NCBI GenBank assembly: GCA_039583875.1
Contig: CM077161.1
Span: 60,765,885 to 60,829,884, forward strand
Reading direction: 5' to 3'
DNA: 64,000 nt
From: Platanthera guangdongensis
Lineage: Eukaryota > Streptophyta > Magnoliopsida > Asparagales > Orchidaceae
Shown: positions 1 through 64,000 of the stretch, piece by piece
Numbering within the stretch: the stretch's first letter is position 1
How the letters are laid out: each line of letters starts with the position of its first letter
Translations under genes and position numbers: made by a program
Notes under the pieces: model-generated
What the model saw: the letters and a program-made list of their open reading frames with translations, nothing else
Database searches by the model: none
Told to the model about the DNA's origin: nothing

Positions 1-2470
1 CTGGCGAGTATGTATGTCTATACAGAAAAAAAGTAAAGAACTACCTCACAACAAAACGGGGATCAGCTATCTCAGCTACCCTAGAGGCCACCAACAAGCC
101 CCTGCAAAAGAACTAGCCGTTGAACTGGCTATAACCTGTACCTGAGGCATTCAAGGAAAGAACACCTCAGCAAGGAAACAATCAAAAGGTAAATAGATCA
201 ATAGAATAATTAGCAAAAGAAAGAAGAGGGGTTTACCAACCCGGCAACAAACAGCTATAAGCAAAAGAAAAGGGGTAACAGTAAAAGGAGAGTACTGTCT
301 AAAGAACAGCAGAGCACGCCAAGTGCCAGCAATAAAACCATTATGTCATACCAAAAGAGTCTGCAACAGCAACAAGACATATACATATATGCCAAAAGAA
401 AGGAAAGCATAAATAGGAAAGTGACTAACAGTCCTAACATATAGGTAAGTGGCAGTGGTCAAAACATGGGTCTGAATACATAACCACAATCAGACCCAAA
501 AAGGGCTAAGGGGTCAAACAGTGGCAGCTTTAGGGTCCCACACACACCAACCCAAACCGGGGCAAAAAGGCGGTGGCCACAGCTCTCCACATAAAACCAC
601 CCCTACAGAGGCCACCAAAACTCCACCACCTGCCACAACCCAAGAGTCGGCATGCAGAAATTAGCCGAACACCATAATGCCCCCCCCCCTCCCCCCTCCT
701 AGGGAAAAGTCACACTAACAGTCCTAAGAAGCACACGAACCCAAGGCAAAAACGTCGGGTCCAACCGATGCGGCCTTGCACGCCTAACCAAAACCAACCC
801 CGAGTCTTCCTGACCCCAAAACAAGCGCAGCACCCAGTGTCAACACGTTGTGTCGACACCACGACAAGCCGGTGTCGACACAAGGTGTCGACACAACCGC
901 TACCGGTGTCGACACCAAGTGTCGACACCACTGCGGCCGGTGTCGACACTGCCGCTGCGGGTGTCGACACCAAGTGTCGACACCACCGCAGCCGGTGTCA
1001 ACACAAGGTATCGACACTGCCGCTGTGGGTGTCGACACCAAGTGTCGACACCACCGCAGCCGGTGTCGACACAAGGTGTCGACACTGCCGCTGCTGGTGT
1101 CGACACCAAGTGTCGAAACCACTGCGGCCGGTGTCGACACAAGGTGTCGACACTGCCGCTGCTGGTGTCGACACCAAGTGTCGACACCACTGCGGCCGGT
1201 GTCGACACAAGGTGTCGACACTGTCGCTGCTGGTGTCGACACCAAGTGTCGACACCACTGCGGCCGGTGTCGACACAAGGTGTTGACACTGCCGTTGCTG
1301 GTGTCGACACCAAGTGTCGACACCACTGCGGCCGGTGTCGACAGAAGGTGTCGACACTGCCGCTGCTGGTGTCGACACCAAGTGTCAACACCACGACTGG
1401 CCGGTGTCGACACCAATTATCGACACCAAGACTGTCCGGTGTCGACACAACGATGTCGACACCCTGACTGGCCGGTGTCGACACAACGGCGTCGGCACCC
1501 CGACTGGCTACAGGTGCCAGATCCAACAAACAACCAGAAACGAGAACGAGGTCTCTCTAGGGTACAACATCCATCGACAATAGCAACTAATCGACCTGAA
1601 CCGAACCAAATCTGTCCCTAATGGACACCATCCCTCAGGAAAACTGAGATTTAAAAGTTACTTTCTACACTAACCATGGCATGATCGGTAACGAATCCTA
1701 GCGTACACCTAGGATCTAAGCGGGAAAGAGATAAAATTAAATCAAAAGAAAGACAAAGATCAACTTTAGCAAGGATGAGGGGACATCACTTGCCTCAATA
1801 CCAGAAAAGCTAAGTCGGCGGCATCCCCCACTCTCAGATGTAGCCGCAGAGCACCAGCTGAGGAGCAGAAAGAATGCAGATCCAGGCGAGGGCAGTCTAG
1901 ATCCACTCTAGAAATAGAATTTCGACCGCTAAATCTCCAGGAAATCGGCGTCCGAAGGATAGGGTAGTCCGGCGGTGCTCTTCCTCTCGAACAAGAGGCG
2001 GCTTCTACCAAGCAGAGAAAAAGAGAAGACACAAATAAACCCAGCCCTACTTCTAACCCAAGACTATATATATGTCAGTTTTAATAATAAACAATCAATA
2101 CATAATAATAATTACTTACACTCAATATCAAAACAACACGAGACCCGAAACATCTCGGAAAAAGACCAAATTCACGTCGCAGCTAAAAACCCACGCTACG
2201 AACACAACTGCGAAGTCGAAATTAGCGTTCGACGAACAAAACCCGCGATAACACCACCCGAAGCCAAAACACAAGCATTCCCTAAGAGGCCCAGCCGAGT
2301 CACCAAACGGACTCCGGCTAGCTTGGGAATCTTGCTAACAGGCTACAAACAGGCTACACAGGGAACTCTAAGAGCTAAGACCACGCTCTACAATGGCAAA
2401 AAGCCGGAAATACGTCATCGTAATGCCAGCCAAAGATCAAACAAAACACAGAAAAACCGGGGGCGTTACA
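1..2470 (-). mobile_element. Terminal fragment of an unassigned LTR (element X)
   Basis: The fragment ends on the plus strand with GGGCGTTACA, so read on the minus strand it starts TGTAACGCCC, a usual start for plant gypsy LTRs. At exactly this point (2470/2471) homology between the two Gypsy-1 LTRs begins: base 2471 matches 14809. That marks an insertion boundary. A TATATATA stretch lies near 2067-2075 and a palindrome array at about 838-1500. No coding domain or primer-binding site was seen, and 1-700 holds no recognisable gene. The other end is outside the window. The orientation is inferred from the terminus. Confidence 0.55.
838..1500. repeat. 68-bp tandem array built from the palindrome GTGTCGACAC
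   Basis: The unit is about 68 bp and contains four copies of the perfect 10-bp palindrome GTGTCGACAC. They are separated alternately by 3-bp spacers (CAA or AAG) and 11-bp GC-rich spacers. I count close to 30 perfect palindromes plus several with one change. Because the unit is symmetric, it gives long open frames on both strands; these are repeat artefacts, not genes. The array lies inside the element X LTR. Confidence 0.9.
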
Positions 2471-4185
2471 GGTACTGCAAATATGGATGCAAAAATTCTA
2501 ATAAAATTCATACATATGCATTGAGGTCTAAAACTCCATCTACCAAATGTTCATGACATTCCAATGGGCATTGGGATCATAATGACCTAATGATTAATTA
2601 GGGAAAAACCATGAGTTACAAAGGAAGTGCTAAGATTATTGATCCAAAATTTCCAATTAAATTAACAGAGGTTCAATCTATCCTTATGACCATACTACCC
2701 AAATTTCACTAGTGTTCAAGGAGTTTTACAAACCTAATCTAGCACTACAATGTTTGTGCCCTAAACTGGGGTTAGGTTTTCGAGGGGCCTACCCTTTCCT
2801 AAATCCCCTAATATTTTCACCAGAGGGTTTTAGTTACCCTATTACCATCCCTACCAAATTTGAAGCTCATTCAAGGTCTTTTGGCCCCATGCCCTTCACA
2901 AGGCACAAAAGCCCTTCCTTAGGGTTTGGCCTTAGATCTTAGGGAAAATCTATTCCAATCTACCCCATCTTCTATGGGGAGGTGATAAAAGCCATGCCAA
3001 GCCAGTGGCCCCAATTTCAACCTCTATTGAGGTGATTGGCCACTCAAAACCCAAAGTGCAATTTTTGACCGAAATATCCTTTTAGCGCAAGGCTGGGGTT
3101 GCATGATTTCAGTTCAAACCACCTCCAAATGAGATGAAATTTTAACCAGAGCTTTATAATTACCCCAAGCATCTCTCACCAAAATTTGGGTGAGTTTGGA
3201 GATCATTTGGTCCCAAAATTAATTTACCCTAGATAAATTAAATAATTTCCAAAACTATAAAAAAATTGTCCCCACAAATTCTCATTTTTGGGTCGTACCT
3301 AGATATAGACTACGATGACTCCCTGTCCAAATTTCAAGTCATTTGGACCAGAGATGAAGTGGGCATCCATTTTAATTTCTGCCTAGCCCTTGGTATAGAC
3401 CCCACCAAAATGAGTGCCCTGATCACAACCAGGCCCCCAAATTGGTTCAAACCAATTTTGAATTAAATTAGATACACAGGGCTACACTTTATGAGTTTAC
3501 CATTTCCTCTGAATTAGTCTCTTGATATTTTTAATAATTACAAACATTTAATACTTTATATGTGACAGAAATGAAATAATATTTTCATGAAACCTATAGT
3601 TTGATTTTATTCCTGCACGAATCTTGGCGCACTAGTGGACGACATCCCTTTGTATTCAACCTCCAGCCAACGGCCTGGATTGGATTTTCCTGGAGCATCT
3701 TCCACACACTGCTGCCGGTCATCCGTCCACCTCCTCGGCCGGCCACCGCCACCACCACCTCCATTGAGGTGGTGGCTCTTGCTAGGCGGCGGCACAGCCG
3801 CTGGAGAGCCTTTTTCCGGCGATCCCGACAAGTGCAAAATAACGGGAAAAACCAGGAATTTTTCGAATTGGATCAGGCTCAATTGAGCTCGAACCTTGGC
3901 CCGAATGATTGATATGAACTACCCATGGAAGATGAAGTGGAGGAGGACCTATGTGGGTGGCTGTAGCCTTGCCGATCGCTAGATTGTCATAGTGGTGGTG
4001 GTGGTGGTCGGATTTTTGCAACAACACACTGAAACTCCTTGGCTCCTTCAAGTAATGGGTGGAACTCAATCCCTGGAGTCCAGTGAAGCTTTTAAGAATG
4101 AAAGTTGGGGTGTTATGTGGGTGGAGGTTGCATTGACATTATTGGTCCTTAGTCAAATGTTTTTTCCATGGTAGGTGGGGGATGA

Positions 4186-6273
4186 TGTAACGCCCCGAAA
4201 CTGAAAAGAGCGACGGGAGGCGTTTTGAGCCAAGTTTGGTATTTGGCAGGGGGCACACGGCCTGGGACACGGGCGTGTCCCAGGGCATGTCGAGCTTGGG
4301 TCATCGACCTGGCAGTGTGGATGATGAAATTTGGAGTCGACGATCGACGAGAAGCGAACGCGTCCTGGGACACGGGCGTGTCATAGGTCGTGTGTGTCTC
4401 GGGTGGTTCACCGATTTTATTCATAGGTGAAACACGGCCTGGAAGCCCAGGCGCATTCAGTGGTGACACGGCCGTGTAAAATGGGACACGAGTGTGTCCA
4501 ATACTAGTGTGTGTCTCGGGTCGCTACTGGCCTATGTCGATGGAGGAACACAGCCGGGAACACGACCATGTACTGGATGACACGGGCATGTCAGGTCAAA
4601 CACGGGCGTGTCGGGTGCCCGTGTATTTTTCGAAACGCGTCGATTTCGATGACGAATGGGGGACTCGGCCCTGGACACGGGCGTGTCACAGGCCGTGTTC
4701 GGCCCAGATTTAGCATTTTAGGCCCGAATCGTGGCCGTTCATTTCTTTAATTTGGTATCTGATGGCTGGGGGCTGCTAGTGCTTGGATATACCAGGGATT
4801 GGGCCTTTGAAACCCTCATTTCACTTGAGTGGTTCTCTTTCTAAGTCTAGAGAGAGGGGAGAGCAAAGGAGGAGGAAGAAGCCTAGATCCTATCACTGGC
4901 GGAGCTTTGGAGCTCCAAATCGCGAGCCGACTTCGGATCTACGGAGGCGAGGAGATTGCGGTGCTTTTCATCCGCGTACATTTCCATGGCGCCAAGGAAG
5001 AATGCTAGGGTAACAATTCTATACTTGATTATGTGAAGCTCTACTTCTTTTGCATAGGGAAGCCCGCTCTCGCGAGTTTGCGGTGAGTTTGAGGCGTTCC
5101 TTCGGGTAGACATGAATATTCCCCGTTGTGTACATGTAGAGTCCGTAATCGAGAACGGACATAGGCATGATGTGTGAAGCCTACCCGGACAAGTTGGTCT
5201 GGATCGGTGATGTTCCATTGCATAAGGGTCGGAGAAGACTCCGTGTGAATGGTTGTTTTTCGGGTTTTCTACGTGGTAGATTGCAACAGGGAGCCTTGCG
5301 GATTAACTCCAAGGTGAACCCAGAAGACTGGGCAGATGCATGATTCTGCCAACATGGTGGCCTAGGAGCCAACTTGAACATAATCAGGTTATATGAAGTG
5401 TGTATAGAAACGGGACTCGGAGACGTTTGACCCGTGCATATGGCTTAAATTGTCGTTGCGATGTGAGCACGGGTTAGGCGGAACCGTACCCGTTCTATGT
5501 CATTCGGTGTGAGTCGTTGGCATAAATAAGGGTCTTCGGCAGTCTATGGCTTAAATTGACGTGACCCATGCTGGGAAGACAAAATTCTCATAGTTTGGCC
5601 GTCAAAGTGGCGGTGGTGAGATCGAGGTGTCTATGGCCTAAATTGACGTGACATTGACCGGTTCATCGAGAATCTGCCCTAAGTGCACGGGGTGTGTGGC
5701 CGTGCGTGCCCACGCCTGTGATGTAGTGTAATTTTTATACTGCTTGGTTATGCTAATAAAGTGCAGGGAAGGAGCATCGCCGCCCCGAGTTGGGGGCGGA
5801 ATCGTTATAATTTTGTCAGCATTGCTGACCGTTGCTTTGGTTTGACACCGTTGCGGTGGATTGTGCTTGCAGGTGCTGCGGAGCCGAGCGGTAAATAGCG
5901 GGCTAAAGCCCAAGTTGTAGTGCCGGCCCTCGAAGGCCTAATGCTTAGTGTTTTCTTTTACTCATGTATGGCTGGCCTGCGTGCCGAGGTTTGGAAAACA
6001 TTTCAATTTGAGTAAACAATTGTAAGGCCTTAAGGCAATTGTACTTGTGTATTTGTACGTTCAATCCGTGGCTTGTTAGTGGACATTCATGCTAGTGTTG
6101 GGTTCTTTATTATTATAACCATTAAAATTGCTTCCGCTAGAATGCTCTGTGTAGGACATTGATATGAGTTGGATGGTTTCATTGAGTAACCGCCTAGTCT
6201 GTCTGCGGTATATGGTGTCGGGCGCCAGCCAGACCTACTGCTATATGCTATGCGACGGATGGGGGGTGTTACA
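4186..6273 (+). mobile_element. Solo LTR of the Gypsy-2/3 family
   Basis: This 2088-bp segment starts TGTAACGCCCCGAAAC and ends GGGGTGTTACA. Those are the same termini as the Gypsy-2/3 LTRs, here in the plus orientation. It is flanked by GATGA (4181-4185) and GATAA (6274-6278). The matching position in the other Gypsy-1 LTR is uninterrupted and reads GATTA (16517-16521), so this is a 5-bp duplication with single changes. No internal domain remains, as expected after LTR-LTR recombination. It carries several palindromic ACACGGGCGTGT motifs at 4250-4700. Confidence 0.93.
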
Positions 6274-6559
6274 GATAAAGCATGGCTCAAACCAGTCAAG
6301 GACCAGCTGGTTGAAATGGGGCTGCATTCCTTGTCCTAGTGAATTGAATGGGGGGTTGGGGAAGGGGAAGGATGAGCCCCAAAGTCTTCCCCCCCCCCAT
6401 TACTCCCTTCTCTTTCTCTCTCATTCCTTTGAAGATTTTCCTCTCTCCTACTCACCAAGCTGAAATTCTGACTCCTACCTAACCTAATGGCAGCCCACAT
6501 GTCCATTTCATCCACCAATACAAGGTTAGCCCAAGTGAATTGGGCTTGAGCTTGAGTTA

Positions 6560-7300
6560 GCCCATTTGGGCTAGCTTGACCTAAACCTTGACTAGGGTTG
6601 ACCTTGGACAATTTGGTCTTTGAGGTTGCGCTTAGTGGGTCCTTGGTGACCCATTGGTCTCCCCTAAGGTCTAGGTGGGGTTGACTTGGCCCTTTGGAGG
6701 TCACTTGACCCTTAAATAGGGCACTTTGACCACTTTAGGGCTAGAGTTGACTTGAGTCAACTTAGCCTTTTTGGTTAACCCCAATGGGTCCTTGGTGACA
6801 CATTGGCCTCTCACTAGGGTTAGGAAGGTATGTGTGGGGTCCACTTGGCTAAGGGAACTTCAATTGGCCCTGTGCAGGTCAATTTGACCCATTTAGGGTT
6901 AGAGTTGACTTTGGTCAATTTAACCTATTGGATTGACCCCAATGAGTCCTAGGTAACCCATTGACCTCACTATAGGGTTAGTAGGACATGAGTGTGATCA
7001 CTTGGCTAAGGGAAGGTCAGTTGACCCTATGTAGGTCAGGTTGACCCATTTAGGGTTAGAGTTGACTTTGGTCAACTTAACCACTTTGAATGCCCTCCAT
7101 GGGTCCTTAGTGACCCATTGACCCCATTTTAGGTCTAGGAAGGCCTTGGTATGGTTATTTGGGCTTTACTTGGGCACACTGCCCTTAGTTATGACACCTT
7201 GCCCAATTTAGGCCTAGAGTGATTCTAGGTCAACTTGGCCACCCTAGGTCGACTCCAATGGACCCTTAGGGCTCTAATGGACCTTACAATGAGTTGATGA
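6560..7300. repeat. Degenerate tandem subrepeats in the Gypsy-1 left LTR
   Basis: A unit of roughly 155-170 bp recurs about three times. Each starts near TAGGGTTAGAGTTGACTT and includes TTGGTCAACTTAACC, a 'ggtccttggtgacccattg' phrase and 'cacttggctaaggga'. The same arrangement is in the other LTR at about 16820-17540. This is non-coding sequence. Confidence 0.75.
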
Positions 7301-7539
7301 GACCATGGTGGGGGTCTTGAACTCTTGGTAAAGCCTCATGGTCATCTTAAACTAGGGTTCAGAAATTTATTATTTGCAGACCATAGTGGTCTCACCTACA
7401 TTCCTAGGTTCACTTGGCCCTCTTGGGCTTCCTAGGTTTTGTCATGACCTAGTCATGACAGAACCACTCCTAGAGGTTTAGTTGTTTGAGGGATGTTACA
7501 AATCCCAATATATAAACAAAAAATTTCGTCCTCGAAATT

Positions 7540-8043
7540 CTAGTTAGGCCTACGAGGTTTCAAATATGAAAGGTAAATTGTGACATCCCGAGAGGTTATG
7601 AGTAGTACCTGACTGAAGAGCTCCAGGTATCTCTGTTGCATCAAGTCCTGAGGCTCCCATGTGTACTTCTCTCGCCCATGATTCCTCCACAGAACCTTGA
7701 CCAATGGTACCTTCTTGCAGCGCAAGACTCGTATCCCCTTATCGTCAATCTGGACCGGTTCTAGGTGAACTGATCGATCAGATGCTACCGGACCATCCGT
7801 GGCCGTAATCTGCTGCTCCGGGCATAGTAGATCCCTCCTAAGATAGGATACATAGAATATGTCATGCAGACTCGCCAGCTCCGGTGGTAGCTCTAGCCTG
7901 TATGCCAAGGGACCGATCTGCTCCCAGATCCTATAAGGCCCCATATATCTTGGGCTGAGCTTCTTCTTCCGACCGCATACCCGTGAAACCCCATGCATTG
8001 GTTGGATCTTCAAGAACACCTGGTCCCCCACCCGGAACTCCAC
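7540..8043 (-). pseudogene. Gypsy-1 integrase C-terminus with chromodomain-like tail
   Basis: This is the last part of the Pol polyprotein. It begins with the conserved 'EFRVGDQVFLKI' stretch. Next come the GPY/F-type module (LSPRYMGPYRI, ..AYRLELP) and 'LHDIFYVSYLRR'. It ends with a tail containing 'VPLVKVLWRNHG' and 'YTWEP', the shortened chromodomain of Tekay/Del-type chromoviruses. This tail is thought to tether integrase to chromatin. The segment is open for 167 codons, but upstream IN is in another frame with a break near 8044-8082. Its 3' end lies 40 bp from the LTR. Confidence 0.88.
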
Positions 8044-8082
8044 CTAAAGATGTCGAGCTTCGTAATACTTAGCTTATCAGCT

Positions 8083-8885
8083 CTATGCTTCTAGCACCCA
8101 GTCCCGTATCAATCTCACCTGAGCCTCTGTGTCATCGACGAAATCTGAACCCAAAGCCTTCAGATCCTCGTTATGTATCCATGAAAGCAGAGTCCTACAC
8201 CTTCGTCCATAGAGGGCCTCATAAGGAGCCATCCTTATCCTAGATTGGTAGCTGTTATTATATGAGAACTGGATCAGTGGCAATAGCTTCTCCCAGGGCT
8301 CACCGCGATCCAATATGCAAAGTCGCAGCAGATCTTCCAAGGTCTGATTAGTGCGCTCTGTCTGTCCATCAGTCTGGGGATGAAATGTTGTACTAAACGT
8401 TAGCCGAGTGCCCAAGTAAGTCCGCACTGATCTCCACTCCCTGGACGTAAACCGTCCTTCCCGGTCCAATACAATCGACCGGGGCATGCCATGATAACGG
8501 ATGAACTGCTCCACGAACTTCTGAACCAACACACCAACCGAGTCATCCTTCCTGATCGGAATAAATCTGGCTACCTTCGTCAGTCGGTCGATGATTACCC
8601 AGATTGAATTGTTCCCCGTCCGTAATCGAGGAAGCCCATGTATAAAGTCCATCGCGATATCATCGAAATTACACTCCGGCACTTGGAGTGGCTGCAATAA
8701 TCATGCGGGGTTTTGCACTCCGCTTTCACCAAGTGGCATGCCTCGCAATGGGTCATGAAGTAGGTGATATCCTTCTTCATGCCTGGCCAGTACATGGTCT
8801 TCTTTGGGTCCGCAGTCATCTTCGTAACTCCTGGGTGTACTGAATACTGACTGCAATGAGACTCCATCATGATATCTTCCCGGAG
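8083..8885 (-). pseudogene. Gypsy-1 integrase (zinc-binding and catalytic core)
   Basis: The HHCC zinc-binding domain is at about 8700-8870, with His residues in 'HCSQYSVHPG' and the Cys pair in 'HCEACHLVK'. The rve catalytic core follows at 8083-8697. Within that segment the triad residues are Asp17 (AMDFIHG), Asp78 (VLDREGRF) and Glu114 (DGQTERTNQ). The last two are separated by 35 residues, which is the family spacing. The two domains are in different frames, so a frameshift near 8600-8700 breaks the protein. Integrase would insert the cDNA into the genome. Confidence 0.9.
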
Positions 8886-9833
8886 CTAGCCTCCCTCTAG
8901 TATGTAAATCCGTCCTCTGAAACAAACTAGACCATCTCTCAGCGAGTAATCCCCAACAGTGCCTGATTCTAAGGCCCGGAATATCGGCTCTAGCTGGGCA
9001 TCCTGCCTCTGCCCATCTCTGACTCGGTCTCGAATGTCATCTGGGGCAATCAACGACACTAGGTACTCCTGGTACAGCTCAGGGTGATCCTCGGACACAA
9101 AGGATATTTGCATCTTTTTTAACATCTGGACTAACTCCAAGGCCATCAAATGCATTCCGGCTCCAGGGTTTGCGGCCTTTCGGCTTAGTGCATCTGCCAC
9201 CGCATTCGCCTTCCCTGGGTGGTAGTGCATCTCGTACTGGTAATCTGCTAGGATCTCCACCCATCGTCTTTTCCTGATGTTCAGCTCTTTCTGCATGTCC
9301 ACATACACCAAGTTCTTGTGATCGGAGTAAATGTCATTGTGGACGCTGTACAGATAGTGTCGTCAGACGTTCAGAGCAAATATGACTGCTCCCATCTCTA
9401 AGTCATGAACTGGGTAGTTTTGCTCGTGCTTCTTCAGCTGCCGAGAAGCTTATGCTATCATATGACCATTCTACATCAGCACCGCACCCATGCCCTGGTA
9501 GGAAGCGTCGGTGTAGACCTGGAATCCTTCTTTCCCCGGAGGAATGGCAAGTATAGGAGCCAAGGTTCGCCGACCCTTCAGCTCCTGAAAAGCCACCTCA
9601 CACTGCGTGGTACAGACAAAGGGCACATCCTTCCTCGTCAGGGATGTGAGTGGAAGGGCAATACGAGAAAATCCCTCCACGAACTTCCGATAGTAACCGG
9701 CAAGTCCTAGAAAACTCCATACATCTATGGTCGACATCAGCTGCGGCCAATCCCGAACTTCCTGAATCTTGGCCGGATCCACTGCCAACCCAGCACCACT
9801 GATGATATGGCATAGAAAAGCCACCTCCCTCAA
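8886..9833 (-). pseudogene. Gypsy-1 RT thumb/connection and RNase H
   Basis: The RT thumb is at 9550-9833, with 'DPAKIQEVRDWP' and '[17 protein letters not shown]'. RNase H begins at 'VYTDAS', whose Asp is the first catalytic acid, near 9490. It continues after a frame break into 8886-9311, with 'RKRRWVEILADYQ', 'YHPGKANAVADALSR' and then the tether towards IN. RNase H removes the RNA strand during reverse transcription. At least one frameshift or stop falls between 9312 and 9470. Confidence 0.88.
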
Positions 9834-9839
9834 CTAGAA

Positions 9840-10429
9840 CTGGCATTTGCTGATCTTCGCATAAAGCGGGTGCTCCCGCAGTCTCTCTTGGGTCAGCGTC
9901 AGATATCGTGTATGCTCCTCCTCTGTCCTCGAGTAAATGAGGATGTCATCAAAAATACAATGATGAATACATCCAGATATGCAGCAAACACCTGATTCAT
10001 GAGGCTCATGAACGCCGACGGTGCATTCGTGAACCCGAAAGGCATCACGGTGAACTCGAATAGCCCATATCTGCTATTGAAGGCAGTCTTCGGAATGTCC
10101 TCCTCCTGGATCTGCAGCTGATAGTAGCCCGACCTCAAATCCAATTTTCAAAAGAAATGCGCCCCCTCCAGCTGATCAAATAGCTCATATATCCTTGGTA
10201 ATGGATAGGTATTCCAGACCGTTAGTCGGTTCAGTGCTCGATAGTTGATGCATAACCTAAGTGTCCTGTCCTTCTTCTTGACGAACAACACTGGGGCTCC
10301 GCAGGGTGAAGAGCTTGGCCGGACAAATCCGGCTTCCACTAGTTCCTGGAGCTGGCTTTGAAACTCTTTCAAATCCTTCGGGGCCATCCGGTAAGGGGAT
10401 CTAGATACCGGCTTAGCCCCCGACACCAA
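9840..10429 (-). pseudogene. Gypsy-1 reverse transcriptase
   Basis: The fingers and palm are recognisable: '[17 protein letters not shown]', '[20 protein letters not shown]', '[13 protein letters not shown]', then '[12 protein letters not shown]' and '[18 protein letters not shown]'. The catalytic Asp pair is present (FDDILIYS, near 9940-9955) but in a different frame from the upstream palm. A 1-base change at the FDD box shifts the frame. Another break lies at 10145-10147, between the two palm pieces. RT copies the element RNA into cDNA in cytoplasmic particles; this copy cannot make an intact enzyme. Confidence 0.9.
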
Positions 10430-10450
10430 CTGTATCTGAAAGTCCTTCTC

Positions 10451-10990
10451 CTAGTGTGGGCGTAGCCCTGGCAGCTTCTCTGGGAATACGTCGACTAAAT
10501 CTCGCACCACCGGGATATCCGATATGGAACCCTTGGCCTCAGCCATTTCAAACAGCACTTCATAGACTTCCTCCCCCTGCAAGTGGGCCTTGACGGCCTG
10601 CACGGATGATAGTAAGAGAGGGGGAATAGGTTTAATACCTTCAATGACGATGTAGGAATCCCCATGCCTCACAGTAATCCTCTTTGACATGCAGTCAATC
10701 TGATCATGGTTCCAGTGCAACCATGTCATTCCCAATATCAAATCAAAGACTGACATCTTCATGATCGTCACTGGTGCTTCAAATATCTTTTCGCCGATTT
10801 CTGACTCCATGTTGCAGTGGGCGGTGGTGAATTGCTCCGATCCGTCTGCTAGTCGCATCCTCATCATCAATCCAGTGAACTGCTCCATGCCTTCCAACCC
10901 TTCCACGAAGGCTTCCGACATGAACGAGTGCGAAGCACCCGTATCGAATAGTGTATAGGCGGGCTTGCCGCTGATGAAGATTATGCATGG
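10451..10990 (-). pseudogene. Gypsy-1 aspartic protease
   Basis: A retropepsin-like protease. The active-site motif FDTGASHSF is encoded at about 10922-10948, with the catalytic Asp codon at 10943-10945. Further on come 'FDLILGMTWLHWNHDQIDC', the usual downstream protease motif of chromoviruses, and then 'DLVDVFPEKLPGL', which leads into RT. An in-frame stop lies just upstream of the motif, near 11000, which separates it from Gag. The protease would cleave the Gag-Pol polyprotein. Confidence 0.88.
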
Positions 10991-11067
10991 GGTAGTTTAA
11001 AGTATTAGAAACCTAATTATGGTTTTCTTTCTTAGTTTATCAGTTCTACATTCATAACTCTACTTAT

Positions 11068-12266
11068 CTAGGAAAGAGAAAACTTAAAACTAACTGGAGT
11101 ACCTGTGATCACTTGCTCTGGGTTCCGTTGTTGAGTAAGATCCAGTGCATACACTTGCTTCCTCTCTTGCCTGTGGTCTCTGCCCTGGTATCCACCACCT
11201 CGGCCATGTCCACTGCCTCCAAAATACAAAGCTGGCGGGGCAGCCAGAGGTGCTGGTGGTGGTGCCCCCCTCATAGGGCAGTTCCTCCGAATATGCCCCA
11301 CCTGATGACAGTTGAAGCATTTTGGCGGGGGATATGTCATACCCTCGGGTCTCTGCACCTCCCGCATCTGGGGTGGTTGAGGGGCCACCACTACTGGTTC
11401 CTTCTGCTCCTGTCTCACCTCCTGATGAGGCTGGTCTTCTACTCCCCTCCCATCTGTGATGCGGCCCTGGCTCTGATCATTCCTGGCTCCCCGGCCCTGA
11501 TCCTCAGTTGGACGCTTTCGACCTCGGGTAGTATGCCAATCTGCTTCGATACTTTTCGCCATCTCCAATATCCAAGGAATAGGCCCGTCAGACACGAACA
11601 GCAGAGCCTCCATCAGATCCTCTCGCAGGCCATTATAGAACAGCAGAGCCTCCCTCAGATCCTCTTAGTGTAACCTGCCTCATCCAATTGATAAGAATCC
11701 GCAAACCGAGCAAGGTGGTCGAACTCCCGATGATACTCCACCACTGTCTTGCTGCCCTGTCTCAACTGTAGAAATCTATCCTCCAGCTCATCTCTGGCCG
11801 ACTGTAGAACAAAATGCTCCAACAGTGCAGCCCTTACTCCCCCCAAGCAATCTCTGTAACCTCTCTATCAGCAATCGTCGTGTCCAGCATTGTCTTCCAC
11901 CATATCTTTGCATGGGACTCCAAGCAAGAGACTACCAAGGGCACCCTCTCCTCCTACGGGCACCGGATCCCAGTCAGCATCTCATACATGATGTCCAGCC
12001 ACTCCTCTATCCGAACGGCCGACTCTGTCCCTAAGTAGGACGGGGAAGAAAGACCTCGGAATATACTCAGCGAGTTGGCCCCCGGGTTTGGCTGCGGAGC
12101 CGGAACCTATTATGCCCTAAAAGCCTCCAGGATAGCTGTCAGAGTCTGCCCCATCTCTAACTGTAGGAACGGAGTGGGGACCGAGGGAGGTGGTGCAACA
12201 TCGGGAGTCTGCTGGACTCCGCCCTGTGGTGTAGGCAGTGCTGGGGGATGCGTAACAAAAGCCAAT
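11068..12266 (-). pseudogene. Gypsy-1 Gag, degenerate
   Basis: Reading leftward, a proline-rich N-terminus (about 12110-12266) ends at a stop. The capsid C-terminal region follows at 11655-11846, including 'RDELEDRFLQLRQGSKTV' and 'EYHREFDHLARFAD'. Last is a nucleocapsid with one CX2CX4HX4C zinc knuckle, 'CFNCHQVGHIRRNCP', at about 11255-11310. Gag forms the particle and binds element RNA. Several stops and frame changes break the gene; the start codon is not clear. Confidence 0.82.
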
Positions 12267-12422
12267 GTTAAATAATCGACTCAAACCTAATTAACGGTGG
12301 ACAATTTAAATGTGATCCCCCATATGGGCACACCACTACTTCCGCTGCTTAGTTTGTCCCCAAACTAAACTCGTGCGGGGGTGACCCAGGGGTTGTGGAC
12401 TGCTACTTTTCGATCGAGGTCC

Positions 12423-12435
12423 GTCTGATACCACT
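12423..12435 (-). other. Gypsy-1 primer-binding site
   Basis: The plus strand reads CTGATACCACT just before the LTR. In the element's sense this is AGTGGTATCAG, complementary to the 3' end of initiator tRNA-Met, the usual primer of plant gypsy elements. Its position directly beside the LTR fixes the boundary at 12436. Confidence 0.85.
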
Positions 12436-15400
12436 TGTAAGACCCCCCCCCCCCCCCTTTTTCCTTAAAAAACCGGGTTCTTAGGCCGAGAACCGCCGCT
12501 TTGCGGTGACACCTTCACGCCCGAGAAGGTCATCACTACAAAACGCTGATCCTGCCGGCCAAATCGATCACAGCTGTAGCAAAATAATAAAGGCAAGTCC
12601 ACAGAAATCACATAAATAGTAAATAAACTCCACGATGGGAGTGTCCACAGATATAATGAAACACTAAAATCTTGGGCTCATGCCCAGTACATCAATGCCT
12701 CAGTATAAATCTCTCATCGCGGAAGCAAAACTAAAACAACTAATAGCGAATAGGACTCACAGTCCCTGCCGTCTGAACTCTGCTACTAGACTGCCCCATC
12801 TCCAAGCATGTCGACTTCCGGGGCTGCTCCTCCATGCTGGGCTCCACGGTCCCCTAAAATGATGTGGTTCGAAAACCATTAGTCTAAAAGATTAAGTACT
12901 ATCACCCCCCGCCCCTTCCCCATGGATCCTAGGAACCGATCGTGGAGAAGGAAAGGAGAGGACATGAAAGTGGAGAATAACAAATAAACAGATGGCGGCG
13001 GAACTAATCTAGCAGTTCTATAGTATATATGACAGCAAATAAGGTATGGAAAATCGAACAAGAAAGTAACCTCAACTTATATGAAAACACATAAGCCAAG
13101 CGATCTTTTGCAGGGATCCTATCATATAAAAAGTCTCATACCAATTTATACGATAGGGTGTCGGTTCTCTAGCAAGCATATATTTATAATACTGTATAAA
13201 AACCTTAACTTATAAGCGCGCTCGCACGAACTTATAAACCAAGGGGTCGTTTTGCAGGGCCTATTGTATAAAGCGTCTCATACCACTAATACAATAGGTG
13301 TCAGGTTATATTCAATGATTATTCTATGAAATACAAATATGCCATGATGTGAACATGCAAGTGCAACTCACCCACTCGACTTTGTGTACACAGACCTTTA
13401 GTTCCCCCTTTCTGGAGCTGAACCTCCCACGATACCTCTTTAGTGGCAAACAAAAGCAGGGGGTTGGGCCTTGACCACCTCTAAACCGGTAATTACACTA
13501 CCAGTCAGACCTATCGTACGCCTCAACGCTGGTGAACTAAGCGGAGCTCCTGCGTACTCTTTCGGGCTGGCGCACCGGACTTAATTGGTCAAGTGCTAAA
13601 CCACACTTGCTGAGTCAACGTATTGACGTTGGTGCATCGACTCACCAATACCGAAGACCCACCACCTTATTCTTATGCACATGCAACCTTATGTATCAGC
13701 TACCGAGCCAAAGTTCCCCGGACCATCCCGTCTGTCATAAACTATAACCGAGCCAAAGCTCATCGGGCCAACCTGCCCATCACAAACCATTACCGAGCCA
13801 AAGCTCGTCGGGCTAACCTGCCCATCACCAAAACCAATGGGCCTGCTGCTCGAGTTTCCCAACTTATCTCCCTGAGGCATCTAGGTGTGTGAAGGTGAGA
13901 CCCTAGATATACTAGTTACTCTTGCATTCCTGTTTTGCCTACAATTTAGGTTGAGCCCAGTACTGCTCAAGGTATTCCCCCTAAAGGGCTCTCGATGGCA
14001 CTAGGAGCTATGATGGGATACGCCCAAAGCTCCCTTTCATAAGGCACTTACTTTTATTGGTTGCTACTCATCTCTCAACCCTTAAATATTATACTGGATA
14101 TAACCATAGTGTATTTGACACTTCCTTTCCTACGAGGAAGACGAAGTTTCACCGACCCCAAGTACACTTAACACTAGCCAATCCAACACTCTATTCATCC
14201 CAACTTCCAACGATGAACTCATTTATATTCATCCAACCCAGCAAACAACTAACCCCAACTCATGTGCCAAAAATCATACTCCAACTTAATTTCTGCAGTT
14301 TTACTAAATGCAGATCACTTAAGATATATGATGTGTAACATGGGAGGTACTCAAAATATTCATCCAGTACCCCTATAATAATTATTAGAGGTCTGTCATG
14401 ACCTTTTTAGCCTAAAACCAGAATTTCATAATTTTCCCTATTTATCTGATATTTATTTAATTATACTAATCATCCAAAAATCCCAAGTTTGAACATGAAG
14501 TACCAATTTCAGACAAGTAAATGCTCTACCAAATTTATGATAAATTAAAAATGGTTATTAAACATAGAATCCAGAGTCTCGCCAATTTCCAGTAAGGTTA
14601 AGCCTATAAATCAATTTTTTGAAGATAACTATTTTTATTAATTTTAAGAGGCAAGTGCAGCAAAACTATTTCCAAAAATTCTGAGAAACTTTAAGGATGA
14701 TTGTAAGGACAAATAAATTCTCTAAGTCAAGTTTCATAATTTATTTGTAAGTAATGAGCTCTAAACAAATTATTGCACAATTTTTCAAGTTATTGAGCTT
14801 GTGAAGTAGGTACTGAAAATATGTATCCAAAAATTCTAATAAAATTCAAACATAGGCACTGAGGTCTAAAACCCCTTCTGCCAAATTTTCATGACATCCC
14901 AATGGGCAGTAGGATCATATTGGCCTAATGATTAATTAGGGTAAAACCATGAGTTACAAAGGAAGTGCTAATATTATTGATCCAAAATTTCCAATTAAAT
15001 TACCAAAGATTCAATCTATCCTTATGCTCATATTACACAAATTTTATTAGTGTTCAAGGAGTTTTACTAACCTAATCTAGCACTAAAATATTTGTGCCCT
15101 AAACTAGGGTTAGGTTTTTGAGGGGCCTACCCTTTCCCAAATCCCCTAATATTTTCACCAGAGGGTTTTAGTTACCCTATCACCCTCCCTACAAAATTTG
15201 AAGTTCATTAAAGGTTTGTTGGCCTCATGCCCTTCACAAGGCACAAAATCCCTTCCTTAGGGTTTGCCCTTAGATCTTAGGGCAAATCTATTCCAATCTA
15301 CCCCATCTTCTATGGGGAGGTGCTAAAAGCCATGCCAAGGCAGTGGCCCCAATTTCAACCTCTATTGAGGTGATTTGGCCACTCAAAACCCATAGTGCAC

Positions 15401-17762
15401 ATTTTGACCAAAATACCCTTTTTAGGGCAAGGCTAGGGTTGAATGATTTCAGTTCAAACCACCTCCAAATGAGATGAAATTTTAACCAGAGCTTTAAAAT
15501 AACCCCAAGCATCTCTCACCAAAATTTGGGTGAGTTTGGAGGTCATTTGTCACTAAATTAATTTACCCTTGATAAATTAAATAATTTCTAAAACTATAGA
15601 AACATTGTCCCCAAAAATTCTCATTTTTGGGCCGTACCTAGATAAAGACTAGGATGACTCCCTATCCAAATTTCAAGTCATTTGGACCAGAGATGAAGGG
15701 TGGGCATCCATTTTAATTTATGTCTAGCCCTAGGTATAGACCCCACCAAAATGAGTGTCCTGGTCAAACCAGGCACCCAAATTGGTTCAAACCAATTTTC
15801 AATTAAAGTAAACACACAGGGCTACATTGTGTTGACCATTTCCTCTGAATTAGTCTCTAGGTATTTGTAATAATTACAAACATTAAATACTTTATATGTG
15901 ACAGAAATGAAATAATAATTTCATGAAGCCTATAGTTTGATTTTATTCCTGCACGAATCTTGGCGCACTAGTGGACGACATCCCTTTTTCTTCAACCTCC
16001 AGCCAACATCCTGGATTGGATTTTCCTGGAGCATCTTCCACACGCTGCCGCCGGCAATCCGGCCACCTCCCCGGCCGGCCACCGCCACCACCACCTTCGT
16101 TGAGGTGGTGGTTGTTGCCAGGCGGCGGCACAGCCACCGGAGAGCCTTTTTTCGGCGATCCCGACAAGTGCAAAATAATGAGAAAAACAAGGAATTTTTC
16201 GAATTGGATCGGTCTCAATTAAGCCTGAACCTTGGCCCTAATGATTGCTATGAACTACCCATGGAAGACGGAGTGGAGGAGCACCTGTGTGGGTGGTTGT
16301 AGCCTTGCCGATCGCCGGATTGTCATGGTGGTGGTGGTGGTGGTCGGATTTCTGCAACAACATAGTGAAACTCCATGGCCCCTTCAAGTAATGGGTAGAA
16401 CTCAATCCCTGGAGTCCAGTCAAGCTTTTAAGAATGAAAATTGGGGTGTTAGGTGGGTGTAGGATGCATTGCCATTATTGGTCCTTAGTCAAAGTTTTCG
16501 GCCATGGTAGGTGGGGGATTAAGCATGGCTCAAACCAGTCAAGGACCAGATGGCTGAAATGGGGCTGCATTCCTTATCCTAGTGAATTGAATGGGGGGTT
16601 GGGGAAGGGGAAGGATGAGCCCCAAAGTCCCCCCCCCCATTACTCCCTTCCCTTTCTCTCTCTTTCCTTTGAAGATTTTTCTCTCTCCTACACACCAAGC
16701 TGAACTTTTGACTCATAACTAACCTAATGGCAGCCCACATGTCCATTTCACCCACCAATACAAGGTTAGCCCAAGTGAATTGGGCTTGAGCTTGAGTTAG
16801 CCCATTTGGGCTAGCTTGACCTAAACCTTGACTAGGGTTGACCTTGGTCAATTTGGTCTTTGAGGTTGCCCATAGTGGGTCCATGGTGACCCATTGGCCT
16901 CCCCTAAGGTCTAGGTTGGGTTGACTTGGCCCTTTGGAGGTCACTTGACCCTTAAACAGGGCACTTTGACCACTTTAGGGCTAGAGTTGACATGGGTCAA
17001 CTTAGCCTTTTTGGTTGACCCAAATGGGTCCTTGGTAACCCATTTGCCTCTCACTAGGGTTAGGAAGGTATGTGTGGGGTCCACTTGGCTAAGGGAACTT
17101 CAATTGGCCCTGTGCAGGTTAGTTTGACCCATTGTAGGTCAGTTTGACCCATTTAGGGTTAGAGTTGACTTTGGTCAACTTAACCTCTTGGATTGACCCC
17201 AATGAGTCCTAGGTGACCCATTAACCTTACTATATGGTTAGGAGGACATGAGTGGGATCCACTTGGCTAAGGGAAGGTCGGTTGACCCTATGTAGGTCAA
17301 GTTGACCCATTTAGGGTTTGAGTTGACTTTGGTCAACTTAACCACTTTGACAGCCCTCCATGGGTCCTTACTGACCCATTGACCCCACTTTAGGTATAGG
17401 AAGACCCTAGTAGGGTTATTTGGGCTTTACTAGGGCACACTGCCCTTAGTTAGGGCACCTTGCCCAATTTTGGCCTAGAGTGGTTCTAGGTCCACTTGGC
17501 CACCCTAGGTCGACTCCAATGGACCCTTAGGGTTCTAATGAATCTTACAATGGATTGATGAGACCATGATGAGGGTCTTGAAGTCTTAGCAAAGCCCCAT
17601 GGTCATCGTAAACTAGGGTTCAGAAATTTACTATTTGCAGACCATAGTGGTCTCACCTATATTCCTAGGTTCACTTGGCCCTCTTGGGCTTCCTAGGGTT
17701 TTGCCATGACCTAGTCATGACAAAACCACTCCTAGGGGTCTAGTTGTTTGAGTGATGTTACA
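12436..17762 (-). repeat. Gypsy-1 right LTR (5' LTR in element sense), 5.3 kb
   Basis: It runs from TGTAAGACC, beside the primer-binding site, to GATGTTACA. The section 14809-17762 matches the left LTR. The first 2.4 kb (12436-14808) has no partner in the window, so a nested insertion inside it cannot be excluded; TGTAACATGGG near 14335 could be one boundary. A run of about 17 C follows the start. No domains were found. It preserves the empty target of the solo LTR at 16517-16521. Confidence 0.85.
16820..17540. repeat. Degenerate tandem subrepeats in the Gypsy-1 right LTR
   Basis: This is the counterpart of the array at 6560-7300. Units of about 155-170 bp contain 'agggttagagttgacttt' and 'ggtcaacttaacc'. 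One unit has a small extra duplication of 'caggttagtttgacccatt' near 17115-17155. Confidence 0.72.
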
Positions 17763-19102
17763 GTGTCAGGACTTTCCATATATAAGTCTTATAAGGTTTA
17801 AGTGATATTCATGTAAATTTCCTGAGTGCTTCGCATCATGTCATGGTCACATAGACTTATTTCTCCCAGCCTGACACGTAGCACCACAACTATATCCATG
17901 AATTTAGTCACAGATTATGCAGAATTTTCAAATTAGAATAAAAAGTAGGATTTGCTGCATACTTCAAAGGTCAGCCAGCAGGAAGAAATATTCTCATTTA
18001 TAAGAGTATAATTCTTTATTCCAAAATCTTTCCTTAATCAAATTTCGACATCCTTTGTTTATTACAAAGGAGGATTATTTACTAAAGTCTCTCCTAGTCG
18101 TTTGAAAGAGAACTTGTCAAGAATAAATTTATTCTGAAAATCTTCCTTGTACTGGATTATATTTGAGTCGTTGGACTTTCCTAATACATCATCTGCCAAA
18201 GGAAAATCAATCTTGTCGTTAGAGAATTCAACTTAACATCTATTTTTCTTCCGGCAGCTAAGCCAAGTATAATGGAAGGACTTAGAGATTTCAAGAAGAG
18301 GTTTTTTTGAGTACTGGCCTTTGAAATATTCTCAAGTCTCCTGTGAAAATTCTGTTATAGTGATCAAATCTTCAAGTGTTTTTTTCTTCAACCACTGCTG
18401 CATCATTTAAAGAAAAGTTCCTTCTTGATTTTATTAAGCAACATCTTTCGTGAAGGACCCTTCTCTGCCCCAAGTTTTTCTTGATCAAGCCAACTATTTC
18501 AAAGGAGATATTTCAAGTGCTGATCAAGGTAAAGAAGTGGAAACCTGCTATAAGGGCTTCTAGTAGAAGACTCAAACTTAAAAGTGTTGAGTCAAAACCT
18601 GTATTCTATTACACCTATAGGATTCTTGTGAATCTGAGCTGTAGGATCTTTAATCCGAGCGTAAATATTTGTTTGTGAATATTGAGGTAGGGCTTGTGTT
18701 ATAGCCTGAGTTGTAGGGCTTGTGTTATAGCATGAGTTGTAGGGCTTGTATTATAGCTCAAGGGGTAAGGCTTAGTGCTTGAGTTTGTAGGGCTCTTTTG
18801 TAGCCCGAGCTATAGGACCTGGAGAAAGGTCTGAGGTAGGGAACATGTGTTCCTGAGTTGTAAGGTCTGAGGATCTGAGGAATGGTTGGAGAAGTTTGTA
18901 CTAAGCTAGCTCACTACTAGATAGGTGAAGGGGGAAAGTGGACGTACGAATTCTTAGGGAATTACTATAAATCTCTGCGTGCAGTGGATTGTCTGTGTGT
19001 TTTACTATTTTTTGTGCTAATTCAAAATAAAATAGCAAAAATAAATAAACTTACTAAATCACCTATGCACCCCTCTAGGTGCATAGTAACCCTTAAATTT
19101 CA
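17763..19102 (+). repeat. Copia-A: Sirevirus-like LTR, left boundary unresolved
   Basis: The 3' end has the same layout as the Copia-B and Copia-C LTRs: 'cctatgcacccctctaggtgcatag', then a short A/T-rich stretch ending in TTTCA, then a primer-binding site. The phrase 'gggaaagtggacgtac..gggaattactataaatc' at 18930-18975 is also shared with them. The palindrome array of the other two LTRs was not found here. The start is unclear: the segment simply abuts Gypsy-1. It may be truncated by Gypsy-1 or belong to a different subfamily. Confidence 0.65.
18690..18850. repeat. Short tandem repeat 'ttgtagggcttgtgttatagcctgag'-like units
   Basis: Imperfect units of about 24-26 bp ('gtagggcttgtgttatagc' plus 'ctgagtt') recur about three times and then decay. 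Similar but more dispersed 'gtaggatctgag' phrases occur in the other Sirevirus LTRs at 23210-23330 and 33960-34100. Confidence 0.7.
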
Positions 19103-19345
19103 AGTAGTATTAGAGGGGAGGTTGTTCAAAAAGGCCTAACAGCTGAGCAAGACTCTTACAGTGTTGGATTGAAGCTATAACACTATAGGTTCTGGAGAGA
19201 ACAATAAGGATCTTAGCTCCATGAAACCGTCCATCTACATGAATTAGAATTTTGGAATCTGGAAGCAAAGAATCTAGCTCTTCATGGAAGCATCTGATCC
19301 AAGAATCTATGTGACTGTTCAAGAGGGGCCTTATGTCGTACACAA
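19103..19345 (+). pseudogene. Copia-A primer-binding site and truncated gag start
   Basis: AGTAGTATTAGAGG (19103-19116) is a mutated version of the tRNA-Met binding site seen in Copia-B. From about 19190 the DNA matches the start of Copia-B and Copia-C gag. The recognisable part encodes 'FGIWKQRI', then a stop, then 'LFMEASDPRIYVTVQEGP'. Homology ends abruptly near 19340, so only the first 50 or so codons survive. Confidence 0.75.
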
Positions 19346-20220
19346 TCCCCGCTCTTTGCGAGATTATCCCAAGCTCGAAAAGAAATGTACAACCCCAAGT
19401 GTTCGGCGAGTGGTGGCTAATTATGATGGAATCTTATGGTGGGCACCACAATATGCTATATATATAAGCCAACCTATGGGTAGGGAACACCATTATCCTC
19501 CTCTCTTATCTTCCCGATCTTTAATACATCTTTCCTCTCTCTAAAGAGTTTCAAGATTGTATCGACAAGGTGACAGAGCAACATTCGTCTAATAATACTA
19601 AACTTATGCCATGGCTAGCTCAAAGGTCCCCAAGCAAGTTACTAAAATGCAAGTCAGCGAAAAAGGCTAAGCCTGTCTTGACGGCCAACGAGCCTCCTCT
19701 CAGCATTATATCTTCCATGCCACGCCCTGGGATCACATACACCTCCTCAATATTGGTCCTAAAAATCCCATTTGCTTATGCAATATTGAACAGATGGCTC
19801 TCATGTGACCACCTTTAGTATGCTTGTAGGGAGACCATTCTAAAGCAAGAGGCACCGAAGAGATTCCAACTGACCATGGTGCTTCATCCAGTGGTAATAC
19901 AAGTCTCCTATTGATCTAGGACAACCCCTCACTCATGGTCGCACTTCCTCAAACCACCATCGATAGTACCGTGAGAACTCTCAGTAACCTATCTATCTCT
20001 TTTGTTTTATTTTTCTGCCCAACTCATTAGTGTTACTTTGTCGTTGTTCAACCTTTTGGGTCTATCGTCCTGGGTTCTTTATAGTCAATATTGCCGACAC
20101 GCAAGTCTAAATACAACCTCACCATTAATTATACCCCCATGTTGAAAGACACAATAGACATCAACTAGTAACTATAGCATCCCTCCCTTATGATGAAGGA
20201 GACATCCTTAACATCCGGTG
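19346..20220. other. Unassigned transposon-like sequence
   Basis: It is not similar to the other elements in the window. It contains TATATATATAAG (about 19452-19463) and CT-rich sequence at 19495-19550, reminiscent of an LTR promoter and leader. No frame gives a recognisable domain. It lies between the truncated Copia-A gag and the Tat-like RT and may be an LTR or leader of the latter's family. That is a guess. Confidence 0.35.
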
Positions 20221-20589
20221 GGTGGATCCTAATTTGGTGATAACCTAAAAAACATCCAAAAACACATCATAGAAAAACTGACAGATGAGTCAACTAGCAC
20301 ATCAAATCGTAGTAGAGGATAACAATCCTTAGGGCATGATTTATTCAAAAGAGATAAGTTGACACACATTCTCCATCACCCAACACCTTTATTAACCATT
20401 ACCACATTAGAGACACAACCAGGATACTGGATCTCTGATACAAAAAAAAACCATAAGAAGATTCTGAACCAACTCCCGGATGGGCTCCTCTAGCTTTGTG
20501 GCGACGGTTCTCCCCTTCTGGCGGATGGGACGTATTTCAGGGTTGAGGTTCAAATGGTGGCATGCCACGTCTATGTCTCTGCCTGGCAT
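20221..20589 (-). pseudogene. Tat-like Ty3 reverse transcriptase, N-terminal part
   Basis: One frame (20407-20589) begins 'HHLNLNPEIRPIRQKGR' and continues 'KLEEPIRELVQ', the entry to RT in Tat/Retand/Ogre-type elements. After a frameshift the palm continues with 'VSNVVMVNKGVG', a stop, 'WRMCVNLSLLNKSCPKD' and 'YPLLRFDVLVDS'. These match the family's WRMCVD..LNKACPKD..PLP signature. Homology stops near 20221, before the YxDD box, so the catalytic core is incomplete. Confidence 0.8.
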
Positions 20590-21277
20590 GTCAGTCGTGC
20601 TTCATGCAAAATGTCGACACTCCTCTAGATGCACTCTAGTATCCTCTCTAGATCTCTCGAGATTAGCCCACTGCTGACCCGCACCTTCTCTGTCATCCTT
20701 GCCCTGGTAAGGACCTCCATCTCCACCACATCTTCTAATACTTCCATCCTAGACTACTCCTCCACTTGTCTCCTATACTCTCCCCCCTGAAATAGTACCT
20801 CATCTTCCTCCACCTCTTCCACTTCCATTACCCTGGTCCTACTCTCTAGTAACTCTTCTGATCTCTCCTCCTTGGCGCAGACCTCCCGTTCATCAACTTC
20901 CTCCACCATCACCACCACTTCTCCCGCGTCGTCAGCTCCTTCACTTCTTCCTCCACAACCACTTCAACATCACCGCCTAGCCCTGTTTGCACTTCCATCT
21001 CCCTTCCCATCTCCTCAGCCTTTTCAATCCAAGAAATGGTGTTAGTGGTCGTCACATAGCACTACCTTACCTCTTTCGGATCCTCCTAATCTAGACATGA
21101 ACTTCTCTGCTGTTGAACTTGATTCACTAATGGATTGATGATGGGATGTAGCGAAAGCATTGATGGGGGCATCCAAAAAGGCATTGAGCTACTCAGAGCA
21201 TCAACGATGATGAATCGAGAGTTCCTCTACACCTCCCAACATTACGTGAAGCCCAACTCCACCCTTGACTTCCTTCC
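20590..21277 (-). pseudogene. Tat-like Ty3 protease-RT linker, decayed
   Basis: On the minus strand this stretch is rich in Glu/Arg codons with many stops, like the acidic linker between protease and RT in Tat-type elements. A recognisable piece is 'KVRVSSGLISRDLERIL' just before RT. Its right end, ...GACTTCC, is the left copy of the Copia-B target duplication. Reading resumes on the other side at 32344, where the protease frame continues. Confidence 0.65.
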
Positions 21278-21479
21278 CATTGGGTCCATTGATCCAAATG
21301 TCCTAGATTTATAAGAAGTCAAACAAGTCAATGGTATACACATAGTTGTATTTGATGTATGTTTAAGTTCATGCGTGCAGGTTAGTCTATGTCATATTGA
21401 TTGGACAGGTGGTCCAAGTGACATTGACAGGTGGACTAAAATAAGCTAACTAAAAAGGCAGGAAAATGCCTAAGTCCAC

Positions 21480-22500
21480 AGGCATTGAGTGAAGCAAGCT
21501 CACTCAACGCCAGATGAACCAGAAGCCAATGACTGTGAAGAAAAATGTCTAAGTCCACAGACGTTGAGTGAAGCCAGTTCACTCAACGCCATATAGCTAA
21601 TAATGCTGAGATAATGCTGGCTGTCAAAGCTTTAAGTGTTAGTAAGGCAGAAAAGTGGCTAAGTCCACAAGCATTGAGTGAAGACAATTCACTCAATGCC
21701 ATATAGCCAAAAACATTGAGTCATGTTATTTCTATCAAAGCCAAAGAAAATCTATCACAGAAAATTGGTTAAGTCTAGAATCATTGAGTGAAGCTTGATC
21801 ACTCAACATCATGCTAGTTCTATCAAGCCAAAGAAAATCTGCCGAAGAAATTTGACTAATTCCAAAAGTATTGAGTGAAGCCTGTTCAGGCAACGCCATG
21901 CTGATTGAGTCAAAGCCTTGGAAAAAAGGAAGAAAATTTTGTCTATGTACAAAAGCGCTGAGTGAAGTCAACTCACTCAATGCCAAAGGGAGAAAGCGTT
22001 GAGTCAAGCTGTTGATGTCAATGCCAAAGAGAGAAAGCGTTGAGTGTAGTCAACACACTCAATGCCTTCATACAGGGCGGAATTTTTATAAGTCCAGTAT
22101 CGTTGAGTGTAGTCAACACAATCAACGCCTTCATGCAGAGCAGAATTTTTCTAAGTCCAGAATCATTGATTGAAGCCAGTTTACTCAACGCTCTCAATGT
22201 CATAGCTTCATAAAGGGATGAAGATCAAGCCAAGGCAAAAAGGCATAGAGTGAAGATTATACACTCAACTCTCTCAACACCAAGGATGCAGAAAGGGCTA
22301 AAGATCAAGCTAAGGCAAAAAGCGTTTAGTGAAGCTTATACACTCAATGCTCTTAATACCTGGATGAGCTAAGTAGTTGAATAAGTTAAAAAGTGTTGAG
22401 TGGAGCTTACTCACTCAACACCTAGCAGAGCAGGAAATTTTCTAAGTCTAGATTCGTTGAGTAAAGCTTGTTCACTTAATGCGTGGGTACTTATCTAAAA
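21480..22500. repeat. Hairpin array in the Copia-B 5' LTR
   Basis: About a dozen units of 60-110 bp each contain an inverted repeat of the form GCGTTGAGTGAA - short loop - TTCACTCAACGC, often preceded by 'ctaagtcca(g/c)a'. Single-base changes are common but the pairing is largely kept. Matching arrays are at 30060-31070 and 32830-33410. Confidence 0.88.
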
Positions 22501-22672
22501 CTTTTTATGTCCAGAATGGCTGACGTCAGCAAAGTTAACAAAATTCCAAAATGATCATGGAAGAGCTACAACTCATCACAAACATCACTATTAGTCTCAT
22601 TCTGTAAAACTAAGGATATAATCTGTCGTTAAAGCAATGACACATGTCAATTATCTTGCAGGATGATGGGAT

Positions 22673-22680
22673 TATAAATA
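22673..22680 (+). promoter_or_regulatory. Probable TATA box of the Copia-B 5' LTR
   Basis: TATAAATA lies after the palindrome array and about 1.1 kb before the LTR end, in a context (GATTATAAATA..GAAGG) repeated in the 3' LTR at 31251. This is the expected place for the RNA polymerase II promoter. The transcription start was not determined. Confidence 0.6.
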
Positions 22681-23770
22681 TAGAAGGTGATTTGGATCGA
22701 GACAAGTTTCTGAGAGATCATTTTATTACGAAACAGAAGAGCTGGACTTCGTCTTCCTCCACCGCCATTTTTGCAGAAACAAGATGATAGAATCGATGAT
22801 TCTGAAGGCTTTTTGAGTTAGCTGTGACAATCAACATCTGTTATAGCAGGATCAGAGGATTTCTCTGAGGAAGAAGAATCAGCCAAGGCCAGCCCTAGCT
22901 GAAGTTGCTTCAAGATCCAAGCCGAGCTGAATTTGAAGATCAATCTTTGGATCTATGAAGAAGAGGTAGAGCAATATGTGTTCTATAAAACAGGTTAGCT
23001 AATAGAATATCTCTCCTCTCCTTCCTTCATTAGCAGAATCAAAATCAAGGTTCTGAGATTACTTCCAGCACAAGCAGCAGATTCTTGAAGAACATCAACC
23101 TTATTACTGTGAAGAAGATATGGATGAGATTAACTAAGCTCGGGAAGAAATAGATTAACAGATTAATTTAAGTTGAGTCAAATCAATATTTCTATTCATA
23201 TTATGTAGGATCTGTTCAAGATCTGTATTGTAAGTCTAGTTTATAAAGGCTGAGTGTTAGAACTGGTGACATATGTATTGTAAGCCTAAGTTATAAAGGC
23301 TGAGTGTAGGATCTGGTATATATCTGAGTGATAGGATCCAGTCTTGGATCTGTGTATGGTAGGGCTATTTTTCTCAGCCTGTATTATTGGGCATTTGTGC
23401 CTGTGGTAGGTGATTAGGTGGTTACTGTGTGGTTGGTCTGATTTCCTGTGTTGAAGGTCTCTGTGGAGACTATATGATCTAGTGGGATCGTGTTGTAATC
23501 TCTGAGGAGCCAAGTTATTGGAGAAGTGCCATGTCTAACATTCTATTACAAAGGCGTGAGGGAAAGTGGATGTACTCATATACTGGGGAACCATTATAAA
23601 TATTTGGTGTGCTGTGTGCGAATGTCTTGAAAGTTGAACTAATCAATCACAACAGGGCCAAAAATCAGTTAAAGGCTTAAAGAACTTTAAGAGATTCAAA
23701 AAGACCTTAATAATCTATTCACCCCGCACCCCTGTAGGTGATTAGATACCCCTGTATTCAAAGACTTTCA

Positions 23771-23786
23771 AGTGCTATCAGAGGGA
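23771..23786 (+). other. Copia-B primer-binding site
   Basis: AGTGCTATCAGAGGGA follows the LTR directly. It matches the tRNA-iMet complement TGGTATCAGAG with one change (GGT to GCT). Confidence 0.85.
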
Positions 23787-23849
23787 GGTTGCTCAAAAAA
23801 GTCTTAACAATATGAGTAGATCTCCAAGGGTAGCTGAGAAAAGATAAGT

Positions 23850-25700
23850 ATGGGTTTAGGAGAGAACCATAAGGAACTAGGTTCTATGAAGCTTCCTTTA
23901 TGCAGAAAAGAAAAATTTGGAATCTGGAAAGAAAGGGTCAGATTTTTTATGGAAGCATCGGACCCTAGGATTTATGTTACAGTACTAGAAGGACCATTCA
24001 TTCCCCTAAAGGTATCAGTTCTTGATGTAAATATTAAGACTCCTAAGAGTTATGCAGAAAATGACTAAAGATGAAATAATCTTAGTTGCAATGGATAAAA
24101 GGGCATAGAACTTTATAGTTAGTTCCATAGATGATTATACTTTTTAAAATCTAGTGCACTGCAAAACCTCAAAGGAAATGTGGGACACTCTAGTGATATA
24201 TATGGAGGGTACTGAGGAAGTTAGAGTTGATAGGAATTCTATGCTCAATCAAGAGTATGAGGCTTTCAGGCAGATTAAGGAGGAGACCATAGCTAGCTGC
24301 TATGAAACATTTTTCAGAACTGTAAATGAACTAAAGACCTATGGTTGGGTATTTAGTAACCATGATCTAAATGATAAGTTTCATAGGTCTCTTACTAAAG
24401 ACTGGGACACTAAGATATGTTCCATTAGAGAAGCAACAAAGCTGGCAGAGACTCCACCATCCACTTTGTTTGGGAAGTTGTTGTCATATGAAATGCAGCT
24501 GACTGCAAGGAGGGAGGAAGAGAAGACTAGCAAAGCTCAGGATAAAGAATCAACTATGGTCTTCAAGGTAGATAGTTCCAAGAGGAGCAAAGAGAAGAAT
24601 CCTTCTCTCCCAAGAAGTCTAGCTGAGTCTGATGATTGAGATCAAGAGACATCAGAATGCAATATGTCTAATGATGAATTTGCTACTTTCTCAAGGCAGT
24701 TCATGAAGCTGATGAAGAAGTAGGGGTGGAGGAGCAGACGTTCTTCTTCCTTTCAACACAAGGAGGACTATTACAGAACCAAGAAGAAATCTTCCAAGGA
24801 AAGTAGGTATGACTCAAAACACATTAAATAGATTTCTAATAAGATTATTAGTTTTTGCTACAGCAAGCCAGGGCAGGTTGTGGCTGAATGTCCTATGAAG
24901 AAGAAAGAGGCTGATGAGGAAAATCATCCTCATAACAAGGGCAAGAAGGAGAGAACCATCATTGCTAAAAAGGAGAAAAGCTATACTGATTCATCCTCTT
25001 TTGAGTCAGATGAATATGAGGAAGCCTACATTGAGCTGATGGAAAGATCTGATGAAGAATCCTTCCAGGATCAGCCTGCTCCATCTAAGGTACACTATCC
25101 ATTCAGCTCTTCATCTAAGTCAGGTTATAGGACTGGTCCAGGTTCAGAAGCATCTTCATCTAAGGATGAATGTGATTCTGAATCTGAGGATGACATTAGT
25201 CAAGTGATTGATAAATATGGTAAACTTCTAGGAGCATTCAAGAGGAGTAAGCAGCTATCTAAAAAGCAGGCTCAAGAGATTACATCTCTACAGCTTGTTG
25301 CTTCCCAGCACTCTGACACAGTTATCATGCTGGAATAGAAAAGTAAGGAAGTTAGTCAGTTTAAGACTATTACTCTTATACAGATAGGCACCATAAAGCA
25401 TAAGAATATCCTTATTAAGGATCTAGAAGAAAAGCTCCAAAGGGAGAAGAGATTTGTGGCATGTTTTTCTAAGCCCAATTCAGTGTTGCCCATTATTGAC
25501 TCCTTCACCTCTCAGAGAAACAAGAGATGAGTTGGATTCAAGGGAAACACCAAAGCTGCCTCTTTCAAAAAAGGGAAAAACTCCAGCTAAGCCACCCATT
25601 CCTTTTAAAAGGGTAATACTCCCTAATAACAGGTATGACCAGGACTCCATATATGGTCACTAGAAGGATGGTATTTCTTCCTAAAGGATACTAATGTATC
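23850..25700 (+). pseudogene. Copia-B Gag, degenerate
   Basis: It starts at ATG 23850 with 'MGLGENHKELGSMKLPLC' and 'FGIWKERVRFFMEASDP'. The capsid-like core continues at 24154-24639, with 'MHCKTSKEMWDTLV', 'LNQEYEAFRQIKEE' and 'FGKLLSYEMQLTARREEE'. A long Lys/Ser/Glu-rich C-terminal part follows to about 25700. The zinc knuckle near 24853 is damaged: the first Cys pair is incomplete and His is Gln (CYSKPGQVVAEC). Stops and frameshifts occur near 24067, 24640, 24720 and 25338. The extended C-terminus is typical of Sirevirus Gag. Confidence 0.85.
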
Positions 25701-26089
25701 TTCCAATGTAAGGAGAAGAGGAATGTGGATGAATGCCTTCAAGGCTGCTCATGAAGAAATACAAAATGCCCACCCTAGACCATTTATCTTTGGTGTTCCA
25801 GCTCCAACTCTTAAGAATGGGGTAATGGCCAAACATCAGACTAAACCATCAAAGACTCAGACTAAATGTCAGTCTTATAGCAAGCCTAATTTGGATGTTT
25901 CTGATGCTATCAGGAGCATGTTTTTTTGCAAAAAACTGCTGCTGATGGAACCCAAAAAATGCTAAATAAAGTGCTGAAAGACTTTCCTTCAGCCAAATAA
26001 TTACTGAAAGAACTCTGAAGAAGACTACTATTATTCCATAAGGAAAGGTTGTGGTTGTTAACACAGCCACTAGAGCAGGTCAAATAAGA

Positions 26090-26891
26090 AGGTATAACCT
26101 TCATTAGTGTTGGTGCTGTGACAAGATAGGTCATTATGTCATTGACTGTTGGCATAACCCTGGTGTGTCTACAGCTAAAGTCAGTCTTCCAGTCAAAAGA
26201 ACTTCTTGTAGACATGTTCATTTTGAGACTAACATACACCTAGGACCCAATAAATATTGTGGTCTTGAGGTAAAATAAATATATTTTGCAGGTTAGTCCA
26301 AGTTTCCGTACACTTATATGGTACTTGGACAGTGATTGTTCCAAGCACATGACTGGAAGAAAGAACAATTTGAGGGAGTTCATTCCAGTGAAGGATGGAC
26401 CAAAGGTGATATTTGGTGAAGCAGACAAAGAGATTACCAGAGGTTATGAGAAGATTTCACATGGCTTAGTAAGTTTCACAAAAGTGGCTTATGTGGAAGG
26501 GTTGCAACAGAACCTTATAAGCATAAGCCAACTATATGATCTTGGCTATGATATTTCATTCCACAAGGATGAGTGCCATATTAAGAAGTCAAGTGACCAA
26601 GAGGTTATCATGACAGGCACTAGGAGTGGGAATGTATATTGTTTAAATTTTCTTTGTCTAAATTCAGACTCTCCCATATGCCTAGTTGCAAATGAGAAAG
26701 CCTCACAATGTGTCAAATGTCACAAGAGGCTAGCTCATTTGAACTATAAGACCATAGGAAAACTCTTCAGTAAAGAGCTAGTTAAAATGGTTCTTAAATG
26801 GTATACACTAAAGAAGGCATTTGCTCTACATGCCAAAAGGGCAAGCATACCAATGCTTCTTTTAAAAGCATTGGGACAAAAGACTTTGTGA
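26090..26891 (+). pseudogene. Copia-B second zinc knuckle, protease and GAG-pre-integrase region
   Basis: A decayed zinc-knuckle region lies at about 26105-26160 (CCDKIGHYVIDCWHNP-like). The frame 26286-26891 starts with 'LIWYLDSDCSKHMTGRK', the copia protease active-site block; the catalytic Asp is kept but DSG is DSD. It continues through 'AYVEGLQQNLISISQL' to the pre-integrase zinc domain, 'HKRLAHLNYKTI'. The C-terminal part of this frame loses family similarity after about 26790, where homology moves to another frame. Protease maturation of Gag-Pol is the family role. Confidence 0.83.
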
Positions 26892-27532
26892 GGTGTTTAT
26901 ACCTCCTATATATGGACTTGTTTGGTCCTATGCCAGTTCATAGTCTTGGTAGAAAAGTCTACACCTTTATGATTGTTGATGACTTTTCCATATTTACTTA
27001 GGTTTTCTTTTTAGGGAAAAAGTCTGAAACTCCTGATTTCTTCAAGACATTTGTCAAACAAATATAGAATGAATTGAATGGTTCTGTGGTCAGAATCAGA
27101 AGTGATCATGGAACTGAGTTTTAATCTGAATGCATGACAAAGTTTTGTGAAGAACTTGGGATTCATCAAGAGTTTTACTCTCCAAGAACACCACAGCAAA
27201 ATTGGATTGCAGAGAGGAAGAATAGGACTCTCATAGAAACTGGTAGGACATTACAGAATGACACAACTCGCCCAGAATATTTCTGGGCTGAGGTAGTAAA
27301 CACTTCTTATCATTTCCTCAATAGGGCTTCTATCACCAAGAGCCATAAAAAGACTTCTTATGAGATATTGAAGGGCAAAATAACAAACCTTGCATATCTT
27401 AAAATTTTAGGGAGCAATTGCTATGGGCTTAACAATGAGAAATTTTATATAACTAAGTTTGTTGCCAAGTCCTATGAAGGGATCTTTGTTGGGTTAGCAA
27501 TCAAAGTAAGGCATATAAGATCTATAACTTGA
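26798..27532 (+). pseudogene. Copia-B integrase
   Basis: The core starts 'YMDLFGPMPVHSLGRKVYT', with the first catalytic Asp, then has a stop at 26999. 'RIRSDHGTEF' with the second Asp lies at about 27095-27120 and is followed by another stop. 'CEELGIHQEFYSPRTPQQN' and 'WIAERKNRTLIETGRTL' with the catalytic Glu are at 27134-27270. The DDE residues are all present even though at least three stops break the gene. The C-terminal 'KSYEGIFVG' motif ends at about 27495 with a small frame change. Confidence 0.88.
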
Positions 27533-28676
27533 CAAGTCAAGTTATAGAGGAGTTAGTTAATGTAGTGTTTGATGAACCAAACAAGATTAACAACGAGCTG
27601 TCAAGCTCCTTTTCTAGTCCTGCTGGCACAAAAGTGATCATGGACAAACTGACTATTAACGAAGCTGAACATATAGCCCAAGACAAAGATGAAAGTGTTT
27701 GGATTCCAAAGGAAGAACAAGGCTCACAGGAAGTGGATGATGTTCAACATGATGGAGACTTTGAAGCACAAAATGCTAAAGGAAGACTACCTCCAGCAGT
27801 CAGGCATTTGAAGGATCATCCAGGCCAACAGATCATTGGAGATGCAAATCAAGGTGTAGCGACAAGGAGCAGATATCTCTACACAGTAATATACTCCAGT
27901 TTCTTGTCACAAGTAGAGCCCAAAAAGTTTGAAGAGGTAAACATGGATCAATTTTTGATTATAGCTATGCAAGAAGAACTGAACCAATTTTAGAGTTGTA
28001 AGTTCTGGAAGCTGGTTCCCAGACCACAAGAACATAATATCATTTGAATCAATGAATCTACAGGAATAAACATGATGAAAATGTCATTATAACCAAGAAC
28101 AAAGCTAGATTGGTAGCTTAGGGGTATAGATAGGAAGAAGGTATTGACTTTGATCAAACTTTTTCCCTATAGCAAGACTATAAGCCATTAGACCATTCCT
28201 TGCATATGCTGCATACCAAGGATTCAGAGTCTACTAGATGGATGTAAATAAGCCTTTCTGAATGGAGACTTGAAGGAAGAAATGTATGTTGAACAACCTC
28301 TAGGTTTTGTTGTTCCTGACCATACTAATTTTGTTTATAGACTTAGAAAAGCTTTATATGGGTTAAAACAAGATCCTAGAGCATAATATGAGACCCTGTC
28401 TAGCTTCCTCAATGAGAACAAATTCTTAAGGGGGAAGATAGACAAGACCCTAATTCTAAGGAAATCCAAGGGCAAGATCATCTTAGTCCAGATATATGTT
28501 GATGACATTATCTTTGGATCTACTGATGAAAACCTTTATAAAAAGTTTGCCAAACTTATGCAAGGTAAGTTTGAGATGAGCAGTATGGGCGAACTTATGT
28601 TCTTCCTGGGTTTACAAGTAAGACAGACTGATAATGGATTATCCATATCTCTGTCTATGTTTAGCAGGTAGTTGAT
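27529..28676 (+). pseudogene. Copia-B reverse transcriptase
   Basis: The IN-RT spacer (27529-27960) ends in 'VEPKKFEEVNMDQFLIIAM', the usual lead into copia RT. RT itself has many stops at 27990-28260. It becomes readable at '[19 protein letters not shown]', '[16 protein letters not shown]' and the catalytic box 'VQIYVDDIIFGST', with Asp-Asp codons at 28501-28506. It ends 'MGELMFFLGLQVRQTDNGL'. The YVDD box is intact. Confidence 0.88.
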
Positions 28677-29416
28677 TAAAAAAATTGAGATGGAGAATGC
28701 CTCCACCATGAAAACTCTCAAGGGGTCCACTATGTTTTTAGACAAAGATATTGTAGGGAAACCTGTTGATCAAACATTATATAAAAATATAATTGGCTTC
28801 CTTCTATACCTGACTACTAGTAGGCTAGACATTATGTATGCTACATGTGTCTATGCTAGATATCAGGCATGCCCTAAAGAATCTCATTACTCTACTACTA
28901 AGAAAATTTTGAGATGTCTAAAGGGTACACCAGATCTTGGCCTTTGGTACCCTAAGAATAGGGATTTTGAACTAATAGGCTTTTCAGATGGAGACTTTGC
29001 AACATGCAGAGAAGACACGAAAAGCACATCAGTCTCCTGTTAGTTTCTGGGACAAATACTAGTGTAATGGAGCAGCAAGAAGAAGACAAGTGTTTCTATT
29101 TCTCCTACAGAATCAGAACATATAGCTGTAGGGAGCTTCTATGCACAGTTGCTGTGGATATAGCATCAACTTCAGGATTATAACATTCAGTTAGGTAGAA
29201 GTTCTTTATTCTGTGAATCTAATAGTTCAATATCTATAACTTGGAATAATGTCTCACATAGCAGTACTAAGACCATAGAGATTAGATATCACTTTATAAG
29301 AGAGCATGTGGAATGTGAGGATATTAGTCTTGAGTTTATCCCAACAGACATGCAGGTGACTGATATCTTCACCAAGCCACTAGATGAAGTAAAGTTCAAC
29401 AACTTCAAGTTTTAGT
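28677..29416 (+). pseudogene. Copia-B RT tail and RNase H
   Basis: It reads 'IGFLLYLTTSRLDIMYATC', 'YSTTKKILRCLKGTPDLG' and 'IGFSDGDFATCREDTKS', the RNase H start. Further pieces are 'SISPTESEHIAVGS', 'IEIRYHFIREHVECEDIS' and 'MQVTDIFTKPLDEVKFNNF'. Stops at 29041, 29069 and 29161 break the frame. Order and spacing fit copia RNase H. Confidence 0.87.
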
Positions 29417-29920
29417 TGGGTCTCTTGTGTATCTTTAGTTGCTCTTCATGTTATTTTATTACAGGAACTATATTATGTTACAGGTTGTGAAGACCAGAAA
29501 ATGGTATCAAGGCTCGAATGTCTAGAGTCTTGGTAGAAGATGCTCTTGTTGAGGGTTTGCAAGTTAAGCACAAGTTGATTATTTGTAATCAGAAAAGGGA
29601 GAAGATAATCATAGATGGACATTTTCTCCCTCTGTCTGAAGAAGTCAAAAAGGGGGAGAAGGTGACTAAGGTAACTAGGTGTCAATGCAGCAAAACATGG
29701 GGACCAGGTGGTGTTCTTATATAAGGAGAAAAAGTGAATCTTACATCAACACAAGGGGGAGTAGGGGATGATCACCATACTAGCGAAAAAATGGGAAATG
29801 TGGTAACCCTTAACTCTCTTGTGTTAATATGTTGTTGTATATTATTGCATCATATGTTGGTGTATATCATTGACAAAAAATTTTCAAGTGGTGTTTTAAC
29901 TTTCTCAAATAGGGGGAGAT
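29417..29920 (+). other. Copia-B 3' untranslated region with several purine tracts
   Basis: Purine tracts occur at about 29650 (AAAAAGGGGGAGAAGG), 29752 (AAGGGGGAGTAGGGG) and directly before the 3' LTR at 29908-29920 (ATAGGGGGAGAT). The last is the polypurine tract that primes plus-strand DNA. Multiple tracts are a known Sirevirus trait. A 69-codon open frame at 29518-29724 has no recognisable similarity; it may be a remnant of the 3' frame found in Copia-C or chance. Confidence 0.7.
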
Positions 29921-32343
29921 TGTTGGATCCATTGATCCCAATTTCCTAGATTTATAAGAAGTCAAACAAGTCAATGGTATACACATAGTTGTATTTGATG
30001 TATGTTTAAGTTAATGCATGCAGATTAGTCAATGTTATATTGAATGGACAGGTGGTCCAAGTGAGATTGACAGGTGGACTCAAAGAGGGTGACTGAAGAG
30101 GCAGGAAATTGCCTAAGTCCATAGGCGTTGAGTGAAGCAAGCTCAATCAACACCAGATGAACCAGAAGCCAGTGGAGGTAAAGTAAAATGTTTAAGTCCA
30201 TAGGCATTGAGTGAAGCCAGTTCACTCAATGCCACACAGCTTAAAGCGTTGAGAGAAGGTTGGCAGTCAAAGGTTTAACTGTTGGTAAGGCAGAAAAGTG
30301 GCTACGTCCACAAGCATTGAGTGAAGTCAACTCACTCAACGTCATAGAGCCAAAACGTTGAGTCATGCAATTTTTGTCAAAGCCAAAGCAAATCTATCAC
30401 AGAAAATTGGTTAAGTCCAGAAAAGTTGAGTGAAGCTATATCACTCAATGTCATGCTAGTTCTGTCAAAGACAAAGCAATCTATCAAAGAAATTCGACTA
30501 AGTCCAAAAGAGTTGAGTGAAGCTAGTTCACTCAACGCCATGCTGATTCAGTCAAAGCCTTGGAAGAGAGACAGAAAATTCTATCTAAGTACAATAGCGT
30601 TTAGTGAAGTCAGCCCACTCAACGCGAAAGGGAGAAAGCGTTGAGTTATGTTACTGTTGTCAATGCCAAAGGGAGAAAACATTGAGTGTAGTCAACACTC
30701 TCAACTCCTTCACGCAGAGCAGAATTTTTATAGGCCTTGAATCATTGAGTGTAGTCAACACGCTCAATGCCTTCATGGAGAGTAGAATTTTTCTAAGTCT
30801 AGAATCGTTGAGTGAAGCCAGTTCACTCAATACTCTCAACGCAATAGTTATAGAAAGGGCTGAAGATCAAGCCAAGGCAAAAAGCATTGAATGAAGCTTA
30901 TACTCTCAACGCTCTCAATGCCTGTACAGGCTGAGGAGTTGACTAAGTTAAAAATCATTGAGTGGACCTTACTCACTCAACGCCTAGCAGAGCTGGAAAT
31001 TTTCTAAGTCTAGAGTCGTTGAGTAAAGCTTGTTCACTCAACACACTCAATGCCTGGGTACTTATCTGAAATTTTTTAAGTACAGAATGTTTGGCGTCAG
31101 CAAAGTCAACAAAATTCAATAAAATTCTAAAATGATCATGGAAGAGCTGAAACTCATCACCAACGCCTTCGTAAGTTTCATTCTGTAAAATTAAGGATAT
31201 AATCAGCCATTAAAGCAATGACACGTGTCAATTATCTCGCTAAATGACAGGATTATAAATAGAGAAGGAGATCGGGATCTAGACAAGTTTCTGAGGGACT
31301 AATTCATTATGAAACAGAAGAGCAGGACTTCATCTTCTTCCACCGGCATTGTTGCAGAAACAAGAAGATAGAATCGACGATTCTGAAGGGTTTCTGAGTT
31401 AGCTGTGGCAATCAACATCTATTATAGCAGGATCAGAGGATTTCTCTGAGTAAGATGAATCAGCCAAGGCCATCCCTAGTTGAAGTTGCTTCAAGATCCA
31501 AGTCGTGCTGAATTTGAAGATCAATCTCTGGATCTATGAAGAAGAGGTAGAGTAATATCTGTTCTACAAAATAGTTTGGCTGATATAAGATCTCTCCACT
31601 CTCCCCTTCATTAGCAGAATCAGAATCAAGGTTGAGATTACTTTCAGCACAAGTAGCAGATTCTTGAAGAACATCAACCTTATTGATGTGAAGAAGATAT
31701 GGCTAAGATTCACTCATCTCAGTAAGCAATTGACTCACAGATTATTTTTTTTAAGTCAAATCAATATTTTTATTCAAATTCTGTAGGATCTGTCGAAGAT
31801 CTGTGTTGTAAGCCTAGTTTATAAAGACTGAGAGTTAGATCTGGTGAGATCTTTATTGTAAGCCTAAGTTATAAAGGCAGAGTGTAGGATCTGGTATATA
31901 TCTGAGTGACAGGATCCAGTCTTGGATCTGTGTGTGGTAGGGCTATTTTTCTCAGCCTGTGCTGTTGGGCATTTGTGCCTGTGGTAGGTGATCAGGTGAT
32001 TACTGTGCGTTTGGGCTGAGTGCTTGTGTTGAAGGTCTCTATGGAGACTGTAATCTAGTGGGATTTTGTTATAATCTCTGAGGAGTCAAGTTATTGGAAA
32101 AGTGTCTTGTCTAACATTCTGTTAGAAAGGTGGGAGGGACAGTGGATGTACACATATACAGGGAAACCACTATAAAAATCTGGAGTGTTATGTGTGAATG
32201 TCTAAAAAGCTGAACTAATCAATCATAACAGGGCCAAAAATTAGTTAAAGGTTTAAAAAACTTAAAGAGATTGAAAAAGAACTTATTAACCTATTCACAC
32301 ACCCCTGTATGTGATTAGCTACCCTTGTATTCAAAGTCATTCA
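29921..32343 (+). repeat. Copia-B 3' LTR
   Basis: It is 2423 bp, starts TGTTGGATCC after the polypurine tract and ends CATTCA before the target duplication CTTCC. It matches the 5' LTR throughout. The two copies differ by many point changes and small indels, so insertion is not recent. It contains the TATA context at 31251-31262. Confidence 0.92.
30060..31070. repeat. Hairpin array in the Copia-B 3' LTR
   Basis: This is the partner of the array at 21480-22500: GCGTTGAGTGAA...TTCACTCAACGC inverted repeats at spacings of 60-110 bp. Different hairpins have decayed in the two LTRs. Confidence 0.87.
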
Positions 32344-32348
32344 CTTCC

Positions 32349-32634
32349 TCTCACCCAAAAATATGAACAATGGTTTGTCTGAGACCAACATCCTTCTTGC
32401 ATCCACCTTCATCGCCTCAAAGGATTTCTTAAAAATGACATTCACGGAGCTCCCATTGTCAACCAAAATCCTGGAGACCGTGAAGTTCTCGATTGTCATC
32501 TGGATCACCAAGGCGTCGTAGAATGGGTCCTCGTAGTCTGCCATATCTTTTGATGAGAATTTAATCTTCTCCTCTAGGGATGGTGTTTGGGTGGTTGAGG
32601 CGACGCTCCTTCTGAATATTGTCTGGAAGTTCCT
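32349..32634 (-). pseudogene. Tat-like Ty3 aspartic protease fragment
   Basis: The minus-strand frame reads 'YEDPFYDALVIQMTIENF', then 'SRILVDNGSSVNVIFKKSF'. VDNGSS is the active-site block of Tat/Athila-side Ty3 proteases (D-T/N-G). The frame continues across the Copia-B duplication into 21277 and below, which shows it was one gene before Copia-B inserted. Its upstream (right) end is cut by the start of Copia-C at 32635, so the Gag part is absent. Confidence 0.82.
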
Positions 32635-32829
32635 TGTTAGGTCCATTGATCACAATGTCCTAGATTTGAAGAAGGCCCATAAGTCAATAGTATACACAAG
32701 AATGTATTTGATGCATGACATTAGTTCAATGTATGTAGGATTCTCTCTGGTGAACTGAATTGACAGGTTATCAAAGTCACAAATTTAGATGGACTCATGA
32801 CAGGATGCTAGCAGAGTGGAAATCTGGCT

Positions 32830-33410
32830 AAGTCTAGAAGCATTGAGTAAAGACAGTTCACTCAACGCCAAGAGGTTAAAAGCATCGACTGATGCTCAAG
32901 TAGTCAAATCCTCACTTTTGCTAAAGTAGAAATCTGGTTAAGTACAAAAGCATTGAGTGAAGGCAGTTCACTCAATTCTCATAATCAAAAGCATCAACAG
33001 GACAACATATAGTCAAAGCAGTAGGGCTGTTGTCAAGGAAACATGTCTAAGTCCAGAAGCATTGAGGTAAGGCAGTTTACTTAACGCCTCCTCAACTAAA
33101 AATTCTACTAAGTACAGAAGCGTTGAGTGAAGACAGACCACTCTATGCCTCATCGAGAAGATATGCAAAGTCTGAAAGCATTGAATGAAGAAGCCTCACT
33201 CAACGCCTTCACGCAGAATAATTCGACTAAGTCAAGATGCGTTGAGAAATGAAGGTTCACTCGACGCCTAAGTTGTTAGACCAGAATTGTCTATATTCAT
33301 TGAGTGATAAAGGATCACTCAATGCACTCAACGCCACCATTCAAAATTCAGCTATGTATTAGTGTGTTGAGTGACAAGACTTCACTCAATGCCCAAGCAG
33401 AATTTCTGGA
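32830..33410. repeat. Hairpin array in the Copia-C 5' LTR
   Basis: Seven or eight inverted repeats of the GCATTGAGTGAA...TTCACTCAACGC type occur here, less regular than in Copia-B and fewer in number. Each is preceded by 'ctaagt(c/a)cagaag'. Confidence 0.82.
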
Positions 33411-34301
33411 ATTTTGGCTAAGGCCACGGGAGCTGAGACATGTTGATGTCAGTAGAAATTCAAATAACGAACGATCGTCTTGCTACAGGATAAAAGGTGC
33501 TGCTTGCTGTTAGTACAGTTGTGATGTAAAAAGGAGGAGTTGCAGCTATCAAACCCAGTGGTCCATACTGCTCAGAGAGCTGTTGGATGACAGACTATAC
33601 ATTTTCAAAGTTTCGAGGAAAAGGAACTCAACTTTGGAAAAAGGTTTTTGAGCCTCATTTTCTTCCTCTCGACAAAGTTGCATAGCTTGAAGAAAAACTC
33701 TCTCACTGTTGTTTTGAAGTTCAACAAGGTAGCTGTTGATAGTCTCATCTTCAAAAACTATGTTCAGGAGGACTTCTTCCTGAGTTGTTTCACTGCATAA
33801 GTAGAATATTCATGAAGATCCATTCTTGGTACTGTGAAAAGTAAAGGACTGAGTATTCTCTGTTTAAGAAGAGGCAGACTCAGACATCATTTCTTTGGAG
33901 TCAAAACATCAACATCAAACAACATTTCTTCTGTAGGATCTTAGCCAATCTAAGTTGTAAGCATGATATATAAAGTCTGACGGTAGGATCCTTATATGGA
34001 TCTGAGATAGATTTGTATGCCTGAGTTGTAGGTGAGTTCATTCACTGAGTGTAGGATCCTCCAGTGGATCTGAGTGTTGGGCTATCCTCCTAGCCTGAGT
34101 TGTAGACATTGTCTAAAGTTTGACATAGGTGATCTACATCACTCAGCTGTTGGAGCTTCATTTGCTCTGAGTGGTAGGGCCTTGGGCCTGAGGTTAGACT
34201 TGGAGGTGTCTGAGAGATTCTGAGGGATCGGTGTTGTAAGCTCTTCGAGCCGAGTTTGGAGAAGTTGGCCTTGTATAACACACTGTTAGAAAGGTGGGAG
34301 G

Positions 34302-35581
34302 TGATGCAGGCCAGCCCTTCGCGACACCAGAACAAGAAAATGCCTAAGAAGAGATCCTATGACAAACCTAAATTCCTATGGGGAATTTTAGCGAACATGT
34401 GGCGTGCGTACAAAAATCTAAATTTCGGCAGAGTTTTGTTTATAACTGTGCGATCTCACACGTGAGTATTTCCCAACGACATTTACACGAACATCACAAA
34501 TACATTAGCGTATCCTAACCATGCATCTAGCGTCACAACACATTCAATTTTCCATCCACAGGGAAGGCTATCCGGACTAAGATTGCAATTCGGAAATGAG
34601 TCCAAATACGCCCTCAAAACAAAACCCTACGAGGATATACCAAATCCTCTTGATCCGTTCGAAACCAAAGGTTGAACCAACCCCAGTTTGCAAGCGTCCA
34701 AAGGGACCTATCCTTACGGAAATCTTCGCAAAATTCGGAATTAAAAGCAATACAATTTCAGATTTATGAAGGCAACTAGATTCAATATTTAGGATAAAAT
34801 TTGTAAACCACTTGTCTCCAATAACTCACAAGATTAAGAGGAAAACTCACACAATATTTAGGGATAGAGATTCGTTACCCAAAACCGGAATTTCAAGAAG
34901 AGGAGAAACAAGATTTAGTTGAGGAATCGCTCTTCCACGGGCCACCGGAGTCGCACCGGATGATGAGAATCGAAACGCCTTCTTCGGAGTCACACCGGAG
35001 GAGGGAGAAGCATCGCCGGAGTGGCAAGAGGCAGCCACAAAGGGGCGGCAACAGCAGGCCGAGCGGATCCTGGAGGTCGGGATTTCGGCCAGGCCGAATA
35101 GGGGGCGGGCAGCCACCGAGAGAATAGGTTTAGGGTTTTTTAATTTCCTTCTTTTCAATACCTATTACAACCAAGTTTTGCCCTTATATAGGCAAGCGAA
35201 TCAAATTGTTTCATGCACATAAATTATGGCTAAACATAGGCCATAAACAACAAAAAATAAAATGCTAAACAATAAAAACAATGCTGAAATTAAAATGCAG
35301 AATTTAGACAACAAAATTATAAACTCATGCGTAAATGCGGCGGATATTTTGACGCGGCATTGGCGGAAGGTGTCGCGGCAAAATCCCAACCATTAAGCTT
35401 GCGACGACGGCGACGACGTTTGCGGCAACGGTCATTAATGACTACGAACATGTAGCGGCGACGGCGACGGCGGCGACGACGGTTGCGGCAATGGTCATCA
35501 ACATCCACGAACATGTAGCGACGGCGATCAAAATAGAAGTCCGTGTTGGCACGATCAAATGGCGAGGCATCCTCGCCATCA
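34302..35581 (-). repeat. Gag-only element, left LTR (3' LTR in element sense)
   Basis: It is 1280 bp, identical in length to the right copy and closely similar. GACGACGGC-type trinucleotide repeats lie at about 35398-35520. The element's long reading frame runs into this LTR as far as 35317. Confidence 0.93.
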
Positions 35582-36426
35582 ATCCTCCCCCGCTCGAAAT
35601 CACTCATCCCTGATGAGTGGACTGGGAGAGAGTAGCAAGAGACCACAGCATCCACTGGTGGCATAGTAAAAACGGGCATCCACGGGGCAGCAGTGCGGGC
35701 ATCCGCAATAGAACAGAGCCTGTAATGATAAAGAACAGCAGGAAACCTCATAGATGTGTCAGCATAAAGAAAAGCAGTACAAATCTTACCATCTAATGTG
35801 AGAACCAGCAAACCCAAATGGAAGAGCGACACGGAGAAAATCTCACCTCTCAACCCACGAGACTGTTAAGTGGAAGAGAGAAACGTCGGAGAAAACCACT
35901 CATTTGGAGACCAGATTTGCACAATTAAATCCGAAAAATTGAAATGCGGTGAAAAACCGATTGCATCGTAAAAATCCAAAGAAATTGCTTTAAATCCAAA
36001 TTTCTTGAAAATCATGAAAGGATCGGCGCTCCAACGTAAAGATTTCGTTACGGAACCCGAAGGTATCCACTCGAGGGCTAACCAGACTAAAGTCGAATCA
36101 ACAGTTCGGTAGTCAGAAGCTTTCGGAGGTGAACGGTCGTGAAAATGAAGCAACCCATAGACACTGGCATAAGGCAACGACATATGTACGTGCAGAGCGT
36201 ACCAGAATGGTCGAAAAATTCGTGCAATTTGATTTGGTGGGTAGCAATGTCGTGAGGACACCAAATCAAAATACACATTAACCGTGAAATCACACGAAGT
36301 TGCAAACGAAAACATGTCCACCGGCGGATACTCACTAATACATAGCTCGCTAGTCATCTCAAACAGAGGTGCTAATAACGATGGTTTAACTAAGTGGCTA
36401 GGACTAGACAAAATCAATTTGTGTTC
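35317..36426 (-). pseudogene. Downstream in-frame region of the gag-only element, function unknown
   Basis: This region is in the same frame as Gag. It follows the Gag stop TAA (36427-36429) directly, is open to a second TAA (35866-35868), then open again to 35317. The first part, about 186 codons, is rich in aromatic and hydrophobic residues ('FRPFWYALHVHMSLPYASVY'). The second part, about 183 codons, crosses the polypurine tract into the LTR. It carries two Arg runs encoded by the CGACGG repeats, each next to a 'YMFV' block. I recognise no domain and see no RT or IN motif. It may be a former C-terminal extension of Gag or read-through sequence. Confidence 0.55.
35582..35595 (-). other. Polypurine tract of the gag-only element
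   Basis: In element sense it reads GAGCGGGGGAGGAT immediately before the LTR start TGATGGCG, the usual plus-strand primer position. Confidence 0.8.
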
Positions 36427-38307
36427 TTACAAATCTGCTAGCCGATCCAAAGGAACAAAAGGGAGGGTCAGGGGTATCAGTTTCGAAATGATTTCTAACG
36501 CACGGTGAACGTCACGCATCGGTGCTAACGACATAGAGAAATCATCCGGGTTTGCACTACACAGATCATCTGAAAGCATACATCCCTTGCTATGTAATTC
36601 TTCCAGCGCACTAGATATATCATCCAATCCAGAATCAGTATAGGTCTCAGAAATAGACTTGATGCGTTCAGGGTCATGAGGGAGGATCGGCCAAATCAAA
36701 CCCGACAAAATTTCAAATTCATATTGAGATTCAGGCAATGGTGATAACAATAAAGAAAACTCAACCGGATCAAGAGGAAGATCAAATAGTGGATTCGTCG
36801 TCATAGAAAACTCAACTGGATCAAGAGGAAGATCAAATAGTGGATTCGTCCTCATAGAAAACTCAACCGGATCAAGAGGAAGATCAAATAGTGGATTCGT
36901 CCTCATAGAAGACTCAACCGGATCGTCAGCACCTAACTCACTCTCAGATAAACATTCATCACAGGTTGACTCTACCAACTCAGCCGAAATGTCTTCCAAC
37001 CCACTAGATATTTCATCCAAATGATAATCAGTAATGATCTCTAAAGTAGGCAAAATCGAACCCGACAATTTTTTTATTCCACATGGGGCTTCAGGCAACG
37101 GAGATAACATCAAAGTAACATCTTTCTGGTCCTCAGCGATAACATCATCCAAAAATAATCTTCCCTCATCAGGTACATCTTCCCATATAATAGGTACATC
37201 CGTCGACTTAGGGCCATCGAACGATCCCTCAACGGTCTTAGGAGACGGGCCTGAAATCAGGTCAAGGGGAAATGGGTTAATCCCAGGGAGGGATATCTCA
37301 GGGGAGATATCATCATCCAAGTCACTAGGATATCCACTGTCCTCTTCGTCACTACAGTCGTCGGAAAAATTGACATCGCCCTCAGTGGCGGGCTTAGACG
37401 TTGACGCTAAAAGAGCCAAAACCCTAGGCTTAGTGGGGCACTCCACAACATAATGGCCAATCAACCCACAAGCATAACATGTGGCGTCTTCCTTGCAAAT
37501 CTTAACTTCTTTCCTAGGCTTCACCTGCGGTTTTATAACATTCCTAGTAGTGACAACGATTGGTGGCGGGACAGATGGCCTAACCTTTTCTTTCTCCCTA
37601 ACGATAGGTATACATGTGCTCGAGATAGTCAGATCTTGGCGGGGCAAGGATCTAGCGTGAGGCTTATAGCGACTCCTAGGGTCAGAAGCGGGTCTAGTGC
37701 CCTGGCAGGGAGGAATAAGAACATGAGACGTCCTAGTACGGGAGTACGGGGGGACGTACTGGTTCGATGTAAGTAAAACCTTAGGTGGCGAATCACTCAG
37801 ATATTCGGAAGACTGAGAGCGGCAGTAAGGAGGGTAATACTCATCCATTAAATAATTCTTCATAATCTACCAACCTATACGTAAGTCGTCGAGGGGCGCC
37901 CCAAAGCGTCTCTCCACATTGAGCCAGAAAGTATGAGCGCGACCAAATAATTGAAGTCTCGCAGCGGGAATCCTGTGTGGGTCCACAAGACGATATTGCT
38001 CAAAATAACGCTCCATATCCTTCACCCAACATAAAAATACTCGCGGTTCACCTAACCCATCATAAGTCAGTGCAGGAATTCTATCGGGCCTAGAGGTGCG
38101 CGGTGGTGGTGTGATAATCGCTTGTCTACCCTTCGAACTAGGGACAAACATCCTAAGTGGTTTCCTTGGGGGCGCAATATGAGGTGTCAGTGGCTGACTG
38201 CTAATTTGGGCTATTAACACCTTTATGTCGTCAAATTGGTGGTTCATCTCCCTGCAAAATGCACCAACCGAGGAACGTGGGGGAAGGGGGCTCCCAATGT
38301 GCGCCAT
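36427..38307 (-). pseudogene. Gag of the gag-only element, one in-frame amber stop
   Basis: The first ATG in frame is at 38307 (MAHIGSP). The N-terminal part holds a Retrotrans_gag-like capsid region: 'LTYDGLGEPRVFLCWVKDME', 'RYFEQYRLVDPHRI' and 'LQLFGRAHTFWLN'. After an in-frame TAG (37867-37869) the same frame continues for about 480 codons. Features there are a proline-rich part and one CX2CX4HX4C zinc knuckle, 'CYACGLIGHYVVECP' (about 37430-37475). An acidic tail follows with a 17-residue motif repeated three times. There is no frameshift over 1.88 kb, so the amber is the only lesion; suppression or recent mutation are both possible. Confidence 0.85.
36757..36920 (-). repeat. 51-bp coding repeat, three copies
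   Basis: The unit encodes 'DPVEFSMRTNPLFDLPL' (17 residues) three times in tandem, in frame, within the acidic tail of the gag-only element's Gag. The copies differ at only a few bases, which suggests recent expansion or homogenisation. Confidence 0.92.
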
Positions 38308-38477
38308 AACGGACCACAAAAAAGAACAAATATAACTCCAAATAAGAACGAAACTTAAAACACTTTTTTTATATAACTAGAAATAAAAATTTTAAAACAT
38401 ACGAAGCGTACCTAAGTGCAAGTGGGGGGGTAGCATGGAAAAGAGCGGATCGTTGCCAAGTTGAGAAATTGACAAAC

Positions 38478-38495
38478 CTGGCTCTGATACCAAAT
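38478..38495 (-). other. Primer-binding site of the gag-only element
   Basis: In element sense it reads TTTGGTATCAGAGCCAG. The TGGTATCAGAGCC core is a perfect plant tRNA-iMet complement, directly after the LTR end TGCATCA. Confidence 0.9.
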
Positions 38496-39775
38496 TGATG
38501 CAGGCCACCCCTTCGCGACACCAGAACAAGAAAATGACTAAGATGAGATCCTATGACAAACCTAAATTCCTATGGGGAATTTTAGCGAACACGTGGCGTG
38601 CGTACAAAACTCTAAATTTCGGCAGAGTTTTGTTTATAACTGTGCGATCTCACACGTGAGTATTTCCCAACCACATTTACACGAACATCGCAAATACATT
38701 AGCGTATCCTAACCATGCATCTAGCATCACAACACATTCAATTTTCCATCCACAGGGAAGGCTATCCGGACTAAGATTGCAATTCGAAAATGAGTCCAAA
38801 TACGCCCTCAAAACAAAACCCTACGAGGATATACCAAATCCTCCTGATCCGTTCGAAACCAAAGGTTGAACCAACCCCGGTTTGCAAGCGTCAAAAGGGA
38901 CCTATCCTTACGGAAATCTTCGCAAAATTCGGAATTAAAAGCAATACAATTTCAGATTTATGAAGGCAACTAGATTCAATATTTAGGATAAAATTTGTAA
39001 ACCACTTCTCTCTAATAACTCACAAGATTAAGAGGAAAACTCACACAATATTTAGGGATAGAGATTTGTTACCCAAAACCGGAATTTCAAGAAGAGGAGA
39101 AACAAGATTTAGTGGAGAAATCGCTCTTCCACGGGCCACCGGAGTCGCACCGGATGATGAGAATCGAACCGCCTTCTTCGGAGTCACACCGGAGGAGGGA
39201 GAAGCGTCGCCGAAGTGGCAAGAGGCAGCCACAAAGGGGCGGCAACAGCAGGCCGAGCGGCTCCTGGAGGTCGGGATTTCGGTCAGGCCGAATAGGGGGC
39301 GGGCAGCCACCGAGAGAATAGGTTTAGGGTTTTTTAATTTCCTTCTTTTCAATACCTATTACAACAAAGTTTTGCCCTTATATAGGCAAGGAAATCAAAT
39401 TGTTTCATGCACATAAATTATGGCTAAACATAGGCCATAAACAACAAAAAATAAAATGCTAAACAATAAAAATAATGCTGAAATTAAAATGCAGAATTTA
39501 GACAACAAAATAATAAACTCATGCGTAAATGCGGCGGATATTTTGACGCGGCATTGGCGGAAGGTGTCGCGGCAAAATCCCAACCATTAAGCTTGCGACG
39601 ACGGCGACAACATTTGCGGCAACGGTCATTAATGACTACGAACATGTAGCGGCGATGGCGGCGACGGCGACGACGGTTTCGGCAACGGTCATCAACATCC
39701 ACGAACATGTAGCGATGGCGATCAAAATAGTAGTCCTTGTTGGCACGATCAAATGGCGGGGCATCCTCGCCATCA
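38496..39775 (-). repeat. Gag-only element, right LTR (5' LTR in element sense)
   Basis: It is 1280 bp, starts TGATGCAGGCC on the plus strand and ends CTCGCCATCA before GGAGG. It carries the same CGACGG-type repeats at 39595-39720 as the left copy. Confidence 0.93.
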
Positions 39776-39968
39776 GGAGGGATAGTGGATGTAACCAAAC
39801 CTTGGGGAACCATTATAAATACCTTAGTGTTGATTGTGTATTCTTGAAATCTAACATAACACTATGTCACAACACACCAAAGTAAGAAGATAGTTCAAAA
39901 CGACATATAAACCTATTCATCCCCCCCCCCTCTAGGTGTTTAGCTACTCTTGAAACTAAAGACTTTCA

Positions 39969-39984
39969 AGTGGTATGAAAGCAA
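39969..39984 (+). other. Copia-C primer-binding site
   Basis: AGTGGTATGAAAGCAA follows the LTR end TTTCA. It matches TGGTATCAGAGC at most positions, with changes at CAG to GAA. Confidence 0.78.
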
Positions 39985-40046
39985 GGTTGTTCAAAAAGGA
40001 CTTAACATTCTGAACAGATCTCCAAGGGCAGCTTAAGATTATCATT

Positions 40047-42087
40047 ATGGATTCACGAGCGAACCATAAGGAGTTGGGGTCCATGAAGCTTCCAATTTGC
40101 AGGAAAGAAAAATTTGGTATCAAGAAAGAGAGGGTCAGATTGTTCATGGAAGCCTCTGAACCTAGGATCTTCATCACTATCCAGGAAGGACCCTTCATCC
40201 CCATGAAGATTCTTTCCCTGAATGCCAATGTCCAAAACCCAAAGAAATACACTAAGATGACCAAGGAAGAGGTCATCTGGGCAACTATGGACATTAGGGC
40301 ACAAAACATTATTATCAGTGTCATTGATGATTCAACATTCCAGAATCATGTCCACTGCAGAACTGCCAAGGAAATGTGGTACACCTTGATTTTCTAAATA
40401 GAGGGCACTGAAGAAGTTAGGGATGACAAGAAATCCCTACTGAATCAGGAATATGAGGCCTTCAGGCAGGGCATGAAGGATAGTATGGCTGAGTGCTATA
40501 AAGAGTTCTTCAGAGTAGTCAATGTGTTGAGGACCTATGGGTGGGTCTTCAACAATTATGAGTTGAATGACAAGTTCCTAAGATCTCTAACTAAAGAATG
40601 GGACACAAAGATCTGCAACATCAGAGAGGTGGCCAAGTTAGTTAAAACTCCTCCTCACATATTGTTTGGAAAGCTGCTCTCCTATGAGATGCAGCTATCT
40701 GCCAAGAAGAAGGAGGAGACCACCATCAGATCTCAATCCAAGGAGAAGACAGTGGCCTTCAAGACTAAGAGCTCTAAGAAGAGCAAGGAGAGGATTGCCT
40801 CTCCCACCAAGAAGTTCTGCTGACTTAGAAAGCTTTGAGTCTAGCTCATCTGACATCAACATGTTAGATGGGGAGTTTTCTACCTTCTCAAGGCAATTCA
40901 AGAAAATGATGAAGAGGAAATAATGGAGGAACAAGCCTTCATCCTCTTCACATCATCAGAAGGATCACCATAAATCTGAGAAGAAGTTCTCCATAGGAGA
41001 CAGGTATTACTCCAAAACCAGCAAATATAGTTCTTCTAAAATTATTTGTTATTATTGCAGCAAGCCTGAACATGATATTGTTGGCTGTCCAGTCAAGAGA
41101 AAAGAGACAGGTGAGAAGAAGCATCACCACCAAAAGGGCAAGAAGGAAAAGACCTTCATCGCCAAGAAAGAGAAGAGCTGGAGTCAAACTGACTCAACAT
41201 CTTCTGAGTCTGAAGAAGAAGCTGAAGCCTATATTGGGTTATTTGCTGCTGAAGAAGATGAGGAATATCCAGCTGTAAGGATAGGAATCAGGATTCCTCT
41301 GTCACACTCAGATAGTGACAATGAGGTGGATGAAGATAATAGTGGATGTTATGGACTTATGGCCGTAACAGATGGTGAATCCAACAAGGATCAGTCTAAT
41401 CATCAGGAGGTAACAATTCATTCTCTTTCCTCCTCAGAATCTGATTATGAAACCAGACTCAATTCTGATGCTCCTTCATCCTGTAACGAAGATGGCTCAG
41501 AATTTGAGGAATATGTGAATCAATTGATTTATAATTATGGGTTAATCTTGGAAGCTTTGAAGAAGAGCAAGTTTCTTGTCAAAAGACAAGTCAAGGAGAT
41601 TGTCCCTTTAAGAAAAGATCTCTCTTTGTACTCTAAGTCAGACTCAGTACTGATTAAGAAGAGCAAAGAGATTGCTCAACTTAAAAAAATCACCATTATC
41701 CAAGGCTCAACCATAAATAGTAAGAGCTCTTTAATTAAAGAGTTAGAAGATAAGCACCTCAAAGAGAGGATTCTAGCGGCTCAATACTGCAAACCTAAAT
41801 CTGTATTGCCACTCATTGATACCTTCATCTCCCAAACTAGTAAGAAGGGAATAGGATACATTGGGAGGAATACCAGAAGTAGGATTAGGAGGAAGGGCAA
41901 GGCTCCAATTCAGCCCATTGTCTCTTTTGAGAAGGTTCTGCTGCCATCCAACAAGTATGACCAAGAGAGTATGTATGGCCACCTGTCGAATGGAAGATCC
42001 GCCAGCGTAAACAAAAATGCTAACAACTATGGTGGAAGGAAGGGAATGTGCTTGAGTGCTTTTACGACCCCACATGAGGAAATCTAG
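40047..42087 (+). pseudogene. Copia-C Gag, degenerate
   Basis: It starts at ATG 40047 (MDSRANHKELGSMKLPIC), closely similar to Copia-B. The capsid-like region runs to about 40823, with a stop at 40396-40398 and a frame change near 40820. A zinc knuckle, 'CYYCSKPEHDIVGC' (CX2CX4HX4C), is intact at about 41046-41093. A further 253 open codons (41326-42087) encode an acidic, Ser-rich part and a Lys/Glu-rich coiled-coil-like stretch ('LIKKSKEIAQLKK', 'LIKELEDKHLKERI'). That long C-terminal part is typical of Sirevirus Gag, which in some members binds host proteins. Better preserved than Copia-B. Confidence 0.87.
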
Positions 42088-42274
42088 ATGGCCCATTATG
42101 GACTATTTATTTTTGCTGCACCAGCCCCGTCACTCAAGAATAAGGTAGTGGTCAATGGTCAAGCTCCTCCAGCAATGACTCAGACCAAAAGTATGTCAAT
42201 CGGTAAGCCTAACTTGGCTATCTCCGATGCAATCAACAACTTGTCTTCTGTGTACAACCTTGGGCTCGCGGGAG

Positions 42275-42955
42275 GTGGCTCAAATAACAGTTGAGAAGGA
42301 GGAGAGAGGAACTACAGGGGTGAGTGGGACCATGGGGTCAACTCGCCGAAGGCGAGAAGTGGTGCAGCGGAGTAGGCATGTAAGATCTCTTTCACGGCGC
42401 GGGCTGTTCCTTAGTGGCGAGATGACTCTCGCAAGACGGGAGACTTGAGAGACGGACACGGAGGCTCGTCTTGCCCGCTAACCAATTTCTCACTCGCCAT
42501 ATGAGGAAAAAAGATGTTTTTACCTTCTTACCCCGAAGGGGGATTTTACTCTTCTACCCCAGGTAATTTTTCCCTTTTGCCCTTGGAGGTCTGCGTATAG
42601 CCCTTTAGAAAAGCGGAGTTTGGCTGTTGGCAGACCCAGCACAGGATATTTTGGTAATTTCAGGTCGGTTCAGTTTGTTTATTGGCAGGTCAAACTCAGA
42701 GGCCTATAAATAGACCGATAAGGTGCCTTGAACAGGTTGTTGAACCCATCTATCTTCTTCCTCAAAGGCACCTAGCTCAGCACTAGCTAGGGAGGGGGAG
42801 AACTTCTGATTGTTCCTGGTAAGAGGTGGGACCTCTGAGCTGAGACACTCATTCTGTTTTTGGTTTTGTGACTCACGTCAGGAGGGTGGCTCCAGAAGAG
42901 TAGGTGTGAGCTGCAACTTTCGGTCCAAACTCTAGGTGAAGTCGGGTTACTAGCT
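42275..42955. mobile_element. Unassigned insert in Copia-C gag/PR region
   Basis: Homology to Copia-B pauses after 'AINNLSSVYNLG' (about 42260) and resumes near 42960. The intervening 0.7 kb is GC-rich at first and contains TATAAATAG at 42705-42713, followed about 65 bp later by 'ggcacctagctcagcactagct'. It contains no long open frame. Exact ends and target duplication were not found. It could be a solo LTR of a small family or a non-autonomous element. Confidence 0.5.
42705..42713 (+). promoter_or_regulatory. Possible TATA box in the unassigned insert
   Basis: TATAAATAG lies in the context CAGAGGCCTATAAATAGACC, which looks like a plant polymerase II core promoter. Its position inside an insert of unknown origin suggests LTR U3/R. 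There is no direct evidence of use. Confidence 0.45.
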
Positions 42956-43129
42956 TCATCATTCTGAAAAGAAGACTATTGTAAGTGGCATTCATGGTAA
43001 GCCAAGTACATCTACTGGTAGACTCACTTTCAATCAAATCCTTGCTGAAAGAAAAATGAAGAGGGCTGCTGCTCTCCATTCTGAATAGTCAGTTTCTTTC
43101 AGCTTGCATTCTACAAGAGCTGTTCAGAA

Positions 43130-43900
43130 AAGGAGATACAATATTCATGACTGATGGTGTTGTGGCAAGGTGGGTCATTTTGCCATAGATTGTTGGCACC
43201 ACCCTAGTGTGCTAAGTGCAAGTGAGAGTATTCCTATCAGGAGAGCTATAGGCAGACATGTTCATTTTCAGATTAACAAGAACTAAGAACCCAAACACTT
43301 TTGGGGTCCCAAGGTAAACTAAATTGTGGTTGCAGGTTAGTCCATGTACCCGTGCACCAATATGGTACTTGGATAGTGGGTATTCGAAGTACATGACTGG
43401 AATAAGGTTTTATCTAAAGGAATACTGTCCAGTAAAGAATGGACCAGTTGGACTTTGGAGGCTCAGAAAAAGGAGCTACCAAGGGCTATGGTATGATAAC
43501 CAATGACATAGTCTCAATCACAAAAGTAGCTTATGTGGAAGGGTTACAACACAACCTGATATGCATAAGCCAACTATATAATCTTGTTTATGTCATTGTC
43601 TTACATAAGGATGAGTGTCTGATCAAGAGGTCAAGTGACCAAGAGGTTATTTTGACAGGCACTAGGAGTGAGAAAATTTATTGTTTAAACTTTTTATGTT
43701 TAACTTCTGACACACCAGTGTGTCTAGTTGCTAATAAGAAAGTCTCCTACCGTATGCAATGGCACAAGAGGTTTTCCCACTTGAACTACACAACCATTAG
43801 CAAGCTCTTTAGTGGAGAGCTACTCAGAAATGGACCCAATATAAGATGCACTAAGGAGGTCATTTGCTATGCCTATCAAAAGGGTAAGCAGACCAAAGCC
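43130..43900 (+). pseudogene. Copia-C second zinc knuckle, protease and GAG-pre-integrase region
   Basis: 'WCCGKVGHFAIDCWHHP' at about 43147-43200 is a second knuckle-like motif. From 43345 the frame reads 'IWYLDSGYSKYMTGI', the protease block with the catalytic DSG intact. After a frame change near 43440 it continues 'AYVEGLQHNLICISQLYNL' and 'LTGTRSEKIYCLNFLC'. The pre-integrase zinc domain is 'WHKRFSHLNYTTISKLFSGE' and 'CYAYQKGKQTKASF', in which a Cys of the CX2C pair is replaced (CAYQ). Several stops occur between 43080 and 43330. Confidence 0.83.
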
Positions 43901-44565
43901 TCCTTTAAAAGCATTGGGGCCAAGGATTTTGTGGGATGTTTGTGCCACCTGCATATGGAATTGTTTGGTCCAATGCCAGTGCATAGTCTTGGTAGGAAAG
44001 CCCATACACTTGTGATAGTTGATGAATATTCCAGATATGCTTGGATTTTCTTTCTAAAGAAAAAGTTTGAAACTCTAGATATCTTTATGACTTTTGTCAG
44101 GCAAGTCCAGAATGTATAATATAATTCTCTGGTCAAAATCAGAAATAACCATGGCACTGAATTTCAATCTCAAGGCATGAAAAATTCTATGAAGAACTAG
44201 GGATTAGTTAGGAGTTCTCTTCACTAGGGACACCCCGACAAAATGGGATAGCTGAGAGAAAAAATGGAACTTTCATAGAGACTGGCAGGAAACTGCTCAG
44301 TGACACTTCTCTCCCAAAATACTTCTCGGCTGAGGCAGTGAGCACTTCTTGCCATGTCTTAAATAGGGCCTCTATCAACAAGTACCATAAGAAGACTCCC
44401 TATGAGATCATGAAAGGCAGAAAACTAAATCTAGCATATCTCAAGATCTTTGGTAGTAAATGTTTTGTGGTGAATAATGAGAAGTCATACTTGACTAAGT
44501 TTGCTACCAAATCCTATAAAGGGATATTTGTTGGGTACAGAAATCATAGCAAAGCATACAGGGTG
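43901..44565 (+). pseudogene. Copia-C integrase, catalytic residues lost
   Basis: The core reads 'CHLHMELFGPMPVHSLGRK': the first catalytic Asp is Glu (codon 43958-43960). It continues to 'KIRNNHGTEF', where the second Asp is Asn (codon 44147-44149). The Glu in 'IAERKNGTFIETG' is kept. A stop lies at 44116-44118, and small frame changes occur near 44180. The frame continues to 'TKSYKGIFVGYRNHSKAYR', where a solo LTR interrupts it at 44566. It resumes at 47155 with the same reading. The protein could not integrate DNA. Confidence 0.86.
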
Positions 44566-47154
44566 TGCAACACCCAAAAAATTCAAAAGAGGGATGAGTA
44601 GCGTCGAGAGACAAGTTTGGGTCTTGGTAAGGGTCACATGGCCTAGGACACGGGCGTGTCCATGGCCGTGTCGTGCTCGGGTTCATCGAGAGCCCGGGAA
44701 GTCGATGATTTTCGCTCAACGAAGTGTCAAGAAACGGAACAAGGACTAAGACATGGGCGTGTCCATGGTCGTGTCGTGCTCGGGTTCAATGCAGAACTCG
44801 GGTGGTCGACGAACTGCGCTCGACGAAATGTCGAGACAGTGGACACGGCTTGGCACACAGGCATGTCCAAGGCCGTGTTGTGCGCATGTTCGACAAATTT
44901 TCAGCGAAGTCGATGAAGTGGCAGTCGACGATCATCAAGACTTCGAACACGGCCTAAGACACGGGCGTGTCCCAGGCCCTGTCCTGCTCGGGTTGTGAGT
45001 CGGGCCGTGTAAGGGGAGTGAACACGGCCTGGAGCCCATGCGTGTTCGGCCTAACACGGGAGTATCAATTTCGATACGGGCGTGTAGATTACCCGTGTCC
45101 TTCTCGGGTGGTTTTCGATCCTGTGTCGTTGGAGGAACACGCCCAACAACACGGGCGTATACTGAGTGACACGGGAGTGTCATGTTCAACACGGGCATGT
45201 CTGGTGCCTGTGTACTTTTCTGGGTGCGACGGTTTCGGCATCGATTGAGGCACACGTCCTTTGACACTGGCGTGTCGCAAGCCGTGTTTGGCCCAGGTGT
45301 TTTGGTTTTCAGTTTGGATCATGGCCGTTCGTTTCCTTCTTTTGTGATCTAATGGTCCAGGGTTGTCCTTGCTGAGTTACGTCCGGGAATATGGATTGGG
45401 AACCCTCATTCTTTATCAAGTACTCTCTCTCTGAGATCTAGAGAGAAGGGAGCGCAAGGAAGGAGGTGAAGGAGAGATCCGGCTGCCGGAGAAGCTTCGG
45501 TGCTCCAAATCGCGAGATGAGTCCAGATCCGTGGAGGCAAGACCGTTGCGAAGGCTTTCATCCGGATAAGTTTCCATGGCTAGGAAGAGGGGTCGGAAGG
45601 TAAAGACACTTCTCCTCTTGGTTTTAGGATGCGTGTTTAGCATCTTTTCTTTCAAGCTTTTGGGCACCAAATCCCTCACATGAGAGGGGTTTGGGTCGCC
45701 ATGGTTCAAGAGGAACCTCCGAGTCAATTGAGTCCATCCCCCGGCATGTTTTTGCATTAGAGATCCGCTCCATTAGTGGATTAGGCATTGAGGGTGAAGC
45801 CGTGGTCGCGACCGTTAGTCCGACTCGTTGATGTTGCATACGAGCTTTAAAGATTTTGTAGAAATCCGTTGCAGCAAGATTCCATTTGTGATGTTTGTGC
45901 TTTCCCCCTTTTATCGAGTGAGTTCGTGTAGCCGGAACCGGACAAGGTTAGCTCCGCAATGGCGGTAGATGGTTTCCTTGATGGACAAGGTTAGCTCCGC
46001 ATTGGGTGTAGATGGTTTCCTTGGTGTACGAGGACGTTGTAGTACAAATGAGGGATCGGGGTGGGAATGATTATGGATTGTGATGTGCTAAGGCGTGGCA
46101 TTTTTCCGTGGTCGGCTGGCTATCCTGTGACGTGCAAGTAATCTGTGGAGAGTGTCCCGCTGAGACTAGTCCCCTTCTGTGAGACTGATAAGAACGCCAA
46201 GCATGGGGCAAGCCCGGGTAATGAGGCCATGAGCGGGTGGGGTCTAGTAAGGCTTCTTAGAATCGGTCAGCGTGTTAGACGGAATCCTGACATGAGAAGT
46301 CAGAGCTTGCAGGAAAGCCCGAGTCTAAGACCATGAGCAGGTGGGGCCTTGGGACGAGTTCTGTGTGGCGGCTTGTATGCTGTTGGGGGAATTGCAGTAC
46401 CCTCTTTATTTGCGGCTTAATGCCAATGGGTAAATGATGAGTACCCAGATGATGTGATGATGTGCTAGATACATACGCGATATGGTGCCTTGGGTGAAGC
46501 CCGGGTTTTGCATACATGTTGCATAGTAGGTCCCTTTTCTTTATTTGCTCAACAGTAGAGAACGTGCATGTTGTTTGAGACATCCAAGCCTGTTCTTTAG
46601 TGCTTTACTTCTTTATGTATATTGTATACGAAGTGCTAACTTGCAGGTTGGAGGGGTACCCCGGGGTCCGTTAGGGGCGGCCGGGAGGAGATGTGTTGGT
46701 TATACAGTTTGAGATCAGCCTTTGCTGACCCACATTACAACCAAATTTTTACAGGGCAGGGATCGCAAGCAGGATCTAGCTCGCCGGCCGAAAAGGCTTA
46801 AGCCTGATGAAGTATTATCAGCTTTACATTAGCTCTACTTTTCTGATATTGTATGTTTGATGCTTTTGAATTCCGGCTTGCATGCCGAGGTAGCTTAGGA
46901 GTGCCTTTGCACTTTGATGTGTTATGTATTGATCGAGTTTTGGACTCTCTTTTGTTGTAAGGCCATAAGGCCATTTTGATACTCATGTGTATGTGGATAA
47001 CTTCTAGTCTTGGTTGATGTTTCCGTTGCGGTTTGTTTATGAGTTTTGAGATTGGGTAGTTATATCATCTTATAATACTAAAGCTGTGGCGTCTGTATGT
47101 TGTGGGGCCCCGGCCGGACCTATATTATACGGTCATTACAGGGGAGGTGTTACA
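44566..47154 (+). mobile_element. Solo LTR in the Copia-C integrase/RT junction
   Basis: It is 2589 bp, starts TGCAACACCC and ends GGTGTTACA, flanked by perfect GGGTG duplications (44561-44565 and 47155-47159). Removing it restores the Copia-C frame. The start 'aagtttgggtcttgg..cacatggcctaggacacgggcgtgtcc' and the 'atggccgttcgtttcctt' phrase resemble the solo LTR at 4186. It is therefore a diverged relative of the Gypsy-2/3 family in plus orientation. Palindromic ACACGGGCGTGT motifs lie at 44640-45290. Confidence 0.93.
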
Positions 47155-48322
47155 GGGTGTACAACTTGAAAAATCAAGTTGTTGAAGAGTCTATTAATGT
47201 TATCTTTTATGAGTCATCAATGATTAACAATGAGATGCCAAGCTCATCTAGATCTGCAGGTGTAGAACTGGAGATGGACAACCTGAACATCAAGTACACT
47301 ATTCCAACTACACAAGGAAAAGATGACGATGTGAGCATTCCTGAAGAAGAATAAGGTACTCAAGATATGGCTGAAGACTAGCATGATCTAGCCACCGAAG
47401 TTCAAGGAGTTGAGGAAAGAATGCCTCCTGCTATCAGACATTGGAGGGATCATCCCAGAGACTTGATCATTGGAGATACAACCCAAGGGGTTACAACCAG
47501 GAGAAGAAGCCTCAACATTGTCATGTATTCTAGCTTTCTATCTCAGGTTGAACCAAAAAGATTTGAAGAGGCCAACATAGATCCATTTTGGATTGTGGTA
47601 ATGCAAGAAGAACTAAACCAGTTCAAGAGATATAATGTCTGGAAGATGGTTCCCAGACCACAAGAACACAACATCATTGAAACCAAGTGGATATATAGGA
47701 ACAAACTTGATGAAAATGGTGTTCTAATCAATAATAAGGCTAGACTTGTTGCCAAGGGATATAGACAAGAAAAAGGTATTAACTTCAATCAGACCTTTGC
47801 ACCAGTGGATATATTGGAAGCTATAAGGCTGTTCCTTGTATATGTTGTACATAAATGATTCGAGGTCTATCCAATGGATGTGAAGTCAACCTTCCTAAAT
47901 GGTGAACTGAAAGAAGAGGTCTACGTTGAGCAACCCTCGGTTTTGTCAATCCTAACTCTCCTGATTTTGTATTTAAGCTTATAAAAGCTTTGTATGGGTT
48001 GAAGCAAGCCCCCAGGGCATGGTTTGAAACCCTATCTAGCTTTCTCATTGAGAAAAAATTCTTAAGGGAAAAGATAGACAAGGAACTTCCCAAGGGAGGT
48101 TAAGGGTAAGATCATCCTAGTCCAAATTTTTGTAGATGACATAATTTTTGGGTATACTGATGATGACCTCTACACAAAGTTTGCTAAACTTATGCAAGGG
48201 AAATTTGAGATGAGTAGTATGGGTGAACTTAAGCTCTACTTGGGCCTCTAAGTAAGACAGTCTGAGAATAGATTATTTATCTCTCAGTCTAAGTTCTGCA
48301 CGGAGTTAATTAAAAGTTTGAA
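47155..48322 (+). pseudogene. Copia-C reverse transcriptase
   Basis: The IN tail ('RVYNLKNQVVEESINVI') leads to a spacer and then RT. Pieces seen are '[19 protein letters not shown]', '[20 protein letters not shown]', '[18 protein letters not shown]', '[17 protein letters not shown]', 'STFLNGELKEEVYVEQP' and 'ALYGLKQAPRAW'-like sequence. The catalytic box FVDDIIFG has its Asp codons at 48135-48140. Then comes 'GKFEMSSMGELKLYLGL'. Stops occur at 47352, 47379, 47856 and 48250, plus frame changes at 47940-48110. The N-terminal half is unusually readable. Confidence 0.88.
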
Positions 48323-49072
48323 ATGGAGAGTGCCTCCATAATGAAAACTCCTATGGGGTCAAATGTATCTTTAGACAAGGATGAAACTGGGAATCCTATT
48401 GATGAAACCTTGTATAGAGGCATAATTGGATCCCTCCTCTATCTTACTGCTAGTAGGCTAGACATCATGTATACTACATGTGTTTGTGCTAGATACCAGA
48501 CTTGCCCTAAAGAGTCTCACTATACTGCAGCTAAGAGAATCTTGAGATGTCTCAAGAGCACACCTGATCTGGGCCTACGGTAACCTAGGAATAGTGATTT
48601 TGAACTAACTAGGTATTCAGATGCAGACTCTACAAGCTGTAGAGAATATAGGAAAAGCACCTCTGGATCCAGTCAATTTCTAAGAAGAAGGCTTGTATTT
48701 TAGAGCAGTAAGAAATAAACCAGTGTTGCAATATCAATAGTACAATCAAAATACATCTCTGTTGGAAGTTATTATGCCCAGCTATTATGGATCCAAAATC
48801 ATCTTCAGGACTACAACTTCAAGATAAGTAGAACTCCTATGTACTGTGATTCTACTAATGCAATTCTTATTGCTAGGTATCCTGTCTCTCATAGAAGAAC
48901 TAAGCACATAGAAATTAGATATCATTTTATTAGAGAGCATGTGGAATATGAGGACATCATTCTTCAGTTTGTCCCCACATACCAGCAGGTGGCTGACATC
49001 TTCACCAAGCCACTAGATGAAGCCAAGTTCAACTCCTTCAAATTTGAATTAGGTATGATGAACTTAGCATAG
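48323..49072 (+). pseudogene. Copia-C RT tail and RNase H
   Basis: It reads 'GIIGSLLYLTASRLDIMYTT', 'HYTAAKRILRCLKSTPDLG', a stop at 48582, 'TRYSDADSTSCREYRKS' (RNase H start), then 'MYCDSTNAILIARYPVSH', 'TKHIEIRYHFIREHVEYED' and 'QQVADIFTKPLDEAKFNSF'. It ends at TAG 49070. The final 77 codons are uninterrupted. In most copia elements this would be the end of coding, but here more follows. Confidence 0.88.
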
Positions 49073-49129
49073 CTTCAGTTGCTCTACATCTATTTTAGTT
49101 GCAGGTGGTAGTTAACCATGCAAGAAAAT

Positions 49130-49420
49130 CAATAATTTATGGACCAAGTGTCCAGGCGTTGAATGCTCTGAGTTTAAGGGCTCAGACGTCGAGTGTGCTG
49201 AGTCAACAACATGCATCGAGTGCATCGAATTCACTCGACGCAAACATCCAAAGACTTATAATTTTGGCAAAGATACGAGATTAATCTCAACTGTTGATCT
49301 CCTCATGATACTCGAAAAAGGTATGCGCCTCTCCACATTCTCGAATTGAGGCATATATAAATAGATTGGTTTGTGCTTAGAACAAAATACACTATTCCTC
49401 GCCCTTCTCTGACCATTGCG
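49130..49420 (+). promoter_or_regulatory. LTR-like hairpin and TATA module between pol and the 3' frame
   Basis: The stretch 49153-49243 has degenerate palindromes of the LTR type ('gcgttgaatg', 'cgtcgagtg', 'attcactcgacgc'). TATATAAATAG follows at 49354-49364, 57 bp before an ATG at 49421. Order and motifs resemble the U3 of Sirevirus LTRs in miniature. It could be an internal promoter for the downstream frame, or a remnant of another LTR. Confidence 0.45.
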
Positions 49421-51728
49421 ATGAAACTACGAAAAACACAAAAATTCTACTGCACTCACAGAAGCAATGCGCCAAGGAGATTGGATTTTCTGTTCGAGGG
49501 TTCAGAGCTAGTTAGAAATGGATTCAAGGATGCGCTTGAATAATTTTAGCTAGTTCTTCATCTGTTACAGGTCGCAGACCTAGAATATGTTCTTTTAGAG
49601 CCCAGACTTCTTTGGAAGAGAGAAGTACTTAAGTTATACTGAACTGCTAAGGTTGACTCATCATCCGTTAAAATTAGGCCCTTTATCAGTGGAAATAAGG
49701 TCAAGGTTATATCTAAGAGACTGAGCAAGGCACTGCAACTGCCCAGATTCAGGGCATCTAATGAAGAAGATGAATTGGATCAATCTGATGTCAAAGTTGC
49801 CCTAAAGTGGTGTGGATTGTCAAAGCACACCATTTAATCATATCAATCTTGCAAAGAGAATTAAACCTAAAAGGAAAATTCCTTATAGATGTGGTTGGGA
49901 AGGCACTACTGTGCAAGACTTGTTATCATGCTAAAATTTCCAAGAAGATGTTTGAATTGATGGCAAGGATAATTCTTTCCAATAAGACAGATTGGAGAAG
50001 GGTTCTGTTTGATATAATTGTATAATGTATGCCAGAGCCAAACACGGGTAGAAATATATCTCTATCGCTGCACAACAGTGTTCCATGGATCCGTAACATA
50101 AGGCAAGGAACAAAAATCCATCATTTGAGAAGGATGGACTCAAAAATGCTTGATAGGTGGGACAGAGTTTTCTTTCCACATTCACAGTCTGGAGAAAAGA
50201 AGAAGAAGAATAAATCTATTTAGATTATTGAGCAATACACAGAGAGCAGCTCCTCTGAGAAGAGTGAAGAGGAGATACATAATCCTCAGCTCACGAAGTC
50301 CACTGAAGAAACCAGAAGAGACATGAGTGCTCAGGTTTCAATATCTTATGAACCTGCTATAAGGAATCAGTTGGCAAGAACACAGTCTGAAGAGATTAGA
50401 GCTGAAAGTCTGGAATTTCTGAGTGGACATGAAATAGAGAGCATATGTGCAGATGTTGTGGGGGGAGTCATCTCAAATGGGTGGTTCATTTGAGGGGGAT
50501 AATTCATAAATAACTGTTCCAGCTGAGGGGAGGCTATCCCATCTGTTGAAGAACAATTAGACACCTTCATTGAGAACCTGCAGAAAAGGATTGTTGAAAT
50601 GATAGAGGGTCCTGAAGTTGTTCTTCTCTATCCTCAAGATGAGGGGGAGCAAATTCTTGAGTGGACAATAGAATATGCTCCAGTCACTGCCACCTCAGAG
50701 CCACAAATTCCCATGGTAATGTTGAAGACCAAGATGTCACTAAGGACAAGGCACAAGTTGAGGGGGGGGGGAGATTCACCTTGAACTCCATGCTCATGAT
50801 ATTGAGCATGAGATTGTCTCAAATGAATCTGACAAAGACATTCCTACTGCTAATGTAAATGCAGCAGAACATTCTTCAGAATATATGATTCCTGAATCAG
50901 AAGAAAGGATTACTGCTAGGGATAGGGATGAGGAGGTATGTGACCAAGGCACATCAACTCAGGCTGATCAAATGTCCCCCTCCTTTCTAGACCAAGTTAA
51001 ATGTTTGCTAGATGATCAGAGAAGACAATTAGAACACTTCATTGATGAGTCCATCAAGGTAGTGAGGTAAGATCTTTCAAATTAAATAAATTCCATTAGG
51101 TTTGAAGTGAACCTGCTGAAAGCAAACACTGTAGCATTCTTCATGAGAGTTGCAACTGCTGTAACATACACTGAAAGCATGCTTCAACAGATTAGAAAAA
51201 CTCAAAATGACATTATTAAGAACCAGAACATAACATCTAGCAACATGGGGATGTTCCACAATGTCCAGAATAACTTAATGGATGCACACAGGCTCAATAT
51301 TGAAAGGGGAATGGATGCATGTACTCAAGTTCTAGATAACCATTTGCTCCAGGTCAAAGACCATGTCGCCAAAGGTATAAACTACCTAGATGTCTACTTA
51401 GTTATAGCCAGCTCCTCCCTGACTAAGAATACATCTGAAGAAGTCAGAAAGGGGGTGAAAGTAATGATAAAGGCTAATACTGAAAATACAGTTTGGATTA
51501 CTAATATCATTAGAGGCTCAATTGGTATTGATCCACTCCAATATGATAACATCAACCCTGCTCTAATTCCGAAAATTATGTATGGTGATCAATATGGTTC
51601 TGATCAGCGTGGTGGCCAATATGCTGATTAGAGTGGTGGCCAGTATGTTGAATAGAGTGGTACTTAGTGGGCTGAACCTTCAACTACTGATGTAATTTCT
51701 ACATTCAGCCCCACTGTTGAGCAGATTG
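49421..51728 (+). pseudogene. Copia-C envelope-like 3' region (Sirevirus ORF3-type), decayed
   Basis: A 40-codon frame starts at ATG 49421. Frames then shift repeatedly: 49807-50025 ('HHLISILQRELNLKGKFLID', 'SNKTDWRRVLFDIIV'), 50029-50223, 50599-50784 and 50885-51660. The last holds 'QIRKTQNDIIKNQN' and a long amphipathic, coiled-coil-like stretch. It ends in a short GGQY-type repeat where TAG replaces probable CAG. Purine tracts (GGGGGGAG, GAGGGGGAG) are scattered at 50460-50780. Position after RNase H and the coiled-coil end fit the envelope-like frames of some Sireviruses. No signal peptide or convincing membrane segment is visible. Similarity was judged by eye only. Confidence 0.6.
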
Positions 51729-53761
51729 TGTAACACCCCCTATCCGTCGCATAGTATATAGCAGTAGGTCCGGCCGGGGCCCGACGCCATATACCACAGA
51801 CAGACCGGGTGGTTACTTATGAAAACCATCCAACCAATCTCAACGTCCTACACAGAGCATTCTAGCAGAAGCAGTTATTAAAGGTTGTAAACAAGAACCC
51901 AGCAACGAAGCACGAATGTCCACTAGTACAAATTAGGAATGTTAAACAAAAATACCCAAAACCGGCCTTAAGGCCTTACAAAATGTTTCACTTGGATATT
52001 ACATGTTTTACAAACCACGGCACGCAGGCCGGTCATACATGAATAAAGCAGTAAACACTTCTACTTGGGCCTTCGAGGGCCAGCTTCGCAAAAAGGGCTT
52101 TAGCCCGCTATTGACCGCTTGGTCCAGCTGTACCTGCAAGCAACAAACCACCGCACGGTGGCAAAACAAGGCAACGGTCAGCAATGCTAACCAAATTATA
52201 ACGATCCCGCCCCCAACTCGGGGCGGCGATGCTCCTTCCCTGCATTTCATTAGCATAAGCGAGCAATTTATATAACCATAGCCATTTCATGACAGGCGTT
52301 GGCTCGCACGGCCACAAGCCCCGTGCACTTAGGGCACATTCTCGGTGAACCGGTCGATGTCACGTCAATTAAAGCCATTAACATTCCGGACTCACCACAG
52401 CCACTTAGACGGCCAAACCTATGAGCAATTTGTCTTCCTGGCCTGGGTCACGACAGTTTAAGCCATTGACCGCCGAAGACCCTCATCTATGCCAACAGTA
52501 AGTGCCACGTAACCTTAGGTCTCTTTAACCGAACGACATAAAGCGAGTACGGTTCCATCTAACCCGTGCTCACATCGCAACGACAATTTAAGCCATTTGC
52601 GCGGGTCAAACTTCCTCCGAGTCCCATTCTACCGCAAGTCACATAACCACGTTATGTTCAAGTTGGCTCTCAGGCCACCAAGTTGGCAAGATCTCGTATC
52701 CGCCCAGTTTTCCGGGTGCACCTTTGGGTTAGTCCCCAAGGCTCCCTGCTGCAATCTACCGCGTAGAAAACCCGAAAAATGACCAATAGCACGGAGTTTT
52801 CTCCGGCCTTATGCAATGCAACATCACCGATCCAGACTAACACGTCCGGGTAGGCTTTACACATCATGCCTATGTCCGTTCTCGCTTACGGACGCTAAAC
52901 AACGGGGACTTTACATATCTACCCGAAGGAATGCCTCCAACTCTCCGCAAACTCGCGAGAGCGGGCTTCCTATGCTAGGAAAGAGAGCTATTCGTGCTCA
53001 AGATGAGTATCGTTACCCTTGAGTTCCTCTTTGGTGCCATCGAAAAGTAATCGGATAGAAATCACCGCACTAGCGTTGCCTCCGTGGATCCGGAGTCGGC
53101 TTGCGATTCGGAGCTCCGAAGCTCCTCCAATGGCGGATCTAGCTCCTCTTCCACTCTTGGCTCTCCTCTTTCTCTAAGGACTTAGAGAGATGAAAAGTGA
53201 AGGAAAGTGATGGATTTCTAAGTCAACTCACGGGTATATCCTCTCAGGAACAACCCCCAGCCATTGGATCTCAACCTAAGAAAACGAACGGCTTTGATTC
53301 AGGGCTGAAATGCCCAATCTGGACCGAACACGGCCTGGAACACGCCCGTGTCCAGGGCCGTGTGCCGCATTCGCCGTCAAAATCGAATCTCCTGGAACCT
53401 CACACGGGTATCGAACACGCCCATGTTCGAGCTGACACGCCCGTGTTCCACTTCACACGGCCGTGTAGCCGGCCGTGTACCCCATGATTTTTCCCCATTT
53501 TCAACCCGAGCACTGCACGGGTTCTAGGACACGCCCGTGTCCGTGCCCGTGTCACATTGACACGCCTGGGACCCAGGCCGTGTACACGGGACACTTCGTC
53601 GAGGGAAGATTGACGACTTGATGACACGGCCTTGGACACGCCCGTGTCCTAGGCCGTGTGCCTTGACTCGACGATCGTCGAGTGAATCTCGACGACTCCC
53701 CGGGACGATCGTCGACACGGGTCGACACGCCCTACGACACACCCGTGTCGCAGGCCGTGTG
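51729..53761 (-). repeat. Gypsy-3 LTR, left piece
   Basis: It starts TGTAACACCCCCTATCCG and matches the Gypsy-2 LTRs base for base over most of its length. It stops at GTGTG (53757-53761), which is repeated at 62896-62900 beyond Gypsy-2. Palindromes of the ACACGCCCGTGT and CGACGATCGTCG type lie at 53330-53750. Open frames in this LTR are shared with the other copies and are not genes. Confidence 0.93.
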
Positions 53762-56068
53762 TGTAACACCCCCTATCCGTCGCATAGTATATAGCAGTAG
53801 GTCCGGCCGGGGCCCGACGTTATATACCACAGACAGACCGGGTGGTTACGTATGGAAACCATCCAACCAATCTCAACGTCCTACACAGAGCATTCTAGCG
53901 GAAGCAGTTTATAAGAGTTGTAAACCAGAACCCAACATAGGAGCATGAATGTCCACTAATACCAAAAGGAATGTTATACAAAAATACCCAAAACCGGCCT
54001 TAAGGCCTTACAAAGTGTTTCACTTGAAAATTACATGTTTTACGAACCACGGCACGCAGGCCGGTCATACATGAATAAAGCAGTAAACACTTCTACTTGG
54101 GCCTTCGAGGGCCAGCTTCGCAAAAAGGGCTTTAGCCCACTATTGACCGCTTGGTCCAGCTGCACCTGCAAGCAATAAACCACCGCACGGTGGCAAAACA
54201 AGGCAACGGTCAGCAATGCTGACCAAATTATAACGATCCCGCCCCCAACTCGGGGCGGCGATGCTCCTTCCCTGCATTTCATTAGCATAAGCGAGCAATG
54301 AATATATCCATAGCCATTTCAACACATACGTTGGCTCGCACGGCCACACGCCCCGTGCACTCAGGGCACATTCTCGGTGAACCGGTCGATGTCACGTCAA
54401 TTAAAGCCATTAACATTCCGGACTCACCACCGCCACTTAGACGGCCAAACCTATGAGCAATTTGTCTTCTTGGCATGGGTCACGTCAGTTTAAGCCATTG
54501 ACTGCCGAAGACTCACATCTATGCCAACGGCGAGTGCCACGTAACCTTAGGTCTCTCTAACCCGAACGACATAGAGCGGGTACGGTTCCATCTAACCCGT
54601 GCTCACATCGCAACGACAATTTAAGCCATTTGCGCGGGTCAAACTTTCGCCGAGTCCCATTCTATCGCAAGTCACATAACTCGGTTATGTACAAGTTGGC
54701 TCTCAGGCCACCAAGTTGGCAAGATCTCGTATCCGCCCAGTTTTCCGGGTGCACCTTTGGGTTAGTCCCCAAGGCTCCCTGCTGCAATCTACCGCGTAGA
54801 AAACCCGAAAACAACCAATAGCACGGAGTCTTCTCCAGCCTTATGCAATGCAACATCACCGATCCAGACTAAAATGTCCGGGTAGGCTTCACACATCATG
54901 CCTATGTCCGTTCTCGCATACGGACTCTAAACAACGGGGACTTCACATATCTACCCGAAGGAACGCCTCCAACTCTCCGCAAACTCGCGAGAGCGGGCTT
55001 CTTATGCTAGGAAAGAGAGCTATTCGTGCTCAAGATGAGGATCGTTACCCTTGAGTTCCTCTTTGGCGCCATTGAAAAGTAATCGGATGGAAATCACCGC
55101 ACTTGCGTTGCCTCCGTGGATCCGGAGTCGGCTCGCGATTCGGAGCTCTGAAGCTCCTCCAATGGCGGGATCTAGTTCTTCTTCCTCCAATGGCTCTCCT
55201 CTTTCTCCAAGGACTTGGAGAGATGATAAGGTAAGAAAGTGATGGATTTCTAAGTCAACTCACGGGTATATCCTCTCAGGAACAACCCCCAGCCGTTGGA
55301 TCTCAACCTAAGGAAACGAACGGCTTTGATTCGGGGCTGAAATGCCCAATCTGGACCGAACACGGCCTGGCACACGCCCGTGTCCAGGGCCGTGTGCCGC
55401 ATTCGCCGTCAAAATCGAATCTCCTGGACCCTCACACGGGTATCGAACACGCCCGTGTTCGAGCTGACACGCCCGTGTTCCACCTGACACGGCCGTGAGG
55501 CCGACCGTGTACCCCATGATTTTTCCCCTTTTCCAACCCGAGCACTGCACGGGTCCTAGGACACGCCCGTGTCCTTGCCCGTGTCACCTTGACACGCCTG
55601 GACCCCAGGCCGTGTACACGGTTTCGAGATTTCGTCGCGTGGAGATCGACGACTGGATGACACGGCCATGGACACGCCCGTGTCCTAGGCCGTGTGCCTT
55701 GTCTCGACGATCGTCGAGCAAATCTCGACGACTCCCCGGGACGATCATCGACACGGGTCGACACGCCCTGCGACACGCCCGTGTCGCAGGCTGTGTGCCC
55801 ATTCTCGACGAATCGTCGAGTATATCTCGACGATTTCACGGCTAAGTGTCGACACGGGTCGACACGCCCTGCGACACGCCCGTGTCGCAGGCCGTGTGCC
55901 CATTCTCAGCGAATCGTCGAGAAAATCTCGACGACTTCGCGGCTAAGTGTCGGCACACGCTTGACATGCCCTGGGACACGCCCGTGTCCCAGGCCGTGTG
56001 CCTTCAGCCAGAAACCAAAACTGGCCTAAAATGTCCCCCTTCACTTCTGTGAGTTTCGGGGCGTTACA
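53762..56068 (-). repeat. Gypsy-2 left LTR (3' LTR in element sense), complete
   Basis: It is 2307 bp, from TGTAACACCCCC to TTTCGGGGCGTTACA. The section 55320-56068, which is U3 in element sense, has no counterpart in the right LTR. It contains at least ten palindromic ACACGCCCGTGT/ACACGGCCGTGT motifs and several CGACGATCGTCG motifs. Confidence 0.95.
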
Positions 56069-56082
56069 ACTCTCCCCCTCTT
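56069..56082 (-). other. Gypsy-2 polypurine tract
   Basis: In element sense it reads AAGAGGGGGAGAGT immediately before the LTR start TGTAACGCCCC. Gypsy-3 has an identical tract at 63165-63178. Confidence 0.88.
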
Positions 56083-56103
56083 AAAAGAATTTCGTCCACG
56101 AAA

Positions 56104-56904
56104 TTATATATAAAGGAAAGACATGTATAAACTAAAATTTGTACCTGAGCGGAACAACTCCGGATACTCGTTAGGCATAGTCTGCTCTCGCTCCCAAGAG
56201 AGCTCCTCACGACCGCAATTGTCCCACCGGACCTTGACCATCCTGATCTCTTTATTGCGTAGCCGCTTGACCTCCGAGTCCTTGATCCGCACTGGCTTGA
56301 CTTTTGTCGATAGCCCACTATCCATCGGCACTTGATCAACCGCGATCACTTGCGTAGGCTCTTGCACCACATTCCGAAGCATCGAAATATGGAATGCATC
56401 ATGTAAACCACTTAGCTCCACTGAAAGCTTCAACCGATAGGCTGCTTCTCCAACTCGCTCCAAAACCTCAAACGGTCCAAGGTACCTCGGGCTTAGCTTT
56501 TTCAATCGTCGCACCCGCGAGACACCCTTGAACGGCTTGATCTTTAAGTATACATAATCTCCCACAGCGAACTCCACGTTCCTGTGCTTGGCATTATAGT
56601 ACTTTGCTTGCCGGTCCTGAGCGATAGGCAACCTCTCCCGAATGGTTCTCAGCAAAGAAGTAGCATCCTCCATTTCCGATCGCTTATATAACTTTGACTC
56701 ACCCGTTTCTAACCGAGACAACGGCGTGCGACATCTTCTACCGTATAGGGCCTCGAAGGGCGCCATCTGAATACTCGCTTGGTAGCTGTTATTGTATGCG
56801 AACTCCACCAAATAAAGGTGGTCTTCCCCAGTGCTTTCCAAAATCCAAGACACGCATGCAAAGCATGTCTTCCATGGTTCTATTGACCTTCTCTGTCTGC
56901 CCAT
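56104..56904 (-). pseudogene. Gypsy-2 integrase C-terminus with chromodomain-like tail
   Basis: An open frame of 266 codons. It contains the end of the IN core ('VEFAYNNSYQASIQMAPFEA', 'YGRRCRTPL'), 'RNVEFAVGDYVYLKI', the GPY/F module ('LSPRYLGPFEVLERV', 'AAYRLKL', 'LHDAFHISMLR') and the chromodomain-like tail ('VKRLRNKEIRMVKVRWDNC', 'ELSWEREQTM'). It overlaps the upstream IN frame by about 115 bp in another frame, which marks a frameshift near 56850. This is the best preserved part of the element, almost identical to the Gypsy-3 copy. Confidence 0.9.
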
Positions 56905-57596
56905 CTGTTTGCGGATGGGTGGCTGTGCTGAATTTCAACTTTGTTCCCAACATCTGTTGCACCAGCCTCCAATCATTGGACGTGAACCGCTCATCTCGGT
57001 CACTCACGATGCTGCGGGGCACACCATGAAGCCGTACTATATTATCCACATACAGCTTTGCCAGCTTCTCCACCGGATCATCCTTCCTATGCGGAATAAA
57101 ATGCGACACCTTCGTTAATCGATCCACGACCACCCAAATGGCGTCGTTCCCCTCTTTGCGACCTTGGCAAACCGTGCACAAAGTCCATAGAGATGTCGTC
57201 AAATTTCCACTCCGGAATAGGCAAGGACTTAAGAAATCCTCCCGGCTTTTGGCACTCCGCCTTTACCAAGGCACGGGTTTGGCACTTCGCTACGTATAGC
57301 GCCAAATCCTTTTTCAAACCCGGCCACCAACACAGTTTCTTCACATCACGGTACAACTTCGTGCTCCCCGGGTGAATCGAGTACTTGGTATGGTGTGCCT
57401 CGTACAACAACTCCACCCGCAAATTGCCCACACTTGGGACGCACAAACGACCGTCTCTCCGAAGCAATTCATCCTCCACGACGAATTGGGAATTTGACCC
57501 ACCCAGAGCCTCTACCATGAACTGCTTCAGCACTTGATTGCTTGTCCACACAAACGATCCCCAACGCCTCCAACTCTCGCACCAACCGCTCATCAT
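56789..57596 (-). pseudogene. Gypsy-2 integrase zinc domain and catalytic core
   Basis: The frame 57087-57596 holds the zinc-binding region, with 'AHHTKYSIHPGS' for the His pair. The second half reads 'AKCQTRALVKAEC', in which the CX2C pair is broken. It also holds 'ISMDFVHGLP' with the first catalytic Asp. After a frameshift at about 57140-57200, the frame 56789-57202 carries 'RSIVSDRDERFTSNDW' (Asp68 of that segment) and 'PQTDGQTEKVNRTME' (Glu104), separated by 35 residues. The triad is present, but the zinc domain and frame are damaged. Confidence 0.88.
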
Positions 57597-57991
57597 GCAC
57601 CGATAGACAATTGGCTCGAGCTGGGGCTTGGCGACTCACCGCGTCAGCAACCGCATTCCCTTTATCAGGCGCGTAGTGGATCTTGAATGTATAGTCTCCC
57701 AAGAACTGCATCCATCTACGCTGCCGTAAATTCGGATCCTTCTGATCAATCAGATACTTCACGCTCTTGTGACCGGCGTAGAGATCCATTTTCACACCGT
57801 ACACAATTATGCCTCCATAGCTTCAAGGCAACACTCACGGCCACTAACATCAGGTCATGGACCGGATAGTTCCTCTCGTGCACTTTTGGCTGTCTCGCGC
57901 CATACGCTATTACACGTTCGTGTTGCAGTGGTACGCAACCCAACTCGCTGCGCGAAGTATCGCTATTAAATCTCATACCCTGCGGTCCCAC
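57597..57991 (-). pseudogene. Gypsy-2 RNase H
   Basis: Recognisable pieces are 'ERVIAYGARQPKVHERNYP', 'LMLVAVSVALKLWRH', 'DPNLRQRRWMQFLGDY', 'HYAPDKGNAVADAVSR'. The usual YTDHKSL block reads 'LYAGHKSVKYL', so the Asp is replaced. Two frames are used, with a shift near 57790. Confidence 0.85.
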
Positions 57992-58873
57992 TCGGCGAAC
58001 ACAGCACAGGCGCCGTGGTCAACCGACACTTCAATTCCTCAAAAGCTCGCGCGCACTCCAGCGTCCAAAAGAACTTATGCTCGTTCCTCGTCAAAGTAGT
58101 GAGAGGTAACGCTATCCGCGAGAAGTTCTCCACGAAGCGCCTATAATAGCCGGCAAGCCCCAGAAAACTCTGGACTTCCGCTTTCGTAGCAAGCTCAGGC
58201 CACTCTCGTATCGCAACAATCTTCGACGGATCCACTGCAATACCTTCCTTACTCATTACAAGACCGAGGGCACCTCTGAGGGTGACCAAACTCGCACTTC
58301 GAGAACTTGGTATATGACTGATTCTTCCTTATCATCTCAAAACCAAAAGAAGATGCTTGAAGTGATCTTCCTTACTCTGCGAGTACACCAGAATATCGTC
58401 GACGAAGACGATCACAAAATGGTCCAAGTACTCCCTGAAAGTCTTGTTCATCAAATCCATGAACACTGACGGCGTATTTGTCAGCCCAAATGGCCTGACC
58501 CTAAACTCGTAGCGCCCGTGTCATGTACTGAACGTTATCTTAGGGATATCACTCTCCCTTAGCTACTTTAGAGTACGGCGTTGGCCCGACCAACTGATCA
58601 CAATGGTCATCGATCCTTGGGATTGGGTACTTGTTCTTTGCTGTTACCTTGTTGAGCTCCCGATAATTAATACATAGCCCCAAGCTTCCGTTCTTCTTCT
58701 TACGAAAGAGGGTCGGTGCGCTCCAAGGCGAAGGACTTGGACGCACATACCCTTGCTCCAACAACTTTTAGAAGTTGCACCTTCAGCTCCGCCATTTCCG
58801 TAGGCGCTAGCCGACAAGGAGAGCGTGACACAGGCCTTGCACCTGGTACAAGCTCAAACATGGAATCTATCTC
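57992..58873 (-). pseudogene. Gypsy-2 reverse transcriptase
   Basis: The entry at about 58800-58873 is 'FELVPGARPVSRSP', then '[16 protein letters not shown]', '[20 protein letters not shown]'. The following palm section (DLRSGYHQ region) is missing or scrambled near 58550-58580. The sequence resumes with '[10 protein letters not shown]', a stop, '[20 protein letters not shown]' and the catalytic block '[16 protein letters not shown]' (about 58378-58425), intact. The thumb is '[20 protein letters not shown]', '[20 protein letters not shown]'. Stops and shifts near 58290-58350 and 58520. Confidence 0.88.
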
Positions 58874-59420
58874 CTATTGAGGCGGGGCTCCAGGAAGATC
58901 CCTAGGGAACACATTAGGGTACTTCGATACCACAGAAATACAATCCAATGTGGGCTTCGGCTTTGCAACCTCCACTAGTGTAAAGAACAATTCTGCTCCG
59001 GCACGAACCGCCTTCACCACCTGAAGAGCAAACGCCAACATCTTGCTCGACCTCTTCGAGCCCGTAAAGGTCGTCTCACGACTTGCTCCTGGCTTGACTT
59101 CCTTGCTACCGCATCTAAATTGGCTTGCTGCTCCGAGAGCCAGTCCATACCAAATATAACGTCGAACTCCTGATTCCCAATCCAAAACTAAGCGCAACAA
59201 CGTCTACCCGCGCACAATGAGCACCATTGACTATAACGCATCCAATTTGTCTTTTACCATCGAAGGAGGTACTCCGACACACAATATAATTCCTAATAAA
59301 GGAATACGAAGCTCCCTAAACGAACCGTGCTCTCGCAGATAAAGTAAAGTCGCAACAAAGCTTAACACAGATAGTTCTAAGCTCACATGCATAAGGGTGA
59401 CAAGTATTTAAAGCAAAACT
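58874..59420 (-). pseudogene. Gypsy-2 aspartic protease, active site destroyed
   Basis: The block expected to read F-D-S-G-A-S reads 'FV', stop, 'GASYSFIRNYI'. GAT has become GTT (59319-59321) and a TAG stop stands at 59316-59318. Further on 'EFDVIFGMDWLSEQQANLD' marks the protease C-terminal region, in a second frame. The link to RT is 'CISVVSKYPNVFPRDLPGAP'. The catalytic Asp is lost, so this protease could not function. Confidence 0.83.
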
Positions 59421-59424
59421 ATCT

Positions 59425-60324
59425 TTAAACCATACCTGTCCTCGTGACAGCGTGCTTCCACCAGGGCTTTAGGCACTCACGAGCGTAATGCCCCGGCTCG
59501 CCACAGCTGAAACATGTGCCCGGGGTCTGACCCGTAGTCGCCCCAGAAGCACTAGAAAGAGCTTGACCCGAAGTCCAACGCTTCTTATACCATTTACGAT
59601 ATGCAGACTTTGAGGTGTTCGGCACTTTGAATGTCGTTTCCTTTGCACTAACATCCTTGACTGCACCTGACATAGCTTCCTTACCCTTCCGAGCACCATT
59701 CCAACAGTCTCGGGCAAAGTGCCCTTTCTTTCCACAAGTATAACAAGTGTAAGTAGCTTTATTAGTCGATTTCATAACCCCTTTCTCCAGCATTCTGCCG
59801 GATGCAGCTCTTATGGGGTTTGTATAGTTCGATACCATAGTCGCTGGCATCGGGAGGGTCTTCCTCAACTCTGCCTCCAATGATCTAGCTGATTCCACCA
59901 AGGCTCGGAATCCCAATAACTTTGGTCCTAGCAGTAGGACTCGTAACTCGGCGCGTAGGCCATTATAGAATCTATCGACTGTAGCTTGCTCATTATCCGA
60001 CTCAAAGCATGGGTAGCGACTTATCATAAGAAATGCTTGCAAATATTCCTCAACTGTGTGCGCTCCGTGCACTAAATCCATATTCAGCTGCTGCTCCAAT
60101 GGTCTACCAAAGGTCATCTGCTGCATCGCGCCCACCGGCGTTGAAGCCACAACAGGGGCGCAGGGTTGTACATTTCCTCCTAGCTGTACACCCGTCACAG
60201 TGAACACCGCTTCTACGATCCTTCTAACGGTTTCATACGAAGGAGGAGGCTCAAACACCTCACCGAGTGCACTATGCTCCTCAGAAACCGGACATTCTGG
60301 CTGTCCAGCACCGCTTCCGGTCAC
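59425..60324 (-). pseudogene. Gypsy-2 Gag, open frame but shortened
   Basis: 299 codons are open. The frame begins at GTG 60324 directly after a TAG, and the first in-frame ATG is residue 67, so the true N-terminus is lost. The N-terminal half of the capsid domain (with the 'WW' region) is missing between residues 65 and 75. The C-terminal half is present ('TVEEYLQAFLMISRYPCFES', 'RFYNGLRAELRVLL'). Two perfect CX2CX4HX4C knuckles follow at Cys194-Cys207 and Cys271-Cys284. Tekay-like Gags usually have one, so the second is notable. The absence of stops over 0.9 kb is unusual beside the damaged pol. Confidence 0.85.
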
Positions 60325-60529
60325 CTATAGTGGTACAAAATACCGTCAAGCGACCAAATAAAATTGCGAACAGCAATTATAGGAACACGCAGGTTCCTCA
60401 AACACGAGTATTTTCATTCCTAAGTGGACATTCATGGGTTCTTTTACCGTTATAACGATGATGCACACAATGTGCTCACCACCCCTTAAAAAGAATTCGT
60501 CCACGAATTCAGCTTAAGTCCGACCAAAA

Positions 60530-60549
60530 CCAGTAGTCTGATACCAAAT
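60530..60549 (-). other. Gypsy-2 primer-binding site
   Basis: In element sense ATTTGGTATCAGACTACTGG follows the LTR end GGTGTTACA. TTGGTATCAGA pairs with the 3' end of tRNA-iMet. Confidence 0.88.
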
Positions 60550-62108
60550 TGTAACACCCCCTATCCGTCGCATAGTATATAGCAGTAGGTCCGGCCGGGG
60601 CCCGACGCCATATACCACAGACAGACCGGGTGGTTACGTATGGAAACCATCGAACCAATCTCAACGTCCTACACAGAGCATTCTAGCGGAAGCAGTTTAT
60701 AAGAGTTGTAAACCAGAACCCAACATAGGAGCATGAATGTCCACTAATACCAAAAGGAATGTTATACAAAAATACCCAAAACCGGCCTTAAGGCCTTACA
60801 AAGTGTTTCACTTGAAAATTACATGTTTTACGAACCACGGCACGCAGGCCGGTCATACATGAATAAAGCAGTAAACACTTCTACTTGGGCCTTCGAGGGC
60901 CAGCTTCGCAAAAAGGGCTTTAGCCCACTATTGACCGCTTGGTCCAGCTGCACCTGCAAGCAATAAACCACCGCACGGTGGCAAAACAAGGCAACGGTCA
61001 GCAATGCTGACCAAATTATAACGATCCCGCCCCCAACTCGGGGCGGCGATGCTCCTTCCCTGCATTTCATTAGCATAAGCGAGCAATGAATATATCCATA
61101 GCCATTTCAACACAGACGTTGCCTCACACGGCCACACGCCCCGTGCACTTAGGGCACATTCTCGGTGATCCAGTCGATGTCACGTCAATTAAAGCCATTA
61201 ACATTCCGGACTCACCACCGCCACTTAGACGGCCAAACCTATGAGCAATTTGTCTTCTTGGCATGGGTCACGTCAGTTTAAGCCATTGACCGCCGAAGAC
61301 TCACATCTATGCCAACGGCGAGTGCTACGTAACCTTAGGTCTCTCTAACCCGAACGACATAGAGCGGGTACGGTTCCATCTAACCCGTGCTCACATCGCA
61401 ACGACAATTTAAGCCATTTGCGCGGGTCAAACTTTCATCGAGTCCCATTCTCTCGCAAGTCACATAACTCGGTTATGTTCAAGTTGGCTCTCAGGCCACC
61501 AAGTTGGCAAGATCTCGTATCCGCCCAGTTTTCCGGGTGTACCTTTGGGTTAGTCCCCAAGGCTCCCTGCTGCAATCTACCGCGTAGAAAACCCGAAAAC
61601 AACCAATAGCACGGAGTCTTCTCCGACCTTATGCAATGCAACATCACCGATCCAGACTAAAATGTCTGGGTAGGCTTCACACATCATGCCTATGTCCGTT
61701 CTCGCATACGGACTCTAAACAACGGGGACTTCACATATCTACCCGAAGGAACGCCTCCAACTCTCCGCAAACTCGCGAGAGCGGGCTTCTTATGCTAGGA
61801 AAGAGAGCTATTCATGCTCAAGATGAGGATCGTTACCCTTGAGTTCCTCTTTGGCACCATTGAAAAGTAATCGGATGGAAATCACCGCACTTGCGTTGCC
61901 TCCGTGGATCCGGAGTCGGCTCGCGATTCGGAGCTCTGAAGCTCCTCCAATGGCGGGATCTAGTTCTTCTTCCTCCAATGGCTCTCCTCTTTCTCCAAGG
62001 ACTTGGAGAGATGATAAGGTAAGAAAGTGATGGATTTCTAAGTCAACTCACGGGTATATCCTCTCAGGAACAACCCCCAGCCGTTGGATCTCAACCTAAG
62101 GAAACGAA
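60550..62108 (-). repeat. Gypsy-2 right LTR, retained part
   Basis: It matches 53762-55318 of the left LTR with few differences. It breaks off after 'ctaaggaaacgaa' at 62108, where the left LTR continues 'cggctttgattcgggg'. The remaining 750 bp of LTR, which is U3 in element sense, is absent. Confidence 0.94.
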
Positions 62109-62358
62109 TTGGTGATGAGCGTTGAAATAACTCCATAGTTAAGCGTGCTCGGGCTGGAGAAGTACTAGGATGGGTGACCTCCCGGGAAGTCCCCGTGTTG
62201 TCCGCTTAACGGGAGAATTTCACTCATCAAAGGGAGGCTGTGGCCACCAACAACCCGCCTTTGGAGGGAGAGGGGTTGGGGTGCTTGGGCTGCAGCCCGG
62301 TAACGGTCCGCCGGAGGCCTAGTGGTGTTGATCCACGAAAGGCAAAGGGGACGTTACA
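62109..62358 (+). repeat. 5S-derived unit A
   Basis: The 5S homology spans about 62129-62201: 'GTTAAGCGTGCTCGGGC' (box A) and 'GGATGGGTGACCTCCCGGGA' (box C). Its flanks resemble B and C ('aaagggaggctgtggccacc', 'gggctgcagcccggta') but its end differs ('gtaacggtccgccggaggcc') before GACGTTACA. It is the most diverged of the three. It joins B tail to tail through the palindrome centred on GTGCAC at about 62368. Confidence 0.82.
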
Positions 62359-62377
62359 ATAAAAGTGCACTTTTTAT

Positions 62378-62636
62378 TGTAACACCCCTAGCCGATCCAA
62401 CGTGACAGCGTCACGGCTCTGCTCTAGGCGATGCTACCGGGCTGCAGCCCAAGCACCCCAACCCCTCTCCCTCCACGGGCGGGTTGTTGGTGGCCACAGC
62501 CTCCCTTTGATGAGGCAAACTCGATAGTCAAGCCCGCACCACGGGGACTTCCCAGGAGGTCACCCATCCCAGTACTACTCCAGCCCGAGCATGCTTAACT
62601 ATGGAGTTCTTTCAACTCTCATCACCAATTGAGCTG
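62378..62636 (-). repeat. 5S-derived unit B (inverted)
   Basis: The 5S homology is on the minus strand at 62536-62609, with box C and box A preserved (box A has one change, GCATGC). It is the inverted partner of unit C with no spacer. It starts on the plus strand with TGTAACACCCCTAG. Confidence 0.88.
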
Positions 62637-62895
62637 CAGGTCAATTGGTGATGAGAGTTGAAAGAACTCCATAGTTAAGCGTGCTCGGGCTGGAGTAGTA
62701 CTGGGATGGGTGACCTCCTGGGAAGTCCCCGTGGTGCGGGCTTGACTATCGAGTTTGCCTCATCAAAGGGAGGCTGTGGCCACCAACAACCCGCCCGTGG
62801 AGGGAGAGGGGTTGGGGTGCTTGGGCTGCAGCCCGGTAGCATCGCCTAGAGCGGAGCCGTGACGCTGTCACGTTGGATCGGCTAGGGGTGTTACA
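62637..62895 (+). repeat. 5S-derived unit C
   Basis: The 5S homology is at 62664-62737: AGTTAAGCGTGCTCGGGC (box A), GAGTAGTAC (intermediate element) and GGATGGGTGACCTCCTGGGA (box C). All three polymerase III control boxes look functional. The first ~45 nt of mature 5S RNA is absent. It ends GGGGTGTTACA directly before the GTGTG duplication. Confidence 0.9.
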
Positions 62896-63164
62896 GTGTG
62901 CCCATACTCGACGAATCGTCGAGTATAACTCGACGACTTCACGACTAAGTGTCGACACGGGTCGACACGCCCTGCGACACGCCCGTGTCACAGGCCGTGT
63001 GCCCACTCTCGACGAATCGTCGAGACAATCTCGACGCCTTCGCGGCTAACTGTCGACACGGCTCGACACGCCCTGGGACACGTCCCAGGCCGTGTGCCTG
63101 CTGCCAGAACCCAAACTGGCCTAAAACGTCCCCCTTTCGCTCCTTTGAGTTTCGGGGCATTACA
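62896..63164 (-). repeat. Gypsy-3 LTR, right piece
   Basis: It begins with the second GTGTG and continues 'cccatactcgacgaatcgtc' exactly where the left piece stopped. It ends TTTCGGGGCATTACA; the terminal CGTTACA of the family is CATTACA here. Confidence 0.93.
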
Positions 63165-63199
63165 ACTCTCCCCCTCTTAAAAGAATTTCGCCCACGAAA

Positions 63200-63970
63200 T
63201 TACATAAAGGAAAGACATGTACAAAAACAAAATTTTGTACCTGAGCGGAACAACTCCGGATACTCGTCAAGCATAGTCTGCTCTCGCTCCCAAGAGAGCT
63301 CCTCACGGCCGCAATTGTCCCACCGGACCTTGACCATCCTGATCTCTTTATTGCGTAGCCGCTTGACCTCCGAGTCTTCGATCCGCACGGGCTTGACCTT
63401 TGTCGTTAGCCCACTATCCACCGGCACTTGATCGACCGCGATCACTTGCGTAGGCTCTTGCACCGCCTTCCGGAGCACCGAGATGTGGAATACATCGTGT
63501 AAACCACTAAGCTCCACTGAAAGCTTCAACCGATAGGCTGCTTCACCAACTCGCTCAAGAACCTCAAACGTTCCAAGGTACCTCGGGCTTAGCTTTTTCA
63601 ATCATCGCACCCGCGAGACACCCTTGAACGGCCTGATCTTTAAGTATACATAATCGCCCACAGCGAACTCCACGTTCCTGTGCTTGGCATTATAGTACTT
63701 TGCTTGCCGGTCCTGAGCGATAAGCAACCTCTCCCGAATGGTTCTCACCAAAGAAGTAGCATCCTCCACTTCCGATCGCTTATACAACTTTGACTCACCC
63801 GTTTCTAACCAAGACAACGGCGTGCGACATCTTCTACCATATAGGGCCTCGAAGGGCACCATCTGAATACTTGCTTGGTAGCTGTTGTTGTATGCGAACT
63901 CCACCAAATAAAGGTGGTCTTCCCACTGCTTTCCAAAATCTAAGACACACATGCGAAGCATGTCTTCCAT
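63200..63970 (-). pseudogene. Gypsy-3 integrase C-terminus with chromodomain-like tail
   Basis: Nearly identical in sequence to 56104-56870 of Gypsy-2. It contains 'VEFAYNNSYQASIQMVPFEA', 'NVEFAVGDYVYLKIRPFKG', the GPY/F module and 'VKRLRNKEIRMVKVRW'. One lesion is visible: at 63601-63603 an Arg codon CGA, still present in Gypsy-2, is TGA. Upstream pol continues beyond the window edge. Unlike Gypsy-2, no frameshift is seen across the IN core end here. Confidence 0.9.
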
Positions 63971-64000
63971 GATTCTATTGACCCTCTCGGTCTGCCCATC

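What the first reader, a model, noticed from the sequence alone, without database searches (positions are those of the whole stretch)
60550..62900. Chimeric retrotransposon LTR whose U3 end is an array of 5S rRNA-derived units
Seen: the right LTR of Gypsy-2 matches the left LTR until 62108. It is then replaced by three 5S-derived units that end TGTTACA at 62895, directly next to GTGTG, the same 5 bp that precede the left LTR. So the 5S array forms the integrated end of the element. In element sense this is the U3 of the 5' LTR. Inference: either a template switch onto 5S-derived RNA before integration, or insertion of a Cassandra-like LTR array and then deletion between GGGGTGTTACA and the LTR's own GGGGCGTTACA. 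Either way, polymerase III promoters now sit where the polymerase II promoter of the element should be. I know of no described LTR of this make-up.
Basis: partly seen in the sequence, partly recalled or inferred. Interest (0 to 1): 0.88.

Follow-up and report, generated by a model that had tools for sequence, protein, structure and literature searches.

The report
5S-derived hitchhiker capping a retrotransposon
A plant retrotransposon here ends in copies of a small 5S-RNA-derived sequence instead of its own end, and similar joins elsewhere in the same genome suggest that this small sequence attaches itself to retrotransposon DNA copies before they insert.

Summary
Gypsy-2 (53762-62895, minus strand) is nested in a related LTR with a 5-bp target duplication, GTGTG. 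Its right (5') LTR matches the left one to 62108; three 5S-derived units then form the integrated end at 62895.

The units are a dispersed repeat of this 4.25-Gb genome (4091 first-look candidates, 40 scored). A unit U has one LTR-like tail (GGGGYGTTACA) and a head (GCAGCTCAATTGG). Units alternate in palindromic arrays; 8 of 12 arrays tested have exact 5-bp TSDs.

U heads are also joined to LTR ends. In 6 of 6 chimeras tested, the window included, one 5-bp TSD brackets Gypsy-type DNA plus U. For three the expected 5-mer was in the notebook before the far end was fetched, for a fourth already read. L015's join keeps bases that integration normally removes. So these chimeras form at the cDNA stage.

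Best reading: U is a single-ended hitchhiker made insertable by a partner, another U or a Gypsy cDNA. Transcription, enzyme and way of joining are inferred. The window's own join is single-copy among scored candidates and lacks about 747 bp of U3.

The parts
51729..53761 (-). First part of the outer (host) Gypsy-type LTR into which Gypsy-2 inserted
   Evidence: 93.7% to Gypsy-2 left LTR; collinear with 62901-63164 once the insertion is left out
53757..53761 (.). Target site duplication GTGTG, left copy
53762..56068 (-). Gypsy-2 left LTR (3' LTR in element sense), TGTAACACCCCC...GGGGCGTTACA
56069..56087 (-). Polypurine tract side (read as its complement next to the LTR end)
   Evidence: sequence reading
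56104..60324 (-). Internal region with pieces of integrase, RNase H and gag zinc-knuckle domains in broken frames
   Evidence: Pfam hits in 5 of the 7 minus-strand ORF pieces given; rve and RT_RNaseH lie below their curated cut-offs
60537..60546 (-). Primer binding site TGGTATCAGA, 3 bases from the LTR (complementary to the end of initiator tRNA-Met; recalled)
   Evidence: sequence reading
60550..62108 (-). Gypsy-2 right LTR (5' LTR in element sense), cut short within U3
   Evidence: 21 mismatches in 1559 to the left LTR, no gaps
62107..62358 (+). 5S-derived unit A; AA at 62107-62108 is shared with the LTR
   Evidence: Rfam 5S 29.6 bits (below gathering); 90.3% to B' over 196 bases; box A and box C
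62359..62377 (.). Tail-to-tail link c2, ATAAAAGTGCACTTTTTAT
   Evidence: same kind of link 41 times in 37 loci
62378..62630 (-). 5S-derived unit B
   Evidence: 99.2% inverted copy of B'; Rfam 5S 32.6 bits; box A and box C
62631..62642 (.). Head-to-head link c1, GAGCTGCAGGTC
   Evidence: same kind of link 58 times in 37 loci
62643..62895 (+). 5S-derived unit B'; its end GGGGTGTTACA is the integrated end of Gypsy-2
   Evidence: Rfam 5S 32.5 bits; box A and box C; next base starts GTGTG
62896..62900 (.). Target site duplication GTGTG, right copy
62901..63164 (-). Second part of the outer LTR, followed by that element's own internal region to the window end
   Evidence: SH3_Tf2-1 in 63200-63601 and a chromodomain hit below its cut-off

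Best explanation
The window holds one product of a recurrent process. A 5S-derived unit U (about 270 bp) has a tail, GGGGYGTTACA, that looks like the end of a Gypsy LTR, and a head, GCAGCTCAATTGG, that does not. The head of a U copy becomes joined to the free end of another DNA copy: another U, giving palindromic arrays with outward tails, or a Gypsy-type cDNA at its U3 or U5 end. The joined molecule is then inserted like an LTR element, with a 5-bp TSD, using the U tail on one side and the partner's end on the other. In the window the partner was a Gypsy-2 cDNA and the cap was A-B-B'. Shown: TSDs round whole chimeras, the recurrent join point on U, LTR-adjacent bases kept at a join, several LTR families involved. 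Inferred: that U is a Pol III RNA copied in Gypsy particles, that the join is end-to-end template switching by reverse transcriptase rather than ligation, and that a Gypsy integrase inserts it. The loss of about 747 bp at the window's join came from an early switch inside U3 or from a later deletion.
For: One 5-bp TSD round LTR-type DNA plus U in 6 of 6 chimeras tested: window GTGTG, L028 GTACG, L015 GTCCG, L020 AAATT, L043 GACAC, L060 GAGAA. Flanks of L015, L020 and L043 were noted before their far ends were fetched; that of L060 was read before one search was read. L015's join keeps AT, the two bases between LTR and PPT in the same element. Exact LTR-end/U-head pattern 80 times, reversed control 0; in 20 read, 11 continue into LTRs of my set, on U3 or U5 side. 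Arrays with outward tails have exact TSDs in 8 of 12. Head-head 58 and tail-tail 41 of 121 unit junctions. In L028 a U head is joined to a copied stretch of primer tRNA (tRNA name recalled).
Against: No RNA, cDNA or enzyme evidence. The window's join is atypical: LTR cut at position 1559, U seven bases short of its usual head; it is single-copy among scored candidates. L009 and L017 lack a TSD, L010 matches 4 of 5, L037 needs a lost T; L047, left out of that table because its left end is three bases short, shows none by eye. L043's target is rich in GACAC (19 in 1801 bases) and its far end was found only one repeat further left than first looked for. L020's join has lost bases. 9 of 20 joins read were not clearly LTR: 3 short matches, 1 weak, 1 weakly U-like, 4 none. 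Some spacers recur, so some chimeras may have been copied on. L038, L045 and L046 were not tested, nor whether a lone head can be an inserted end.
Confidence: 0.75

Rival explanations
1. At the window only: an array inserted later into an intact right LTR of Gypsy-2, and a deletion between GGGGTGTTACA and the LTR's own GGGGCGTTACA removed the rest.
For: The join is single-copy among the candidates scored; the two ends share GTTACA and four Gs; arrays do insert into Gypsy-type LTRs elsewhere (L013).
Against: Needs a separate insertion and an exact deletion to the LTR end, plus loss of U's head on the other side; five other chimeras with shared TSDs need no such step.
Confidence: 0.12
2. U is the LTR of an ordinary Cassandra-type TRIM; arrays and chimeras are its rearranged remains.
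For: Box A and box C match the Cassandra motifs (PMC7215508 passages). TG...CA ends and 5-bp TSDs are present. Tandem Cassandra arrays are described (PMC7215508 passages).
Against: Published arrays are LTR-internal-LTR in one direction; here 58 of 121 unit junctions are head-head, 41 tail-tail, 2 head-tail and 20 other. The B-type tail followed within 8 bases by TGGTATCAG occurs once, in a chimera; exact pattern only, A-type tail not tested.
Confidence: 0.12
3. The chimeras form before integration, but by ligation (end joining) of finished linear cDNAs, not by template switching.
For: Joins lie at cDNA ends, with 1-3 extra bases or short overlaps; end joining gives the same.
Against: The copied tRNA stretch in L028 and the U-tail-PBS join of L052 look like events during reverse transcription. 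Neither excludes ligation.
Confidence: 0.3
4. U arrays are a foldback or TIR-type DNA transposon.
For: Long inverted repeats and fixed-length TSDs.
Against: The same U tail is the end of insertions whose other end is a Gypsy-type LTR; tails resemble LTR ends.
Confidence: 0.04
5. Assembly error at the palindromes.
For: Long palindromes are hard to assemble (general knowledge).
Against: The same unit order and TSDs recur at many places; joins to LTRs recur 80 times in an exact pattern that also takes in U-U joins.
Confidence: 0.03

Closest known systems
Cassandra (TRIM with 5S-derived promoter in its LTRs)
   Same: 5S-derived core with box A and box C, TG...CA ends, 5-bp TSD at most arrays tested, no coding capacity, multi-unit arrays
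   Different: No direct LTR pair, PBS or PPT found for U; units alternate head-head and tail-tail; U caps Gypsy-type elements
Helenus and Ajax (TRIMp3; tRNA- or 5S-derived sequence in LTRs; PMC10886601 abstract and passages)
   Same: Small-RNA-derived promoter motifs in an LTR-type element with 5-bp TSDs in plant Helenus and in Ajax; here 5S-type and tRNA-type units share arrays
   Different: Helenus and Ajax keep two LTRs with PBS and PPT
SINE3 (5S-derived SINEs)
   Same: Short, 5S-derived, non-coding
   Different: Fixed 5-bp TSD and LTR-like ends instead of LINE-type insertion (SINE features recalled)
LTR-mediated retroposition and chimeric retrotransposons by template switching (seen only in search listings, and passages; details recalled)
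   Same: Foreign RNA copies fused to LTR-element cDNA before integration
   Different: As recalled, foreign sequence lies between the LTRs; here it lies outside the LTR and supplies the inserted end

Membership tests
Cassandra | 5S-derived core with box A and box C | tested here: met
   All three window units match both published motifs (motifs)
Cassandra | LTR-type ends TG...CA and 5-bp TSD | tested here: met
   Exact TSD in 8 of 12 arrays with outward tails
Cassandra | Two LTRs in direct orientation round an internal domain | tested here: not met
   2 of 121 unit junctions head-tail, neither with the expected internal domain read; 99 head-head or tail-tail
Cassandra | Methionine PBS next to the LTR | tested here: not met
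   Exact pattern B-type tail + PBS: 1 hit in the genome, a chimera with another element; A-type tail not tested
Cassandra | PPT before the 3' LTR | not tested
   No search made
Cassandra | 5S core within 25-75% of the LTR (PMC10853983 section 14) | tested here: inconclusive
   No LTR boundary on the head side of U can be set
SINE3 | 5S-derived head | tested here: met
   Sub-gathering Rfam 5S matches, box motifs
SINE3 | LINE-type insertion with TSDs of variable length | tested here: not met
   Fixed 5-bp TSDs; definition recalled; tail not compared with LINEs
TRIMp3 (Helenus, Ajax) | Two LTRs, PBS and PPT with a small-RNA promoter in the LTR | tested here: not met
   As for Cassandra; PPT not tested
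Ty3/Gypsy (Gypsy-2) | LTR pair, tRNA PBS, PPT, gag and pol domains with integrase | tested here: met
   LTRs, PBS and PPT read; gag zinc knuckle, integrase pieces, weak RNase H. Reverse transcriptase core not found in the ORF pieces scanned; domain order of a Gypsy fits
TIR or foldback DNA transposon | A transposase source with the same ends | not tested
   No search made

The most novel reading that the evidence does not exclude
A new class of mobile element with only one integrase-competent end. A small-RNA-derived unit without LTR pair, PBS or PPT of its own is copied inside Gypsy particles and joined head-on to another copy of itself or to its helper's cDNA, which supplies the missing end; the hitchhiker thereby consumes and deforms helper copies as it spreads.
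Probability: 0.42. Interest if true: 0.92.

Novelty: new variant of a known kind. Interest (0 to 1): 0.8.

Why it matters
Small-RNA-derived elements are thought to move either as SINEs, by LINE enzymes, or as TRIMs with the full LTR machinery. Units that need only one LTR-like end, and double or borrow the other, would be a further route. They leave a genomic record of cDNA-stage events (unprocessed ends, copied primer tRNA) that are otherwise studied biochemically. They also place 5S-type promoter motifs on the ends of Gypsy-type elements and make long palindromes; in L013 the DNA between two arrays seems to have been inverted.

Tried and rejected
Considered and dropped. (a) Chance: a 23-base word of the unit is found 3 times in the window, 0 times in 100 shuffles; the reversed junction pattern gave 0 hits. 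(b) A misread TSD in GTG-rich DNA: collinearity of the outer LTR settles it. (c) The LTR cut at position 1559 as the RNA start: none of the TATA-like words searched for lies upstream of it; dropped. (d) Rfam microRNA hits: all below gathering; those at 62596-62677 lie on the head-head palindrome, the MIR5084 hit at 62269-62467 over the tail-tail link. (e) The tRNA-like stretch of L028: Rfam did not report it as tRNA, and ARAGORN found no gene in three of 40 listed relatives, which are themselves fusions of such a stretch with LTR starts; the name initiator tRNA-Met is recalled. (f) Unit C: Rfam did not report it as a tRNA either; only box motifs support it.

Paper searches found no description of such chimeras (listings with the starts of abstracts, '5S rRNA' + gypsy + 'chimeric LTR', 0 papers). 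Genome-wide counts of tail-tail links (first asked) and head-head links did not complete.

Full report
OBSERVATION. The window is 60,765,885-60,829,884 of contig C15 of an unnamed 4.25-Gb genome; I read it as plant DNA. Gypsy-2 lies on the minus strand. Its left (3') LTR is 53762-56068; a PPT and a PBS can be read next to the LTRs, and pieces of gag, RNase H and integrase in broken frames (no reverse transcriptase core in the pieces scanned). Its right (5') LTR matches the left one from 60550 to 62108 with 21 mismatches in 1559 bases and no gaps and then stops. The next 787 bases are three 5S-derived units, A(+), B(-) and B'(+), linked tail to tail by a 19-bp palindrome and head to head by 12 bp. 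B and B' are 99.2% inverted copies; A is 90.3% like B' over 196 bases. The array ends TGTTACA at 62895 and GTGTG follows.

GTGTG is a target site duplication. What precedes 53762 and what follows 62900 are two parts of one LTR of a related outer element. Without the insertion they align to Gypsy-2's LTR and beyond over 2545 columns at 93.1%, and both GTGTG copies align to the same five bases.

THE UNITS ELSEWHERE. The array is a dispersed repeat: 4091 first-look candidates, 40 scored, 195 matches. I fetched 20 of about 39 places grouped by eye from that list; one search returned 20 more loci. Both sets are the best matches to a query, the first to a three-unit query, so long arrays are favoured. 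In 37 loci (L009-L048 without L029, L035 and L044; L001-L008 left out as the window or overlaps; L033 and L034 look like copies of one duplicated place) there are 121 unit-unit junctions: 58 head-head, 41 tail-tail, 2 head-tail, 20 deleted or other. A unit U thus has a tail ending GGGGYGTTACA, like Gypsy LTR ends, and a head beginning GCAGCTCAATTGGTGATGAG. Arrays with tails outward behave like LTR-type insertions: 8 of 12 have an exact 5-bp TSD (L011, L012, L014, L016, L021, L023, L024, L026; L012 carries an insert). L010 matches 4 of 5, L037 fits if one T was lost, L009 and L017 do not fit. L047, whose left end is three bases short, was not in that table and shows none by eye. L013, also outside the table, is best read as two insertions with TSDs GAACC and CTGAC and an inversion between them. 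A sister unit, C, has a tRNA-type box B in L022 (a similar sequence stands in L017).

CHIMERAS ELSEWHERE. L028 reads GTACG, a three-unit array, about 60 bases that I recognise as the primer tRNA (recalled), a Gypsy-2-type LTR of 2.3 kb at 92%, GTACG. In L015, L038, L045 and L046 an LTR end is followed by a few bases and a U head; L043 has a longer spacer and L020 a shortened join. I wrote down the right-hand flanks of five of them before fetching any far end. The far LTR starts of L015, L020 and L043 proved to be preceded by GTCCG, AAATT and GACAC, the same as the flank of the array. For L043 the first stretch fetched held another LTR of the tandem, not the end; the end was one repeat further left, and the target is rich in GACAC, so this is the weakest case. 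L060, taken from a second search, has GAGAA on both sides: right flank read, far end. With the window that is 6 of 6 tested; L038, L045 and L046 were not tested.

In L015 the join reads GTTACA-AT-TT-GCAGCTC. The other LTR of the same element shows that AT are the two bases between LTR and PPT. Integration normally removes such bases (recalled), so U was joined to an unprocessed cDNA end, which a later insertion beside a finished element would not give. L038 and L046 also show AT, and L045 shows AC as Gypsy-2 has next to its PPT, though the PPTs of those three were not read. In L060 the join (GTTACA-A-GCAGCTC) is at the U5 end of a 3' LTR.

HOW COMMON. The exact pattern GTTACA, 0-8 bases, GCAGCTCAATTGGTGATGAG has 80 hits, the reversed control 0. 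In 31 of the 80 the spacer contains AAAA, as expected of head-tail U-U joins; 49 do not. I read 20 of those 49. 6 continue into the U3 side of an LTR of my set (L055, L056, L058, L059, L069, L072) and 5 into the U5 side (L054, L060, L061, L063, L073). 3 have only a 27-base LTR match (L067, L070, L071), 1 a weak one (L057), 1 is weakly U-like (L062), 4 match nothing in my set (L064, L065, L066, L068). Some spacers recur, so some chimeras may have been copied further rather than made anew.

MECHANISM. The simplest account is that U has one insertable end and joins by its head to another cDNA end. Two units joined head to head have two insertable ends; so has a U joined to a Gypsy cDNA. Template switching at strand ends would explain the extra bases, the GC shared at U-U joins, and the tRNA stretch of L028. 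Ligation remains possible. L052, where a 61-base U tail runs into AAG, a PBS and the internal region of another family, hints that U copies can be primed by the same tRNA. There is no RNA or enzyme evidence here, and whether a lone head can be an inserted end was not tested.

THE WINDOW LOCUS. Its join is not typical: the LTR is cut at position 1559 (about 747 bases of U3 lost), U starts at AATTGG, seven bases short of the usual head, and AA is shared. It is single-copy among the 40 of 874 candidates scored. Either the switch came early, inside U3, or a typical chimera later lost about 750 bases; in both cases the chimera predates integration.

COMPARISON. All three units match published Cassandra box A and box C (PMC7215508 passages). 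Cassandra has a Met PBS, a PPT and a 5S core inside direct LTRs (PMC10853983: outline, passages, sections 12 and 14). Here the exact PBS test of the B-type tail gave one chimeric hit, and the units alternate. Helenus and Ajax also have PBS and PPT (PMC10886601 passages). I do not file U as Cassandra; it may descend from one. I found no paper describing such chimeras (searches: listings; three papers seen in part); the library lacks most subscription journals.

PROMOTERS. A and B' read away from Gypsy-2; only B reads toward its body. Whether any is transcribed is unknown.

VERDICT. Observation confirmed; joining before integration well supported as a recurrent process; Cassandra identity not supported; the way of joining inferred.

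Noticed in passing
window 834-1508: Ladder of self-matches at multiples of about 68 bp: a tandem repeat.
   Followed up: no
window 2470-7500 and 14808-17762: A repeat pair (about 91-92%) whose left copy is interrupted near 4183-6274 by a sequence 79-80% like the inverted Gypsy-2 LTR: probably another nested LTR.
   Followed up: no
window 34302-35581 and 38496-39775: Direct repeat pair of 1280 bp at 97%, probably the LTRs of another element.
   Followed up: no
L077, L078, L079: In three of 40 listed genome matches to the tRNA stretch of L028 (1280 first-look candidates), a long tRNA-like stretch stands directly before an LTR start: recurrent tRNA-LTR fusions.
   Followed up: partly
L022 4866-5090, L017 3812-4050: Unit C: tRNA-type box motifs (L022) in arrays with 5S units, with similar tail words; Rfam did not report a tRNA in L022.
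   Followed up: partly
L013 3732-6257: Two arrays whose flanks match as reverse complements (GAACC/GGTTC, GTCAG/CTGAC): the DNA between them seems inverted.
   Followed up: partly
L052: Antisense LTR start, then 61 bases of U tail, then PBS and internal region of the L015 family: a further kind of join.
   Followed up: partly
L032 1557-1590: A unit head followed by TTGTAACAGCCC, like an LTR start: possibly one more chimera.
   Followed up: no
L033 and L034: Two places on contig C5 with the same array and mirrored flanks: likely a duplicated segment.
   Followed up: no
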